52,938 bases of DNA from Oscillospiraceae bacterium (GTDB lineage: Bacteria; Bacillota; Clostridia; Oscillospirales; Oscillospiraceae). The position numbers and the translations under genes are program-made. The notes under the pieces were generated by a model. The model searched no databases. It was not told where the DNA came from and was given only the letters and a program-made list of their open reading frames with translations. The stretch spans positions 1 through 52,938 of the forward strand of contig JAFYHU010000018.1 of NCBI GenBank assembly GCA_017538965.1, in the 5' to 3' direction. This document shows, piece by piece, positions 1-52,938 of the stretch (position 1 is the first letter of the stretch; each line of letters begins with the position of its first letter).

Positions 1-125
1 CCTACTCACCTCCACGTGCTCTGTAGTGTGCCCGCTTCCTCAAGCCGATTCTAACAGATTATTGATTGCTGCGTTAGGGGCACCAGGTTTCATGCCTTTT
101 TGTGCCTTCCGCGCAGCGGAAAGGT
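1..125. other. Window edge upstream of trpB, no gene seen
   Basis: About 125 bases precede trpB. In most bacteria trpF would end here, but no reading frame resembles the end of phosphoribosylanthranilate isomerase and frames 1 and 3 meet stops early. The region carries GGAAAGG at 118-124, the likely ribosome binding site of trpB. I see no trp leader peptide or T-box signature. The stretch could be an intergenic spacer or an assembly-edge sequence. Confidence 0.4.
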
Positions 126-137
126 ATGGTCATAAAA

Positions 138-1328
138 ATGACAAACCCCAACGGACGATTCGGTATACACGGCGGACAGTACATCCCCGAAACGTTGATG
201 AACGCCGTGATCGAGCTGGAGGAAGCATACAATTTTTATAAGGAAGACGCGATATTCCGGGCAGAGCTGTCCGCGCTCTTCAACGAGTATGCCGGAAGGC
301 CTTCGCGGCTGTACTATGCCGAGAAAATGACGCGGGACCTTGGCGGTGCGAAAATCTATCTGAAGCGAGAAGACCTCAACCACACCGGCGCGCACAAGAT
401 CAACAACGTGCTCGGACAGGCCCTTCTGGCAAAAAAGATGGGAAAGACCCGCCTGATCGCCGAAACCGGCGCCGGGCAGCACGGCGTTGCCACGGCGACC
501 GCGGCGGCACTGATGGGAATGAGCTGCGTGGTATTCATGGGCGAGGAAGACACCCGGCGCCAGGCGCTGAACGTTTATAAGATGCGCCTGCTGGGGGCAG
601 AGGTCATCCCGGTTACCACCGGAACGGCGACACTGAAGGATGCCGTGTCCGAAGCGATGCGCGAATGGACATCCCGGATCAGCGACACGCACTACTGTCT
701 GGGCTCGGTGATGGGACCGCATCCCTTTCCGACCATCGTACGGGATTTCCAGGCGGTGATCTCCCGGGAGATCAAAGAGCAGCTGGCAGAGAAAGAGGGA
801 AAACTGCCCGATGCGGTGCTGGCCTGTGTCGGCGGCGGCTCCAACGCGATCGGGTCCTTCTATCACTTTATCAAAGAACCCTCGGTCCGGCTGATCGGCT
901 GCGAAGCGGCAGGGCGGGGCGTCGATACCTTCGAGACTGCGGCAACCATTGCAACCGGACGGCTCGGGATCTTCCACGGCATGAAATCGTATTTCTGCCA
1001 GGACGAATACGGACAGATTGCGCCGGTCTATTCCATCTCCGCCGGGCTGGATTACCCGGGAATCGGCCCCGAACACGCCTGGCTGCACGATACCGGCCGT
1101 GCGGAATATGTGCCGGTGACGGACGAGGAAGCCGTCTGCGCCTTCGAATATCTGTCAAGAACCGAAGGAATAATCCCGGCGATTGAGTCGGCCCACGCGG
1201 TCTCGTACGCGATGAAAATTGCCCCGGCCATGACAGGAGATCAGGTGCTGGTGATTACGATCTCGGGACGGGGCGACAAGGACTGCGCGGCGATCGCGCG
1301 CTACAGAGGGGAGGATATCCGTGAGTAA
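138..1328 (+). CDS. trpB: Tryptophan synthase beta subunit
   Basis: PLP enzyme that condenses indole with L-serine to make L-tryptophan in the cytoplasmic alpha2-beta2 complex with TrpA. The protein shows the family motifs in order: GGQYIPE near the N-terminus, [16 protein letters not shown] with the PLP Schiff-base lysine (K87 when counted from this start, the same number as in the Salmonella enzyme), the ETGAGQHG loop and the GGGSNAIG phosphate-binding loop. At 396 residues it has the usual length. The start at 138 is preferred because GGAAAGG (118-124) lies 13 bases upstream; ATG at 126 and GTG at 102 are in frame but 126 is only one base from that site. The stop overlaps trpA by 8 bases, implying translational coupling. 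Confidence 0.97.
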
Positions 1329-2100
1329 CATTCCGAAAGCCTTTGAAAACGGAAAAGCCTTTATCGCTTTCCTTACCTGCGGGGACCCGGATCTTGAAAC
1401 CACTGCCGCAGCCGTTCGCGCGGCAGCGAAAAACGGAGCGGATCTGATTGAACTGGGCATTCCCTTTTCGGATCCGACAGCGGAAGGGCCGGTGATCCAG
1501 GGGGCCAACCTGCGGGCGCTTCAGGGCGGGGTGACCACTGACCGGATCTTTGATCTGGTCCGCGAGCTGCGCCGGGACGTCAGGGTCCCGATGGTGTTCA
1601 TGACCTATGCCAATGTCGTGTTTTCCTACGGTGCGGAGCGCTTCATCCGCAGCTGCAGCGAGATCGGCATCGACGGCCTGATTCTGCCGGATCTGCCCTT
1701 TGAGGAGAAGGACGAATTCCTGCCCTTCTGCCGGCAGTACGGCGTGGATCTCATCTCCCTGATAGCGCCGACCTCGGAAAACCGAATTGCGCAGATTGCC
1801 GCCGAGGCGGAGGGATTCCTGTATATCGTCTCGAGCCTCGGCGTGACGGGAACGCGGAGCGAGATCACGACCGACCTGCAATCCATCGTCTCGGTGGTAC
1901 GTCAGCACACAAACATACCCTGCGCCATCGGCTTCGGCATCTCAACGCCGGAGCAGGCGGGGAAAATGGCGGCACTCTCGGACGGCGCAATTGTAGGCTC
2001 GGCGATCATCAAGATTCTGGAAAAATACGGGAAGGATGCGCCGCCGGAGATCGGCAGCTATGTCAGAAGTATGAAAGACGGCGTTCTTGCCGCTCAATAA
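1321..2100 (+). CDS. trpA: Tryptophan synthase alpha subunit
   Basis: Cleaves indole-3-glycerol phosphate to indole and glyceraldehyde 3-phosphate and channels indole to TrpB. This is a 259-residue TIM barrel that begins with GTG inside the end of trpB. The first catalytic glutamate is present (E44, in [11 protein letters not shown]). The second, which is Asp60 in the Salmonella enzyme, is replaced by Glu55 (PTAEGPVIQ instead of the usual ADGP). The phosphate-binding segments near the C-terminus ([14 protein letters not shown]) are intact. The Asp-to-Glu change conserves charge and I believe it recurs in some Firmicutes TrpA proteins, so activity is likely. The gene closes the trp operon; a hairpin follows. 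Confidence 0.96.
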
Positions 2101-2106
2101 AAAAGG

Positions 2107-2128
2107 CAGCCGCCCCGAGGGGCGGCTG
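2107..2128 (-). terminator. Rho-independent terminator of enolase, shared with trpA
   Basis: A perfect 10-bp stem (CAGCCGCCCC / GGGGCGGCTG) with a 2-base loop lies between the convergent trpA and eno genes. On the minus strand it is followed by CCTTTTTT, so it is a good terminator for eno; on the plus strand the U-tract is poor. Confidence 0.85.
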
Positions 2129-2146
2129 TCCGTCTTCAGAGAGGAA

Positions 2147-3502
<1,356 letters not shown>

Positions 3503-3595
3503 TCATCCCGCCCGGCAATTCGGCGTTTTTGTAAAAATTGACCAAGCCCGGGAGGCGATTTCGGCCGGGAAAAGGCCGGGAATTGTGCAGGTAGA

Positions 3596-3624
3596 TTGCG
3601 AAGAAACGGAAAATGTGATAGAAT
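3596..3624 (+). promoter_or_regulatory. Sigma-A type promoter of the barnase-like gene
   Basis: TTGCGA (3596-3601), 17-base spacer, TAGAAT (3619-3624), about 40 bases upstream of the start codon. A short hairpin (CGGCC / GGCCG, about 3562-3578) lies just upstream. Confidence 0.65.
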
Positions 3625-3665
3625 GCCTGAAAGAAAATGAGGACGAGCGGAAAGGAGGAAGGAAG

Positions 3666-4238
3666 ATGAAAACCCTGCGGAAGATTCTGCCGGTGCTGCT
3701 GCTTTTACTGGCCGTGCTGATTCTGCTTCCTCCTGCCCGGGAAAACGGCACGCCGGCATCGACAGCGCAGCAGACGGAAAGCCTCAGTCTGCTGCCGACC
3801 GGCAGTTCCCCGGAAAGCGAAGCGGAAGCGGCTGCCCAGCCGGAGGAATCCGGGACAGCGGACGGACAGAACGATCAAAAAGAGCTTCCGGAGGACGGAA
3901 GCTATACCACCAAGGAAGATGTGGCGCAGTATCTGATCCGGTACGGGCATCTGCCCGGAAACTTCGTCACCAAAGCGGAGGCGAGAAAAGCCGGCTGGAA
4001 CGGAGGAAACCTGCAGAAAATCCTTCCCGGCAAATACATCGGCGGCGATTCCTTCGGAAACCAAGAGGGGCTTCTGCCGAAGGCAAAGGGAAGAAGCTGG
4101 CGGGAGTGCGACATCAATACGCTCGGCCAGAAAAGCCGCGGTTCGGAACGGCTGATCTGGTCCAATGACGGGCTGATCTATTATACGGATGATCATTACG
4201 AAAGCTTTACGCTGCTGTACAGTCCCTATGAATCCTGA
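3666..4238 (+). CDS. Secreted barnase-like ribonuclease
   Basis: 190 residues: an N-terminal signal or anchor segment (basic MKTLRK, then a Leu-rich core to about residue 20), a Ser/Glu/Ala-rich linker to about residue 75, and a C-terminal domain matching barnase. The domain keeps the barnase landmarks: DVAQYLIRYGHLPGNFVTK, GKYIGGDSFGN, and the three catalytic residues, Glu in WRECDIN (barnase Glu73), Arg in GSERLIW (Arg87) and His in TDDHYESF (His102). It should be an extracellular guanyl-preferring RNase. No barstar-like inhibitor gene is recognisable nearby. AGGAGGAAGGAAG immediately precedes the ATG. A separate promoter lies upstream; the next gene starts 22 bases downstream and may be co-transcribed. 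Confidence 0.9.
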   Translation: MKTLRKILPVLLLLLAVLILLPPARENGTPASTAQQTESLSLLPTGSSPESEAEAAAQPEESGTADGQNDQKELPEDGSYTTKEDVAQYLIRYGHLPGNFVTKAEARKAGWNGGNLQKILPGKYIGGDSFGNQEGLLPKAKGRSWRECDINTLGQKSRGSERLIWSNDGLIYYTDDHYESFTLLYSPYES

Positions 4239-4260
4239 CAGAAGAAAGGAAAAGGAGAAC

Positions 4261-4884
4261 ATGAAGAAACGAATCATCAGCGTCAGCCGGGAATTCGGAA
4301 GCGGCGGACGGGAACTGGGAAAGCGCCTGGCCGACAATCTGGGTTTTGCCTATTACGACCGGGAAATCGTCCTGTCGCTGGCGGAACAGACAGGCATGGA
4401 TGAAAACAGCCTGGAGCAGCAGCTGGAAATCGCGGCGCCGGTCCCCTTTTCCATCCACTTCGCCCAGAGCTTCTCGGACGGTTACATGGTCAACGATTCC
4501 ACGGTCCAGCTGCTTTCGCTGCAGACCCGGCTCATCAAGGAGCTGGCTGCGAAAGGCGACTGCGTCATCGTCGGCCGGGGAGCCGACGCGATTTTGGAGG
4601 ACGAACAGCCGTTCCGCCTCTTCGTCTATGCAGAAAAGGAAGCAAAACTCGCCCGCTGCCGCAGCCGTGCGGCAGAAGGCGAGATCCTGTCGGATAAAGA
4701 TATCCTGCGCCGGATGAAACAGATCGACAAGCGCCGGGCGGAGTTCCACGATATCATCTCCTCCCGTCCCTGGGGAGACAAGGAGAGCTATGATCTCTGC
4801 GTGAATACGACGGGGACGGAAATCAAGGTCGTTGTCCCCGCTGTCGCGGAATATTACCGCCGCTGGGCGGCGCTGGATCGGTAG
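4261..4884 (+). CDS. Cytidylate kinase-like family protein
   Basis: 207-residue P-loop kinase-fold protein of the cytidylate kinase-like (AAK/Cmk2) family. The N-terminus RIISVSREFGSGGRELGKRLA is the divergent phosphate-binding loop typical of this family, followed by FAYYDREIV, GRGADAIL, and a lid-like RRMKQIDKRRAEFHD segment. Canonical Cmk makes CDP from CMP; the substrate of this branch is not settled. Start chosen at ATG 4261, preceded by AGAAAGGAAAAGGAG. It ends 2 bases before the convergent LRR lipoprotein gene. Confidence 0.85.
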   Translation: MKKRIISVSREFGSGGRELGKRLADNLGFAYYDREIVLSLAEQTGMDENSLEQQLEIAAPVPFSIHFAQSFSDGYMVNDSTVQLLSLQTRLIKELAAKGDCVIVGRGADAILEDEQPFRLFVYAEKEAKLARCRSRAAEGEILSDKDILRRMKQIDKRRAEFHDIISSRPWGDKESYDLCVNTTGTEIKVVVPAVAEYYRRWAALDR

Positions 4885-4885
4885 T

Positions 4886-6502
4886 TCAGTAATAGATGCC
4901 GTTGTAGGCAACGGGTCGGTAATCGGGATCGTTCCAGCGCACGCTGTAATTCAGCGAATCGTACTCCATCTGGTCCCGCAGCAGGGCATAGCGCGGAGCA
5001 TAGGCTCTGCGGTCTTCGCGATAATACGGCTGCTGCTGGTACCATTCCAGCGCTTCGCCCTGCAGATTGGCAGCCCTGCGCCAGCCGGCCTCGGAGCTTT
5101 CCCAGGCGGTGTTGTCAACCTCGCAGTTCGGGTGAAGCTGACGATAATGATCGACCTGTTCCGCAGGAACGGGGCAGAAATTGAAGATACCGAGATAGAA
5201 GCGATCGAGATCCAGATCGTAGATCGGAGAGATGTCCGTCAGATACGGGCAGTGGCCGACATTCAGATGCTTCAGGGTTTTAAGGCCCGCGAGCGGGGAC
5301 AGGTCCGAGGTGTTGGAATAGAACAGCTCGAGATACTCCAGATGTTCGCAGTTTGCCAGCGGGGACAGATCACCCAGCGGATTCATCGCGATGATCAGCA
5401 CTTCCAGATCGGGCATGTAGTTGACGAAGGAGAGATCGGTGATCGTTTCGTTGTGTCCGATATCGAGATACTTGACCTTGGTGCAGTATTTCAGAATCTC
5501 GTTGAATTCACTGTCCGTCACCGTGCCGCCGACGGATGGGCTGGAGGCCAGAATCCGCTCCACATTGGTGCGCACAGAATAGCTGAGGCCAAAACTGATG
5601 CGCCAGACGACTTCAACATCCGGCAGCGCATCCCGAATGACAGCCATGTCCTCGTTCGTGACGCCGCAGCTGTCCATGAGCAGGGTCTTCAGCTTCGGCA
5701 TGCACTTCGCAGCGGCAAGCACTTCTTCCCCGCGGTCAACGACCTTCAGATAGCTGATGTTGATCTCCTCGTCCTGCAGGGTCAGCGGAACGCCGCAGAG
5801 AGAGAAGGAATAGTTGATCTTCACATTCGGCACAGCTTCCTCCAGCGCAAGAATGTCCTCCCAGGACGGATGGTCTTCCCGCTCTTCGCTGCCGAGATTG
5901 ATGATCTTCAGATTCCGGAGGCAGGCGATCGTATCCAAGGCGTCCCGAATCTCTTTCGGCGAGGCCTTGGAGAGGTCAATCCGTTTCTCGCTGAGGTCGC
6001 TGTCCTTTCCGAGAAGCCGGCATTGATAGGAAAAGTCAAGATCGGGATATTCATCCCGGAAACGCAGGACGGTCTTCGGAGAGAGGCCGTCCTTCTGATT
6101 GCCGAGATTGACTTCTTTCAGCTGCGGCAGATACGCGAGCAGTTCCAGCGCTTCGTCGGCATCGCGATCTTTCAGTCCGGTCAGATCCAGCGTTTCCGCG
6201 CCGTTTTCGGCAACGACGTCTCCGGGAAAGGACACCGTATAGCGGACTTCGATCTGCGGGTGGGCTTCCGCCCAGTTCATCAGGCTGGCATAACAGTCGC
6301 TTCCGCTGAAGTCAGCGGAGAGAAGGTTCGGAAAGGCATCCAGCAGGGCAAGATCCTCCGGCACCACGACAGCCGCAACGGCTTCACTGTCGAGAGGGAC
6401 ATAGCCGCTCGACAGTTCCAGCTCTACGGGCGCGCCCTCTCCGCATCCGCAGAGGAACAGGAACAGGAAGATGCAGAACAGGACAAGGAAGCTTCTTTTC
6501 AT
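4886..6502 (-). CDS. Leucine-rich-repeat lipoprotein
   Basis: 538 residues. Signal peptide with a lipobox (L-C-G-C, lipidated Cys20), so it should sit on the outer face of the membrane. The middle carries irregular LRR units (for example LPQLKEVNLGNQ, LRNLKIINLGS, MPKLKTLLMDS, CTKVKYLDIGHN, MPDLEVLIIAMN, LEYLELFYSN, LKHLNVGHC), followed by a Tyr/Arg-rich C-terminal tail with YQQQPYYREDRRAY. The LRR style (SPLAGLKTLKHL...LTDISP) matches that of the giant ectodomains at 13-25 kb. Its ATG overlaps the stop of the upstream glucosyltransferase-like gene (ATGA), implying translational coupling. Ligand unknown; a binding role is inferred only from the LRR fold. Confidence 0.8.
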   Translation of the reverse strand: MKRSFLVLFCIFLFLFLCGCGEGAPVELELSSGYVPLDSEAVAAVVVPEDLALLDAFPNLLSADFSGSDCYASLMNWAEAHPQIEVRYTVSFPGDVVAENGAETLDLTGLKDRDADEALELLAYLPQLKEVNLGNQKDGLSPKTVLRFRDEYPDLDFSYQCRLLGKDSDLSEKRIDLSKASPKEIRDALDTIACLRNLKIINLGSEEREDHPSWEDILALEEAVPNVKINYSFSLCGVPLTLQDEEINISYLKVVDRGEEVLAAAKCMPKLKTLLMDSCGVTNEDMAVIRDALPDVEVVWRISFGLSYSVRTNVERILASSPSVGGTVTDSEFNEILKYCTKVKYLDIGHNETITDLSFVNYMPDLEVLIIAMNPLGDLSPLANCEHLEYLELFYSNTSDLSPLAGLKTLKHLNVGHCPYLTDISPIYDLDLDRFYLGIFNFCPVPAEQVDHYRQLHPNCEVDNTAWESSEAGWRRAANLQGEALEWYQQQPYYREDRRAYAPRYALLRDQMEYDSLNYSVRWNDPDYRPVAYNGIYY

Positions 6503-8082
6503 GACAGATCTCCCATTTTCACAACCAGCATCCCATCCAGCATCTGCATGCAGTCCGCATCGGGGTAACAGGGCATGGCGGCCACCCGCCCGTCCCTCTG
6601 CATCCGGTTCCAGACGCCGGAATCGGCCAGAACGGCCGGGTTGTTCAGAATATAGCGGAAATAGGCGGCGTAGACATGGTAGTTATACGAAGTCTGCGCC
6701 TTTTCGATGGGCGACGATTCCTCGCAGCCGGTGATGTCATAGGTGGATTCAAAGCCGGGAATCCGGTCCCGGAGCTGATTGCTGACGCCGGCAAAGACAA
6801 CGACGGTCTCGCCGGGGACATAGTCTTCCCGTTCCTCCATCCGACCGAGGACCCGCGTCATCAGAGAGAGCGCGGCGTTCTGCTCCAGGTTCTTCCGGGT
6901 ATAGACGACGTTGGCCGTCTGGATGTTCAGGAAGAGGAGAACGACGATCAGAATGACCGAGACGGCCCGGGAAAACCGCAGCGGCTTTTCCGGAGGCAGC
7001 AGGAAGAAGGGGAGAAGAACCAGCAGGCCGGACAGCCAGAAGGCCATTTTCATCAGATCGTGCACATCCCGCGAAAACCGCAGCTGGGCGGTGTTCATCC
7101 CGAGCGGAAGCAGCAGCACCAAGAGGCAAAGCAGCAGCTTTTCCTTCCATCCGGCACGGCTTTTTCCCAGCCAGAACAGCAGCGCAAAGAGAGCCGGCAA
7201 AAGCAGAAGGCAGTTGAGAACCAGCACAGGCGGCTCGATATGGCTTTTGGCGGGATTCCAGAAGGCAGCAGCCCAGGTGGCGTAAGTACGCGCAATCCGG
7301 CCGAAGAGAGAGCTGGACACGGTCTGCGAAACGTCGTTATAACTGTCCATGGCAAGGTTGATGTCCTTCCAGGAACACATCAAACGAACCAGCAGCACGT
7401 ACAGCAGCCCGCCCAGCACGAGCATTCCCAATCCTGACAGGCCTTTCCGGAACACTTCGGAGAAGCTGTCTCCGCGCAGAAGTGCGGCGATGCACAGCAG
7501 CATGATCAGCGTGATCGGCACCGAGATCATGCTCTGATAGGTGCCGACGCAGAAAGCGACAAGCGGGATGCCGGCGAGGGCGCCCTTCCAGCCGCCCCGA
7601 TCCCAGAGCCAGACGGCGCAGATACCGATCAGCATGGCAAAGAGGTCGGCGTCCATCTCGTAGAGGAAGGTTGCCGTCATCGCGATGACCGAAAGATTGG
7701 CCGTCAGAAGCCCGGCCGTCAGAACCGTAAACAGGCGGGACGGAATCCGGAAAAGACCGACAATCAGAAAACAGGAAAGACTCAGCCAGAGCAGACTCAG
7801 AAGACCCAGCAGCCAGGGCGCCGCGATCAGACCGCGGATTACGCGCCGGTACAGCACAATGCCCGGGCGGCCAAGCTGCATCTTCCAGTAGGTTTCCACC
7901 GGTTCGGTCACCAGGGCGTTGAGCATGTCATGGGAAAAGCCGGCGCGCAGAAAACCATAGGCGTGCGCGGCAAGACCAAACAGAAAAACCGCGAGGAAGC
8001 TGAGCAGAAGCCGCTGCCGCGTTTCCCGGCTCCAGCCCTCGCGCAGGCGGTCTGCCCACGCTGTTTTTCCGATTTCCGCCAT
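6499..8082 (-). CDS. Polytopic membrane protein, GtrII-like glucosyltransferase
   Basis: About 527 residues with roughly ten or eleven hydrophobic helices between residues 25 and 400 and a soluble C-terminal region of about 120 residues. The pattern (an early FSHDML motif, later Asp-rich YEMDADLFAMLIG, GTYQSM) resembles the GtrII/Glucos_trans_II family of O-antigen and cell-wall glucosyltransferases that use polyprenyl-phosphate-linked sugar. The start at 8082 is preferred: GAAAGGGGCG lies upstream and the predicted transcription start (about 8136) is downstream of the more distal ATG at 8142. First gene of a two-gene operon with the LRR lipoprotein. Family assignment is by pattern recognition and moderately sure. 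Confidence 0.65.
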   Translation of the reverse strand: MAEIGKTAWADRLREGWSRETRQRLLLSFLAVFLFGLAAHAYGFLRAGFSHDMLNALVTEPVETYWKMQLGRPGIVLYRRVIRGLIAAPWLLGLLSLLWLSLSCFLIVGLFRIPSRLFTVLTAGLLTANLSVIAMTATFLYEMDADLFAMLIGICAVWLWDRGGWKGALAGIPLVAFCVGTYQSMISVPITLIMLLCIAALLRGDSFSEVFRKGLSGLGMLVLGGLLYVLLVRLMCSWKDINLAMDSYNDVSQTVSSSLFGRIARTYATWAAAFWNPAKSHIEPPVLVLNCLLLLPALFALLFWLGKSRAGWKEKLLLCLLVLLLPLGMNTAQLRFSRDVHDLMKMAFWLSGLLVLLPFFLLPPEKPLRFSRAVSVILIVVLLFLNIQTANVVYTRKNLEQNAALSLMTRVLGRMEEREDYVPGETVVVFAGVSNQLRDRIPGFESTYDITGCEESSPIEKAQTSYNYHVYAAYFRYILNNPAVLADSGVWNRMQRDGRVAAMPCYPDADCMQMLDGMLVVKMGDLS

Positions 8083-8142
8083 GATTTCGCCCCTTTCCGG
8101 AGAAAAGTCCTCTCTGCCGCCGAACAGAGAAATGCTGAGCAC

Positions 8143-8171
8143 AGTCTACCACACGGCAGCAAAAAAGACAA
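8143..8171 (-). promoter_or_regulatory. Promoter of the glucosyltransferase-LRR lipoprotein operon
   Basis: On the minus strand TTGTCT (8166-8171), exactly 17 bases, TAGACT (8143-8148). Its position rules out translation from the ATG at 8142 and supports the start at 8082. Confidence 0.65.
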
Positions 8172-8264
8172 GTGGCCGCCGCCCGCCGCCCTGAGCGACG
8201 AGGGACGGGAGACCGGAATCCGAAGAACTTCCGGGAGCTGCTCAGCATCACGGAATAAAATATA

Positions 8265-8375
8265 AAGCGCGGCGAAGAAACCTTGGTGCGAGGGAACGGT
8301 TTCTCTTCCGCGCAATTGCAGAAACTTGCGAACGGGGTATGCGAGGCGTTTTGAAACGCCTCGCAGCGCTTTTTT
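8265..8375. repeat. Dispersed structured intergenic repeat A, copy 1
   Basis: A roughly 75-base block (8265-8340) is nearly repeated at 44728-44802. It folds as a long hairpin: GCGCGG and AGAAACC pair with GGTTTCT and CCGCGC, separated by 3-base internal bulges, around a loop containing the conserved TTGGTGCGAG. It is followed by a perfect 24-base palindrome (8341-8364, GCGAGGCGTTT arms). On the plus strand the palindrome is trailed by a T6 run at 8370-8375, like a terminator. The element lies downstream of mop and upstream of the glucosyltransferase promoter. Function unknown; it may be a mobile intergenic repeat or a structured RNA. Confidence 0.7.
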
Positions 8376-8379
8376 CGGA

Positions 8380-8589
8380 TCAGTCGACGCCGACCATGAC
8401 CGAGGTGGCTTTGACGACCGCATAGGCTTCGCCGCCGACAGCCAGGCCGAGCTCCTTGATGGCGTTCATCGAAATGGTGGCGCTCATCACGTTGCCGCCG
8501 CCGATGTCGATTTTGACGATGCCGTTGACGGCGCCTTCCTGAATGTCAACGATCTTGCCCTTGAACTGATTTCTTGCACTGAGTTTCAT
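8380..8589 (-). CDS. mop: Molbindin-type molybdate-binding protein (Mop/TOBE)
   Basis: 69-residue single Mop domain: MKLSARNQFKGKIVDIQEGAVNGIVKI... with the ISMNAIKELGL and ATSVMVGVD segments typical of molbindins, which assemble as hexamers and store or buffer molybdate or tungstate in the cytoplasm. The gene sits downstream of modC and has its own upstream copy of the palindromic element also found before modA, so it is probably controlled with the transporter but from a separate promoter. GGAG precedes the ATG. Confidence 0.93.
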   Translation of the reverse strand: MKLSARNQFKGKIVDIQEGAVNGIVKIDIGGGNVMSATISMNAIKELGLAVGGEAYAVVKATSVMVGVD

Positions 8590-8606
8590 AGTTTTTCTCC
8601 TTTTCC

Positions 8607-8655
8607 CGTTTTTCAGGGTGTGTTATTTATAAACGGATATTTCACCGCTTATATC
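8607..8655 (-). promoter_or_regulatory. Operator-like palindrome upstream of mop
   Basis: Plus-strand ATAAACGG - 8 bases - CCGCTTAT at 8629-8652, with conserved flanks. The same element, ATAAACGT - 8 bases - ACGCTTAT, precedes modA at 12054-12077. The variable base co-varies between half-sites (G:C here, T:A there), as expected for a symmetrical protein site or an RNA stem. The flank TATTTATA and the CAGGG/CCCTG stretch next to the ribosome binding site are also shared. Confidence 0.65.
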
Positions 8656-8678
8656 GCAGGTTCTGCTTTTCCTGCAGG

Positions 8679-9722
8679 TTACGGATAAAGCAAGAGAATA
8701 TTTGCCGGAGCGATTCCCAGTTCGCCGGGGAACTGCTGCGGCCGTTTTTCTTTGTTCAGACGCCACCAGACAGGCGGGCTGTCGGGCGATTGATCCTGAT
8801 AGCGGAACTGGAGGATGACCTCGAAGGGCTCTTCCATCTCCTCCACATAAGTGATCGGGAAGCGGTTCTTCTGCGTATTGATATTGAAATAATGCGCACG
8901 AATGCCGACGGCGCAGAGGCCGTCCTTCACGTCCTGGGCGGTCTGCAGGCGGATGCCCCATTCGGGAACTTCCACCTCATGGAGACCGATCTTTCGGGCG
9001 GAAGCAATGTTCTTGCAGCCGGTCAGAACCGCCGCCGGAACGCTGCCGGGATCGGCAAAGAGTTCTTTGGTATCCTTCATGCCCAGCAGTTTTCCCTTGT
9101 CCATGACCGCAATGCGCTGACTCATGTTGTAGGCTTCTTCACGGCTGTGCGTGACCATCAGCACTTCCCTGCCGTATTCCTGGAGCATGTCGCGCAGTTC
9201 GATTTTCAGCGAATCGCGCAGATGCGCATCCAGCGCCGAGAAAGGCTCGTCCAGCATCAGCATGCGGGGTTCGTTGACCAGGATGCGGGCAAGCGCGGTG
9301 CGCTGCTGCTGGCCGCCCGAAAGCTGCGCGGGTTTGTGGTTTTCAAGCCCGTCCAGCTGCATGAGCCGGATGATCTCGGCGACGCGCTTTTCCTTTACGG
9401 CGCGGTCTCTCTGACGATTCAGGCCGCAGAGGATATTCTGCCGCACGGTCATGTTCGGGAAGAGGGCATAGTTCTGGAACAGGTAACCGACCTGCCGCTT
9501 CTGCGGAGGCAGATTGATGTGCTTTTCGGAATCGAAAAGCACCACGCCGTCGAGCTCGATATGGCCGCGGTCGGGCTTCTCGATACCGGCAATGCATTTG
9601 AGCGTGAAGCTTTTGCCGCAGCCGGAAGCCCCGAGCAGGCAGGTCACGCCGTTTTCGGCTTCGAACTGCGCATCCAGAACAAAAGAACCGAGCTGGCGGG
9701 TAATATCGACGAGCAGGCTCAT
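8679..9722 (-). CDS. modC: Molybdate ABC transporter ATP-binding protein
   Basis: 347-residue ATPase that powers molybdate uptake with ModB and ModA. Walker A GASGCGKS, Q-loop LFQNYALFPNMTV, signature LSGGQQQR, Walker B MLMLDEPF, D-loop SALD and H-loop THSR are all present. The approximately 130-residue C-terminal extension (from about residue 220) should be the regulatory TOBE region but is divergent and contains no clear Mop repeat; the separate Mop protein downstream may supply that role. The start overlaps the modB stop by 4 bases (ATGA). Confidence 0.94.
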   Translation of the reverse strand: MSLLVDITRQLGSFVLDAQFEAENGVTCLLGASGCGKSFTLKCIAGIEKPDRGHIELDGVVLFDSEKHINLPPQKRQVGYLFQNYALFPNMTVRQNILCGLNRQRDRAVKEKRVAEIIRLMQLDGLENHKPAQLSGGQQQRTALARILVNEPRMLMLDEPFSALDAHLRDSLKIELRDMLQEYGREVLMVTHSREEAYNMSQRIAVMDKGKLLGMKDTKELFADPGSVPAAVLTGCKNIASARKIGLHEVEVPEWGIRLQTAQDVKDGLCAVGIRAHYFNINTQKNRFPITYVEEMEEPFEVILQFRYQDQSPDSPPVWWRLNKEKRPQQFPGELGIAPANILLLYP

Positions 9723-10387
9723 GCCTTCACCGCCTTTTTCTGCCGGCTTTCGAGCATGTTCACGGTCAGGAGCACCACCGTGCTGATGGCAAGGTTAATC
9801 AGAACCCAGAACATGGCGCCTTTTTCATCGTCGGTACGCCAAAGCTGGTACACCGTGGTCGAAATTGTCGCCGTGCGGCCCGGGGTGTAGCCGACCAGCA
9901 TGCTGGTGGCACCGTACTCGCCCAGAGCGCGGGCAAAGGCCAGCACCGTGCCGGCGAGAATGCCCTGGCGGCAGGCAGGCATGCGGATGCGCCAGAAAAT
10001 ATAGGTGTTCGAAAGCCCCAGGGTCTGGCCGGAATAGGCAAGCGTCTTGTCAAAACTTTCGAAGGCGCCGCGCGCGGTGCGGTACATCAGGGGAAACGCC
10101 ACGACCGTTGCCGCGAGAATGCCGCCGTACCAGGTCATGACGAACTTGATGCCGTACTGCAGCAGAAAGGCGCCCAGCGGGCGCTTTACGCCGAAGACCA
10201 TCAGCAGAAAGTAACCGCAGACCGTCGGCGGCAGAACCATGGGCAAGGTCAGAAAGACGTCCAGAATGCCCTTGATCATGCGCGGAAGACGGGCGGCGTA
10301 GTAGGCAAAGAAAATGCCGAGGAAGAACACCAGCACACAGCTGATCGCCGCAATGCGCAGGCTGTTCCATAAGGGATACCAATCCAT
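9719..10387 (-). CDS. modB: Molybdate ABC transporter permease
   Basis: 222-residue inner-membrane permease with five or six helices. The cytoplasmic EAA-loop signature ARALGEYGATSMLVG that docks onto ModC is near residue 160, as in ModB/CysTW-type permeases. Its start lies 60 bases after the modA stop, across a strong hairpin, and its end is translationally coupled to modC. Confidence 0.94.
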   Translation of the reverse strand: MDWYPLWNSLRIAAISCVLVFFLGIFFAYYAARLPRMIKGILDVFLTLPMVLPPTVCGYFLLMVFGVKRPLGAFLLQYGIKFVMTWYGGILAATVVAFPLMYRTARGAFESFDKTLAYSGQTLGLSNTYIFWRIRMPACRQGILAGTVLAFARALGEYGATSMLVGYTPGRTATISTTVYQLWRTDDEKGAMFWVLINLAISTVVLLTVNMLESRQKKAVKA

Positions 10388-10405
10388 TGATTTTCACTCC
10401 AAAAT

Positions 10406-10433
10406 CAGCGGGCAGGAAAACACCTGCCCGCTG
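10406..10433 (-). terminator. Intercistronic hairpin between modA and modB
   Basis: A perfect 11-bp GC-rich stem (CAGCGGGCAGG / CCTGCCCGCTG) with a 6-base loop. On the minus strand it is followed by ATTTTGG, a poor U-tract. It is best read as a leaky terminator or 3' stabiliser that leaves more ModA than ModBC, as is common between binding-protein and permease genes. Confidence 0.7.
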
Positions 10434-10447
10434 AAATCATGATTTGC

Positions 10448-12010
10448 TCAGGCAGCCGGAGAGAAGCCGACCGACTCAAAAACGGCTATAGCCTCGTCGC
10501 CTGTCAGATAGTCCAGGAAAGCCTGGGCGGCTCTCGGACGCTCCGTGGTATTCAGCACGGCGGCAGGATAGATGACCTGGCCGCACATCTCGGCGGTCGC
10601 CGCATCCACGCTGTCAAGACCGGCGGAGAAGGCATCCGTCGCATAGACGACGCCGCAGTCAACGGAACCTTCCTTCACCTGGGTGGTGACTTCCTTTACG
10701 TTGGAACCGTAGGTGATCACGCCCGCTTTGGCGAGTTCGTCCTCATCCAGACCATAGAAGGCGAGGATCTTCTGGGTGTACTGACCGACCGGAACATCGC
10801 TGTTGCCCATGGCCATGAAAACATTGCCGGCAGCCAGCAGCTCGGCCAGCTGGTCAAAGCTCTCAATGCCCTTGGGATTGCCGTCCGGAACCGCAAGGAC
10901 GACCTTGTTCTCCAGGAGGTTGATCCGCGTTCCCTGCAGGACGAAGTCCAGACCGTCGGGGTTCTTCTCGGCGTCGCAGGAAGCGTCAAGCTGGTTCATC
11001 TGCTTCGGTGCCGCAGAGATGAACATGTCGCAGTCCGCACCTTCCTGGATCTGGGTCTTCAGTGTGCCGGAGGAGTCAAAGTTGTAGACCAAGGTCACGA
11101 CGGGATGCGCCGCTTCGTAAAGCTCCTTGATCTGGTTGAGCGTCTCCGTCATCGAAGCCGCAGCAAAGACGATCAGCTCGCCCGGTTCGTCGGAAATGGC
11201 GGTAAAACCGACCCCTTCAAAGACAGCCGTTGCTTCCGGACCGGTCAGATAGTCCAGGAAGGCCTGGGCGGCTTCCGGATTCTTGCTGACGTTCAGCACG
11301 GCGGCGGGGTAGATGACCTGACCGCACATCTCGGCGGTCGCCGCATCCACGCTGTCAAGACCGGCGGAATACGCATCGGTGGCATAGACGATGCCGCAGT
11401 CGACGCTCGCTTCACTGACCTGGGTGGTGACTTCCTTCACGTTGGAGCCGTAGGTGATGACGCCCGCCTTGACGAGCGCGTCCTCATCGAGGCCATAGTA
11501 GGCGAGGATCTTCTGAGTGTACTGACCGACCGGAACGTCGCTGTTGCCCATGGCCAGGAATACATCGCCGGCAGCCAGCAGTTCGGCCAGCTGGTCAAAG
11601 CTCTCAATGCCCTTGGGATTGCCGTCCGGAACCGCGAGGACGACCTTGTTCTCCAGGAGATTGATACGGCTTCCCTGCAGGACGAAGTCCAGACCGTCGG
11701 GATTCTTCTCGGCATCGCAGGAAGCATCGAGCTGGTTCATCTGCTTTGGTGCCGCAGAGATGAACACGTCGCAGTCCGCGCCTTCCTGGATCTGGGTCTT
11801 CAGCGTACCGGAGGAATCAAAGTTGAACACCAGGGAGACATCCGGGTTTGCCGCTTCATAGAGGTCCTTGATCTGGTTGAGCGTTTCCGTCATCGAAGCC
11901 GCGGCAAAGACGATCAGCTCGGTCTTCTCCGCGCCGGCGGCGAAAGCACTCGGGACTGCCAGCGCGACAAGCATCATCAGCGCCAGCAGCAGTGCAAGAA
12001 TTTTTTTCAT
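10448..12010 (-). CDS. modA: Tandem-duplicated molybdate-binding protein (ModA-ModA)
   Basis: 520 residues, about twice a normal ModA. A signal peptide (to about AFA-AG, residue 25) is followed by two nearly identical binding domains: residues 31-277 and 278-520. Each contains the ligand-binding landmarks: IVFAAASMTE, FDSSGTLKTQI, MGNSDVPVGQYTQKILA and VYATDA. The repeat period is 741 bases and the coding DNA is also very similar, so the duplication is young or kept alike by gene conversion. There is no lipobox cysteine, odd for a Gram-positive binding protein: the protein would be secreted or tethered by an uncleaved signal. It precedes modB; the palindromic element and a good ribosome binding site precede it. 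Confidence 0.93.
   Translation of the reverse strand: MKKILALLLALMMLVALAVPSAFAAGAEKTELIVFAAASMTETLNQIKDLYEAANPDVSLVFNFDSSGTLKTQIQEGADCDVFISAAPKQMNQLDASCDAEKNPDGLDFVLQGSRINLLENKVVLAVPDGNPKGIESFDQLAELLAAGDVFLAMGNSDVPVGQYTQKILAYYGLDEDALVKAGVITYGSNVKEVTTQVSEASVDCGIVYATDAYSAGLDSVDAATAEMCGQVIYPAAVLNVSKNPEAAQAFLDYLTGPEATAVFEGVGFTAISDEPGELIVFAAASMTETLNQIKELYEAAHPVVTLVYNFDSSGTLKTQIQEGADCDMFISAAPKQMNQLDASCDAEKNPDGLDFVLQGTRINLLENKVVLAVPDGNPKGIESFDQLAELLAAGNVFMAMGNSDVPVGQYTQKILAFYGLDEDELAKAGVITYGSNVKEVTTQVKEGSVDCGVVYATDAFSAGLDSVDAATAEMCGQVIYPAAVLNTTERPRAAQAFLDYLTGDEAIAVFESVGFSPAA
10451..11179 (-). repeat. Direct repeat encoding the second ModA domain
   Basis: Near-identical in sequence to 11180-11920; the unit is 741 bases long in the first copy. 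Runs such as CTCTCAATGCCCTTGGGATT are identical in both copies while scattered, mostly synonymous, differences show they are two real copies rather than one read twice. Confidence 0.9.
11180..11920 (-). repeat. Direct repeat encoding the first ModA domain
   Basis: Upstream partner of the repeat at 10451-11179. It starts at the codon for the first residue of ELIVFAAASM and ends at the DEPG linker, so the duplication joined precisely between domains, without the signal peptide. Confidence 0.9.
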
Positions 12011-12026
12011 GCGTTTAACTCCTTTT

Positions 12027-12080
12027 TCCCGTGTTTCAGGGAGTGATATTTATATAAACGTATGTTTCAACGCTTATACC
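12027..12080 (-). promoter_or_regulatory. Operator-like palindrome upstream of modA
   Basis: Plus-strand ATAAACGT - 8 bases - ACGCTTAT at 12054-12077, inside a block of about 50 bases that is clearly related to the block upstream of mop. On the minus strand the TATA-rich flank may overlap a -10 box. The regulator is not encoded in the window. Confidence 0.65.
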
Positions 12081-12118
12081 AAGAGAGTTTTTCGCCCGTT
12101 CGAAACATTCTGCAATGT

Positions 12119-13144
12119 TTATACGCCTTTTCCAAAGCCGCAGTTCGGGAAATGGCAGACCTTGCAGTTCAGGCAGAGGCCGCCGTGGCCGAGGCCGGCC
12201 AGATGTTCCTTCGTAACCGGGGTGTCGGTTACCAGATAGGGAAGAACCAGATCGAAAATCGTGCGTTTGGCATACATCACACAGCCCGGCAGACCGCAGA
12301 CCGGCCGCCCGTCCGGCATGTAGGAGATCAGGAACATCGCCCCGGGGAGCACCGGCGCGCCGTAACTGACGATCTTCGCCCCGCTGTTTTTGATGGCGAG
12401 CGGCGTCTTGTCATCGGGATCGACACTCATACCGCCCGTGCAGAGGACCATCTCACAGCCTTTCTCCAGCATGTCGCGGATGGCAGCGGTGATCTTCTCG
12501 TGGTCGTCGTTCAGAATCACATGCTCCTGCATTTCACAGCCGAATTCCTTCATCTTCGCCTGAATGACCGGCGTAAAGGTATCTTCAATCCGGCCGTAGA
12601 AAACCTCATTGCCTGTGGTCACAAGTCCGTACTTTTTGGGCTTAACCGGCACAAGACGCATGATTGGGCTCTCTCCGGCTGCCTTTTTGGCAGCTTCCAT
12701 GCGATCCTTTTTGATTACCAGGGGAATCACGCGGGTACCGCAGAGCTTATCGCCTTTTTTCACCATGAAACCGGAAGCCCGGGTGGCGATCATCATATCC
12801 CCGAGACTGTTGACGGCGCGCAGACGGTCGAGATCCACCAGGAACAGACCGTCGACCTCGGCGGTCAGCTCGATCTTGCCCTCTTTCGGCTCGGAAGCAC
12901 TCATGTTTTCGTTCAGGCAGATATCGCGCAGGATGTAAGCCGCATCGTTTTCGTGCAGCATGGTTTCATCGTTTTCCCAGATGTAGACCGTGTCCTTGCC
13001 GACGCTCAGCAGCACGGGGATATCCTCCTCGCGAATTACGTGCCCTTTGCGAAATACGGCATCCTTGGTCACCCCGCGGATAATCTGCGTGATGTCATGG
13101 CAGAGAACCTGCCCGACAGCGTCTTCGGTCTTCATCAGTTTCAT
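12119..13144 (-). CDS. Molybdopterin-binding MoeA-like protein
   Basis: 341 residues. The C-terminal two-thirds is a MoCF_biosynth (MogA/MoeA) domain: YGLVTTGNEVFYGRIEDT, LCTGGMSVDPDDKTP (the GG-S-D-D molybdopterin-binding motif), and YGAPVLPGAMFLISY. Residues about 50-150 resemble an accessory domain found in Clostridia homologues. The C-terminus ends in a cysteine cluster (CLNCKVCHFPNC, C-x2-C-x2-C-x4-C) that could bind metal or an Fe-S cluster. The role is probably molybdenum insertion into molybdopterin or sensing of the cofactor. It is transcribed just upstream of modA, from the promoter at 13212-13240, so the locus couples molybdate uptake to cofactor synthesis. Confidence 0.85.
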   Translation of the reverse strand: MKLMKTEDAVGQVLCHDITQIIRGVTKDAVFRKGHVIREEDIPVLLSVGKDTVYIWENDETMLHENDAAYILRDICLNENMSASEPKEGKIELTAEVDGLFLVDLDRLRAVNSLGDMMIATRASGFMVKKGDKLCGTRVIPLVIKKDRMEAAKKAAGESPIMRLVPVKPKKYGLVTTGNEVFYGRIEDTFTPVIQAKMKEFGCEMQEHVILNDDHEKITAAIRDMLEKGCEMVLCTGGMSVDPDDKTPLAIKNSGAKIVSYGAPVLPGAMFLISYMPDGRPVCGLPGCVMYAKRTIFDLVLPYLVTDTPVTKEHLAGLGHGGLCLNCKVCHFPNCGFGKGV

Positions 13145-13198
13145 GGCTTCGGTTTCCTTTCTCCGGAAAAAAGATCAGCGAGTTACAAACAAAAGCAA

Positions 13199-13240
13199 AT
13201 CGCTTTCTCCTATTATACGGAAGAAAGCGATAAAAGTCAA
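13199..13240 (-). promoter_or_regulatory. Promoter and overlapping palindrome of the molybdenum operon
   Basis: Minus strand TTGACT (13235-13240), 17 bases, TATAAT (13212-13217). A perfect 10-bp inverted repeat, ATCGCTTTCT (13199-13208) / AGAAAGCGAT (13222-13231), brackets the -10 box. The ATCG ends recall the E. coli ModE consensus but the arm spacing is longer. A repressor bound here would block polymerase. Confidence 0.75.
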
Positions 13241-13260
13241 TCGGGGAATCCGCGGAAACC

Positions 13261-13290
13261 CGGGCGCTGCGCTTTGATGCGCAGCGCCCG
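13261..13290 (-). terminator. Terminator hairpin after the third LRR paralogue
   Basis: A perfect 12-bp stem CGGGCGCTGCGC / GCGCAGCGCCCG with a 6-base loop lies just after the stop of the minus-strand gene ending at 13314. The following U-tract is short (GGGTTTCC), so termination may be partial. Confidence 0.65.
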
Positions 13291-13313
13291 GAAAGACGGT
13301 TTGTACGGACAGA

Positions 13314-16300
13314 TCAGCTCTGGATTTCGATTTCAAAGGCGGGATTTGCCGCTTGAACAGGTTCCAGCGCGGTCGCCATATTCTCTGACACTTTCAGATA
13401 TTGCAGATGTTCCAGAGAGAGAACCGGCGTCAGGTCAGTCAGGCCGTCATTCCAGGGGATGTCCAAGCGTTCGAGTTCGGGATGTGCGGCGACCAGAGCG
13501 GCAAAGCTCTCGTTGTCATGGAAGCAGCCGACGGCAGAGAGCTCAAAGAGCTCGGTGTTTTCCAGCGCCGGAACCCAGAGCGCGGCGTCCAGATTGTTCG
13601 GGCAGAAATTGCGCAGCTGCCGGATGCTCGAGAGGGCGCTGAGATCTTCTGCCGGGAGCTCGCTGATTTCCAGCGACAGCCCGCCATTTTCATAAGCTTC
13701 GCGGAAGTCGCAATCCTGCAGCGGACTGAGGTCGCTGACCTGTGTATCGGAGAGACAGAGACGCTGCATACGGTTCAGGTTCTGTACACCCTGAATGCTC
13801 TCAACCGGGCAACTGCGGAGATCCAGCTCGCGCAGATCCTGCAGGGCGAAGGCCGCGGAGGCATCCGTCAGGTTCGGACAGTAATTCACCTGCAGCCGCT
13901 CGAGCGAGGAAAGGTTCTGAATCCCGTCGAGATTCTCCAGCGGCTGGCAGTACAGCGCCAACTCCCGCAGGCCGGTCAGCTCGGAAAAGATGCTGAGATC
14001 GGTAATGCTGCCCTGTTCCAGCGCGGTCAGCTCCTCCGTCTCCGGATTGAACCAGCAGGGGATCGGTTCGCCGGTCGTCCGGTCTTCCCGGACCCAGCCG
14101 GACAGCCCGTCATCGATCCTGTCGCCCACGATGCACAGATGTTCCACTTTTTTCAGCATGGATCTCGGCAAGGTTTCGAGGTCATCCAGACTCAGCAGTT
14201 CCACAGTCCCCTCGTAAGGCTGCCAGCCACTGTCGGGATAGGCGACGTCATATTCCTTGAAGTTTCCGGCTTCCACCAGCTCTTCCGCCTGTTCAGCATC
14301 CTGCGGCGGCACGGTCAGCTTGTCGCCGTGCAGACGGCGAAGCGGCGTCAGATCATAGAGGTCGTCCAGACCGACCAATTCCAGAATGTAACGCCAGCTG
14401 CTGTCGAGCGTGTCCAGACAGTGAAGATTGCTCAGATCATTTGTGCTTTCCAGGCGAAGAGTGTTCGTTTTAATATTGCTCAGGTCCGGGACGGAATAGG
14501 TACCGACCAGTTTCAGATTGCCCAGATAAGTGCCGGCCAGGGCGGACCAGTCATTCAGGCGCGGACAGCCGACAATTTCCAGTTCCACCTGTCCGCCGTC
14601 ACCGAACAGCGTCGGAATGTTTTCCATTCCGTTCAGCGAGCTAAGATACTGGCAATCCCAAAGCTCCAGTCTCCAGAGCGAATACGGCTTGAGGCCGCCG
14701 AGATCCTCCAGGTCCCCATAACGGATGCTCAGGTTCTGAATCCCGTCCGGCAGAGCACTCAGATCCACACCCCGGCAGGTATAGAGCATCAGCTCATCGA
14801 TCTGTGCGTCCTGAATATAAGGCAGCACCGCAGAGAAATCGCCGCCCCGGGAATCGACAAGGGGATTATTGCTGTTGCGGGGGTTGACGTGGAGATATTC
14901 ATAGTGCCTGATATGGGCAAGGCCGGAATAGTCCCGGATGTCCCCGGCAAAGCCCAGTCTGATCGAATCCTGGTTCCGAGCAATTCCTTCCAGGAAGTCC
15001 ATATTCACCAGATTGCAGGAATAAAGACCGATGTCCCGCAGTTTCGGCAGATCGGCAAGGAAAGACGCATCCCGCAGGGCGTCCGGATTCCGGTCACCCT
15101 GAACGTGAATCTTTTCCAGCGCCGTGCAGCCCGCGATGGGTGAATAGTCCGGCACGCGCTCACAATAAAGAATCTCCAGGTTTTTCAAGTTTTTGAGTGT
15201 ACCGACACCGGAGATATCACGAAGCGCGCTGCAGGTATCCAAAACCAGAAATTCCAGCGAGGGCAGGTCCTGCAGGAAAGAGAGTTCCGTCAGGGGAAGG
15301 TGATCGATATACAAGGAGGTCAGATTTTTGCTGCCAGACAAAGCGGAGAGATCGGGATTTCGAAGAGACTCACCGTTGTTCGTAATCAGCTCCTGCAGCG
15401 CCGGCGGTGCAAACCCTGAGAAATCTGCATCCGTCTGTCCGGTGAGGTCAATTTCAGCCTCTCGCAGCCGGGCGCACGACGTTAACGGGGAATAGTCCGT
15501 CACAGCGCAGCCGCTGACGGAAAATTCCTCCATCTCGGCTCCGGAAAGCCAGGAGAGCGAATCAATCGAGCAATTGCTCAGCCGGACAGTTCCGTTTTTC
15601 AGCAGAGCGTTCAGCTCAGGGAGACTTTCCGGATCGATCTCGATCAGCGCAATCTCCAGATCCCGGAGCTTCGGCATCAGAGCCAGAAATCGCAGATCAT
15701 CATATCGGGTCAGGCTGTATTCTCGACCGTCTTCCTTGCCGTACCAGTGCTCGCCGTCATCCTCCCTGACGGCATAAACCCGATCGGCGCCCTCGCCGTC
15801 TGCGCGCATCGCATCTGTGGCATAGCCGAAGTATTCACCGGCGATGACCACCTGGGTAATATCGGAAAGATCCGCTTCCGTCAGCCCGAGAGAAACCGGA
15901 ACCGCGATGGGCTCTTCTTCCGATATCGGCTCGGGCGTGACGGCCGGTTCGGTCTTTGTTCCGGCGCTTCGCCAGAGGAAAAGCCCGGCCAGCACAACCA
16001 GCACGGCAGCACCGGCGATCAGAAGCTTCGGCAGATTGTTTTTCTTTTCCGGGATCGCAGACAGGACACGCTCGGCAATGAGATCCGGGCTGCGGCCGGT
16101 TGCCGTAATGATGTTGCGGGCATAAAGCGCGTTCATCAGCGCATCCGGCACCTCAGATTCGTCGAGCTTCAGGGGCAGAACATTTTCGGCACCTGCGCCG
16201 AGTGCCTCGAGCAGGGTTTTCTGTTTCTGTTCATCGGCAAAGAACTGCTCTGACAGAACTGCCAGCAGCAGCTCTCCCTTTTTGAGACTGCCTTCGGCAT

Positions 16301-16403
16301 CCGAGACCCGCAGGCCCTTTTCCTTCAGAGCACCCAAGATCGGCTGCAGGGATACCCTGTCAGCCTCCGTGCACAGTACGCGCAGCAGAATGTTTTGTTT
16401 CAT
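13314..16403 (-). CDS. TIR-like-TM-giant LRR protein, paralogue 3
   Basis: 1,029 residues. Domains: divergent TIR-like (about 5-118) with a first strand ILLRVLCTEAD, then the strand LLLAVLSEQFFADE and NVLPLKLDESEVPDALM; one TM helix (about 126-145) preceded by lysines (positive-inside); a short Pro/Glu linker; then LRR units to the C-terminus (LPKLRDIGLYSC, LTGLRELALYCQPLENLDG, LSSLERLQVNYCPNLTD, LEHLQYLKVSENM). The expected topology is TIR inside and LRR outside. The C-terminal 150 residues are much closer to the two paralogues upstream than the middle is. Start: ATG 16403, six bases after GGGAGG, preferred to GTG 16406. A strong terminator separates it from the previous gene. Confidence 0.8.
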   Translation of the reverse strand: MKQNILLRVLCTEADRVSLQPILGALKEKGLRVSDAEGSLKKGELLLAVLSEQFFADEQKQKTLLEALGAGAENVLPLKLDESEVPDALMNALYARNIITATGRSPDLIAERVLSAIPEKKNNLPKLLIAGAAVLVVLAGLFLWRSAGTKTEPAVTPEPISEEEPIAVPVSLGLTEADLSDITQVVIAGEYFGYATDAMRADGEGADRVYAVREDDGEHWYGKEDGREYSLTRYDDLRFLALMPKLRDLEIALIEIDPESLPELNALLKNGTVRLSNCSIDSLSWLSGAEMEEFSVSGCAVTDYSPLTSCARLREAEIDLTGQTDADFSGFAPPALQELITNNGESLRNPDLSALSGSKNLTSLYIDHLPLTELSFLQDLPSLEFLVLDTCSALRDISGVGTLKNLKNLEILYCERVPDYSPIAGCTALEKIHVQGDRNPDALRDASFLADLPKLRDIGLYSCNLVNMDFLEGIARNQDSIRLGFAGDIRDYSGLAHIRHYEYLHVNPRNSNNPLVDSRGGDFSAVLPYIQDAQIDELMLYTCRGVDLSALPDGIQNLSIRYGDLEDLGGLKPYSLWRLELWDCQYLSSLNGMENIPTLFGDGGQVELEIVGCPRLNDWSALAGTYLGNLKLVGTYSVPDLSNIKTNTLRLESTNDLSNLHCLDTLDSSWRYILELVGLDDLYDLTPLRRLHGDKLTVPPQDAEQAEELVEAGNFKEYDVAYPDSGWQPYEGTVELLSLDDLETLPRSMLKKVEHLCIVGDRIDDGLSGWVREDRTTGEPIPCWFNPETEELTALEQGSITDLSIFSELTGLRELALYCQPLENLDGIQNLSSLERLQVNYCPNLTDASAAFALQDLRELDLRSCPVESIQGVQNLNRMQRLCLSDTQVSDLSPLQDCDFREAYENGGLSLEISELPAEDLSALSSIRQLRNFCPNNLDAALWVPALENTELFELSAVGCFHDNESFAALVAAHPELERLDIPWNDGLTDLTPVLSLEHLQYLKVSENMATALEPVQAANPAFEIEIQS

Positions 16404-16472
16404 CACGCGCCTCCCTTATCATCCCGCCGACAACGGCAGAGCATTGACTGTTCCCAATATGCCATGAAAAAC

Positions 16473-16497
16473 GGCCCCTGTCAAGAACAGGGGCCGA
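16473..16497 (-). terminator. Strong terminator between LRR paralogues 2 and 3
   Basis: A 10-bp stem (CGGCCCCTGT / ACAGGGGCCG on the plus strand) with a 5-base loop, immediately followed on the minus strand by TTTTTC. I see no convincing promoter between it and the ATG at 16403, so the last paralogue may depend on readthrough or on a weak promoter. Confidence 0.8.
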
Positions 16498-16515
16498 GAT
16501 AAGAACGGGAGCAGA

Positions 16516-19500
16516 TCAATACCGGATTTCGATTTCAAAGTGAGGGTTCGCCGCCCGGACGGCGTCCATGGCCTGCTCCATATTGGCGGAAACGCACAGA
16601 TACTGCAGATGCTCAAGCGAAAGCACCGGCGTCAAATCGGTCACGCTGTCGTTCCAGGGGATGTCCAGGCGTTCGAGCTCGGGATGTGCCGCAATAAACG
16701 CGGCAAAGCTTTCGTTGTCGTGGAAACAGTTGCAGGCGGACAAATCCCGGATTTCCGTATTTTCCAGCGACGGAGCCCAGAGCGAAACGTCCAGATTGTT
16801 CGGGCAGAAATTGCGCAGCAGCCGGATGCCGGACAGGGCACTGAAATCCTCGGTCGGAAGATCGGCAATCTCAAGCGAAAAGCCGCCGTTATCACAGGCC
16901 TCGCGGAAATCGCAGTCCTGCAGCGGGCTGAGGTCACCGACCTTTGTATGGAAAAGATTGAGATACTGCAGCCGATTCAGGTTCTGTACACCCTGAATGC
17001 TCTCGATCGGATTGCGACTGAGATCCATATCACACAGGTCCTGCAGGGCGAAGGCTGCAGAGGCATCTCGCAGATTCGGACAGAACTCCACCCGCAGACT
17101 TTCGAGCGAGGAGAGGCTCTGTATCCCATCAAGATTCTCCAGCGGCTGACAGTACAGCTCGAGCTGGCGCAGACCGGTCAGGACGGAAAAAATACCGACG
17201 TCCGTGACGCTGCCCGCCTCAATCTTTATACGTTCTTCCGTTTCCGGATTAAACCAGTAGGGGATCGGTTCGCCGTCTACCCAGTCTTCCTGAATCCAGC
17301 CGGACTGATCGCTGACGACTGTGTCGCCTACAAGCTGCAGACGATCCACGCGCTGCAGCAGCGACTTCGGCAGAGTCTCCAGCTCTTCCAGACTCAGCAG
17401 CGTGAAGGCTTCGTCCATGGGCTGCCAACTGCCGTCGGGGAAAGCGATCTCATAGCTGTTGACCACACCGGCATCCTTCAGCTCCTGCGCCTGATCACCC
17501 AGATGAGGCGGGACCATGAGCTGATTGATGCGAACCTGCCGCAGCGGACTGAGATTTTGCAGCTCGTTCAGATCTACGAGTTCCAGGCTGTTCATCGACT
17601 TTCCGTCGGTATCGATGGCCGGAACAAAGTCCAGATTGTCCAGGCCTTCGATGCTCTCAAGATGGAGGCTCTTCAAATGCAGTTTATCAAAGGCCGGCAG
17701 AGTATAGCAGCCGTAGAGACGAAGCTCTTTCAGTTTCGGGAGACTCTCCAGCGCGCTCCAATCCGTCAGACGGGGGCAGCCGTAAACCGTAAGCACGCCA
17801 TTGTCGATGCCCATCTGGCCGAGATTGTTCAGCGCCTGAATCCCTTCGAGGCTGGTCAGCTGCTGGCAGTTGTAGAGCACCAGCTCGGACAGGCCCTGGC
17901 CTTCGAGACCGGTCAGATCCTTGATGTCACCGCGCTGGATGGTGAGCTCCCGGGAAACCGGCGGCAGCGCGGAAAGGTCAATGTTCGTACACTCGTTCAG
18001 CCACAGGCTGTCGATCATTGCGTTCTGCAGATAGGACATGATCTGTGAAACATCACCGCTGGGGTTGCTTTCGGTGCGGGGAAGAAACTGCAATTTTGAA
18101 TACCGGGGAATGGCGGCAAGACCGGAATAGTCGGTAAAGTTGCCGGAAAAAGTGAAGTTCAGCGGGCCGTTGTCTTTCAGACTTTCCAGAAAGCTCATAT
18201 CCCGCAGCGAGAGGTTATCAAACGCGATCATTCGGAGTCGGTTCATATTCTGAAGGAAGGAGGCGTCGCGAAGCTGCTGCATATTACTCAGCCGGATCTG
18301 CTCAAGCATGATGCAGCCGGAGACAGGCTGAAAGTCATTTATCAGCGGGCAATTCTCAATTCGCAGGAATTTCAGCTTTTCGGCGTTTTCAAGGGCAGAG
18401 ATATCCCGGAGTTCACTGCAGTTGCAGAGATGGAGCTCCTCGAGGGCTTCCGCCTTTCCGATCAGGCTCAGATCCGTGATCGAGACGGCATTCAGGAGAA
18501 GTTCTTTCAGCGAGGAATCCTTTGCAAGCGCTGAAAGATCTCCGCCGGGGGCGAAGCGAACATTATCCATCTGCAGCCTCTGCAATTTCGGGCAGAAATT
18601 CGAAACTTCCACCTGGACATCATCCATCCGGTAAAGGTCCACCGTCAGGCGGCGCAGCCGCTCACAATCCGTCAGGGGGGAGAGATCCGTGACCGGGCAG
18701 CGACTGACGGACAGCTCAATGACGCCAGAGCCTTTGAGTCCGCTCAGGTCACGGATGCTGCACTCCTGCAGGCTGACCCGCTCGAGGGCTTTGAGGGCGC
18801 TGAGATCCGGGAGCGCGTTCGCATCCACCAGCACCAGCGACAGGCTGCGCAGATTCGGCAGGCAGCTCAGGAAGTCCAGGTTCCAGTCGGACAGCTCGTA
18901 TTCGTGGCCATCATCATTGCTGTACCAATGAGCCCGGTCATCCTGGCGACTGTCATAGGCGATGCTGTATTCGTCCAGGACATGCTGGGGGTCGGCATGT
19001 TCGTTGAACTCGCCCTGGTTCTTCGAGATCTGCTCCAAGCTGCGCCATTCCAAGCTGTCGCCGATGATGACAAGATCGCGGATTTTCTCCAGATCTTCGG
19101 CCGTCATGCCCTTCGGGACCGCAATCTTGATCTCTACGGTCGGCTCCGGCGTTGCTGTCGGCTCGGGTGTCGGGGTCGGCTCCGGCACTGCCGTTCCGCT
19201 GCTGCGCCAGACCAGAAAACCCGCCAGCCCCGCCAGCACGACGGCGCCGGTGATCAGGATCTTCGGCAAAGCGCTTTTTTTCTTCGGAATCGCCGCCAGC
19301 ACACGCTCGGCAATGAGATCCACATCCCGGCCGGACGCCGAAATGATGTTGCGGGCATAGAGCGCATTCATCAGCGCCTCCGGCACCTCAGATTCGTCGA
19401 GCTTCAGGGGCAGGACGTTTTCGGCACCGGCACCAAGCGTCTCGAGCAGAGATTTCTGTTTTTCTTCGTCGGCAAAGAAGTTTTCCGACAGCGCTGCCAG

Positions 19501-19635
19501 CAGCAGTTCTCCCTTTTTGAGACTGCCTTCGGCATCCGAAATCTGCAGGCCTTTTCCCTTCAGGGCATCCAGAATCGGCTGCAGAGCGACTTTGTCCGCC
19601 GAGGCGCACAGGACACGCAGGAACGCTTTTTTCAT
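16516..19635 (-). CDS. TIR-like-TM-giant LRR protein, paralogue 2
   Basis: 1,039 residues with the same plan as its neighbours. The TIR-like domain (about 3-117) begins AFLRVLCASADKVALQ and includes LLLAALSENFFADEE and NVLPLKLDESEVPEALM. It lacks the standard TIR box FVSYSHxD; the only candidate for the catalytic Glu is in the helix after the NFFADEE segment, so NADase activity is doubtful. The TM is about 124-144 with KKK on its cytoplasmic side, followed by a Pro/Thr/Glu stalk (PEPTPTPEPTATPEPT). The LRR ectodomain is about 170-1,039, with an embedded conserved island (LLSLEELETLPKSLLQRVD, then GEPIPYWFNPETEE). GAAAGG precedes the ATG; it starts 16 bases after the upstream paralogue. Confidence 0.82.
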   Translation of the reverse strand: MKKAFLRVLCASADKVALQPILDALKGKGLQISDAEGSLKKGELLLAALSENFFADEEKQKSLLETLGAGAENVLPLKLDESEVPEALMNALYARNIISASGRDVDLIAERVLAAIPKKKSALPKILITGAVVLAGLAGFLVWRSSGTAVPEPTPTPEPTATPEPTVEIKIAVPKGMTAEDLEKIRDLVIIGDSLEWRSLEQISKNQGEFNEHADPQHVLDEYSIAYDSRQDDRAHWYSNDDGHEYELSDWNLDFLSCLPNLRSLSLVLVDANALPDLSALKALERVSLQECSIRDLSGLKGSGVIELSVSRCPVTDLSPLTDCERLRRLTVDLYRMDDVQVEVSNFCPKLQRLQMDNVRFAPGGDLSALAKDSSLKELLLNAVSITDLSLIGKAEALEELHLCNCSELRDISALENAEKLKFLRIENCPLINDFQPVSGCIMLEQIRLSNMQQLRDASFLQNMNRLRMIAFDNLSLRDMSFLESLKDNGPLNFTFSGNFTDYSGLAAIPRYSKLQFLPRTESNPSGDVSQIMSYLQNAMIDSLWLNECTNIDLSALPPVSRELTIQRGDIKDLTGLEGQGLSELVLYNCQQLTSLEGIQALNNLGQMGIDNGVLTVYGCPRLTDWSALESLPKLKELRLYGCYTLPAFDKLHLKSLHLESIEGLDNLDFVPAIDTDGKSMNSLELVDLNELQNLSPLRQVRINQLMVPPHLGDQAQELKDAGVVNSYEIAFPDGSWQPMDEAFTLLSLEELETLPKSLLQRVDRLQLVGDTVVSDQSGWIQEDWVDGEPIPYWFNPETEERIKIEAGSVTDVGIFSVLTGLRQLELYCQPLENLDGIQSLSSLESLRVEFCPNLRDASAAFALQDLCDMDLSRNPIESIQGVQNLNRLQYLNLFHTKVGDLSPLQDCDFREACDNGGFSLEIADLPTEDFSALSGIRLLRNFCPNNLDVSLWAPSLENTEIRDLSACNCFHDNESFAAFIAAHPELERLDIPWNDSVTDLTPVLSLEHLQYLCVSANMEQAMDAVRAANPHFEIEIRY

Positions 19636-19651
19636 GGTCTTTTCCTTTCTA

Positions 19652-22600
19652 TTAATCGATTTCGATTTCGAAAGCGGGATTTGCCGCCCGGACAGCCTCC
19701 AGCGCAGCCGTCATGTCCTCTGACACATCCAGATATTGCAGATGTTCCAGAGAAAGGACGGGCGTCAGATCGGTCAGGCTGCTGTTCCAGGGAATGTCCA
19801 GGACCTCCAGCTCGGGGTGCGCTTCGACAAGAGCGGCAAAGCTCTCATTATCCCGGAAGCAGTTGTGCGCCGAGAGTTCAAAGATCTCGGTGTTCTCCAG
19901 AATCGGAAGCCAGAGAGCGGGGTCCTGATCATTCAGTCTCAGGCAGCGCAGCCGCCGAATTCCCGAAAGCGCGCTGAGATCTTCAGCGGGGATGTCGAAA
20001 AGTTCCAGCCAGAGACCGCTGTTGTTTTCGTATGCATCAGAGAAGTCACAGTCCTGCAGCGGGCTGAGGTCTTGAATTTCTGTTCCCTGAATCTTCAGCA
20101 ATTGCAAACGGCTCAGGTTCTGCACGCCCTGAAGGCTCTCGACAGGGCTGGCGCTGAGATCCAGCTCTCGCAAATCCTGCAGGGCGAAAGCCGGGGAGAT
20201 GTCGGTCAGATTCGGGCAGTGCTGGAGCACCAGTTTCTCAAGCGAGCCGAGATTTTGGATCCCGTCAAGACTGCTGAGAGGCTGGCCGCAGAGCTCCATC
20301 TCACACAGACCGGTCAGATCGGAAAAAATACCAAAGTCCGCAATACTGCCCATTTTAATCTCGGAACGATCGTCCGTGTTCGGATCATACCAGTACAGGA
20401 TCTGTCGTCCGTTTACCCATTCATCCTGAATCCAGCCCTCCCTGCCGTCTTCGATGACGCTGTCGCCCGCGATCCGGAGCCTGTCCACGCGCCGCAGCAG
20501 GGATTTCGGCAGAGTCTCCAGCTCGTCCAGACTCATCAGGCTGAAATGCTCGTCCATGGGCTCCCAGCTGCCGTCGGGGAAGGCGATCGTAAAGCTGCTG
20601 ACAGCGCCGTCATCCTTCAGTTCCTGCGCCTGCTCAGACAGCTGGGGCGGCACGGTCAGCAGGGCAATGCGAACCTGCCGCAGCGGGCTGAGGTCTTTCA
20701 GCGCATTCAGATCCACCAGTTCGATGCGGTTAAAGGACTTGCCGTCGGTATCGATCTCCGGGACAAAGTCAAGGTTATCCAGCTCTTCGATGCTCTCCAG
20801 ATGCAGGCTTTTCAGATGCAGCTTGGAGAAGTCCGGCAGGACATAGCAGCCGTAGAGGCGAAGCTCATTCAGCTCCGGAAGACTCTCCAGGACACTCCAG
20901 TCCGTCAGACGAGGGCAGCCGTATACCTCGAGCGTGCCGCCGTGCTTTCCGAGCTGGGTCATATCCTGCAGGCCTTCAAGAGAAGACAGCTGCGGGCAGC
21001 TGTAAAGCTGCAAAGCGGAAACGGGACGATCTGCCAGACCGCTCAGATCCCGAATGTCGCAGTATCGGAGCTCCAGCTGATTGGCGACCTTCGGCAGGGA
21101 AGAAAGCTCCAGATTCGAACAGTTCTCCAGAGACAGGCCATTGATGACCGCATCCTGCAGCAGCGACAGGATCCCGGAGATATCGCCATTGGGGTTATAC
21201 CAGGTTCGGGGATCAATCGACAGAAATGAATACACGGGAATGGCAGAAAGGCCGGAATAATCCTGAATATCGCCGGAAAGACGGAGGGTCATAGCGCTGT
21301 TGTTCTTCAGGCCTTCCAGGAAGTTCAGGTCCTGCAGATTCAGAGCATGCAAAGTGATGTTTTTGAGCCTTTTGAGATTCTGCAGGCAGCTGAGATCGCG
21401 AACCTGCGGCAGGTTATGCAGATGAAGCTCCTCAAGCACGCTGCAGCTCCGGACGGGGCTGAGGTCTTCCAGCTGCCGGCAGTCATCAAATTGCAGAAAA
21501 GACAGCCGCTCGGCATTTTCAAGAACGCTGATGTCCCGCAATTCGTTACAGGCGAAGACTTCCACCCGGTCGAGGACCTTTGTCGAGCCGATCAGCGAGA
21601 GATCGGTGACAGGGACATCGTTCAAAAAGAGTTCGTTCAAGGTGGTCTGAGATGCAAACGCCGAAAAATCGCTGCCGGGGGCGAGCTCTATGTTCATGAG
21701 ATGCAGACGATTCAGCTTCGGCGAATAATTCGAAAAATCGGCCCGTACGCCGGTTCCGTACAGATCTATCTCCAGACGGCGCAGTTTTTCGCAGCCCGAG
21801 AGGGGCGAATAATCCGATACCGGGCACTTGAAAAGCTGCAGTTCGTTGATGCTCGAGCCGCTGAGCCCGCTGATATCGCGCAGGCTGCAGTCTTCGAGGG
21901 TAACACGCTCCAGATGGCTGAGGGTGCCGAGATCGGGAAGAGAATTTGCGTCTACGAGCGTCAGTGTCAGCTGGCGCAGGTTCGGCAGAGCGCTCAGAAA
22001 CTCCAGATCCCAGACGGTACTCTGGAATTCATGCCCGTCTTTCACACTATAATAGTGCTGCCGGTCGCCGTCCCAGGTATCGTAAACAATCTCGTTCCTG
22101 TCAAGAGAACCGTCATAGACGCGCAGGATCTGGTCTTCGGAACGCCATTCGAGGGTGTCGCCGACGATGACGACGTCCCAGATTTTTTCGAGATCTTCGA
22201 TCGTCATGCCGGCCGGGACAGAAACCGTAATCTCCTGAGTCGGCTCCGGCGTCGGTTCGGGTGTCGGGGTCGGCTCCGGTGTCCCAGCTCCGCTGCTTCG
22301 CCAGAGCAGGAAGCCTGCCAGCACGGCGAGAACGGCTGCCCCGGCGATCAGGACTTTCGGCAGGGGGCTCTTCTTCTCCGGGATGGCCGCCAGCACACGT
22401 TCGGCGATCAAGCCGGGTTCACGACCGGCTGCCGGAATGATGTTGCGCGCATAGAGCGCGTTCATCAGGGCCTCCGGCACCTCGCTCTCGTCCAGCTTCA
22501 GGGGAAAGACGTTTTCTCCGCCCGTGCTCAGGGCGTTCAGCAGGATGTTCTGCTTTTCTTCGTCTGCGAAGAAGCGTTGCGAAAGCGCGGCCAGCAGGAT

Positions 22601-22732
22601 TTCTCCGTTCTTCGGAATCCCATCCGATGCCGAGATCCGCAGGCCCTTTTCCTTCAGGGCGTCCAGAATCGGCTGCAGTGCAGCTTCGTCCTCTTTCGTG
22701 CACAGTACGCGGAGCGCAGCGTTCCTTTTCAT
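19652..22732 (-). CDS. TIR-like-TM-giant LRR protein, paralogue 1
   Basis: 1,026 residues, first of the three tandem paralogues. TIR-like domain about 3-117 (AALRVLCTKEDEAALQPILDA, ILLAALSQRFFADEE, NVFPLKLDESEVPEALM); TM about 123-143; Pro/Thr stalk (PEPTPTPEPTPEPT); LRR units thereafter, typically 20-25 residues with L-x-x-L-x-L cores followed by a conserved C-x-x-L or D-L/I-S/T-P turn. The protein ends in FEIEID, and the paralogues end in FEIEIRY and FEIEIQS. GGGGAAAG precedes the ATG, 15 bases after the SLOG gene stop, so the genes should be co-transcribed. Ligand unknown. Confidence 0.82.
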   Translation of the reverse strand: MKRNAALRVLCTKEDEAALQPILDALKEKGLRISASDGIPKNGEILLAALSQRFFADEEKQNILLNALSTGGENVFPLKLDESEVPEALMNALYARNIIPAAGREPGLIAERVLAAIPEKKSPLPKVLIAGAAVLAVLAGFLLWRSSGAGTPEPTPTPEPTPEPTQEITVSVPAGMTIEDLEKIWDVVIVGDTLEWRSEDQILRVYDGSLDRNEIVYDTWDGDRQHYYSVKDGHEFQSTVWDLEFLSALPNLRQLTLTLVDANSLPDLGTLSHLERVTLEDCSLRDISGLSGSSINELQLFKCPVSDYSPLSGCEKLRRLEIDLYGTGVRADFSNYSPKLNRLHLMNIELAPGSDFSAFASQTTLNELFLNDVPVTDLSLIGSTKVLDRVEVFACNELRDISVLENAERLSFLQFDDCRQLEDLSPVRSCSVLEELHLHNLPQVRDLSCLQNLKRLKNITLHALNLQDLNFLEGLKNNSAMTLRLSGDIQDYSGLSAIPVYSFLSIDPRTWYNPNGDISGILSLLQDAVINGLSLENCSNLELSSLPKVANQLELRYCDIRDLSGLADRPVSALQLYSCPQLSSLEGLQDMTQLGKHGGTLEVYGCPRLTDWSVLESLPELNELRLYGCYVLPDFSKLHLKSLHLESIEELDNLDFVPEIDTDGKSFNRIELVDLNALKDLSPLRQVRIALLTVPPQLSEQAQELKDDGAVSSFTIAFPDGSWEPMDEHFSLMSLDELETLPKSLLRRVDRLRIAGDSVIEDGREGWIQDEWVNGRQILYWYDPNTDDRSEIKMGSIADFGIFSDLTGLCEMELCGQPLSSLDGIQNLGSLEKLVLQHCPNLTDISPAFALQDLRELDLSASPVESLQGVQNLSRLQLLKIQGTEIQDLSPLQDCDFSDAYENNSGLWLELFDIPAEDLSALSGIRRLRCLRLNDQDPALWLPILENTEIFELSAHNCFRDNESFAALVEAHPELEVLDIPWNSSLTDLTPVLSLEHLQYLDVSEDMTAALEAVRAANPAFEIEID

Positions 22733-22747
22733 CTTCTTTCCCCTTTT

Positions 22748-24355
22748 TTATAATGAAATTTCAGGCTGATTGTCTCTCTGGTACGAGCACCAGTTGCCGT
22801 TTTCAATCAGTTCTTCCCTGGCCAGCGCGGTCAGCAGCGCCTCGGTCTGCCCTTTCTCCTGCAGCATCTCGGACATGCGGCTGTAAAAACGCTCCATTTT
22901 TCCGTGGTCCGAAAGGACCCGGGGCAGAGAAAGCCTGCCGTAGTAATTAGCGACAAACAGCGTGACCGCCGAAATGCTGCCCAGGACGATTTTCAGAACC
23001 GTTCGGTAGCCTTCGGCGTTGCCCACGGGCAGCAGCGGGCGGGTGAGCGCGCCGCCGCAGAAGAGCTCAAACAGCAGCGCCAGGCAATACAGGGCGATAC
23101 TCAGACGCAGCGCGGTGCCGACAAGCCGTTCGCTGAAGCGGCTTTCCTGCCGCGCCTTTCTCTCCGCCTGCCGATGATAGTCCCGCTGCCGCTCTACCCA
23201 GCACGCGCGAATATCGTGCTGCTCCTTCGGCGGGCGGCCGGCGCGGAGCGCGCAGAGGGCATCCAGGATCCAGGCGGTTTCCTCCTGCTGGGTCCAGGAG
23301 AGCAGGTTTTCCGCCTGAATCCCGCTTCCGGCATGACGCAGATAGATGCAGACGCGCAGGCATTCCGCCAGAGCACGGTATTCAATATAGCGACGCAGAC
23401 AATCCGAGCGGCCGGCGTAACGCTGACACAGCCAGGCCAGAAGCAGAATCAGACCGAGCACCAGAATCAGACCGACCGCCTGCGCTTCGTCATACAGCAG
23501 AAAGGCCATGGCGATAAGCGCACTTGCCACGGCAAGCGCGGCCAGGGTCAGCCGGTAGCGTCGGGCGTTCTGTTTTGAGAGCATACTTGCCGCACCGTAA
23601 ATCCGCAGCATCCGGGCGAGCACAGCATCCTCCGGGTCCTCTTCCGGCAGCAGGGTCTGTGCTTCCGGCTGTACATTTTCGGCCAGACGGTTAAACTCTT
23701 CGGTGCGCCGCAGAATCTCTTCCATGGCCTGTCGGTCTCCCAGAACATGAACCGTGCCGGCGGCTTCGGTTTCTGTCTCCGCCCGCGGCGTGAAGACATG
23801 CCAGACAAGCGTGTTGCGGGCGGTGCGCACCGGCAGACCGCTCTCAGGGCTGCAGATACCCTGCAGCGCAAAGTCCACGGCCTCGGCCGTCCCGCAGCCA
23901 TGCTCTCCGGGATGTCCGTCCCAGAGGGCAAGCAGGATGTGAGCGTGCGCCGACACATAGATCCCGGCCTGCCGGTAGGCATCGTCCCGGGGTTTCCTTT
24001 CCGCCGGCAGGTCTTCGCTCCGCGGCGTGACAAAAAGCTGTTCCGCCCGGGCGTAGTGCTTCCGGAGGCGTTCTCTTTCCGCAGGACAGAAGTCCTTTTC
24101 GTAATCCTCCGGGGGCAAAGGGAGCGCTGCGACCAGAGGAATTCCGAGATCTTCCGCCGCATCCGCACACAGGAGATCCGCCCCCTCCGCCAGACTGCAG
24201 AGCAGGATGAGAGGGGAGTGAGGAACCTGCTCCCGCAGGGAGAGCAGCAGGGAACGAACCGATGCCCGCAGGGCGGGAAGATCCTGCTGCCGCAGCCGGC
24301 GGTGACCGGTTACGCCGATGACAATCGGTATCTTCTTTTCGGAATTCTGAGGCAT
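22748..24355 (-). CDS. SLOG-domain protein with four TM helices (SLATT-like)
   Basis: 535 residues. N-terminal SLOG-type Rossmann domain (about 8-190): IVIGVTGHRRL, LLCSLAEGADLLCADAAEDLGIPL, LPPEDYEKDF, HILLALWDGHPG and the GTAEAVDFA loop are the family's nucleotide-binding landmarks. Two helical hairpins follow: TM about 268-287 and 291-311, then about 411-433 and 452-472, with a charged helical region between them, like the SLATT effector modules that accompany SLOG and SMODS proteins. In Thoeris, the SLOG domain of ThsA binds a TIR-made cyclic ADP-ribose isomer; here a SLOG-gated membrane effector is an inference. Lies 20 bases after the TIR-TM-LRR gene. Confidence 0.78.
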   Translation of the reverse strand: MPQNSEKKIPIVIGVTGHRRLRQQDLPALRASVRSLLLSLREQVPHSPLILLCSLAEGADLLCADAAEDLGIPLVAALPLPPEDYEKDFCPAERERLRKHYARAEQLFVTPRSEDLPAERKPRDDAYRQAGIYVSAHAHILLALWDGHPGEHGCGTAEAVDFALQGICSPESGLPVRTARNTLVWHVFTPRAETETEAAGTVHVLGDRQAMEEILRRTEEFNRLAENVQPEAQTLLPEEDPEDAVLARMLRIYGAASMLSKQNARRYRLTLAALAVASALIAMAFLLYDEAQAVGLILVLGLILLLAWLCQRYAGRSDCLRRYIEYRALAECLRVCIYLRHAGSGIQAENLLSWTQQEETAWILDALCALRAGRPPKEQHDIRACWVERQRDYHRQAERKARQESRFSERLVGTALRLSIALYCLALLFELFCGGALTRPLLPVGNAEGYRTVLKIVLGSISAVTLFVANYYGRLSLPRVLSDHGKMERFYSRMSEMLQEKGQTEALLTALAREELIENGNWCSYQRDNQPEISL

Positions 24356-24375
24356 AGCCGCATCCTTTTCTCTTG

Positions 24376-25548
24376 TTATCGGACCAGAATAACGTCAAAA
24401 CGGGCATCCGGACTCCAACGCAGGGGAAGCATGTCGAGGCTGACGGTCACGGTTTTCAAAGCCGGCAGCTGCTCCAGCGGCGTCAGGTCACGGACGTTGG
24501 TATATTCCAGATGAAGCGTGTTCAGAGACGGCAGGTCGGAGAGACCTTCGAGCTTTATCGCGCTGCTTCCGGAGAGGTTCAGGTTTTTCAGCAGCTGCAG
24601 GCCGGAAAGCGGGGAGAGGTTGGAGACCGGCTGACAGATCAAAGCCAGGTCCTCCAGCTGCAGCATGTTTGCCATGAGGGAGAGATCCTTTACCTGCCCC
24701 TGGATCACCGGAGCGGAGTTTACCAGACAGGTTCCGTCTTCGCGGAAGCTGACGCCGTTCAGGCTGTTTCTGACCATGTTACCGCAGAAATACAGGGAAG
24801 ACAGCTCTGCCAGGTTCCAGGCCTGGATCTCTTCCGTCGGCATCTGCAGCGCGTTCCGCACGGCTCGTTCCTGCTGCGTATCGGGGAAGCTGATGGCAAA
24901 GAAGCGTTCGTTTCCGCCCAGATCAATGACCGTCGGCGCTGTCGGAGTCGGGGTAGGCGTCGGGGCAGGCGTCGGGGTCACGACAGGCACTTCCGGCGGC
25001 GGAAACGGGGTCCAGCGGCCGGTGGCGAGAAGAGCAAAACCGGAGGCTGCCGCAGCGAAGAACAGCAAAGACGCCACAAGACCCAGCGCCCGCCAGGGGA
25101 TGCTCACGGTCCAGCGATGATGAAAGCGTCTCGTCAGAAAGCCCGAGGCCAGAATCTGTTCCGCGTCCTCTTCTTCCGTTTCAAGGGATTCCAGGTGTTT
25201 TTTTCTGTCCGGGAGCACGTCCCAGTCCGCACCGCCTTCAACATCCTCCAGCCTCAGAACCAGGATCGGCTTCCGAAGCCTGGCTGCCGTCCGGATTTCA
25301 CTGAGGCAGTTGGGAGACAGGAGCGCCGTCTCGGACAGGAAGAACAGCACAGCTCCGCAGTCTTCCATATGGCGGGCAATGTTTGCCGGCCAGTCGCTGC
25401 CGGCGGGAATCCCTTCGTCATACCAGAGCCGCCAGCCCTTTTCGTGCAGAATGCGAATAGTGGAGACAACTCGGTCGGACTGCCGGTGGGAATAGCTGAC
25501 AAACAGGAAAGGCTTTTTCCCTTCATACGGCTTGAAAAATCCCTTCAT
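24376..25548 (-). CDS. TIR-TM-LRR receptor-like protein
   Basis: 390 residues. A clear TIR domain (about 10-115): box FLFVSYSHRQSDRV, GWRLWYDEGIPAGSDW, VLFFLSETALLSPNCLSEI, KPILVLRL. Glu84 in SPNCLSE is in the position of the catalytic glutamate of NAD-cleaving TIR domains, so this member may be enzymatically active. A TM helix (about 152-176) is followed by a Pro/Thr stalk (VTPTPAPTPTPTPT) and a short LRR region (about 250-375: LEDLALICQPVSNLSPL, LLKNLNLSG, LNTLHLEYTNVRDLTPLEQL). Predicted topology: TIR inside, LRR outside. It overlaps the stop of the preceding TIR-like gene by 4 bases (ATGA). Confidence 0.88.
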   Translation of the reverse strand: MKGFFKPYEGKKPFLFVSYSHRQSDRVVSTIRILHEKGWRLWYDEGIPAGSDWPANIARHMEDCGAVLFFLSETALLSPNCLSEIRTAARLRKPILVLRLEDVEGGADWDVLPDRKKHLESLETEEEDAEQILASGFLTRRFHHRWTVSIPWRALGLVASLLFFAAAASGFALLATGRWTPFPPPEVPVVTPTPAPTPTPTPTAPTVIDLGGNERFFAISFPDTQQERAVRNALQMPTEEIQAWNLAELSSLYFCGNMVRNSLNGVSFREDGTCLVNSAPVIQGQVKDLSLMANMLQLEDLALICQPVSNLSPLSGLQLLKNLNLSGSSAIKLEGLSDLPSLNTLHLEYTNVRDLTPLEQLPALKTVTVSLDMLPLRWSPDARFDVILVR

Positions 25549-26375
25549 GATTCATCGCCTCCTGTCAGCACCAGCACAAAGTCCTCTCCAGGCAGGCTTT
25601 CCGCCTCCAGGACGGCGTCCTGCGGGAGTACAATGCGTTCCAGATTCGGCAGCTTTTCCAGATCTTCCCAGCTGTCCGGAAGACTCTCCAGCCGAAGCTC
25701 GGTTACGGCGGCGACGGATTCTTCGGTCAGCACGGCGCTACCCGAGGCGATTCGGGCCGCTTCCCGGACGGTCGGATCAGCGAACTCAACCGTGTCCTGC
25801 GGCAGTTCCGGCTGAAACCAGTGAAAGACCCGCAGACCGAGAAAACCTCCGAGGAGGAGGAGCAGAGAGAGCACGCAGAGAAGCGCCGTCAGACGCCCCG
25901 TCAGGCCTTCCTTTTTCAGGAAAACCGGGTCGCCGATCATCTCCTGTGTAAAGCCTTCCGTACGGACCAGGGCTTCTTCCAGGTCTTCCGTCCGATGATA
26001 CTGCCAGGCTGCCAGATGCGGGATGCTCTCGTGGAGACCCATGTTCAGAGCGCGGTCGGAGGAGTCCCGGTCGATGCAGAGAATCTTCCGCCCGTTTTTC
26101 TGGTTGACGAGGACAGAAGCTTTGCCGTCCTGGTCCTGGGTCATGGCATCCGTCAGATAGACTGCAGTGAGCGAGGCGCCGAGGGCACGCTGCTGCCGGC
26201 GCAGCAATTCATCCGCGCTGCCGGCCGGGCCCGTGGAATACCAGATCCGGACGCCGCGCTGCAGAAGCAGGCGCACCAGATCGCGGATTCTGCCGGCGTC
26301 GGCATCGGCAAAGGCGAGATACAGATAGGGCTCGCTGCCTTCATAGGGCGCGATCTGTTTTCTCCAGTCTTTCAT
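25545..26375 (-). CDS. Degenerate TIR-like membrane protein
   Basis: 276 residues. It shares the start pattern PYEGxxPYLY with the next gene and keeps a TIR-like layout (YLYLAFADADAGRIRDLV, RGVRIWYSTG, LTAVYLTDAM, RKILCIDRD), but the SYSH box and the WC-x-x-E region are lost. A TM helix (about 161-184) is followed by about 90 residues containing only an LRR cap and one or two LRR-like units (VTELRLESLPDSWEDLEKL, LERIVLP). It looks like a catalytically dead partner of the TIR-TM-LRR protein, possibly a scaffold or regulator. It is coupled by 4-base overlaps to both neighbours. Confidence 0.72.
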   Translation of the reverse strand: MKDWRKQIAPYEGSEPYLYLAFADADAGRIRDLVRLLLQRGVRIWYSTGPAGSADELLRRQQRALGASLTAVYLTDAMTQDQDGKASVLVNQKNGRKILCIDRDSSDRALNMGLHESIPHLAAWQYHRTEDLEEALVRTEGFTQEMIGDPVFLKKEGLTGRLTALLCVLSLLLLLGGFLGLRVFHWFQPELPQDTVEFADPTVREAARIASGSAVLTEESVAAVTELRLESLPDSWEDLEKLPNLERIVLPQDAVLEAESLPGEDFVLVLTGGDES

Positions 26376-28432
26376 TCTGCATTTTCTCCGCTGTCCAGGC
26401 GATAAATCCGCAGACCGTCAAACTTCCGAAGCAGGACGAGCAGTTTGTTGAAGGGCTTCCAATCCTTGTCCTGATCCTCTTCCGGCAGGGACAGCCAGTG
26501 GGCGCGTATCAGCTCTTCCGTAAGCTCGCCGTCCATCATCAGCTTGTTGCAGCGCAGCTGCTCCCGCAGGGTGCGGCGGGAGGCTTTCTCTTCCCCAGCG
26601 TTCTCCGGCAGAGGGAGAGTTTCATACTCCCGCCCGAAGCGCCAGCCCATGGCGCGGTGCTCCCGCAGCCAGCGCTCGTGTTCCAGCGGCGCAAAGACGG
26701 CCGCCTGTTCCGGCGTAAACTCGGTAACCATGTCATAGTCTACGGGTCGGTCGGTATAGAAGCAGCCGATGGCATCCAGATAACGGCCAAAATAGCGGGC
26801 GCGGCTGATGGTGGAGAGCTCGTATTCCAGAGAGAGGCTGCGGAAATGCCTCTCCAGCTCCTCTGCCGTACTCTCCGGCGGCAGAGACCGCCCATGCAGA
26901 GCGACGGCAAAATCATACAGATGCAGGAAGCTGGAATCGGAAAGATAGGTATGCTTGACACGCCGGTTGGCCTCCCGGATGCTCGTCACCACATGCAGGG
27001 GGCAGATGCCGGTGTCCACAATTCTTTCGATATCGGCGGTAAAATCCGGCTTTCCGTCGGCTTCTACAGCCATGTCGCTGTATGCCTTCAGACGGGGTTT
27101 CGGCTTCGGACGGCCGGCGCTTTCCCATTCCTGCCGGGCAGCAAAATAGGCGTCGATCTTCTCCTGTTCTTCCCGGTCATAACAGTAGACAACGGAAAGC
27201 CGGCCGTCTGAGAAATCAAACTCAGCCGCCATGGGCTGCAGCTCCGTCCGCGAATTGCGGCCGTAGGCGATGCGGTCCCAGCACTGCAGCTCGTCACAGA
27301 GCATCAGCAGCCAGGCGAGAGGATGCAGCGATGCCGACAACGGATCTTTCCGCAGCTCGTCGCCCTCCTTATAAAAAGCAATGGAAAACTTGAAGATGCT
27401 GTTGTGCAGAAGAATGGCGGAAAGCACATCGATGTGTTCTTTTGTCAGGCTGTCAATACGGAGCGTCTTTTCCAGTTCCCGGTAGAGCCGCAGTGCCGAA
27501 AAGACAGCATGATCCATATAATAATGGAAGCGCTCCGGCTCAGACGGCTTGTCCCGGACAATGTCCTGCAGGTAATCCGGCGGGAAGGAATAGGCTTTTC
27601 CCAGTTTTCGGGAAACATCCCAGGCGAGCAAATCCGAGATGCTGTCAAAGTTCTTGTCATAAAGCGCCTTAAAATGCGCCTGTTCCTCTCCGCTCAGCGC
27701 CGTCAGACAGTCGATGCCCTTGTAGGACAGGTACAGACAGTCCTTGCCGCGATCCTGGTTATCCACCTCAAAATAGGAGAGCACCTGTTCAAAGGGCAGT
27801 TCAAAGGGATAGCCGATATCGTGAAACAGCGCCGTCAAACCCCAGTATTCCAGGAAATAATTCGCGCGCTCCGCTTCCGTTTTCTGCTCCAGATGATAGA
27901 AGCGGCAAAAAACATCCCGGTATTTCCCGTTGGTCTCATAGAGCGCCAGACCCAGCGCAAATACATAGACAGAATGGGAATAATGATCCCGGTGCTTCAG
28001 CAGCAGAGAGCTCCCGTTTTCCTCGTACTCGCTCAGCAGCTCCACCATCCGCCTGGACTTGCCATAGTGGCCGAGAAAGATCTCGAGAAAGCAATAGTAA
28101 ACGAGATAGGCATCTTCTGCGATACCGGAATCGATAAAAGTCGCCAGCGACCGTTCGAGACAGAGACGGTTGAGATCCATTTCCATGTTGTAGGGGATCT
28201 GATTCGGCCGAAGGCTGGTGCCGCAATATTGCCCGGTTTCCGCTTCTGCAGCTTCCATTTCGCGATTGAAGCGCAGACCTTCGCAGCGTTCGCGCAGAAA
28301 GCGCAGGGCGGCCGATTTCAGATCCATCCCCGTTTCGCAGTCTTTGCCGAAAGGCGGCTGCATGGGTCCGATGTCCTTTCCGAAGCGTTTTCGGTTTTCT
28401 TCTCTCATTTTTTCCAGCGCCGTATAGGCCAT
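26372..28432 (-). CDS. HD-domain protein with C-terminal RyR domain
   Basis: 686 residues, first gene of the array. Residues about 145-420 form an HD-type phosphohydrolase-like helical domain: HRDHYSHSVYVFALG, LTALFHDIGYPFE (H204, D205) and the later helix AILLHNSIFKFS. Residues about 583-672 match a RyR domain: HERWLREHRAMGWRFG, then LPEEDQDKDWKPFNKL. RyR domains are known both in ryanodine receptors and in prokaryotic nucleotide-linked conflict systems. Inferred role: sensing or hydrolysing a nucleotide signal made by the TIR proteins. AGGAGG precedes the ATG; a promoter lies at 28504-28532. The next gene overlaps by 4 bases. Confidence 0.8.
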   Translation of the reverse strand: MAYTALEKMREENRKRFGKDIGPMQPPFGKDCETGMDLKSAALRFLRERCEGLRFNREMEAAEAETGQYCGTSLRPNQIPYNMEMDLNRLCLERSLATFIDSGIAEDAYLVYYCFLEIFLGHYGKSRRMVELLSEYEENGSSLLLKHRDHYSHSVYVFALGLALYETNGKYRDVFCRFYHLEQKTEAERANYFLEYWGLTALFHDIGYPFELPFEQVLSYFEVDNQDRGKDCLYLSYKGIDCLTALSGEEQAHFKALYDKNFDSISDLLAWDVSRKLGKAYSFPPDYLQDIVRDKPSEPERFHYYMDHAVFSALRLYRELEKTLRIDSLTKEHIDVLSAILLHNSIFKFSIAFYKEGDELRKDPLSASLHPLAWLLMLCDELQCWDRIAYGRNSRTELQPMAAEFDFSDGRLSVVYCYDREEQEKIDAYFAARQEWESAGRPKPKPRLKAYSDMAVEADGKPDFTADIERIVDTGICPLHVVTSIREANRRVKHTYLSDSSFLHLYDFAVALHGRSLPPESTAEELERHFRSLSLEYELSTISRARYFGRYLDAIGCFYTDRPVDYDMVTEFTPEQAAVFAPLEHERWLREHRAMGWRFGREYETLPLPENAGEEKASRRTLREQLRCNKLMMDGELTEELIRAHWLSLPEEDQDKDWKPFNKLLVLLRKFDGLRIYRLDSGENAE

Positions 28433-28503
28433 AATGATCCTCCTTTTGTGCGGCAGGTGCGGAACCTGCCGACGGGATGAAATCCGGATAATCTCCCATT
28501 CTT

Positions 28504-28532
28504 ATTATACCTGCAAACAGAAAAAAACACAA
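28504..28532 (-). promoter_or_regulatory. Promoter of the HD-RyR/TIR/SLOG/LRR array
   Basis: Minus strand TTGTGT (28527-28532), 17 bases, TATAAT (28504-28509). The leader is about 65 bases long. It is the only clear promoter found for the seven-gene array and it overlaps the T-tract of the upstream terminator. Confidence 0.65.
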
Positions 28533-28561
28533 GCCGGCAGAGCCTGCACAGCCTGTGTTTT
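28520..28561 (-). terminator. Terminator of the HAD phosphatase gene
   Basis: Outer stem AAACACA (28525-28531) / TGTGTTT (28554-28560) with an inner GCAG / CTGC hairpin. On the minus strand it is followed by a T7 run; the plus strand also has a T-run, so it may act in both directions. Confidence 0.7.
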
Positions 28562-28578
28562 TCGTGATTTTCTTCCTG

Positions 28579-29415
28579 TCAGGAAGAGAGCATCCGGAAG
28601 ATTTCCTTCCCGACACCGGCATCGTTGTTGCTTTCCGTAATCCGGTCGGCACAGCGCTTCACCGCATCGCCGGCGTTGGCCATAGCACAGCCGATTCCGG
28701 CAGCCTGCAGCAGCTCGATGTCATTCAGCCCGTCTCCGAACGCCGCGCTCTCGTCCGGCCGGACGGAAAGCAATCGACAGAGTTCGCAGAGCGCCCGGCC
28801 CTTTCCGGCATCGGCACTGTTGATCTCAATGTTGTTTTTCAGCGAGCTGGACGCTTTCAGATCCGGAAAATGCTCCGGCAGCGCCTTCAGCTGCCGCTCC
28901 CGTTCCGGCAGGTCTTCGGGGCGGAAGTACATCTGGAGTTTTTCCACCGGCAGATTTGTTTCCAGAATATTCTCCCGCAGATCGGGCACCGGCTTCCTCA
29001 GCCTTCTGACCAGTTTCAGAATCTCCGGCTCGCTCCCGAAATACGCCGGCGCCTGCTCGTACATCCAGGCTGTCATGTAGCCCCACTCGCCTCGGTAGCA
29101 GTCATACAGGACCGGAAGCTCATCCATGTAGCGGCATACCTCGGCGGCCAGCATCGGTTCGATCCCGGCACCGAACAGGCGCTTTCCCTCCTGGAGATCA
29201 TATACTTCGGCGCCGTTGGCGAAGATGAAATACCGGAACAGCCCCAAAGAGGCAAAACCCTCCGGAAGAGCCTGGAGAATCCGCCCCGTGGCGGGAACCA
29301 GAACGATTCCCTTATCCCGCGCGGCCTGCAGGGCGGCGGCATTTTCGGGCGGCAGCCGCTTTTTATCGTCAAGCAGCGTGCCATCCAGATCAAAGGCAAT
29401 CAGGCGAACAGACAT
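28579..29415 (-). CDS. Cof-type HAD-superfamily phosphatase
   Basis: 278 residues. Motif I FDLDGTLLDD with the nucleophilic Asp, motif II around PATGR, motif III lysine in the KGRAL segment and motif IV GDGLNDIELL; the C2 cap sits between them. Members dephosphorylate sugar phosphates and other small metabolites; the substrate cannot be read from sequence. Start at 29415 is chosen because GGAGAG lies six bases upstream; an in-frame ATG seven codons earlier overlaps that site. It is a single-gene unit, divergent from the TAXI-TRAP operon. Confidence 0.9.
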   Translation of the reverse strand: MSVRLIAFDLDGTLLDDKKRLPPENAAALQAARDKGIVLVPATGRILQALPEGFASLGLFRYFIFANGAEVYDLQEGKRLFGAGIEPMLAAEVCRYMDELPVLYDCYRGEWGYMTAWMYEQAPAYFGSEPEILKLVRRLRKPVPDLRENILETNLPVEKLQMYFRPEDLPERERQLKALPEHFPDLKASSSLKNNIEINSADAGKGRALCELCRLLSVRPDESAAFGDGLNDIELLQAAGIGCAMANAGDAVKRCADRITESNNDAGVGKEIFRMLSS

Positions 29416-29476
29416 GGCAATCTCTCCATTGCGCATATGTATACAAATATATTTTCATATTTTTACACATTAGCGC

Positions 29477-29532
29477 TTGCATTCTCAGATAAAATATGTT
29501 TTAATTATACAGCAATTTTTTATTCCGGCAAG
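29477..29532. promoter_or_regulatory. Divergent promoter region, HAD gene and TAXI-TRAP operon
   Basis: Plus strand: TTGCAT (29477-29482), 17 bases, TTTAAT (29500-29505). Minus strand: TTGCCG near 29526-29531, 16 bases, TATAAT (29504-29509). The two -10 regions overlap, so the two units probably compete for polymerase. The area is AT-rich in contrast with its surroundings. Confidence 0.45.
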
Positions 29533-29550
29533 ATACAGGAGGAAAACAAA

Positions 29551-30624
29551 ATGAAAAAAGTTCTTGCATTTCTGCTCGCAGCCATGATGGTGTTCGCGCT
29601 CTGCGCCTGCGGCGGCAGCGCTACCCCGGCCGCGACGCCCGCTCCCGCTCAGGAAGAAGCCCCTGCCCAGGAAGAAGCCCCCGCTCCCGCGGAGGATGCC
29701 GCTCCGGCTGAGGCGCCGGCGGCAAGCGTGTCTGCCAACCTGACGATGGGTACCGGCGGTGAAGCGGGCACCTATTATGCCTTCGGCGGTGTCCTGGGAA
29801 GCTATGTCGGTCAGAATACCGATATCACCATCAACGTCGTCTCTTCCGGCGGCAGCGCGGCCAACATCACCGGCATCGTGGTTGACGGGATTTACGACCT
29901 GGCAACCGTTCAGTCCGACGTTATGACCTATGCCTACAACGGAACCAACTCCTTCGCCGACGGCGGTGCCATGGACGGCTTCCGCGTGCTGGGCGGTCTG
30001 TACGCCGAAACCGTGCAGATTGTCACCTGCAACCCCGACATCAAGTCTGTTGCCGATCTGGCCGGCAAGTCCATCTGCGTGGGTGATATCGGCTCCGGTA
30101 CTTACTTCAACACCGTGGACATTCTCGCCGCTTACGGCATGACCATTGACGATGTCAATCCCGTCTACCAGTCGTTCGGAGATTCTGCGGAAAGCCTGAA
30201 GGACGGCAAAATCGACGCTGCGCTGCTCACGGCCGGCGCCCCGACCACTGCGGTTGTGGATCTTGCCACCTCCAACAGCGTCTACCTGATCTCCATTGAC
30301 GATGAGCATATGACGAAGCTTCTGGCCGACTGCCCCTGGTACGCATCCTATACCATTCCTGCCGGCACCTACAGCGGCTTTGATCAGGACACCGTGACCG
30401 TGACCGTAAAGGCCACTCTGGTCTGCCGTGCGGATCTGGAAGACGACGTCGCCTATGCCATCGTCTCCACCATCTACAACAATGCTGATGCGATTACCGC
30501 TCTGCACGCCAAGGGCGCCGAGCTGTCCCTTGACTTTGCCACCGACGGCATCGCCGTTCCCTTTGCCAAGGGCGCTGCCGCCTTCTATGCAGAGAACGGA
30601 ATTACCGTTGCCACTGTCGACTGA
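29551..30624 (+). CDS. TAXI-family TRAP transporter solute-binding lipoprotein
   Basis: 357 residues. Lipoprotein signal peptide with lipobox L-C-A-C (MMVFALCACGG), then a low-complexity Ala/Pro/Glu linker of about 40 residues, then a TAXI-type binding domain: LTMGTGGEAGTYYAFGGVLGSYV, SGGSAANITGIVVDGIYDLATVQSDVM, and DLAGKSICVGDIGSGTYFN. TAXI proteins deliver substrates such as glutamate or other dicarboxylates to a fused TRAP permease; the substrate here is not determined. AGGAGG precedes the ATG. It is followed by a hairpin and the permease gene. Confidence 0.93.
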   Translation: MKKVLAFLLAAMMVFALCACGGSATPAATPAPAQEEAPAQEEAPAPAEDAAPAEAPAASVSANLTMGTGGEAGTYYAFGGVLGSYVGQNTDITINVVSSGGSAANITGIVVDGIYDLATVQSDVMTYAYNGTNSFADGGAMDGFRVLGGLYAETVQIVTCNPDIKSVADLAGKSICVGDIGSGTYFNTVDILAAYGMTIDDVNPVYQSFGDSAESLKDGKIDAALLTAGAPTTAVVDLATSNSVYLISIDDEHMTKLLADCPWYASYTIPAGTYSGFDQDTVTVTVKATLVCRADLEDDVAYAIVSTIYNNADAITALHAKGAELSLDFATDGIAVPFAKGAAAFYAENGITVATVD

Positions 30625-30658
30625 TCTCCAGCTCTCTCGCTTTCATCTTTGACCCAAG

Positions 30659-30686
30659 GGAGTGTCGCCCGAACGGGCGGCACTCC
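30659..30686 (+). terminator. Intercistronic hairpin in the TAXI-TRAP operon
   Basis: Stem of 13 bases with one mismatch (GGAGTGTCGCCCG / CGGGCGGCACTCC), a 2-base loop and no U-tract. It is likely a transcript stabiliser that raises binding-protein mRNA over permease mRNA. Confidence 0.6.
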
Positions 30687-30712
30687 TGTAACTGTTCATC
30701 GGAGGAATTTTT

Positions 30713-32851
30713 ATGGCGCTATTTGGGAAAAAACCCGATCACGAACCGATCCCGGCCGCGCAAATTCCCGCGGAGGAGGCCGATCACGAATTCGACCAGG
30801 CCGCCGTGGACGCGGTGATGAAAAAGTATGACCGCGAAGCCAATACGCGCGTCTGGGAAGGCTGGCAGAAATGGCTCGTCTACGGCGTCATGGCAGTGTT
30901 CTCTCTGTTTGTCATCTATGTGACCCTCTTTGCCACCTGGCTGGATCTCATCCGCTATCCCTCCTTTTTCGGCGGGATTCTTCTGATCGGCTACCTCATG
31001 TATCCGGCCAGAAAGGGCGTCCAGCGCGTGAATTACATTCCCTGGTATGACTGGATTATCATGCTCGCAGGGACGGCCGCGTTCTTCTATGTGGTTCTCC
31101 ATGCCAAAGATCTGACCGTGCGCCTCGGCATGTCGCGGCTCTATCCGTACGAGATCGCTATTGCCGTCGTCGGCATCCTCGCCACGCTGGAGCTCTGCCG
31201 CCGCTCGGTCGGTGTCCCGATCCTCTGCGTCGTCGGCGTCTTCATGTGTTATGCGCTGTACTATTACTCCGTCACGAAGCACCTGACCGCCGCGGCGACG
31301 ATCCGCAACGTCGCCGTCAGCCTGTTCTATAAGGTCCAGGGAGGCGGAATTCTCGGTACGCCGGTTCAGGTCTGCTCCAAGTTTATCATCGTCTTCATTA
31401 TCTTCGGCGCGTTTCTGGAACGCACCGGGATTTCACAGTTCTTTATTGATCTGGCAAATTCCCTGGTCGGGCGCTTCTCCGGCGGTCCCGCCAAAGTCGC
31501 GGTCATCTCGTCCGCCCTCTGCGGCATGGTGTCCGGCTCCTCGGTGGGCAACACCGTTACGACCGGTTCTGTCACCATTCCGATGATGAAGAAAACCGGT
31601 TATAAGCCGGAATTTGCCGGCGCGGTTGAAGCCGCCGCCTCTACCGGCGGACAGATCATGCCGCCGATCATGGGCGCCGCCGCCTTTCTGATGGCAGAAT
31701 ATGTCGGCGTTCCCTATTCCAACATCATTGTCCGGGCGATTCTGCCGGCGCTGCTCTATTTTACCGGCATCTTTATTGCCGTCCATCTGGAAGCCAAAAA
31801 GCTCGGCCTAAAAGGAATCGAAAAAGACAAGCTTCCGGTGCTGAGGTTGCTGCTGCGGCAGATTTATCTGCTGCTTCCGCTGGTGATTCTGGTTTACCTT
31901 GTTTCTTCCGGCAGCAACACCATGGCCTTCTCCGCCGCCATCGCTATTCTGTTTGCGGTTGCAGTTGCCAATGCCCATAAAGATCCGATTCTTTCCACCG
32001 TCGGCATTGTCGCTCTGCTGGCCTATCTGTTCCTCGGCGTTCAGGGGCTTTTCAAAGGACTGCTGCTTGCCGTGGGCATTCTGTGCTCCGCCATCTGCAT
32101 GTTCAAAAAGGATGCGGTTCTGACGCCCGCCGTGTTTTTCGATGCGCTGGCAAACGGCGCAAAGAGCTCGGTCACCGTTGCTGCGGCCTGCGGCGTCGCG
32201 GGAATGATCGGCGGCTGTATCACCATCACGGGCCTTGCCTCCCAGATCATTACGGCGATTATCACGCTGTCTCACGGATCGGTCTTCATTGCGCTGTTCT
32301 TTACCATGCTCTGCTGCATCGTGCTGGGCATGGGCGTTCCCACCACGGCGAACTACTGTATCATGGCTTCCACCTGCGCCCCGATCCTGATCACGATCGG
32401 TGTTCCGCAGATCGCCGCACACTTCTTTGTGTTCTATTTCGGCATTGTGGCCGACATCACCCCGCCGGTCGCCCTGGCAGCCTATGCCGGCTCGGCCATC
32501 GCGAAGGCGCCGCCCATGAAAACGGCCGTCAACGCGACCAAGCTCGCGATTGCCGCCTTCGTGGTGCCTTACATTTTTGCGATGAATCCGGCCATGCTGT
32601 TCATCGACACCACGGCGCTGCAGGTGGTTCTGGTGTTCCTTACCTCGCTGATCGGCATCTTCGGTGTGGCAGCTTCCCTGAACGGCTTCCTGCTCCGGCC
32701 GATGAACCCGCTGGTCCGCATCCTCTTCGCCGCAGGCGGCCTGCTGATGCTGGATCCCAGCATCATGACCGACCTGATCGGCTTCGTTGTTTTCGGCATT
32801 GCCCTCGGCTGGCAGATTCTCTTTTCCAGACGCAGCGCTGCTTCCGCCTGA
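30713..32851 (+). CDS. TRAP transporter fused small and large permease (TAXI system)
   Basis: 712 residues: a cytoplasmic N-terminus of about 55 residues, then about 16 or more hydrophobic helices. The DctQ-like four-helix part comes first, then the DctM-like part with GTPVQVCSKFIIVFIIFGAFLERTG, the SGSSVGNTVTTGSVTIPMMKKTGY substrate/Na segment, ASTGGQIMPPIMGAAAFLM and later GMGVPTTANYCIM and ADITPPVALAAYA. This is a secondary, ion-coupled importer working with the upstream lipoprotein. GGAGGAATTTTT precedes the ATG. Confidence 0.94.
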   Translation: MALFGKKPDHEPIPAAQIPAEEADHEFDQAAVDAVMKKYDREANTRVWEGWQKWLVYGVMAVFSLFVIYVTLFATWLDLIRYPSFFGGILLIGYLMYPARKGVQRVNYIPWYDWIIMLAGTAAFFYVVLHAKDLTVRLGMSRLYPYEIAIAVVGILATLELCRRSVGVPILCVVGVFMCYALYYYSVTKHLTAAATIRNVAVSLFYKVQGGGILGTPVQVCSKFIIVFIIFGAFLERTGISQFFIDLANSLVGRFSGGPAKVAVISSALCGMVSGSSVGNTVTTGSVTIPMMKKTGYKPEFAGAVEAAASTGGQIMPPIMGAAAFLMAEYVGVPYSNIIVRAILPALLYFTGIFIAVHLEAKKLGLKGIEKDKLPVLRLLLRQIYLLLPLVILVYLVSSGSNTMAFSAAIAILFAVAVANAHKDPILSTVGIVALLAYLFLGVQGLFKGLLLAVGILCSAICMFKKDAVLTPAVFFDALANGAKSSVTVAAACGVAGMIGGCITITGLASQIITAIITLSHGSVFIALFFTMLCCIVLGMGVPTTANYCIMASTCAPILITIGVPQIAAHFFVFYFGIVADITPPVALAAYAGSAIAKAPPMKTAVNATKLAIAAFVVPYIFAMNPAMLFIDTTALQVVLVFLTSLIGIFGVAASLNGFLLRPMNPLVRILFAAGGLLMLDPSIMTDLIGFVVFGIALGWQILFSRRSAASA

Positions 32852-32874
32852 CTTTCTCTGTGTCCTTATTCCGC

Positions 32875-32905
32875 CGCCCCGCCGAAGCTTCGGCGGGGCG
32901 CTTTT
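32875..32905 (+). terminator. Terminator of the TAXI-TRAP operon
   Basis: A perfect 13-bp loopless palindrome (CGCCCCGCCGAAG / CTTCGGCGGGGCG) followed by CTTTTT. Confidence 0.88.
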
Positions 32906-32954
32906 TGGTTAACGAGCACCGACAGATACGGAAGACTTTTCGTGCGCAGTTGCA

Positions 32955-32983
32955 TTGAAAAGAAAGAGACAATCTGGTAAAAT
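32955..32983 (+). promoter_or_regulatory. Promoter of the clostripain-family protease
   Basis: TTGAAA (32955-32960), 17 bases, TAAAAT (32978-32983), about 55 bases upstream of the start codon. Confidence 0.6.
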
Positions 32984-33037
32984 GGCCCCGTTGCAGAAAA
33001 CTCTGCGAATCCAGGAAGAAATAAGGGGGTCTCTTCT

Positions 33038-35020
33038 TTGAAGAAAACTTTGGCGATTCTGATCGCGATGGTCCTGTGCCTGAGTCTCTGTGCAGCAGCG
33101 TCTGCGGAAGAGGATTGGACCATCTTTGTGTACATCTGCGGTTCAGACCTGGAAAGTGAAGATTCCATGGCGACCATGAATATGGAGCAGATGATTGATG
33201 CCGAAACCGATGCCAACATCCGTTTTGTTGTGCAAACCGGCGGAGCGGAGTACTGGAATAACGATGCCTCCCCGGATGAGCTGGATCGTTTCCTCATTAC
33301 CAAAGGAGGGTGCAAACTGGTTGACAGTCAGCCGCTTGCCAGCATGGGCAGGGCCGAGACCCTGGCCGATTTCCTGCGCTGGGGCCTCTCGAACTATCCG
33401 GCAGCGCATGTCGGCCTGATCCTGTGGAACCACGGCAGCGGCAGCATCAACGGCGTATGCTTTGACGAGCTTTCCGACAACGAAAGCCTTTACCTGCGAG
33501 AGATCGACAAAGCGCTCTGCAGCGTTCAGAGTCTGTTACCGAAAGGCTTTGATTTTATCGGATTTGACGCCTGCCTGATGGCCACCGTGGAAAACGCCGC
33601 CATGCTCGCCCCTCATGCGCAGTATATGATTGCCTCCGAGGAAGTGGAGCCCGGCAGCGGCTGGGACTATGAAGCGATTGGCGAGTATCTGGACGCTAAT
33701 CCCTCTGCTGACGGTAAAGCGCTCGGGAAAGCCATCTGCGACAGCTACTATCAGAACTGCAAAAAGGCCGACGATGAAGGTGTAGCCACGCTTTCGGTCA
33801 CAGACCTCGGAAAGATCGATGCCCTGCGGACGGCTTTCGATGCCTATGCAAAGGATCTGTTCTCAGCAACTGAACAGGGCGCGGACTTTGCGCCGATTGC
33901 GCGCGCCATTGCGGCGGCAGACAACTTCGGCGGGAACAACCGCAGTGAGGGCTATACCAACATGGTCGACCTCGGCGGTCTGATTGCTGCGGGAGAAGAC
34001 TGGTCCTCCAATGCAAAAGCCGCCCGCGCGGCGCTGGATGCGGCGATCCTCCATCAGGTGCTGGGATCGGATCATAAGCGGGCAAGCGGCCTGTCGGTGT
34101 ACTATCCGCTGGAAGTGCAGGGCTCGGAGGAACTCGGAATCTTCAAGGATATCTGTATCAGCGCCTATTATCTGGGACTGGTGGATAAAGTTGCCTACGG
34201 ATTTGCGAACGGCGGCGACTGGGAAAGCTATGACAACGATGAACTGATTGAGGATTATCAGGAAAGCTGGACCTCGGATGCCTACGACGACTGGGGCTAC
34301 AGCTACGACGATTCGGATTGGGAGTGGCTGGACACAACGCAGGAGGATGGCCAGAGCACGGCGATCAGCTTTGACGAAGAGCCGTGTTTTGATGACGACG
34401 GCGTTTACGGCTTTGTCCTTTCCGAGGAAGGTCTGAACAATACCGAGTCCGTGGAAGCGGTGGTCTATCTTATCTCTGACGATGAAGAAGACGCCATCTG
34501 CATCGGCTATACCAGCGACATTGCGGCGGACTGGGAAACCGGCATCTTTGAGGACAATTTTGACGGATACTGGTTCTCGCTGCCCGACGGGCAGTGCCTC
34601 TGCGTCTATCTCGTGGAGATGTGCGACGGTTATGACCTTTTTACCAGCCCGGTTGAAGTAAACGGGAAGGAAAAGAATCTCCGTTTTGCCTGGGACTATG
34701 ATTCCGATGAAGTGCGTGTTCTGGATCTCTGGGACGGTATCGGCGGAAACGGCATTGCTTCCCGTCCGAACGACACGCTGAAGCCGGGCGACCGAATTGT
34801 CCCGCTCTACAATGCATTCTCGCTGAGTACGGATGACGAGTACCAGTATACCGGAGAAGAGTTTGTCTGGGAAGACGGCGACGAACTGTATTTCGATCTG
34901 CTTCCGGACGGAGAATACCTGTACGCATTCAGTATCAATGATATTTTTGGCGGTGATTATCTGACCGACTTCGTCGGATTTACCGTGGAAGACGGCGATA
35001 TTCTGTACGACGCTGCCTGA
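33038..35020 (+). CDS. Secreted clostripain-family (C11) cysteine peptidase
   Basis: 660 residues starting at TTG, with AAGGGGG upstream. Signal peptide to about AAASA-EE (residue 23). The peptidase C11 domain occupies about residues 26-390: TIFVYICGSDLE, the catalytic His132 in LILWNHGSG and Cys179 in FDFIGFDACLMA, the clostripain dyad. The remaining 270 residues are very acidic and rich in Asp/Glu/Tyr, with two or three beta-rich repeats and no cell-wall anchor, so it is probably released into the medium. Clostripain cleaves after Arg; specificity here is untested. Single-gene unit with its own promoter and terminator. Confidence 0.9.
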   Translation: MKKTLAILIAMVLCLSLCAAASAEEDWTIFVYICGSDLESEDSMATMNMEQMIDAETDANIRFVVQTGGAEYWNNDASPDELDRFLITKGGCKLVDSQPLASMGRAETLADFLRWGLSNYPAAHVGLILWNHGSGSINGVCFDELSDNESLYLREIDKALCSVQSLLPKGFDFIGFDACLMATVENAAMLAPHAQYMIASEEVEPGSGWDYEAIGEYLDANPSADGKALGKAICDSYYQNCKKADDEGVATLSVTDLGKIDALRTAFDAYAKDLFSATEQGADFAPIARAIAAADNFGGNNRSEGYTNMVDLGGLIAAGEDWSSNAKAARAALDAAILHQVLGSDHKRASGLSVYYPLEVQGSEELGIFKDICISAYYLGLVDKVAYGFANGGDWESYDNDELIEDYQESWTSDAYDDWGYSYDDSDWEWLDTTQEDGQSTAISFDEEPCFDDDGVYGFVLSEEGLNNTESVEAVVYLISDDEEDAICIGYTSDIAADWETGIFEDNFDGYWFSLPDGQCLCVYLVEMCDGYDLFTSPVEVNGKEKNLRFAWDYDSDEVRVLDLWDGIGGNGIASRPNDTLKPGDRIVPLYNAFSLSTDDEYQYTGEEFVWEDGDELYFDLLPDGEYLYAFSINDIFGGDYLTDFVGFTVEDGDILYDAA

Positions 35021-35047
35021 GAGCCGGCAATTTCTAAAAAAGACAAC

Positions 35048-35082
35048 AGCCATCCCACCGGATGTCCGGCAGGATGGCTTTT
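35048..35082 (+). terminator. Terminator after the C11 peptidase
   Basis: Outer stem AGCCATCC / GGATGGCT with an inner CCGGA / TCCGG hairpin, followed by TTTT. Confidence 0.75.
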
Positions 35083-35179
35083 CAAATCACGAGAGAAATT
35101 CTTGAAAGCGGAAAATGGAAAGATAACGCTTATGTTACTACCGCATTGTCGCGCTCTCTCTTTAACGTGGGCGGTCGGT

Positions 35180-36415
35180 TTAGCGCGGATGCGTCTTCTT
35201 CCCGAGACGCAGAGAGACAGCAATTCCGATCAGCAACAGGAGAATCAGCGAGGAAGCGGCAATTACCCAGAGCCTGCGGGTCGGCGAAGCGGTCTCCTCC
35301 GGGGTTGATGCCTGATCAGGAGATTCGATTTCTGCCGTATCCTCTTTTTCTTCCGCATTCAGAGGACTGTCTGCGGGCAGGGTGAGCGCTGAAGTATCGG
35401 ATATCTCAGAAGTCTTCTCCTCTGTATCAGCCTCAGGGACAGGAGAGCTGTTGAGCAAAGCCTCTTTTTCCGCCTCTTCGGAAGCCAGCGCGGCAGCCTT
35501 CTCGAGCTCATGCTGCCTGGCATCCAGCTTCTTTGCCAGAACGGCGATGTGGTGGGCAACGCCTCCCATAATATCCAGATCCGCAATGTTCTTCATCATG
35601 ATTGTCAGAACGATCGGCGTAGGAGTATAGATCACCCCGGTGCAATGGATATAATCTCCTGCTCCATCTCCCCAGTAGGCCGCGTGAGTCTGCGCGGGAT
35701 GCCAGTTGTTGCGGATATCATCATCCCGGTTGAACATATCCCAGGGCTGAGATTCCTTCATATATTTCAGAACATTCGGAAACCGCTCGTCTCCGCCCTG
35801 ATAGAGCGTCTTGGTAACCTCAAACATGATGCGCGCCGTGTAGTAGCTCTTCTGGTAAAAATCGTCGGTATAATAGCTGTCCGGCAGTCCGGCATATTGC
35901 GGCACCACTTCAGCACAGTTTGATACCGTATTTCCGTCCAGGTATGTGACCATCGAATAGAAACTGGGACCGCTGGAGTTTTCCAGAACCGTCTGCAAGG
36001 CGTATTCAAGCGTAATACCGGTGATAACGGTATCATTGGTCAGCTCTCCGCTTGCCAGTTTCTCAGCAAAATACATACTGACCGGGAGTTTGGACCAGTT
36101 TACTCCGTACATCCATTCATCGGGATTATAAAACCAGGTTTCGTCCGAGCCGGTATACCAGAGAGCGATGGACATGGAACACTGAGGTTCATCCCAATGG
36201 TCAGCTTTCAGATAAGCATCTACCCATTGTTTCAGAAGGTCGCCGTCAATATGTCCGTCTTCCGTAATCTCCACGGGCGGTGTCGGCTCCGGGGAGGGAG
36301 AAGCTTCTTCCGTGTCCTCGTCGGCATAAGCAGAAAGCGCACCGATTGGCGTCAGAATCACCATTACCAGAACCAAAAACAGAGAAACGGTCTTTTTCAT
36401 TGTTCTTTTTTTCAT
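35180..36415 (-). CDS. Membrane-anchored serine-hydrolase-fold protein, catalytic motifs lost
   Basis: 411 residues: signal peptide (to about residue 30), a class-A-beta-lactamase-like domain (about 60-300), a Ser/Glu/Thr-rich linker and a C-terminal TM helix (LWVIAASSLILLLLIGIAVSL) with a basic tail. The fold is suggested by WSKLPVSMYFAEKLASGEL, LEYALQTVLENSSGPSFYSMV and IHCTGVIYTPTPIVLTIMMKN. However, the SxxK motif appears as NWSK (Asn at the nucleophile position), the SDN-type motif as SSGPS, and the KTG motif as QTH. I read it as a pseudoenzyme on the outer surface, perhaps binding peptidoglycan. Start 36415 preferred with GGAG upstream. Confidence 0.65.
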   Translation of the reverse strand: MKKRTMKKTVSLFLVLVMVILTPIGALSAYADEDTEEASPSPEPTPPVEITEDGHIDGDLLKQWVDAYLKADHWDEPQCSMSIALWYTGSDETWFYNPDEWMYGVNWSKLPVSMYFAEKLASGELTNDTVITGITLEYALQTVLENSSGPSFYSMVTYLDGNTVSNCAEVVPQYAGLPDSYYTDDFYQKSYYTARIMFEVTKTLYQGGDERFPNVLKYMKESQPWDMFNRDDDIRNNWHPAQTHAAYWGDGAGDYIHCTGVIYTPTPIVLTIMMKNIADLDIMGGVAHHIAVLAKKLDARQHELEKAAALASEEAEKEALLNSSPVPEADTEEKTSEISDTSALTLPADSPLNAEEKEDTAEIESPDQASTPEETASPTRRLWVIAASSLILLLLIGIAVSLRLGKKTHPR

Positions 36416-36464
36416 TCGGAACTCCATTCTGATTGGAATGCGGCATCAGCGATTTTCATCCATA

Positions 36465-36493
36465 ATTATAAAGAGATTACGCGCTCCCGTCAA
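36465..36493 (-). promoter_or_regulatory. Promoter of the serine-hydrolase-fold gene
   Basis: Minus strand TTGACG (36488-36493), 17 bases, TATAAT (36465-36470), about 50 bases upstream of the start codon. Confidence 0.75.
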
Positions 36494-36552
36494 TTCAAAA
36501 TCGTTTTTTCCGAGTTTTTCCCTGTTCAGAAATGCCGGTATCTGCTATAATG

Positions 36553-36579
36553 AAAACCGCCCCGGATCAACCGAGGCAG
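36553..36579 (-). terminator. Terminator of tRNA-Gln
   Basis: On the minus strand CTGCCTCGG - TTGAT - CCGGGGCGG forms a 9-bp stem with G-U pairs and is followed by TTTTC, directly after the tRNA CCA end. Confidence 0.75.
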
Positions 36580-36582
36580 TTT

Positions 36583-36656
36583 TGGCAGCGGGAGAAGGAT
36601 TCGAACCCTCACATACGGAGTCAGAGTCCGCTGTGCTACCTTTACACAATCCCGCT
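36583..36656 (-). tRNA. tRNA-Gln (anticodon CUG)
   Basis: A 74-base cloverleaf read on the minus strand: acceptor AGCGGGA / TCCCGCT, D-stem GTGT / GCAC, anticodon stem GCGGA / TCCGT with loop CTCTGAC (anticodon CTG), a 4-base variable loop, T-arm GAGGG-TTCGAAT-CCTTC, discriminator G and an encoded CCA. It decodes CAG, a frequent Gln codon in this G+C-rich genome. A consensus promoter and a terminator frame it. Confidence 0.95.
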
Positions 36657-36669
36657 AAACGCAAAAAGT

Positions 36670-36697
36670 ATTATACAGAGTTTTTGCAATTTGTCAA
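36670..36697 (-). promoter_or_regulatory. Promoter of tRNA-Gln
   Basis: Minus strand TTGACA (36692-36697), 16 bases, TATAAT (36670-36675): both hexamers are perfect, as expected for a stable-RNA gene. Confidence 0.85.
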
Positions 36698-36717
36698 GAG
36701 CGAGGGAGGACTTTTTT

Positions 36718-37077
36718 ATGACAAATGTGGAACGCTTTTTTGAGCGCTATGAAACCGATCCGGTCTTGCGTGAAAAAGTGGAGAACGCGCTGGCCGCTTA
36801 CCCAGGAAGCCTGGAGCTTCGGGAATCGGTCGTCGAGCATGTTCTGCTCCCCGTCGCTGCGGAAGAGGGGCTTCCCTTTACGGTGCAGGAGCTGCGAGCC
36901 TATGAAACAAGAAAGAAACTGCAGAATCGGAAAGAAGATGTCCCGATCGAAGAAAACGAACCGCTGGAAGATCCCCCGAGCTACTGGCTGCTGGAGAGCG
37001 GCTGGGAGTGGGACATTACCGAAGTCTGCCAGCGCGAAGCCCTGATCCGCGATATCGAAAGTCGGCAGAAAAACTGA
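36718..37077 (+). CDS. Nif11-like domain protein
   Basis: 119 residues. Residues 3-62 (VERFFERYETDPVLREKVENAL ... AAEEGLPFTVQELRAYE) follow the Nif11 pattern: a helix with F-x-x-x-x-x-x-D-x-x-L-R, then an A-x-x-x-G-x-x-F/Y-T-x-x-E-L ending. The remaining half is acidic and contains WLLESGWEWDITEV. There is no double-glycine cleavage site or Cys-rich core, so it does not look like a peptide natural-product precursor. GGGAGGA precedes the ATG. It lies 15 bases upstream of the DUF1810 gene and is probably co-transcribed with it. Confidence 0.6.
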   Translation: MTNVERFFERYETDPVLREKVENALAAYPGSLELRESVVEHVLLPVAAEEGLPFTVQELRAYETRKKLQNRKEDVPIEENEPLEDPPSYWLLESGWEWDITEVCQREALIRDIESRQKN

Positions 37078-37092
37078 AAGAGGAGAAGGAAA

Positions 37093-37512
37093 ATGGCAGA
37101 TCTATCACGTTTTCTGAAAGCACAGGAAGGCGATTACGAACGCGCGCTGAGCGAGATACGCTCCGGGAGAAAGCGCAGCCACTGGATGTGGTATATCTTT
37201 CCCCAGATTCAGGGTCTCGGCTTTTCCTCCACGGCGCAATACTATGCTATCCGGGACCTGCAGGAAGCCAAAGATTACCTGCAGCATCCCGTTCTCGGTC
37301 CCAGGCTGAAAGAAATCTCTTCTGCGCTGCTGGAGCTGGAGGGTCTCAGCGCATCCGAGATCTTCGGCTATCCAGACGATCTGAAGCTGCGCAGCAGCAT
37401 GACGCTGTTCCGCATGGCAGATCTGGACTGTCCGATCTTTCTGGAAGTGCTGGAAAAGTATTACAACGGCGAGCCGGACTTCCGCACGGTTGAACTGGCG
37501 GCCAAACTGTAA
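37093..37512 (+). CDS. DUF1810 family protein
   Basis: 139 residues covering the whole DUF1810 family: FLKAQEGDYERALSEIRSGRKRSHWMWYIFPQIQGLG is its signature, followed by SSTAQYYAI, YLQHPVLGPRLKEI and a C-terminal DLKLRSSMTLF region. Small soluble cytoplasmic protein. I know of no settled biochemical function. AGAGGAGAAGG precedes the ATG. Confidence 0.9.
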   Translation: MADLSRFLKAQEGDYERALSEIRSGRKRSHWMWYIFPQIQGLGFSSTAQYYAIRDLQEAKDYLQHPVLGPRLKEISSALLELEGLSASEIFGYPDDLKLRSSMTLFRMADLDCPIFLEVLEKYYNGEPDFRTVELAAKL

Positions 37513-37516
37513 ATGC

Positions 37517-37543
37517 AAAACCACCGGCAAAACCGGTGGTTTT
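37517..37543. terminator. Bidirectional terminator, DUF1810 gene and greA
   Basis: A perfect 11-bp stem AAAACCACCGG / CCGGTGGTTTT with a 5-base loop between convergent genes; each strand ends in TTTT within the stem. Confidence 0.85.
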
Positions 37544-37545
37544 GA

Positions 37546-38049
37546 TCAATACTGCAGAAGAGGAACCGAACCGTCGTCCTCCGCTTTTACAATTGAACGG
37601 ATTTCGGCTTCATAGCCGAAGCTTTCGCTCACCTGTACCCTGAATCGGTCGCCGACCCGCTTCCCGAGAACCTGCCTGCCGAAGGGCGACTCCCGGCTGA
37701 TCAGGCCTTTGCGGGGATCGCAGCGAACGGTGGAGACGACCCGGATCACTTCGGTGTCGTCTTCTTCGGGCATATAGATGGTGACCTCGTCGAAAAGCCC
37801 GACGGTTTCATCGTCGGAGTGATCCTCAATGATCGTTGCTGTTTTGATCATGCCTTCCAGATAGCGGATTCTGCTGCGGTTTTTGTTCTGCGCCTGTTTG
37901 GCAGCCTTGTATTCAAAGTTTTCGCTCAGGTCCCCAAAGGCGCGGGTGCGCTTGACCTCTTCAATCAGGCCGGGCATCAGCTCCAGCCGGCGATAATCGA
38001 GCTCCTCCTGCATTTTTTGAATATCTTCTCTTGTCAGTTCATCGTGCAT
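37546..38049 (-). CDS. greA: Transcript cleavage factor GreA
   Basis: 167 residues: N-terminal antiparallel coiled coil (about 1-80) with the catalytic tip motif GDLSENFEY, whose acidic residues enter the RNA polymerase secondary channel and stimulate cleavage of backtracked RNA, then a C-terminal FKBP-like domain (EDDTEVIRVVSTVRCDPRKGLISRESPFGRQVLGKRVGD). Full length. The ATG is preceded by GGAGGGAGG and, further up, by a TATAAT box. Confidence 0.95.
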   Translation of the reverse strand: MHDELTREDIQKMQEELDYRRLELMPGLIEEVKRTRAFGDLSENFEYKAAKQAQNKNRSRIRYLEGMIKTATIIEDHSDDETVGLFDEVTIYMPEEDDTEVIRVVSTVRCDPRKGLISRESPFGRQVLGKRVGDRFRVQVSESFGYEAEIRSIVKAEDDGSVPLLQY

Positions 38050-38078
38050 CGAAACGCCTCCCTCCGGACTGCGGGGGT

Positions 38079-38084
38079 ATTATA
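38079..38084 (-). promoter_or_regulatory. -10 box of the greA promoter
   Basis: TATAAT on the minus strand, 30 bases upstream of the greA start; no good -35 hexamer is seen at the right distance. Confidence 0.55.
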
Positions 38085-38126
38085 CGCCGATGACGCGGAA
38101 AAATCCAGCTTTTCCGCTGAAAAAGC

Positions 38127-38155
38127 TTGTAAACCCGGCAGGTTTACGGTATACT
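38127..38155 (+). promoter_or_regulatory. Promoter of murI operon with palindromic spacer
   Basis: TTGTAA (38127-38132), 17 bases, TATACT (38150-38155). A perfect inverted repeat GTAAACC (38129-38135) / GGTTTAC (38141-38147) fills the space between the hexamers and may be a repressor site. Confidence 0.6.
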
Positions 38156-38187
38156 GTATGCTCAAGTTTGGAGAATCGGAGAATGCC

Positions 38188-39039
38188 ATGGACTCAAGAC
38201 CGATCGGTATCTTTGATTCCGGCCTCGGCGGCCTGACGGCGCTGCGTGCGCTGCGCCGCTTTCTGCCGGATGAAAACATCGTCTATTTTGCGGACAGCGG
38301 CCGGATGCCTTACGGGGAAAAGACGAAAGAGCAGCTTCGCTGCATGGCGGAACAGAACTATTCGTTTGTCTCATCCTTTGGCGTCAAGGCCATTCTGGTT
38401 GCCTGCGGGACGATGTCTTCCACCTGCGGAGATCTTCTGGAGGCCTGGCCGATTCCGACCGTCGGCGTGCTGCACGCGTCTGCAGACTGGATGCGGCGGC
38501 TGGAAGGGAACGGGCCGATTGCCGTGATTGCCACGGAGGCCAGCATCCGCAGCGGCAGCTATCAGAAAACGCTGAAGGCGGCCTGCCCGAATCGGGAAGT
38601 CAAAGCCATTTCCTGCCCGGATTTTGTGCCGCTGATCGAGAGCGGGCATATCGACCCGCAAGATCCGCTGCTGAAGGACGCGGTATCGCGTTATCTGCAT
38701 CCGCTGCGTGAGGTACACGCGGAAGCACTGCTGCTGGGATGTACGCATTACGGCATTATCGAAACGGCGATCCGGCAGTTCCTCGGGCCCGAAATTGTGC
38801 TGGTCAGCGCAGCCGAAAGCGGCGCCGCGGCGCTCTGTTCGCGGCTGCTGAAAGAAAACCGGACCGGCGGCAGAGGTCGGACAGCCTATTATACCAGCGG
38901 GAAAGCGCAGGATTTTTCCGCCGCGGCCGCGCTGTTCCTCGGCTGCGGGGAGAATGAGATCCGGGCGGAAGCCGTACCGCCGCAGCCGATCCCGGAAAAA
39001 GAGACCGGCAGGAGCGGAAACAGGAGAACGGAAACATGA
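38188..39039 (+). CDS. murI: Glutamate racemase
   Basis: 283 residues. It interconverts L- and D-glutamate for peptidoglycan synthesis. Seen: GIFDSGLGGLTALRAL with the catalytic Asp/Ser region, DSGRMPYGEKT, the first catalytic Cys in LVACGTMSS (the usual ACNT is ACGT here), and the second in LLLGCTHYG. The start at 38188 follows GGAGA and gives the family length; the reading frame stays open upstream but that part does not resemble MurI and crosses the promoter. First gene of a murI-DUF1934-argS operon; its stop overlaps the next start by 4 bases. Confidence 0.94.
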   Translation: MDSRPIGIFDSGLGGLTALRALRRFLPDENIVYFADSGRMPYGEKTKEQLRCMAEQNYSFVSSFGVKAILVACGTMSSTCGDLLEAWPIPTVGVLHASADWMRRLEGNGPIAVIATEASIRSGSYQKTLKAACPNREVKAISCPDFVPLIESGHIDPQDPLLKDAVSRYLHPLREVHAEALLLGCTHYGIIETAIRQFLGPEIVLVSAAESGAAALCSRLLKENRTGGRGRTAYYTSGKAQDFSAAAALFLGCGENEIRAEAVPPQPIPEKETGRSGNRRTET

Positions 39040-39470
39040 TGAAAGATGTATGGATTTCCATTTCCAACCGTCAGCAGGACGGCAGGAAAGAAGACACCTT
39101 GGTGTTTGATACTGCAGGTTACTATTATTATAATGACGGCGTCGGGGTTCTGAGCTATCAGGAATCCGAACTGACCGGGCTGGAAGGGACAAGAACCAGT
39201 GTCATGGTGATGCCGGATCAGGTTGTGGTGGATCGGGACGGACTGCTGACCGGAAGAATGATTTTCCGGGAGGGATTCCGCGATTCCTTTCCTTATGATA
39301 CGCCATACGGCCAGATGATGCTGGGCATTGACACCCGCAGCATTCGCCAGCATTTCAACGAAAATGGCGGCGATGTGGAGATCGACTATATCACGGATCT
39401 GTCGCATGCCTTTGTGGCAAAAAACAGGTTCCGGATTTCGGTAAAAGAGATGGAGAAGAGCAATGGCTAA
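39036..39470 (+). CDS. DUF1934 (YwiB-like) beta-barrel protein
   Basis: 144 residues. Matches the DUF1934 family of small calycin-like barrels: VWISISNRQQDGRKEDTLVFDTAGYYYY near the N-terminus, LSYQESELTGLEGTRTSVMV and DFSY-like C-terminal strands (VEIDYITDLSHAFVAKNRFRI). In Bacillus subtilis the homologue ywiB lies immediately next to argS, the same order as here. Function unknown. The stop overlaps argS by 8 bases. Confidence 0.9.
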   Translation: MMKDVWISISNRQQDGRKEDTLVFDTAGYYYYNDGVGVLSYQESELTGLEGTRTSVMVMPDQVVVDRDGLLTGRMIFREGFRDSFPYDTPYGQMMLGIDTRSIRQHFNENGGDVEIDYITDLSHAFVAKNRFRISVKEMEKSNG

Positions 39471-41205
39471 CTGGATCGAAGAGGCAAAACTGGATGCAGG
39501 GCAAAGACTGCAGGAGGCTTATCTCGCGGCCGCAGCCGCCGGAGAGCTTCCCGAAGGAGCACAGCTCAGCGGAACGGTAGAAATCCCGAAGGATACCCAG
39601 AACGGAGACTTTGCCGCTACCCACGCGATGGTTTCGGCCAAAACGCTGCGGCTTCCGCCCCGGAAAATTGCCGATGCGCTGATGAAATACTTCCGACTGG
39701 AAGAGAGCTGCTTTTCTTCGATCTCGGTCGCCGGTCCCGGCTTCATCAACTTCCGTCTTTCCGATCGCTGGTACAGCGCCGTGCTGCGCACAATCGGCGA
39801 AGAGGGCGCGGCTTACGGGCATGTTGATGACGGAAAAGGCAGGCGGGTCAATGTTGAGTTCGTATCCGCCAACCCGACCGGCCCGATGCATCTGGGCAAT
39901 GCCCGCGGCGGAGTTCTCGGAGATGCGCTGGCTTCGATCCTGAGCTGTGCGGGCTGGGAGGTCAGCCGGGAGTTCTATGTCAACGACGCCGGCAATCAGA
40001 TCGAGAAATTTGCCGCCTCCATCGACGCTCGATATCAGCAGCTGCTGCTGGGGGAGAAGGCGCCGGCCTTTCCCGAGGACGGCTATCATGGGGAGGACAT
40101 CCTCGCACTGGCGAAAGACTTCCTCGCCGAAGAAGGGGAAGGATGGCTTCAGAAACCCGAGGCTGAGCGCCGCGCCGCCATGGCGGCCTTCGGCCTGGAG
40201 AGGAACATCCCCAAAATGGAAGCGGATCTGCTTCGCTACGGCGTCAGATACGACTGCTGGTTCCGGGAGTCCGAGCTGCATAAGAGCGGCTTTGTGAAGG
40301 ACACCGTAGACCGGCTGACCGAGCTGGGCTTCACCTATGAGAAGGACGGTGCGCTCTGGCTGCGTACGGCGGAGATTCTGGGCAGCAAGATGCTGGCCGA
40401 AGGAAAGAGCGAAGAAGCCATCGCCCGGCTGGATCTGAAAGACGACGTGCTGCGCCGCAGCAACGGCTTCTATACTTATTTTGCAGCCGACATTGCCTAT
40501 CACCGCAACAAGCTGGAAGTCCGCGGCTTTGACAAGGCCATCAACATCTGGGGAGCCGATCACCACGGCCACATTGCCCGCCTGAAGGGAGCTCTGGATG
40601 CTCTGGATCTGGATGGGGAAAACCGGCTGGATATTGTGCTGATGCAGCTGGTCAAGCTGATGCGGGAAGGAAAGCCCGTCACCATGTCCAAGCGTTCGGG
40701 GAAAGCCATCGCTCTCTCGGATCTGCTGGATGAGGTGCCGGTCGATGCGGCACGCTATTTCTTCAATACGCGGCCGGAGTCTCCGGTGGAATTTGACCTG
40801 GATCTTGCCGTGCGGCAGGACAGCGAGAATCCCGTCTATTATGTCCAGTATGCTCACGCAAGAATCTGTACCCTGATCAAGGCGCTGGCGGCCCAGGGAC
40901 ATTGTCCGGAAGCCGGTGCGGCGGACGCGTCGCTGCTGAATACCCCGGAGGAGAAGGAACTTATCAAACAGCTGGCGGCACTTCCGGAGGAAGTCCGTCA
41001 GGCGGCGCGGGACTATGACCCCAGCCATATCAACCGCTATGTGACGGAGCTGGCAACCAGATTCCACAAGTTCTATACGGTCTGCCGCATCAAGGACGCC
41101 GAACCCGGCATTTTGGAAGCGAGGCTGACGCTTTGCGACTGCGTGCGGCGGGTGCTGGAAATTGCTCTCGGCATCATCGGTGTCTCTGCACCGGAAAAGA
41201 TGTAA
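39463..41205 (+). CDS. argS: Arginyl-tRNA synthetase
   Basis: 580 residues, class I aminoacyl-tRNA synthetase. N-terminal additional domain (about 1-110), the HIGH-type motif as HLGNARGG after NVEFVSANPTGPM, the REFYVNDAGNQ segment, the KMSKS-type loop as MSKRSGK, and the C-terminal all-helical anticodon-binding (DALR) domain with YVQYAHARICTL. Full length. Last gene of the murI operon; a strong terminator follows at 41307. Confidence 0.97.
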   Translation: MANWIEEAKLDAGQRLQEAYLAAAAAGELPEGAQLSGTVEIPKDTQNGDFAATHAMVSAKTLRLPPRKIADALMKYFRLEESCFSSISVAGPGFINFRLSDRWYSAVLRTIGEEGAAYGHVDDGKGRRVNVEFVSANPTGPMHLGNARGGVLGDALASILSCAGWEVSREFYVNDAGNQIEKFAASIDARYQQLLLGEKAPAFPEDGYHGEDILALAKDFLAEEGEGWLQKPEAERRAAMAAFGLERNIPKMEADLLRYGVRYDCWFRESELHKSGFVKDTVDRLTELGFTYEKDGALWLRTAEILGSKMLAEGKSEEAIARLDLKDDVLRRSNGFYTYFAADIAYHRNKLEVRGFDKAINIWGADHHGHIARLKGALDALDLDGENRLDIVLMQLVKLMREGKPVTMSKRSGKAIALSDLLDEVPVDAARYFFNTRPESPVEFDLDLAVRQDSENPVYYVQYAHARICTLIKALAAQGHCPEAGAADASLLNTPEEKELIKQLAALPEEVRQAARDYDPSHINRYVTELATRFHKFYTVCRIKDAEPGILEARLTLCDCVRRVLEIALGIIGVSAPEKM

Positions 41206-41306
41206 AACCGGATCGGCGTTTGAGCGCCGATTGACCGCCGAAATGTTCGGAAGGGCATTCCGGGAGGGGCCGTTGCGCAAACGGTGAATCGTTTAGACAA
41301 TTGCAG

Positions 41307-41356
41307 AAAAGTGTACAAACACGGCAAAGAAAACCGTTGTTTGTACACTTTTTTTG
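41307..41356 (+). terminator. Terminator of the murI-DUF1934-argS operon
   Basis: Long stem AAAGTGTACAAACA-CGG / CCG-TTGTTTGTACACTTT with an A-rich loop and a T7 run. The 100 bases between argS and this stem hold a small GCGCC-type hairpin and no gene. Confidence 0.88.
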
Positions 41357-41378
41357 GTTATTTTACACAAATTTGCAA

Positions 41379-41407
41379 TTGACAAGGCTTTAACGGGCTG
41401 TTATTAT
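41379..41407 (+). promoter_or_regulatory. Promoter of the 2-hydroxyacyl-CoA dehydratase operon
   Basis: TTGACA (41379-41384), 17 bases, TATTAT (41402-41407). The transcript would have a leader of about 100 bases (41414-41516) that contains GGGG / CCCC-type complementary stretches around 41418-41448; no known riboswitch class is recognised. Confidence 0.72.
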
Positions 41408-41516
41408 AAAACTATGAAAGCGGGGTTTCTGCGCCCTTTTTGCGCCCCGATCGTACGGAAACGGCCTGCCGTCCGGTTTCGGACTGCAGCTGCAAAAAAC
41501 ATTTGGAGGGTTATCT

Positions 41517-42728
41517 GTGAGAGATCTCAAGCATCTGATCTATTTTGAGAATCTGCTTCAGGAAGCGAATAATGAACTGGTCCAAAAGGCCAAGGCCGAG
41601 GGGAAGCGGGCCATCGGCTATACCTGTTATTTCATGCCTGAAGTGCTTCTCGACCTGCCCGGCTGCTTCTCGGTCCGTCTGAGAGCGCCGCGCTGTACTT
41701 CCCCGGATATCGCGACCTACTACATGTCCGGCCGAGTCTGCCACTACGGACGCAGCCTGATGGAACGCGCCCTGGAGGGAGGCTTCAACTTCCTGGATGC
41801 CCAGATGGCAACCGAGACCTGTACGGTTACCTGCCGCTTCCAGGAGCACATCCAGCAGAAGCATCTCGACTCCGTCGAGGATATGCGCATCATCGACAAT
41901 GACGATTTCTTCGTCGAATTCACCGACGTCCCGTTCAAGAACACTGAAAACAGCTATCAACACTATGAGACCCAGCTGCGCGCCCATGTCCTCGAGCCGC
42001 TGCACGAGCACTTCGGCATCGACATCTCGGACGAAGCCCTGCTGCAGACCATCGAAAAGCACAACGAGATCTGCAGACTCATCAACGAGATCGGCGACTA
42101 CCGCAAGCTGGACAACCCGACCATCACCGGCTATGAATTTCAGGTCATTCAGCTGGTCTCTCTGGTCTGCCCGAAGGATCTGATTCTCCCGTATCTGCGG
42201 GAGACGGCCGAAGAGATGAAAACCCGCGAGTCGGACATCAAAAAGAACTTCCGCTGCAAGGTAGTTCTGGCCGGTTCCGAGAACGACGACCCCGAGTTTA
42301 CCAAGCTGATCGAAAGCTGCGGCGCCCTGGTCGTGTGCGACCGACACTGCTACGGCGCGGTGGAGTCCCGCATTCCGATCGTGGTTCCCGAAGGAAAGAG
42401 CCCGCTGCGGGCAATCGCCGAGCACTATCTGAAGACCTCGAACTGCCCCCGCTTCATGCCGCAGGATGAAATGCGTGCACGCAAGCAGCGCATCGCGGAC
42501 CTGGCCGGAGAGTATCACGCCGACGGCGTCATTGTTGCCTCCAACAAGTTCTGCGAGTACTGGAGCTATGAACGCGTCATCGACACTTTCATCCTGAAGC
42601 GTGATTTCGGCCTGCCCGTCTGCTCCATCGAGAAGGAATACATCAACTCCGCCTCCGGCCAGCTGCGCACCCGCTTCCAGGCCTTTGTGGAGAGCGTAGA
42701 GATCAAGCACATCCAGGAGGGCAAGTAA
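41517..42728 (+). CDS. 2-hydroxyacyl-CoA dehydratase family subunit (D-component)
   Basis: 403 residues, starting at GTG with TTTGGAGGG upstream. The layout is that of the HgdA/HgdB/FldB/FldC family: GYTCYFMPEVLLDLPGCFSVRL, a Cys-rich stretch with C-x-S-x-D, GRVCHYGRSL and ETCTVTCRFQEH, whose cysteines are candidates for the [4Fe-4S] cluster, and a C-terminal domain with DGVIVASNKFCEYWSYE. Such enzymes dehydrate 2-hydroxyacyl-CoA thioesters by ketyl-radical chemistry after ATP-driven activation. The usual CDG cluster motif is changed to CTVTC, so the substrate may be unusual. Followed 1 base later by the second subunit. Confidence 0.85.
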   Translation: MRDLKHLIYFENLLQEANNELVQKAKAEGKRAIGYTCYFMPEVLLDLPGCFSVRLRAPRCTSPDIATYYMSGRVCHYGRSLMERALEGGFNFLDAQMATETCTVTCRFQEHIQQKHLDSVEDMRIIDNDDFFVEFTDVPFKNTENSYQHYETQLRAHVLEPLHEHFGIDISDEALLQTIEKHNEICRLINEIGDYRKLDNPTITGYEFQVIQLVSLVCPKDLILPYLRETAEEMKTRESDIKKNFRCKVVLAGSENDDPEFTKLIESCGALVVCDRHCYGAVESRIPIVVPEGKSPLRAIAEHYLKTSNCPRFMPQDEMRARKQRIADLAGEYHADGVIVASNKFCEYWSYERVIDTFILKRDFGLPVCSIEKEYINSASGQLRTRFQAFVESVEIKHIQEGK

Positions 42729-42729
42729 A

Positions 42730-44355
42730 ATGGCGAAGAAAGACATCAAAAAAGCGCTCAGAGACTTCTGGTACGGCAAGCCTCACTCCGCCGAAGAAGG
42801 CGGCCGCCGTCTGGGCGAACTGCTGGAGGACAAAACCCAGCTCTACAAGCACAGAGAATGGCGCGGTGTCAAAGACACCCTGTATTACTTCTACATGATC
42901 TGGGGATACAACTATCTCCACATGGTGACGGACATCATCAAATATTCCAACAATCCCATCGACTTTCTCAAGGGCACCTGGCGCTATCGCTGGATGGGCC
43001 AGACCTATCTGCCAGTCATCCACTGGTTTGACCGCGGCCTGCAGGGCATGCGCGGCGAAGCGCTCGCCGCCTCCGCCTGGCACTACCGCGCCATGGTCAG
43101 CGCCTCCATTCAACAGATGTGCAACTTTTTCAACGCCGATACCCGTCTGCACCACGGCAAGGAGAACAACGCCTACCGCCATACCATTCTTGCGAAGGAG
43201 ACGACCTGCGGCACGCTGTTCTATCCCTGGATGGATGCCGGTTACCGCTATGTCCCCATCGAGATGATCCCCTACTTCGTCACCTGCCATGTCAACTCGC
43301 ACACGGTTCTCAACTACATCGACGCGGCGCAGTCCATCGGTCTGCCCGGCGACCCCTGCCCGATGTGCCAGGCGGAAGCGGGCATCTATGTGCTGGATGA
43401 CGTTCCCGACTGTTCGCCGATGGCCATCACCTGCAACGAGGCCTGCGACGGCTCGGTCGGCACGGCCATTCTGCAGGACTGGTTCATCAACAAGCCGCTG
43501 TTTGCCCTGCCGCTGCCGATGCAGTTTGACGATCCGCTGGTCAAAAAGTACTGCATGAAGGAAATCGAAGAGTGCTGGAAGTTCATCGAAGAGCAGACCG
43601 GCTCGCCCTTCAGCTGGGAGTCGATGGTCAAGCGCCTTGAGCTCCAGAACCGGCTGCAGCGCGACGAGTGGGAGAAGTGGGAAGTCGCGGGCAAGACCGA
43701 TTACTATCCGGTCAACGGCGTTGCCCAGGCGCTGTTCCGTATCTTTTCAACCCAATACGGCATTCAGGGCGACTTCTGGCTGGAGGCCAGCGAGAAGGTC
43801 AAGAAGATCATGTACAAGTGCGTCGAGAAGAAGATCAATCCCTTCCCGCAGACCCGTCACCGCGTGATCGCCTGGTCCTGCGCTCCGCTGTACTACTCCA
43901 ACTGGTGCACCTGGGCGTACAACTGCTGGGGTCTGAACACCCTCATCAACATGGACTCGCTGATGTTCGACATGGAGATGCGCACCGACAGCTACGAAAA
44001 CATGCTGGAAGACATGGCCACCTATCACATGTGGGCACCGATGCGCCGCATGGCCGTCGGCGGCATGCATCATATCTTCGAGCTGTGGGAGTATATGGAG
44101 AAGTTCAACTGCGACATGGTTGCCATGTACGACCAGCTGCAGTGCAAGGGCATGCAGGGTGTGCACGGGCTCTTCGAGGACGAGTTCCGCAGAAGAGACA
44201 TCAAGGCCTTCTGGATGCCGCATGCGCTGCCGGACTGCCGCACGGTTTCCCGCGCCGAGATCCGCAGCCTGATCAACGATTACATGACCACGGTCATGCA
44301 TGAAGAGCCGCTGGATCCGTCGCTTCTGGACTTCGACGATTCCATGACTTGGTAA
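42730..44355 (+). CDS. 2-hydroxyacyl-CoA dehydratase family subunit, long form
   Basis: 541 residues, longer than a typical subunit (about 400-480). Related to the first subunit and to HgdA-like proteins: GEALAASAWHYRAMVSAS, a Cys-rich middle (GLPGDPCPMCQAEAG, SPMAITCNEACDGSVG) and a C-terminal RHRVIAWSCAPLYYSNWCTWAYNCWG region. Very rich in Trp, Tyr, Met and Cys. The GGAGGG inside the end of the previous gene serves as its ribosome binding site. Presumably forms the heterodimer with the preceding subunit. No activator ATPase (HgdC type) is nearby. Confidence 0.8.
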   Translation: MAKKDIKKALRDFWYGKPHSAEEGGRRLGELLEDKTQLYKHREWRGVKDTLYYFYMIWGYNYLHMVTDIIKYSNNPIDFLKGTWRYRWMGQTYLPVIHWFDRGLQGMRGEALAASAWHYRAMVSASIQQMCNFFNADTRLHHGKENNAYRHTILAKETTCGTLFYPWMDAGYRYVPIEMIPYFVTCHVNSHTVLNYIDAAQSIGLPGDPCPMCQAEAGIYVLDDVPDCSPMAITCNEACDGSVGTAILQDWFINKPLFALPLPMQFDDPLVKKYCMKEIEECWKFIEEQTGSPFSWESMVKRLELQNRLQRDEWEKWEVAGKTDYYPVNGVAQALFRIFSTQYGIQGDFWLEASEKVKKIMYKCVEKKINPFPQTRHRVIAWSCAPLYYSNWCTWAYNCWGLNTLINMDSLMFDMEMRTDSYENMLEDMATYHMWAPMRRMAVGGMHHIFELWEYMEKFNCDMVAMYDQLQCKGMQGVHGLFEDEFRRRDIKAFWMPHALPDCRTVSRAEIRSLINDYMTTVMHEEPLDPSLLDFDDSMTW

Positions 44356-44369
44356 GAGGAGGAAAGGAT

Positions 44370-44588
44370 ATGTGCAAAGTGAGTAAATTCCTGCTGAAGT
44401 TCTGCGGCATCGTTCTGCTTTTGAACGTTGGCCTGTTCCTGGTGTTCTTCTTTGACCTGGACGGCAAACTCCTGTATCGTGTGGTGGAGCCCTTCCTGAA
44501 GAGGCACTACGACAACATGGACCGCAAGGATCCGGTCAAGACCCCCTATGACATGGAAAAGTTCCCCAAGTACAAATACGACGACTGA
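44370..44588 (+). CDS. Small single-pass membrane protein of the dehydratase operon
   Basis: 72 residues. A basic N-terminus, one TM helix (about 10-30: FCGIVLLLNVGLFLVFFF) and a charged C-terminal part (VVEPFLKRHYDNMDRKDPVKTPYDMEKFPKYKYDD). AGGAGGAAAGG precedes the ATG, 14 bases after the dehydratase stop. I do not recognise a family. Its position suggests anchoring or assembly of the dehydratase, which is only inference. Confidence 0.65.
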   Translation: MCKVSKFLLKFCGIVLLLNVGLFLVFFFDLDGKLLYRVVEPFLKRHYDNMDRKDPVKTPYDMEKFPKYKYDD

Positions 44589-44653
44589 ATAAAACAGACC
44601 GCGACGGATAGAAAAACAGAATTATGCGCTCCCAATCAGGCTGTACCGTTTCG

Positions 44654-44702
44654 CGGCCAGGATAGCAGTTGCCCCTGACCAGCCAGTTGCTGCCGCGAAT
44701 GA
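44654..44702. repeat. Dispersed repeat B, copy 1
   Basis: A block running from CGGCCAGG through CCCCTGAC to CTGCCGCGAATGA recurs at 52798-52846 with small gaps. It lies between convergent genes, just before repeat A. Confidence 0.6.
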
Positions 44703-44727
44703 TATATAAGGGAAGCAACAATGATAA

Positions 44728-44831
44728 AAGCGCGGCGGAGAAACGTTGGTGCGAGAGACTGGTTTCTCTTCCGCGCAAAAGCAGAAAGTTAAGAACGGGT
44801 ATAGGAGAAAGGCGTTTTGAAACAACGCCTT
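44728..44831. repeat. Dispersed structured intergenic repeat A, copy 2
   Basis: About 65 of 76 aligned positions match the copy at 8265-8340. Paired arms are kept (GCGCGG...AGAAAC with GTTTCT...CCGCGC) while the loop partly changes, and a second hairpin follows (AAGGCGTT / AACGCCTT, 44809-44831) in the same place as the palindrome in copy 1. The last hairpin overlaps the stop codon of the class B sortase gene. Confidence 0.7.
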
Positions 44832-45654
44832 ATTCTTGTTGGCTGAGGGCTTTGCCGCCGGCGCTGTTGAGGGGAACCAGCCTGCCGAGCAGGACAGAGC
44901 GCGCATCTTCGAACACATAGGCGCAGGTGGACAGAAGAATGTAATTGTAACTCGGGTCGGCTTCGGCACCCGTACGGATCACGGAAGAAGAAATCACCAT
45001 GCGCAGATATTCGGCAAAGGCCATGTCGTGCGCGGTGAAGAAGCTGTAGGTATCCGAGTAGGCCGATGTGTTGTAGGCGCTGCAGAGCTCCACCTTATAA
45101 TCCCGCGTCGGCGTCAGCAGCCACATCACCGGATGCTCGTAGAAATAGTCAACAGCCTGCCAGCGGTCCAGCGTGGCAAACATCGCGCCGCTGGCCATGT
45201 GATGGCCGTAAATGATACTGACAGGATCGACGAAGCCGCGGCCGTTGCGGGAATCTTCGAAAATGGAGCCGGAGGCATTATAGGTCCCGTCATAGCTGTG
45301 GTGGAGATAGGTGTCGTTGGTCTCACCGTGCAGCACCGGGTAATTGATTACGGTATCCGGACAGTAGAGCCAGCCGATGACATCGGGATTGACCTTCCGC
45401 AGCGCCTCAAAATCCACCGCGATCGGCGCCATCTCGCTGGGCTCCTTCGGCGCCAGTTCGCCGGGGTCCGTTTTTTTAAAAACGGAGGGCTTCGTTGCGG
45501 CAGCATCGGTCTGGGTTGTAAAGGAGGAGGCCGCCTCGCGGTACAGCTTCTTGTTGAGCTGATACTGATGCTGCACCACGGCGACGGTACCGCCGCAGAA
45601 CAGAAACACGGCGGCCAGCAGCACCATCAGAATTCTGCGAATATGCTTCCACAT
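44830..45654 (-). CDS. srtB: Class B sortase
   Basis: 274 residues: N-terminal TM anchor (about 6-28), then the sortase beta-barrel. The catalytic triad is visible: His in SIIYGHHM, Cys in LLSTCAYVF and Arg in VLLGRLVPL. FEALRKVNPDVIGWL, NYPVLHG and the approximately 270-residue length are typical of class B. It is a transpeptidase that links surface proteins to the cell envelope. Last gene of the surface-fibre operon, six bases after sipW. Confidence 0.93.
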   Translation of the reverse strand: MWKHIRRILMVLLAAVFLFCGGTVAVVQHQYQLNKKLYREAASSFTTQTDAAATKPSVFKKTDPGELAPKEPSEMAPIAVDFEALRKVNPDVIGWLYCPDTVINYPVLHGETNDTYLHHSYDGTYNASGSIFEDSRNGRGFVDPVSIIYGHHMASGAMFATLDRWQAVDYFYEHPVMWLLTPTRDYKVELCSAYNTSAYSDTYSFFTAHDMAFAEYLRMVISSSVIRTGAEADPSYNYILLSTCAYVFEDARSVLLGRLVPLNSAGGKALSQQE

Positions 45655-45659
45655 AGGCC

Positions 45660-46274
45660 CTACTTATATACCTCTTCCATCTCGGCCTTTGCTTTCTTTG
45701 CACGCCGCCGGTCGTATTCTTCCAGTTGTTCCCGGAACTTCTGCTCATGCCGGACGCGAATGCGGCCGGCGAGCACGTTCAGCATCACGCCGCAGGCAGC
45801 CAGGCACAGCAGATAGACCTTGGAAACCGGCATGGCATAGACGCTCAGAAAGCGCCCGAGGACAGGAAAATGAACCGTTACCCGGCCGATCACCTCGTCA
45901 TAGCGGACCGGGTTAATGTCTTCCTTCTCGTTGGCGTCGCCCTTGGTGAGGAGCTCTTGGAAAAAATAGTGATTTTCCACCACGCGGTGCGTGATGACAG
46001 TCTCGTTGCTGTAAAAGGCGACAACATCTCCGGGTTCCAGCGTTCTGGGCAATACCGGGTCCACATAGACGAGGCTTCCCGCGGGAATCGCCGGCTCCAT
46101 GCTCCCGGTTTCCACGTGATAGGCCTCATAGCCGAGGAAGCGGGGCAGCGCCAGAGGGAGGCTGACGGCGATCACCAGCAGCAGAAGCAGCGTGCCGATA
46201 ATATTGCAGAGGGCGGGAAAGAATTTCCCGCCCTTTTTGACCGGTCGTCTGACAGAAGACGATTTCTTACTCAT
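45660..46274 (-). CDS. sipW: SipW-like signal peptidase I
   Basis: 204 residues with TM helices near each end. Catalytic Ser in ETGSMEPAIPAGSLVYVDP, then GDVVAFYSNETVITHRVV; in SipW/ER-type enzymes the base is His (here THRVV) rather than Lys. LLTKGDANEKED is the conserved box E. SipW-type peptidases process TasA/CalY-like fibre proteins, and two such signal peptides are encoded upstream in the same operon. Start at 46274 is preferred (8-base overlap with the preceding gene); an in-frame ATG 19 codons upstream would give a basic extension. Confidence 0.9.
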   Translation of the reverse strand: MSKKSSSVRRPVKKGGKFFPALCNIIGTLLLLLVIAVSLPLALPRFLGYEAYHVETGSMEPAIPAGSLVYVDPVLPRTLEPGDVVAFYSNETVITHRVVENHYFFQELLTKGDANEKEDINPVRYDEVIGRVTVHFPVLGRFLSVYAMPVSKVYLLCLAACGVMLNVLAGRIRVRHEQKFREQLEEYDRRRAKKAKAEMEEVYK

Positions 46275-47385
46275 TTCTGTCGCGTCTGCGGTAGTTTTCG
46301 ATGTCGAAATCGTCGTCTTCCTCTTCGTCATCCGCCAGGGTTACGACTTCCACATCCGCATACTTTTTCTTTTTCCGATAGAAGAGCAGATACCAGTAGA
46401 GCAGGCCGACCAGGAAGAAGATCAAAACCACGAAGAAGATGAGCAGGCCCTTTGACAGGGTTTTGGGCTTTGTGTTCTCCTGAATCTCGGCGGAGACACC
46501 CGGCTCGACGCTCGTGTCGCTGCTGCCGGTGCCGGAGCTGCTTCCCGTGCTGCCGACGAGGTCCTCAAACGAGGCCAGAGGCACATCAAGATCCATGATG
46601 TCTTCCAGCTCCGCATAGGACTGCTGCTGGGCGGGCTGCTGCGCTGCCGCGGCATTTTCGGCTTCGGCCGCAGGCTGCTGGCCGTTCGCCCCGGCGTTGG
46701 CATTGTTGTCGGCATTTGCGTTATTGTCCGCGTTGGCGTTTGCATTCGCTCCGGCATTCGCGTTGCCCGCGTTGGCATTACCGGCATTGCCCGCGTTGCC
46801 TCCCGCCGCGGCACCGCCACCGCCGCCACCACCGCCGCCGGCAGCTGCAGTGGTTTCGGCCGGAATCTTGGTGTAGTAGGCATAGAGGACATTCTGGCTC
46901 GCATCCTCAACCAGGGTCTTTGCCGTTCTGCGGTAGGGCTGGTAGCCTTCTATATAAATATAGGAGGAAACCGGCTTGTCTCCCGGGTCGGCATAGAAGG
47001 TCTGCTCCTGCGCCAGCACGTTGTCGGTTCCGTATTCCAGATAACGGACCACATAGCTCACTTCCGTGCCCTTGATGCCATAGGAAACGACATAGTCCTG
47101 ATCGCGGGACGAGGTGTAGGAGGTCATCAAAGTATCCTTGCCGCTCTCCTTGATGCCCTTCACGTAGTAGCCATCGACAGCAGTAATCTCAGGAAGCGGA
47201 TAGCTGTCCATCTTGCTGTATTTCTTCGTGTCATAAAAGACGTTCCCGCCGGCAATGGTGCCCTTGTTTCCGGCATAGATCCGGATCATATATTCCCGAT
47301 CGGCAGCCTGCGCCGATACCGGGAAGATGCCGACGACAAAAAGAACTGCAAGCAGAATCAGCAGAAGCTTTTTTCCATGTTTCAC
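46267..47385 (-). CDS. Membrane-anchored surface protein with Gly/Ala/Asn-rich stalk
   Basis: 372 residues starting at GTG. Signal peptide (to about AQA-AD), a beta-rich N-terminal region with a MucBP-like segment (VSYVVRYLEYGTDNVLAQEQTFYADPGD), a low-complexity stalk of Gly9, Ala, and repeated Asn-Ala/Gly-Asn-Ala units (about 182-255), then a TM helix (LLIFFVVLIFFLVGLLYWYLLFY) with a basic stop-transfer KKKKY and an acidic cytoplasmic tail. It has no sortase motif. Probably a membrane-anchored base or adhesin of the surface fibre. The stop overlaps sipW. Confidence 0.7.
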   Translation of the reverse strand: MKHGKKLLLILLAVLFVVGIFPVSAQAADREYMIRIYAGNKGTIAGGNVFYDTKKYSKMDSYPLPEITAVDGYYVKGIKESGKDTLMTSYTSSRDQDYVVSYGIKGTEVSYVVRYLEYGTDNVLAQEQTFYADPGDKPVSSYIYIEGYQPYRRTAKTLVEDASQNVLYAYYTKIPAETTAAAGGGGGGGGGAAAGGNAGNAGNANAGNANAGANANANADNNANADNNANAGANGQQPAAEAENAAAAQQPAQQQSYAELEDIMDLDVPLASFEDLVGSTGSSSGTGSSDTSVEPGVSAEIQENTKPKTLSKGLLIFFVVLIFFLVGLLYWYLLFYRKKKKYADVEVVTLADDEEEDDDFDIENYRRRDRNE

Positions 47386-47388
47386 GGC

Positions 47389-48135
47389 TCAGCCCCTGCC
47401 TTTCTTATACATCCGGTCTTTATACATCCGGTCCGTCAGGGCATCCAGCGCCAGATAAAGGAACAGCAGCCCTGCCACGACCATGCCGATATAGTAGGGG
47501 GTCAGGTTGTTCTCATCGCCGGTCTTGACGGCTGTCTTTCCGCCGCCGTCTTTCAGTTCGACGGCAAAGTTCATCTGGATTCTGGCCGCGGTGTTCTGAT
47601 AAAGGTTGCCCTGTGTTTCGCCTTCCAGCGAAACCGTCAGCGTGACGACGCCGCTCTCGCCGCTGTTCAGCGTGTCAAGGAAGAAATAGTCTTCCAGATT
47701 GCTGGTGGCCTCGTGCAGACCGACACGTGCTTCAGAATCACCGGGCTGTTTGAAACCATCCTCACCGCCGACACGGTCGCTGTCGTAGATGACCTGGCTT
47801 CCGCCGGGACCGACATAGCTCAGTTTATAGCTGTAGGCACCGCCAAAAATTTTACCGGCCGCGGCACTGTCTTCCAGCGACTTCAGCACCTCGTTCGACA
47901 TGTACCAGCGGGTCGTTTTCGGATTCTGGTTGTGAATATAAACGGTATAAGTCCTCGTATCACCGGGCTCAAGCCCGGAAAAAACCTGGTCGACATTGAA
48001 GTTTTCTTCCACCATCTGGCCGCCGGCAGTAAAGGTGACATCGCCGGGCTTCGCTTCTTCAGCGGCGGAGGCGAAGGCGGAAATACTGCTCAGCAGCAGA
48101 AGGGCCAGAAACAGGCTAAGTGATTTCTTTCTCAT
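47389..48135 (-). CDS. Surface protein with VKTGD-type sorting tail
   Basis: 248 residues: signal peptide (to about ASA-AE), a beta-sandwich-like middle (GDVTFTAGGQMVEENFNVDQVFSGLEPGDTRTYTVYIHN; LNSGESGVVTLTVSLEG), then TAVKTGDENNLTPYYIGMVVAGLLFLYLAL and a basic tail. This end has the order expected of a cell-wall sorting signal (TG-containing motif, TM helix, positive tail) although the motif is VKTGD rather than LPxTG. It is the only plausible sortase substrate by its C-terminus in this operon. Confidence 0.7.
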   Translation of the reverse strand: MRKKSLSLFLALLLLSSISAFASAAEEAKPGDVTFTAGGQMVEENFNVDQVFSGLEPGDTRTYTVYIHNQNPKTTRWYMSNEVLKSLEDSAAAGKIFGGAYSYKLSYVGPGGSQVIYDSDRVGGEDGFKQPGDSEARVGLHEATSNLEDYFFLDTLNSGESGVVTLTVSLEGETQGNLYQNTAARIQMNFAVELKDGGGKTAVKTGDENNLTPYYIGMVVAGLLFLYLALDALTDRMYKDRMYKKGRG

Positions 48136-48147
48136 GTTCGCACTCCT

Positions 48148-48999
48148 TTATTCCGCCGGGACCTTCATCTGGGACAGGATGTTGTCGTCCTGCATACCCC
48201 AGCCGCTGCGAATGGCTGCACGGGCATTGTGTGTCTGGATAGCATCGCCAAAGAGCTGCACCACGAAGCCAAGTCCATCGTAGTCATAGGTATAGGTGGT
48301 AGTGGTAACCCCCGTCTGTTCGTTGCGCTCGGTTATAATCGTTGCGTTTTTAGCCACGCTCGGGTCGATCCACAGGGTATCGAAGAGAGGTTCGGTCTCA
48401 CCACCCGGCGCGACCATTCCTTTGTAATAGTAGTAATCACGCTCGTCCGTTCTAGAGCTATTATCAAGAACCCAGGCGGAGGAATTGTAGCCTTCCTTGC
48501 CGCCGTAGCCCAGATGAATGGTGGCAGGATTATAGAGATCATTATCGCGCAGTTTGGTCGTATGGTCGCTGAGACCGTGGAACCAGCCCTTGTCATAAAT
48601 GGCCTCTTCCTTGCCGACATCTGCCCAGTACTTATAAACGACTACGCGAAGATAGGAATCGATACTGCCGGAGTTGATGGCTGTGATCTTAAAATCGTAT
48701 TTTTTCCCGATTTTGAAATAAGGATCATCGCCGAGATGATTCAGAACCAACTCTCCGTCCTGCTTTTCGGAAGCGTCAGGAGCAGCAGCGCTTCCGAAAT
48801 TACGATAAGAAGTATCCTGGCCGTTTTCAAGCAGCGTAACACCGATATGGTCCAATTCCAATGCTGAGTAGTAATTGTCCGAAAAGACCTGCAGGGCCGC
48901 CTGGGTGCCGCCCACGCTGCCCGCAAACAGCAACACGACGGCCATCAGGAACAAAAGCCCGGTTACTACGGGGGAACGACGGATTTTTTTCATCTTCAT
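48148..48999 (-). CDS. SipW-type secreted fibre protein, TasA/CalY-like signal
   Basis: 283 residues. The N-terminus (basic MKMKKIRRS, hydrophobic core, then GGTQAALQVFSDNYYSA) resembles the SipW-dependent signal region of TasA/camelysin proteins, where an aromatic strand begins right after the cleavage site. The rest is beta-rich (YDFKITAINSGSIDSYLRVVVYKYW) and Tyr/Asp-rich, with no C-terminal anchor. Start 48999 follows AAGGAGGAAC. Probable fibre or accessory subunit processed by the SipW encoded downstream. Confidence 0.68.
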   Translation of the reverse strand: MKMKKIRRSPVVTGLLFLMAVVLLFAGSVGGTQAALQVFSDNYYSALELDHIGVTLLENGQDTSYRNFGSAAAPDASEKQDGELVLNHLGDDPYFKIGKKYDFKITAINSGSIDSYLRVVVYKYWADVGKEEAIYDKGWFHGLSDHTTKLRDNDLYNPATIHLGYGGKEGYNSSAWVLDNSSRTDERDYYYYKGMVAPGGETEPLFDTLWIDPSVAKNATIITERNEQTGVTTTTYTYDYDGLGFVVQLFGDAIQTHNARAAIRSGWGMQDDNILSQMKVPAE

Positions 49000-49007
49000 G
49001 TTCCTCC

Positions 49008-49559
49008 TTAAGCCCGATGAATTGTGATATCGCCGGTCTCCCATGCGGTATCCAGATCGGGCGAACCATCGTCCGTGAACACAGCCGGGACGCTTTCATA
49101 AACGACGACAACGTCCAAAATCATAGTCTCTTCCGGTTTCAGCCTTCGGTTCGAACTGACATCAATGGTGAATGCAGGTTCCGTCTCCTCGCCGGCGTAA
49201 AGGGCTTTCCGGTAGCGCCAGCAATTCTCTCCGTCCCGCTCCCATAATGCATCGGAATTGCCGGGATACAGAGCATTGGAGGAATCGTCAAGAACACCAT
49301 CCGAGTCCGTGAAGGCTTTCACGCGGACAAAAACGGGATATTTGCCTGCATCCTCAGGTTTCTCAGGGGTGTTTTTGATCGAAATAATCTTCCTGTTCTC
49401 AACGATACGTTCTGTGATTTCTGTCTTGCCGCCCAGCTGAATGACATAGCCGCCGCGGGCACTGGCAAAGGTAGTGAAGTAGGCGATGGCGCTGCCGATC
49501 GAGGAACACAGCACCAGCAAAACGGCAAGAACAGCCAGAATTAAGGTACGTTTTTTCAT
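49008..49559 (-). CDS. SipW-type secreted protein, minor fibre subunit
   Basis: 183 residues. MKKRTLILAVLAVLLVLCSS followed by IGSAIAYFTTFASARGG is a textbook SipW-class signal (G-x-x-x-AYF). The mature part has KYPVFVRVKAFTDSDGV, as in camelysin-like proteins, and ends without an anchor. Nine bases separate it from the next gene; AAGGAGGG precedes its ATG. Confidence 0.75.
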   Translation of the reverse strand: MKKRTLILAVLAVLLVLCSSIGSAIAYFTTFASARGGYVIQLGGKTEITERIVENRKIISIKNTPEKPEDAGKYPVFVRVKAFTDSDGVLDDSSNALYPGNSDALWERDGENCWRYRKALYAGEETEPAFTIDVSSNRRLKPEETMILDVVVVYESVPAVFTDDGSPDLDTAWETGDITIHRA

Positions 49560-49570
49560 TGTTCCCTCCT

Positions 49571-50830
49571 TCAGCTGTTGCCGGCATCGGCGCTGTCTTC
49601 ATACTGCGCACCCGAGAAATCACCGCTGCCGGACACGGTAAAGCGGTTCAGAAGACCATAACCGCCGCCGGGCCCACTGTGATCATTGATAAATGTGACT
49701 ACATTAGCATTAGGAATAAGCTCGTCAGGATTAACTGAACTGCCCTCCGGGATCGGCGGCATTGCCTCAATGGTTACCTCCGGCGGGTTCGGGCTCGTCT
49801 CGCTCAGTTTATAGGCGATGCCGGTATGGACTTCCGTCACCATGACTTCCGCACCGATGGGAATATCCTTGACCACCGCATATTTCTCAACATCGGAGCC
49901 ATCAAAGAGTAACGTAACAACCTTCCTGACGGTCTTGTTATCAGGGCCCTTCCATTCAACGTAAAAGACAAAGGAGACAGGGTCAGGCCCTTTGGCAGAA
50001 AGTTTCTTGATAATCTTCAGTTCGCTGTTTTTGGGCACCTGAGTCGGTTTGGCATAGATCGAAAGCTGATTAACCCAGTCTCCGTAAGCGGTATTATACT
50101 GCTGCACATTATCATCAAGCTTGGTCGGAACCGTGAGCAGCTGGGGCCGGAAAAGGTATTCGTTATTTTTCGTAACGACGCGGGTGGTAAGAACAGATTT
50201 TGGCTCAGAACCCTCTTCGTTAGAGGTCTCTTCTGTATTGGAGGTCTGTTCCGCCCTCTTGATATAGCCTGTTTCAGAATCCTCGGTCTTCTGGAGATCG
50301 TATCCGTGAATGACGAGCAGGTACAGGCCGGCCGGCAACTCAGACACGGTGATTGTCGTCTGGTCGACGACAATATTCCCCGAGATCGGCTGGGCGGTAT
50401 AATCGCTGCTGAGCACAATGCCGGCAAAATCCTGTGCATAGGGCTCAAACTGCCGGAATACCGCTTCCTGTGTGGGCGGCGTCGGGGTCGGCTTTTCGGA
50501 ACCCTCCGCTTCCGATTCTTCGGAATCGGTTCCGTTCAGTTCTTGGATCAGCTTGTCCACCAGCTTATACAGATCAGAATCCTGGTTACCCGGAAGCTTG
50601 TAGGTATAGGAATCGACGTTTTGGATGGCATCTGCTTCTGCCAGCAGATAGAAATCCGACTGAACACGGGTGCCCTTCAGGTCTGTTGCGTAGCCGGATT
50701 CCGGGGTGGCAAGGGTTACAGTTACCGTGTTTCCTTTCGTCAGATCAACCGCAAAGCCCGCGGGGGCAAGGGCAAGCAGCAGAATCATGCTCAGCAGGAT
50801 CGCAAGGGTTTGCCGTGGTTTTATTCTCAT
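49571..50830 (-). CDS. Pilin-like surface protein, SpaA-type
   Basis: 419 residues with a signal peptide (to about GFA-VD). Features of Gram-positive pilins: ISELPAGLYLLV-type turn (TVSELPAGLYLLVIHGYD), a long Thr/Glu/Pro-rich segment, and a final Ig-like domain with LKIIKKLSAKGPDPVSFVFYVEW and VVTFINDH. No LPxTG-like motif or hydrophobic C-terminus is present: the last 60 residues are Gly/Ser/Asp-rich and polar. A typical class-C-sortase backbone pilin needs such a tail, so this is either an unusual subunit or one secreted by another route. Directly follows srtC. Confidence 0.65.
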   Translation of the reverse strand: MRIKPRQTLAILLSMILLLALAPAGFAVDLTKGNTVTVTLATPESGYATDLKGTRVQSDFYLLAEADAIQNVDSYTYKLPGNQDSDLYKLVDKLIQELNGTDSEESEAEGSEKPTPTPPTQEAVFRQFEPYAQDFAGIVLSSDYTAQPISGNIVVDQTTITVSELPAGLYLLVIHGYDLQKTEDSETGYIKRAEQTSNTEETSNEEGSEPKSVLTTRVVTKNNEYLFRPQLLTVPTKLDDNVQQYNTAYGDWVNQLSIYAKPTQVPKNSELKIIKKLSAKGPDPVSFVFYVEWKGPDNKTVRKVVTLLFDGSDVEKYAVVKDIPIGAEVMVTEVHTGIAYKLSETSPNPPEVTIEAMPPIPEGSSVNPDELIPNANVVTFINDHSGPGGGYGLLNRFTVSGSGDFSGAQYEDSADAGNS

Positions 50831-50836
50831 GGGCGG

Positions 50837-51796
50837 TCACTCCTTCCTTCGTCTTCCGGCTTTCTTCCTGTCGGAGGAGGGTTTCTCCTCGGTGACTTCT
50901 TCGATCAGCCGGTATACATCGTTCTTTTTCATACTTGCATTGTTGATACGGTAGTAAAGCAGCATCCCGATCAGGAACAGGAACAGCAGCGGGATGGCAA
51001 CTGCGGGGATGGTCAGATAGTTCGGAATCCGATAGGCCTCGGGCGTCACGACCAGATCGCCGGACTCGTTGGCGACGCGATGGCCGCGGACCAGCATGCG
51101 ATGGGTATTGATGCCGTAAGGGGTACAGGTTACAAGGGTACAGTAGTCCTGTCCGGGAACAATGCCCAGTTCCGAGATGTCGCCGGGTTCGACAATGCGG
51201 ATCTGGTCAACCTCGTAACTGATCAGCTGGTTCAGGACGGTAATGGAAAACTGGTCGCCTTCCTTGATCTGATCCAGGTCGGTAAAGAGCTTGGCGCTCG
51301 GCAGCCCGCGGTGACCCGAGAGAACCGTATGGGTGCCCTCGCCGCCGACCGGAAGCGAGGTCCAGTCCAAATGCCCGACGGCAATCTGGAGAACGGATTC
51401 CTCCGTGCCGTGATAGATGGGGATATAGACGCCGATGGACTTAATGGTGATGTATCCCATGATGCCCGTGCCGGAGAGATCAAGCAGAGAATTGTATTCC
51501 TCCAGATCCTCGTCCGACATGACATATGGGTTTTCCTTGGTCAGAAGCGTCCGGTTATACGCATGAGCGGCTTCCAGCATGGCGTTCAGTTTTTCCGTAT
51601 CCGTATTCTCGACCGTGCTGGAGTAGGAAGCAATCGCGCGGGATGCGTGAAACGAGTTCCACCAGTCGCTGACCGTCGGATACGCCATGATCCCGGCGCC
51701 GACCAGAAGGACCAGCATCAACAGCCAGGTAGTCAGGCTGGATTTCTTCTTTTTTTTCTTTACTGCTTTCGCCGGGGCGGGTTTTTGTTTCTTCAT
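50837..51796 (-). CDS. srtC: Class C (pilin) sortase
   Basis: 319 residues with TM helices near both ends, as in class C enzymes (about 25-45 and the PNYLTIPAVAIPLLFLFLIGM segment). Catalytic His in TVLSGHRGLPSAKLF, Cys in LVTCTPYGINTHR and Arg in RMLVRGHRV. Class C sortases polymerise pilins. First gene of the surface-fibre operon; start 51796 follows GGAG, and a second in-frame ATG lies six codons upstream. Confidence 0.93.
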   Translation of the reverse strand: MKKQKPAPAKAVKKKKKKSSLTTWLLMLVLLVGAGIMAYPTVSDWWNSFHASRAIASYSSTVENTDTEKLNAMLEAAHAYNRTLLTKENPYVMSDEDLEEYNSLLDLSGTGIMGYITIKSIGVYIPIYHGTEESVLQIAVGHLDWTSLPVGGEGTHTVLSGHRGLPSAKLFTDLDQIKEGDQFSITVLNQLISYEVDQIRIVEPGDISELGIVPGQDYCTLVTCTPYGINTHRMLVRGHRVANESGDLVVTPEAYRIPNYLTIPAVAIPLLFLFLIGMLLYYRINNASMKKNDVYRLIEEVTEEKPSSDRKKAGRRRKE

Positions 51797-51834
51797 TTCC
51801 GGCTCCGTCCGCATAAAAATGATTTAAGCAATCC

Positions 51835-51863
51835 AGTATATCACATTTTCCGGGAAATCTCAA
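51835..51863 (-). promoter_or_regulatory. Promoter of the surface-fibre operon
   Basis: Minus strand TTGAGA (51858-51863), 17 bases, TATACT (51835-51840), about 40 bases from srtC. Confidence 0.7.
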
Positions 51864-52038
51864 TGATTTTGGGCTTTTTTCCCTTGATTTTTCAGGTCTT
51901 TCCGCGAAATTTCCCGATGCGGCGGCGACAATACGCCCACTATGGGGAATAATACCATGCCGGGAATCAATAAAGCCGTCAAAAAAAGGCCTTTTTTGCG
52001 TTTTGGGCACAATTTTCTGGATTGTTTTTTGTGAAGAA
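51864..52038. other. AT-rich spacer between divergent promoters
   Basis: No gene is seen. It holds a 16-base perfect palindrome AAAAAAGGCCTTTTTT at 51982-51997 (no loop, so not a normal terminator) and short inverted repeats such as CCCACTATGGGG near 51943. These may be binding sites for a regulator of either flanking gene. Confidence 0.4.
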
Positions 52039-52067
52039 TTGCGAAGACCGCGCGTTCGTGGTATACT
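52039..52067 (+). promoter_or_regulatory. Promoter of the D-lyxose isomerase gene
   Basis: TTGCGA (52039-52044), 17 bases, TATACT (52062-52067), 30 bases upstream of the start codon. Confidence 0.7.
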
Positions 52068-52097
52068 GCCAGTACAAAACAGACAAAGGAGATCGCC

Positions 52098-52787
52098 ATG
52101 AAACGCAGTGAAATCAACGCGGCTTTGAGGGAAATGGAAGGCATGCTCCGCGATTATCGGGTTGCGCTGCCGGATTTCTGCTGGTTCAGCCCCGAGGAAT
52201 GGCAGGAAAAAGGCCATGAATTTGACGAGGTCCGCGACAACATGCTGGGCTGGGACATCACGGATTACGGCCTCAGCCGCTTTGATGAGGTCGGATTTTC
52301 GCTGATTACCCTGCGCAACGGCAATCTGAAGAAAGCGGAGCTCTATCCGAAGCCCTATGCCGAAAAGCTGCTCTACCTGAAGGAAGGGCAGTATTCGCCG
52401 ATGCATTTCCACTGGTACAAGATGGAGGACATCATCAACCGCGGCGGCGGAACGGTGCTGATCCGCGTGTACAATGCGGACGCGCAGGAGGAGATCGACC
52501 GCACATCTCCCGTTACCGTCCACACGGACGGCGAAACGCGGACGGTTCCGGCCGGCACGCAGATCGCCCTTGAGCCGGGGCAGAGCATCACCATCACCCC
52601 GTATCTGTACCACGATTTTGAGATTGTCCCGGGAACGGGGCCAGTGCTGCTGGGCGAAGTGAGCCAGTGCAACGATGACAACACCGACAACCGCTTCAAT
52701 CCGCCGGTCGGACGCTTCCCGGCCATCGAGGAAGATGAGGCGCCCTATCGCCTGCTCTGCAGCGAATATCCGAAAGCAAAAGACTGA
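52098..52787 (+). CDS. D-lyxose/D-mannose isomerase family protein
   Basis: 229-residue cupin enzyme that interconverts D-lyxose and D-xylulose (and often D-mannose and D-fructose). The metal-binding set is visible: H-x-H in MHFHWYKMEDIINRGGG with the following Glu, and the later His in TPYLYHDFEI. EDRDNMLGWDITDYG-like N-terminal text (VRDNMLGWDITDYG) and EVSQCNDDNTDNRF are family hallmarks. Full length. GGAGATCGCC precedes the ATG. Single gene with its own promoter; substrate not proven. Confidence 0.92.
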   Translation: MKRSEINAALREMEGMLRDYRVALPDFCWFSPEEWQEKGHEFDEVRDNMLGWDITDYGLSRFDEVGFSLITLRNGNLKKAELYPKPYAEKLLYLKEGQYSPMHFHWYKMEDIINRGGGTVLIRVYNADAQEEIDRTSPVTVHTDGETRTVPAGTQIALEPGQSITITPYLYHDFEIVPGTGPVLLGEVSQCNDDNTDNRFNPPVGRFPAIEEDEAPYRLLCSEYPKAKD

Positions 52788-52797
52788 GGAACGGAAA

Positions 52798-52846
52798 CGG
52801 CCAGGGAAAATGCAGCCCCTGACTGACCAACTTCTGCCGCGAATGA
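52798..52846. repeat. Dispersed repeat B, copy 2
   Basis: Second copy of the CGGCCAGG ... CCCCTGAC ... CTGCCGCGAATGA block at 44654-44702. Here it is followed by a different hairpin set rather than repeat A. Confidence 0.6.
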
Positions 52847-52851
52847 AAAAA

Positions 52852-52886
52852 CCGATGGAAAGCCCAACAAAGTGGGTTTCCATCGG
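52852..52886. terminator. Long hairpin after the D-lyxose isomerase gene
   Basis: CCGATGGAAA-G-CCCA pairs with TGGG-TTTCCATCGG around ACAAAG; one base bulges. No U-tract follows. A second hairpin (CTTTCCCGA ... TTCGGGGAAG) follows at about 52913-52934, in a GCGACGAGCAGCGAAATGAGCGAGC context that looks like part of a dispersed element cut by the window edge. Confidence 0.5.
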
Positions 52887-52938
52887 CAGCGACGAGCAGC
52901 GAAATGAGCGAGCTTTCCCGACACTTCGGGGAAGCGAG

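Follow-up and report, generated by a model that had tools for sequence, protein, structure and literature searches.

Bacterial TIR immune enzymes are, to our knowledge, known mainly with intracellular sensing, and the question raised by the present locus is whether TIR signalling can also be coupled to reception at the bacterial surface. The window (the whole stretch of 52,938 nucleotides that was analysed, from an Oscillospiraceae bacterium) carries at 13314..28432 seven long minus-strand open reading frames (ORFs), here termed gA to gG, with lengths of 686, 276, 390, 535, 1026, 1039 and 1030 aa. They encode, in this order, an HD-RyR protein, a degenerate TIR-TM (transmembrane) protein, a TIR-TM-LRR protein, a SLOG protein with four TM helices and three giant paralogous TIR-like-TM-LRR proteins. 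These genes and domains had been named by a sequence-only reading and were borne out by the ORFs, by Pfam searches with the proteins and their homologues and by profile-profile comparison; the TM helices were found by hydropathy as that reading had stated. On balance we lean towards a membrane-receptor-driven, Thoeris-like nucleotide signalling module, which membrane TIR-LRR receptors would drive and whose signal the HD-RyR protein and, where present, the SLOG-TM protein would read. The flanks of the array are metabolic and transport genes.

According to the ORF coordinates, gA-gB and gB-gC overlap by 4 bases and gaps of 20, 15 and 16 bases separate gC-gD, gD-gE and gE-gF. Both overlaps had been described before, but of the four gaps of 20 bases or less counted at that time only these three exist, the sixth junction (gF-gG) being 109 bases long. 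The latter gap contains a promoter-like match and a terminator-like hairpin (16472..16496, minus strand, stem read from 16496 to 16472, a consensus match only) with a stem of 11 pairs, 8 of them G-C, followed by TTTTT, the longest found in a hairpin scan. Because of the length of this gap and its hairpin, gG may belong to a separate transcript. Such separate transcription, together with the occurrence of gA and gD each without gB-gC-LRR genes, would suit independent neighbours, i.e., a TIR-LRR adhesin-like family lying beside a separate HD-RyR/SLOG module. This explanation is rendered very improbable by the related loci: gC was found in 27 loci (25 distinct), an LRR giant follows it in each, gA lies on the same strand in 27/27, and three gene orders occur among these clusters with gaps mostly under 60 bases. 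The gB-gC junction is an exact 4-base overlap in 24 of 26 cases. Since the arrangement recurs in 27 loci, the array is not a product of chance, and the related clusters recur in other bacteria akin to gut and rumen clostridia. A search with gB in 400 genomes of the family yielded five genes with more than 40% identity, the window's own included, all of which lie in gA-gB-gC-LRR clusters; these five had not been selected via gA, so that they show the linkage independently of it. The co-occurrence of homologues expected from the earlier reading was thus found with both genes.

For gA, the best 80 of 287 loci were examined, a sample that favours close relatives. Among these 80, TIR genes were present in 50 loci, with 74 of the 75 TIR ORFs on the strand of gA and a TIR gene within 150 bases of gA in 32 loci, and TIR genes were 7.2 times denser within 3 kb of gA than beyond 6 kb. 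In 30 of the 80 loci, some with short flanks, none was detected by the TIR profile; in locus L149 a TIR-WD40 gene, located on the opposite strand beyond gD, was missed by this profile. The neighbours of gA elsewhere include TIR-TPR, TIR-WD40 and ThsB-like TIR genes, and a gene of the TIR-TPR family c4 shares a run with gA in 17 loci, in which the other families each occur in at most 3. The SLOG-TM protein gD, previously treated as a cluster member, is present here but is not a constant part: it is missing in 12 of the 27 clusters, at least 4 of which end at the sequence edge, and in three loci it is found apart from gA-gB-gC, which makes it an optional partner.

With regard to the TIR domains, gC (24376..25548, minus strand) matched TIR_2 (E=2.7e-15) and LRR_4 (E=4.5e-4) in Pfam, and residues S78, N80, C81 and E84 are kept in 24/24 sequences. 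From this conservation E84 (codon at 25297..25299, minus strand) is predicted to be catalytic, a role which we take to be that known from TIR enzymes. gB (25545..26375, minus strand; TM helix at residues 162-180) gave no TIR signal in Pfam, and its TIR-like nature became visible by profile-profile comparison, the hhalign match to gC reaching 98.8% (E=1.4e-16) and 99.4% for the TIR segments alone; a Glu at the catalytic position is absent in the 26 aligned gB sequences. The paralogous giants gE (19652..22732; TM helix at residues 126-144), gF (16516..19635) and gG (13314..16406; GTG start), all on the minus strand, matched LRR_4 with E=1e-17, 5.3e-24 and 6.8e-19, respectively. Their N-terminal domains appear to be TIR relatives, as the earlier reading had proposed: in profile-profile comparison five TIR profiles scored 43-95.5% (best E=1.4e-8) vs 2.6% for the next best by score among 120 profiles and 0.1% for reversed controls, with a decoy set of 12 families at first that was enlarged to 115. 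The profile of family c4 did not match this region (0.7%), no TIR was found there in Pfam, and the N-terminal profile retrieved no TIR from the PDB, the best and unrelated match having E=0.038; with the TIR stretch of gC alone no PDB chain was found at E<=0.01. These negative Pfam and PDB results weigh against easy calling of TIR domains. Among the TIRs of the cluster only gC keeps the catalytic Glu, which is not conserved in the giants; because it is missing, gB and the giants would be scaffolds, and gC is likely the one enzyme. The previous suggestion that cytoplasmic TIR domains make or relay a signal did not include this split between gC with its intact Glu84 and the proteins devoid of the catalytic residue. 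In the proposed module, the giants and the dead TIR of gB would activate gC via TIR-TIR contacts, and the gC TIR would convert NAD+ to an ADP-ribose signal, e.g., a cADPR isomer.

The topology was called from a simple charge count alone: K/R residues around the TM helix agree with a TIR-inside, LRR-outside arrangement in 26 of 28 gC and 24 of 29 giant sequences, and in only 15 of 27 for gB. The Toll-like order claimed earlier is retained with respect to the membrane, with LRR outside, one TM helix and a cytoplasmic TIR in gC and the giants, but not along the chain, which runs TIR-TM-LRR, whereas Toll-like receptors (TLRs) have an N-terminal LRR and a C-terminal TIR. Since the order is reversed, the likeness is topological, and a TLR homologue was rejected in favour of an analogy that is not evidence of descent. 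The candidate non-catalytic scaffold TIRs extend this likeness, the TIRs of animal TLRs being without enzymatic activity (PMC11249213); unlike in TLRs, the LRRs of the cluster are internalin-type and one partner TIR looks enzymatic. Internalins were among the best LRR matches of the giants and gC, but in the cluster a TM helix connects the LRRs with a TIR or TIR-like domain in the cytoplasm. Each giant would be a single-pass protein with a cytoplasmic non-catalytic TIR-like domain and a long internalin-type LRR ectodomain.

Phage defence is not usually known to involve LRRs that sense outwards, which speaks against the preferred module. The LRR orientation indicated by the charge counts would also suit a surface-sensing cluster without a conflict role, in which the LRRs respond to molecules of the host, the cell wall or a neighbour and the TIR, RyR, HD and SLOG domains control physiology by a nucleotide signal. 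The metabolic and transport character of the flanks and a kinase-TM-LRR family present in six related loci (Pfam on one) point in the same direction. However, occurrence is patchy: besides the five gB genes in 400 family genomes, a gA match was found in 11 of 150 family genomes, 8 of these 11 showing no gB-gC in the region covered, and full-length gA was found in the own genome only, among 398 of the phylum. Furthermore, the cluster site differs in sister genomes. Because patchy occurrence and a variable site are more in keeping with an accessory set of conflict genes, a physiological role appears quite unlikely, and the Thoeris-like module is preferred. Its ligand would be bound by the LRRs outside the cell and could be a phage particle, a toxin or the envelope of a neighbour.

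The paralogues differ most at the concave-face positions of the LRRs, where 68 of 237 positions are identical vs 308 of 526 elsewhere; the LRR motif scan aligned 7 repeats at first and was widened to 20. Concave positions vary generally in LRR proteins. For the C-terminal LRR, dN/dS was 0.89-1.29 at 20 concave codons vs 0.12-0.18 for the rest there, and for the middle LRR 0.25-0.27 at concave codons where calculable vs 0.39-0.49 for the rest. Diversifying selection on the concave codons is unproven, because the former contrast comprises 20 codons only, the middle LRR shows the opposite and its synonymous sites are saturated. A ligand would meet a concave face that has diverged between the copies, and the duplicated ectodomains would allow the question of the ligand to be approached directly.

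The gene gA (26372..28432, minus strand) was defined by its ORF and 60 homologues. The extent of its HD hydrolase core (residues 147-380; 27293..27994, minus strand) was set from conserved residues, with H150, H204, D205, H308, H343 and D380 invariant in 60/60 homologues, and agrees with a weak Pfam HD match, which is sub-threshold in the window's own gA (E=0.019). The RyR domain (residues 556-680; 26393..26767, minus strand) was not detected by Pfam in the window's own gA alone; among the 60 homologues, at E<=1, RyR was found in 36 (best 2.5e-5) and HD in 17, and the assignment to RyR (PF02026) holds for these homologues, not for the window's gA by itself. In PDB profile searches, repeat domains of ryanodine receptor 3 ranked first with 8 proteins (E about 0.1) and second, behind an unrelated chain, with 60 proteins (E about 1). 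H585, W588 and D657 are conserved in 60/60; the first two show the spacing of H75-x-x-W78, the pair contacting cADPR in RyDEP (PMC13232231), and D657 corresponds to RyDEP D117 by eye only, lying 72 vs 42 residues after the His. H645 is kept in 57/60, and position 629 is His in 58/60 homologues but Asn in the gA of the window; should position 629 be the counterpart of RyDEP H100, this ligand residue would be Asn here. RyDEP serves phages in counter-defence (PMC13232231), whereas the RyR-like domain of gA is fused to an HD hydrolase in a cellular TIR cluster.

RyR domains bind or cleave 2'/3'cADPR according to the same preprint (PMC13232231), which supports the signal-binding role previously assigned to RyR. 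In the preferred module the RyR domain of gA would read the signal and the HD hydrolase would be the effector; the reader role is argued from the 17 c4 loci without another recurrent family. Alternatively, gA may be an off-switch: by binding the TIR product or breaking it down, its RyR and HD domains would protect the cell, the toxic output being NAD+ loss through gC or the membrane effector gD. Degradation or sequestration of 2'/3'cADPR is described for RyR domains of the RyDEP type (PMC13232231), and the very different TIR proteins found beside gA would suit a general quencher. However, one RyR protein cleaved its ligand and the other tested homologues did not, with 6/8 binding (PMC13232231), and among the 17 loci with gA and c4 a different signal reader occurs in three at most, which is a weak argument, as the TIR alone may be toxic. 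An off-switch is considered unlikely, and gA is retained as a candidate reader. The cluster would then provide a cellular setting for RyR domains that read cADPR-type signals, as is known for phage proteins (PMC13232231).

The gene gD (22748..24355, minus strand; SLATT/DUF4231-like) was assigned from Pfam matches of homologues and its four TM helices. Its SLOG domain comprises about residues 8-190 (23786..24334, minus strand), with conserved GVTGHR and SLAEGAD stretches and an extent set by eye. In Pfam the window's own gD yielded DUF4231 below the curated cut-off (E=3e-4) and no SLOG family, and it is not among the 18 of 25 homologues positive for YAcAr SLOG at E<=0.5, of which 25 also DUF4231 was found in 23 and SLATT_3 in 3; SLOG combined with SLATT-type TM helices is assigned to gD via these homologues. 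Shorter forms of about 310-330 aa align to the TM part alone, and a PDB search gave one unrelated weak match only. Where present, gD would read the signal by its SLOG domain, and its TM helices would perturb the membrane: the SLOG of ThsA binds 3'cADPR (PMC11204291) and SLATT is a predicted nucleotide-responsive pore (PMC7159879).

As in Thoeris, a candidate TIR enzyme is encoded next to proteins that carry nucleotide-sensing domains, and SLOG is present in the cluster; in addition, one known ThsA class is a TM effector (PMC11204291). By its TIR_2 match and conserved E84, gC qualifies as a Thoeris-type TIR (ThsB), although the PADLOC ThsB match had only E=0.012. In contrast to Thoeris, SLOG is here joined to four TM helices, the sensor candidate is TM-LRR, dead TIR partners are present and HD-RyR is the constant partner. 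With Pfam, NCBIfam and PADLOC, none of the seven proteins showed a SIR2 or macro domain at E<=1, the HMMER filters dropping weak matches; PADLOC and NCBIfam made no system call, PADLOC giving weak TIR matches only. Membership in Thoeris was rejected, as a ThsA-type SIR2-SLOG or TM-macro effector was not found. gD also resembles, by its SLOG domain with TM helices, the wider SLOG/SLATT nucleotide-conflict network of Burroughs and Aravind, which reportedly includes RyR; the set of HD-RyR, dead TIR and TIR-LRR was not found in the accessible part of that description.

Overall, the sequence-only interpretation is partly supported. A more specific chain is put forward tentatively and with more doubt than confidence, as a bacterial counterpart of Toll-receptor immunity in gut and rumen Firmicutes: duplicated, ligand-diversified LRR receptors at the surface would act via non-catalytic TIR scaffolds on a single TIR enzyme, and its ADP-ribose signal would be read simultaneously by an HD hydrolase gated by RyR and by a membrane effector gated by SLOG. 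With TIRs placed under transmembrane LRR proteins, and non-catalytic ones surrounding a single apparently live TIR, the cluster would make it testable in bacteria how surface reception and TIR signalling are combined. No gA was found in plasmids and no gC relatives among viral contigs; one gA is located on an IMG/VR contig, beside genes that by eye resemble relaxase- and ParM-type genes.

The seven minus-strand genes claimed by the sequence-only reading were all present: gA (HD-RyR; 26372-28432; 686 aa), gB (TIR-like-TM; 25545-26375; 276 aa), gC (TIR-TM-LRR; 24376-25548; 390 aa), gD (SLOG and four TM; 22748-24355; 535 aa) and the giant TIR-like-TM-LRR paralogues gE (19652-22732; 1026 aa), gF (16516-19635; 1039 aa) and gG (13314-16406; 1030 aa). 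The junctions from gA to gG measured, in order, -4, -4, 20, 15, 16 and 109 bases; the two 4-base overlaps of that reading were reproduced, but its tally of short gaps was one too high. Since the longest terminator-like stem detected lies in the 109-base gap, together with a promoter-like match, gG may be transcribed separately from the rest of the array. Terminator-like matches in the region exceeded shuffles (30 vs mean 14.9, sd 3.2) and promoter-like matches did not (5 vs 4.2, sd 2.2).

For the analysis of conservation, GTDB genomes were scanned with a profile built from 8 gA proteins, 287 relatives were confirmed and the best 80 of these were kept; judged by record titles, they are mostly MAGs from the ruminant gut or similar sources and belong to clostridial or other Bacillota groups, with one locus (L165) labelled Chloroflexi. 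Within these 80 loci, gA linkage is given by construction. gC was present in 23 of them and family searches added 4, which gives 27 gC loci, 25 of them distinct due to DNA shared by L029/L140 and L083/L121. In 27/27 an LRR giant follows gC and gA lies on the same strand, with one to three giants per locus, and gB and gC overlap by exactly 4 bases in 24/26 junctions, the other two being 4 apart and 17 overlapping. The gene orders were gA-gB-gC-gD-LRR, gA-gB-gC-LRR-gD (or the same without gD) and gB-gC-LRR-gA-gD; gD was present in 15/27, and of the twelve loci without it at least four end at a sequence edge. In L112 and L164, gA lies 6.8 and 3.2 kb, respectively, from the rest of the cluster. 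A gB search independent of gA in 400 family genomes matched 25, mostly through TIR-only matches, and the five near full-length hits above 40% identity (the window, G109, G059, G356 and G382) all showed gA-gB-gC-LRR; one further long hit (G174, 33%) was to a gC-like protein of 476 aa, beside which gA was not found. Two results count against linkage: gD lies away from the cluster in G109:C9, G011:C23 and, partly, G065:C35, and gB-gC was not found in the fetched region of 8 of the 11 family genomes (of 150) with a gA match, two of these 8 matches lying on contigs of about 7 kb. Among 398 genomes of the phylum sample, full-length gA was found in its own genome only and three others matched its HD half. 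The cluster is conserved, real and coherent, and we infer that it would represent a novel form of TIR-based nucleotide signalling that has a surface-receptor architecture. Among the literature matches listed, none was found to describe bacterial TIR-TM-LRR receptors or such a cluster; a mention by Burroughs and Aravind is possible.

In Pfam searches with the window proteins alone, gC matched TIR_2 and LRR, the giants matched LRR, and sub-threshold matches were obtained for HD in gA and DUF4231 in gD. Relatives of gA matched RyR in 36/60 and HD in 17/60 cases (E<=1), and relatives of gD matched the YAcAr SLOG family in 18/25 and DUF4231 in 23/25 (E<=0.5); in the same scans RyR was not matched by the window's own gA, nor SLOG by the window's own gD. 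In PDB profile searches, ryanodine receptor 3 repeat domains ranked first with 8 gA proteins (E~0.1), and with 60 they reached E~1 and an unrelated chain ranked ahead of them (0.13). The putative RyR and HD assignment of gA is based on motif, position and several members, with no single strong match. Residues H150, H204, D205, H308, H343 and D380 of gA were kept in 60/60, a pattern which we take to be that of binuclear HD phosphodiesterases. In gC, Ser78, Asn80, Cys81 and Glu84, the last presumably catalytic as in TIR enzymes, were invariant in 24 proteins; at the position aligned to Glu84, Glu was absent from 26 gB proteins and the giants were variable, with one Glu among 26. The SLOG and TM parts of gD look separable, because shorter gD forms align to the TM part only. 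The RyR domain of gA may be separable from its HD half, since frames of 578-593 aa in G995:C12, G1077:C2 and G1033:C127 (L196-L198) match the HD half only (within residues 89-418). In L108:6854-12031, an open frame runs from a 1049-residue stretch, which had no Pfam match at E<=0.01, directly into the HD-RyR protein, by fusion or chance.

The giants' N-termini were compared with the other cluster proteins by hhalign, which gave 90% (E=1.7e-6) against gB, 40% (E=2.9e-4) against gC and 0.3% against the controls gD and gA; gB matched gC at 98.8% over almost all of its length. In a wider test with 120 profiles (115 families from the fetched loci, each with at least two members, plus two TIR sets and three reversed sets), the giants' domain retrieved its own family first, followed by five profiles that contain TIR (43-95.5%); among the twelve best listed, the profile ranked next by score reached 2.6%, and the reversed controls gave 0.1%. 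It did not match c4, a TIR-TPR family (0.7%), and Pfam and PDB searches did not find TIR in these N-termini. We conclude that they are remote TIR homologues, putative as to fold.

A tree built from 23 giants groups gE, gF and gG with the L097 giant in a single clade (100/100), in which the L097 giant pairs with gE (100/99); therefore, the duplications predate that split. Identity among the paralogues was 63-90% in columns 1-150 (TIR-like and TM) and 57-80% in columns 851-1050; in columns 151-800, gG was 29-50% identical to gE and gF, and gE and gF were 41-82% identical to each other. Over 20 aligned repeats, concave-face positions, which are variable in LRR proteins generally, were identical in 68/237 and positions outside the motif in 308/526 of comparisons from three mutually non-independent paralogue pairs. 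The dN/dS of the 20 C-terminal concave codons was 0.89-1.29, vs 0.12-0.18 for the remainder of that region. Positive selection at the concave codons is not demonstrated, because in the middle LRR they had the lower dN/dS (0.25-0.27 where calculable vs 0.39-0.49 for the rest) and synonymous sites were saturated.

TIR genes near gA were sought by iterating a TIR profile over the best 80 of 287 loci. Such a gene was found in 50/80 loci (37/50 where flanks exceed 5 kb on both sides) and within 150 bases in 32, with 74/75 TIR ORFs on the strand of gA and a density below 3 kb 7.2 times that beyond 6 kb. Because the profile missed a TIR gene in L149, at least 50 loci have such a gene, and the strand bias is slightly overstated. 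TIR-WD40 (beta-propeller repeat) genes lie beside gA at L030:13036-15639 (-) and L126:7672-9945 (+) and, in L149:13709-16453 (-), beyond gD on the opposite strand; TIR genes in L145 and L174 also match ThsB_TIR. Family c4 (~745 aa) lies in the same run as gA in 17 loci; the one member scanned with Pfam (L105:4226-6475) is TIR-TPR, with a second TIR-like part by eye.

In a preprint (PMC13232231), a phage RyR protein is described as cleaving 2' and 3'cADPR, with H75, W78, H100 and D117 as ligand contacts; of eight selected RyR homologues six bind, and none but the phage DyoEdafos protein cleaves. In gA, H585-x-x-W588 and D657 were kept in 60/60; D657 corresponds by eye to D117, lying 72 residues after the His vs 42, and H629 (58/60, Asn in the window's own gA) or H645 (57/60) are candidates for H100. 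PMC11204291 assigns a 3'cADPR pocket to the ThsA SLOG domain and suggests that TM-macro effectors oligomerize upon nucleotide binding, and PMC7159879 refers to the prediction that SLATT is a nucleotide-responsive pore. Based on this literature and the gA residues, a model is favoured in which gC would be the signal maker and gA and gD the signal readers. Because gA and c4 share a run in 17 loci, with no other family in more than three of these, gA is taken as a probable effector; less probably, it is an off-switch, binding or destroying the TIR product.

Other genes accompany HD-RyR as well. A Ser/Thr protein kinase-TM-LRR gene (family c6; L098:8146-9864, also L100, L101, L112, L119 and L124; Pfam for L098 only), with a receptor-kinase-like architecture in bacteria, occurs in six related runs, downstream of a small gene that matches HTH below threshold. 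L130, L138 and L118 hold kinase genes (with WD40 in L118) in operon-like runs with HD-RyR, among them also a lipase-like gene (by eye). In an unannotated 8.3-kb Bacteriophage sp. sequence (MT836912.1:3898-4287), a stretch is 36% identical to the gA RyR domain (E=2e-17).

On one flank of the cluster lie a molybdopterin-type gene and Mod-type genes, and on the opposite flank genes for a HAD hydrolase and for a TRAP-type transporter, the Mod and TRAP labels being assigned by eye. The moeA-mod block adjoins other genes in three genomes of the genus, in G704 near another TIR gene, and the cluster was absent at two places with a HAD-TRAP block (HAD 69% identical); it looks accessory at this site. 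Outside the cluster, an LRR_4 protein (4886-6502, minus strand, 538 aa) adjoins a GtrII-type glucosyl transferase gene. A molybdate-binding-protein-like ORF (10448-12010, minus strand) apparently contains two tandem near-copies of one domain (by eye), and a version of ~283-299 aa occurs in three genomes of the genus.
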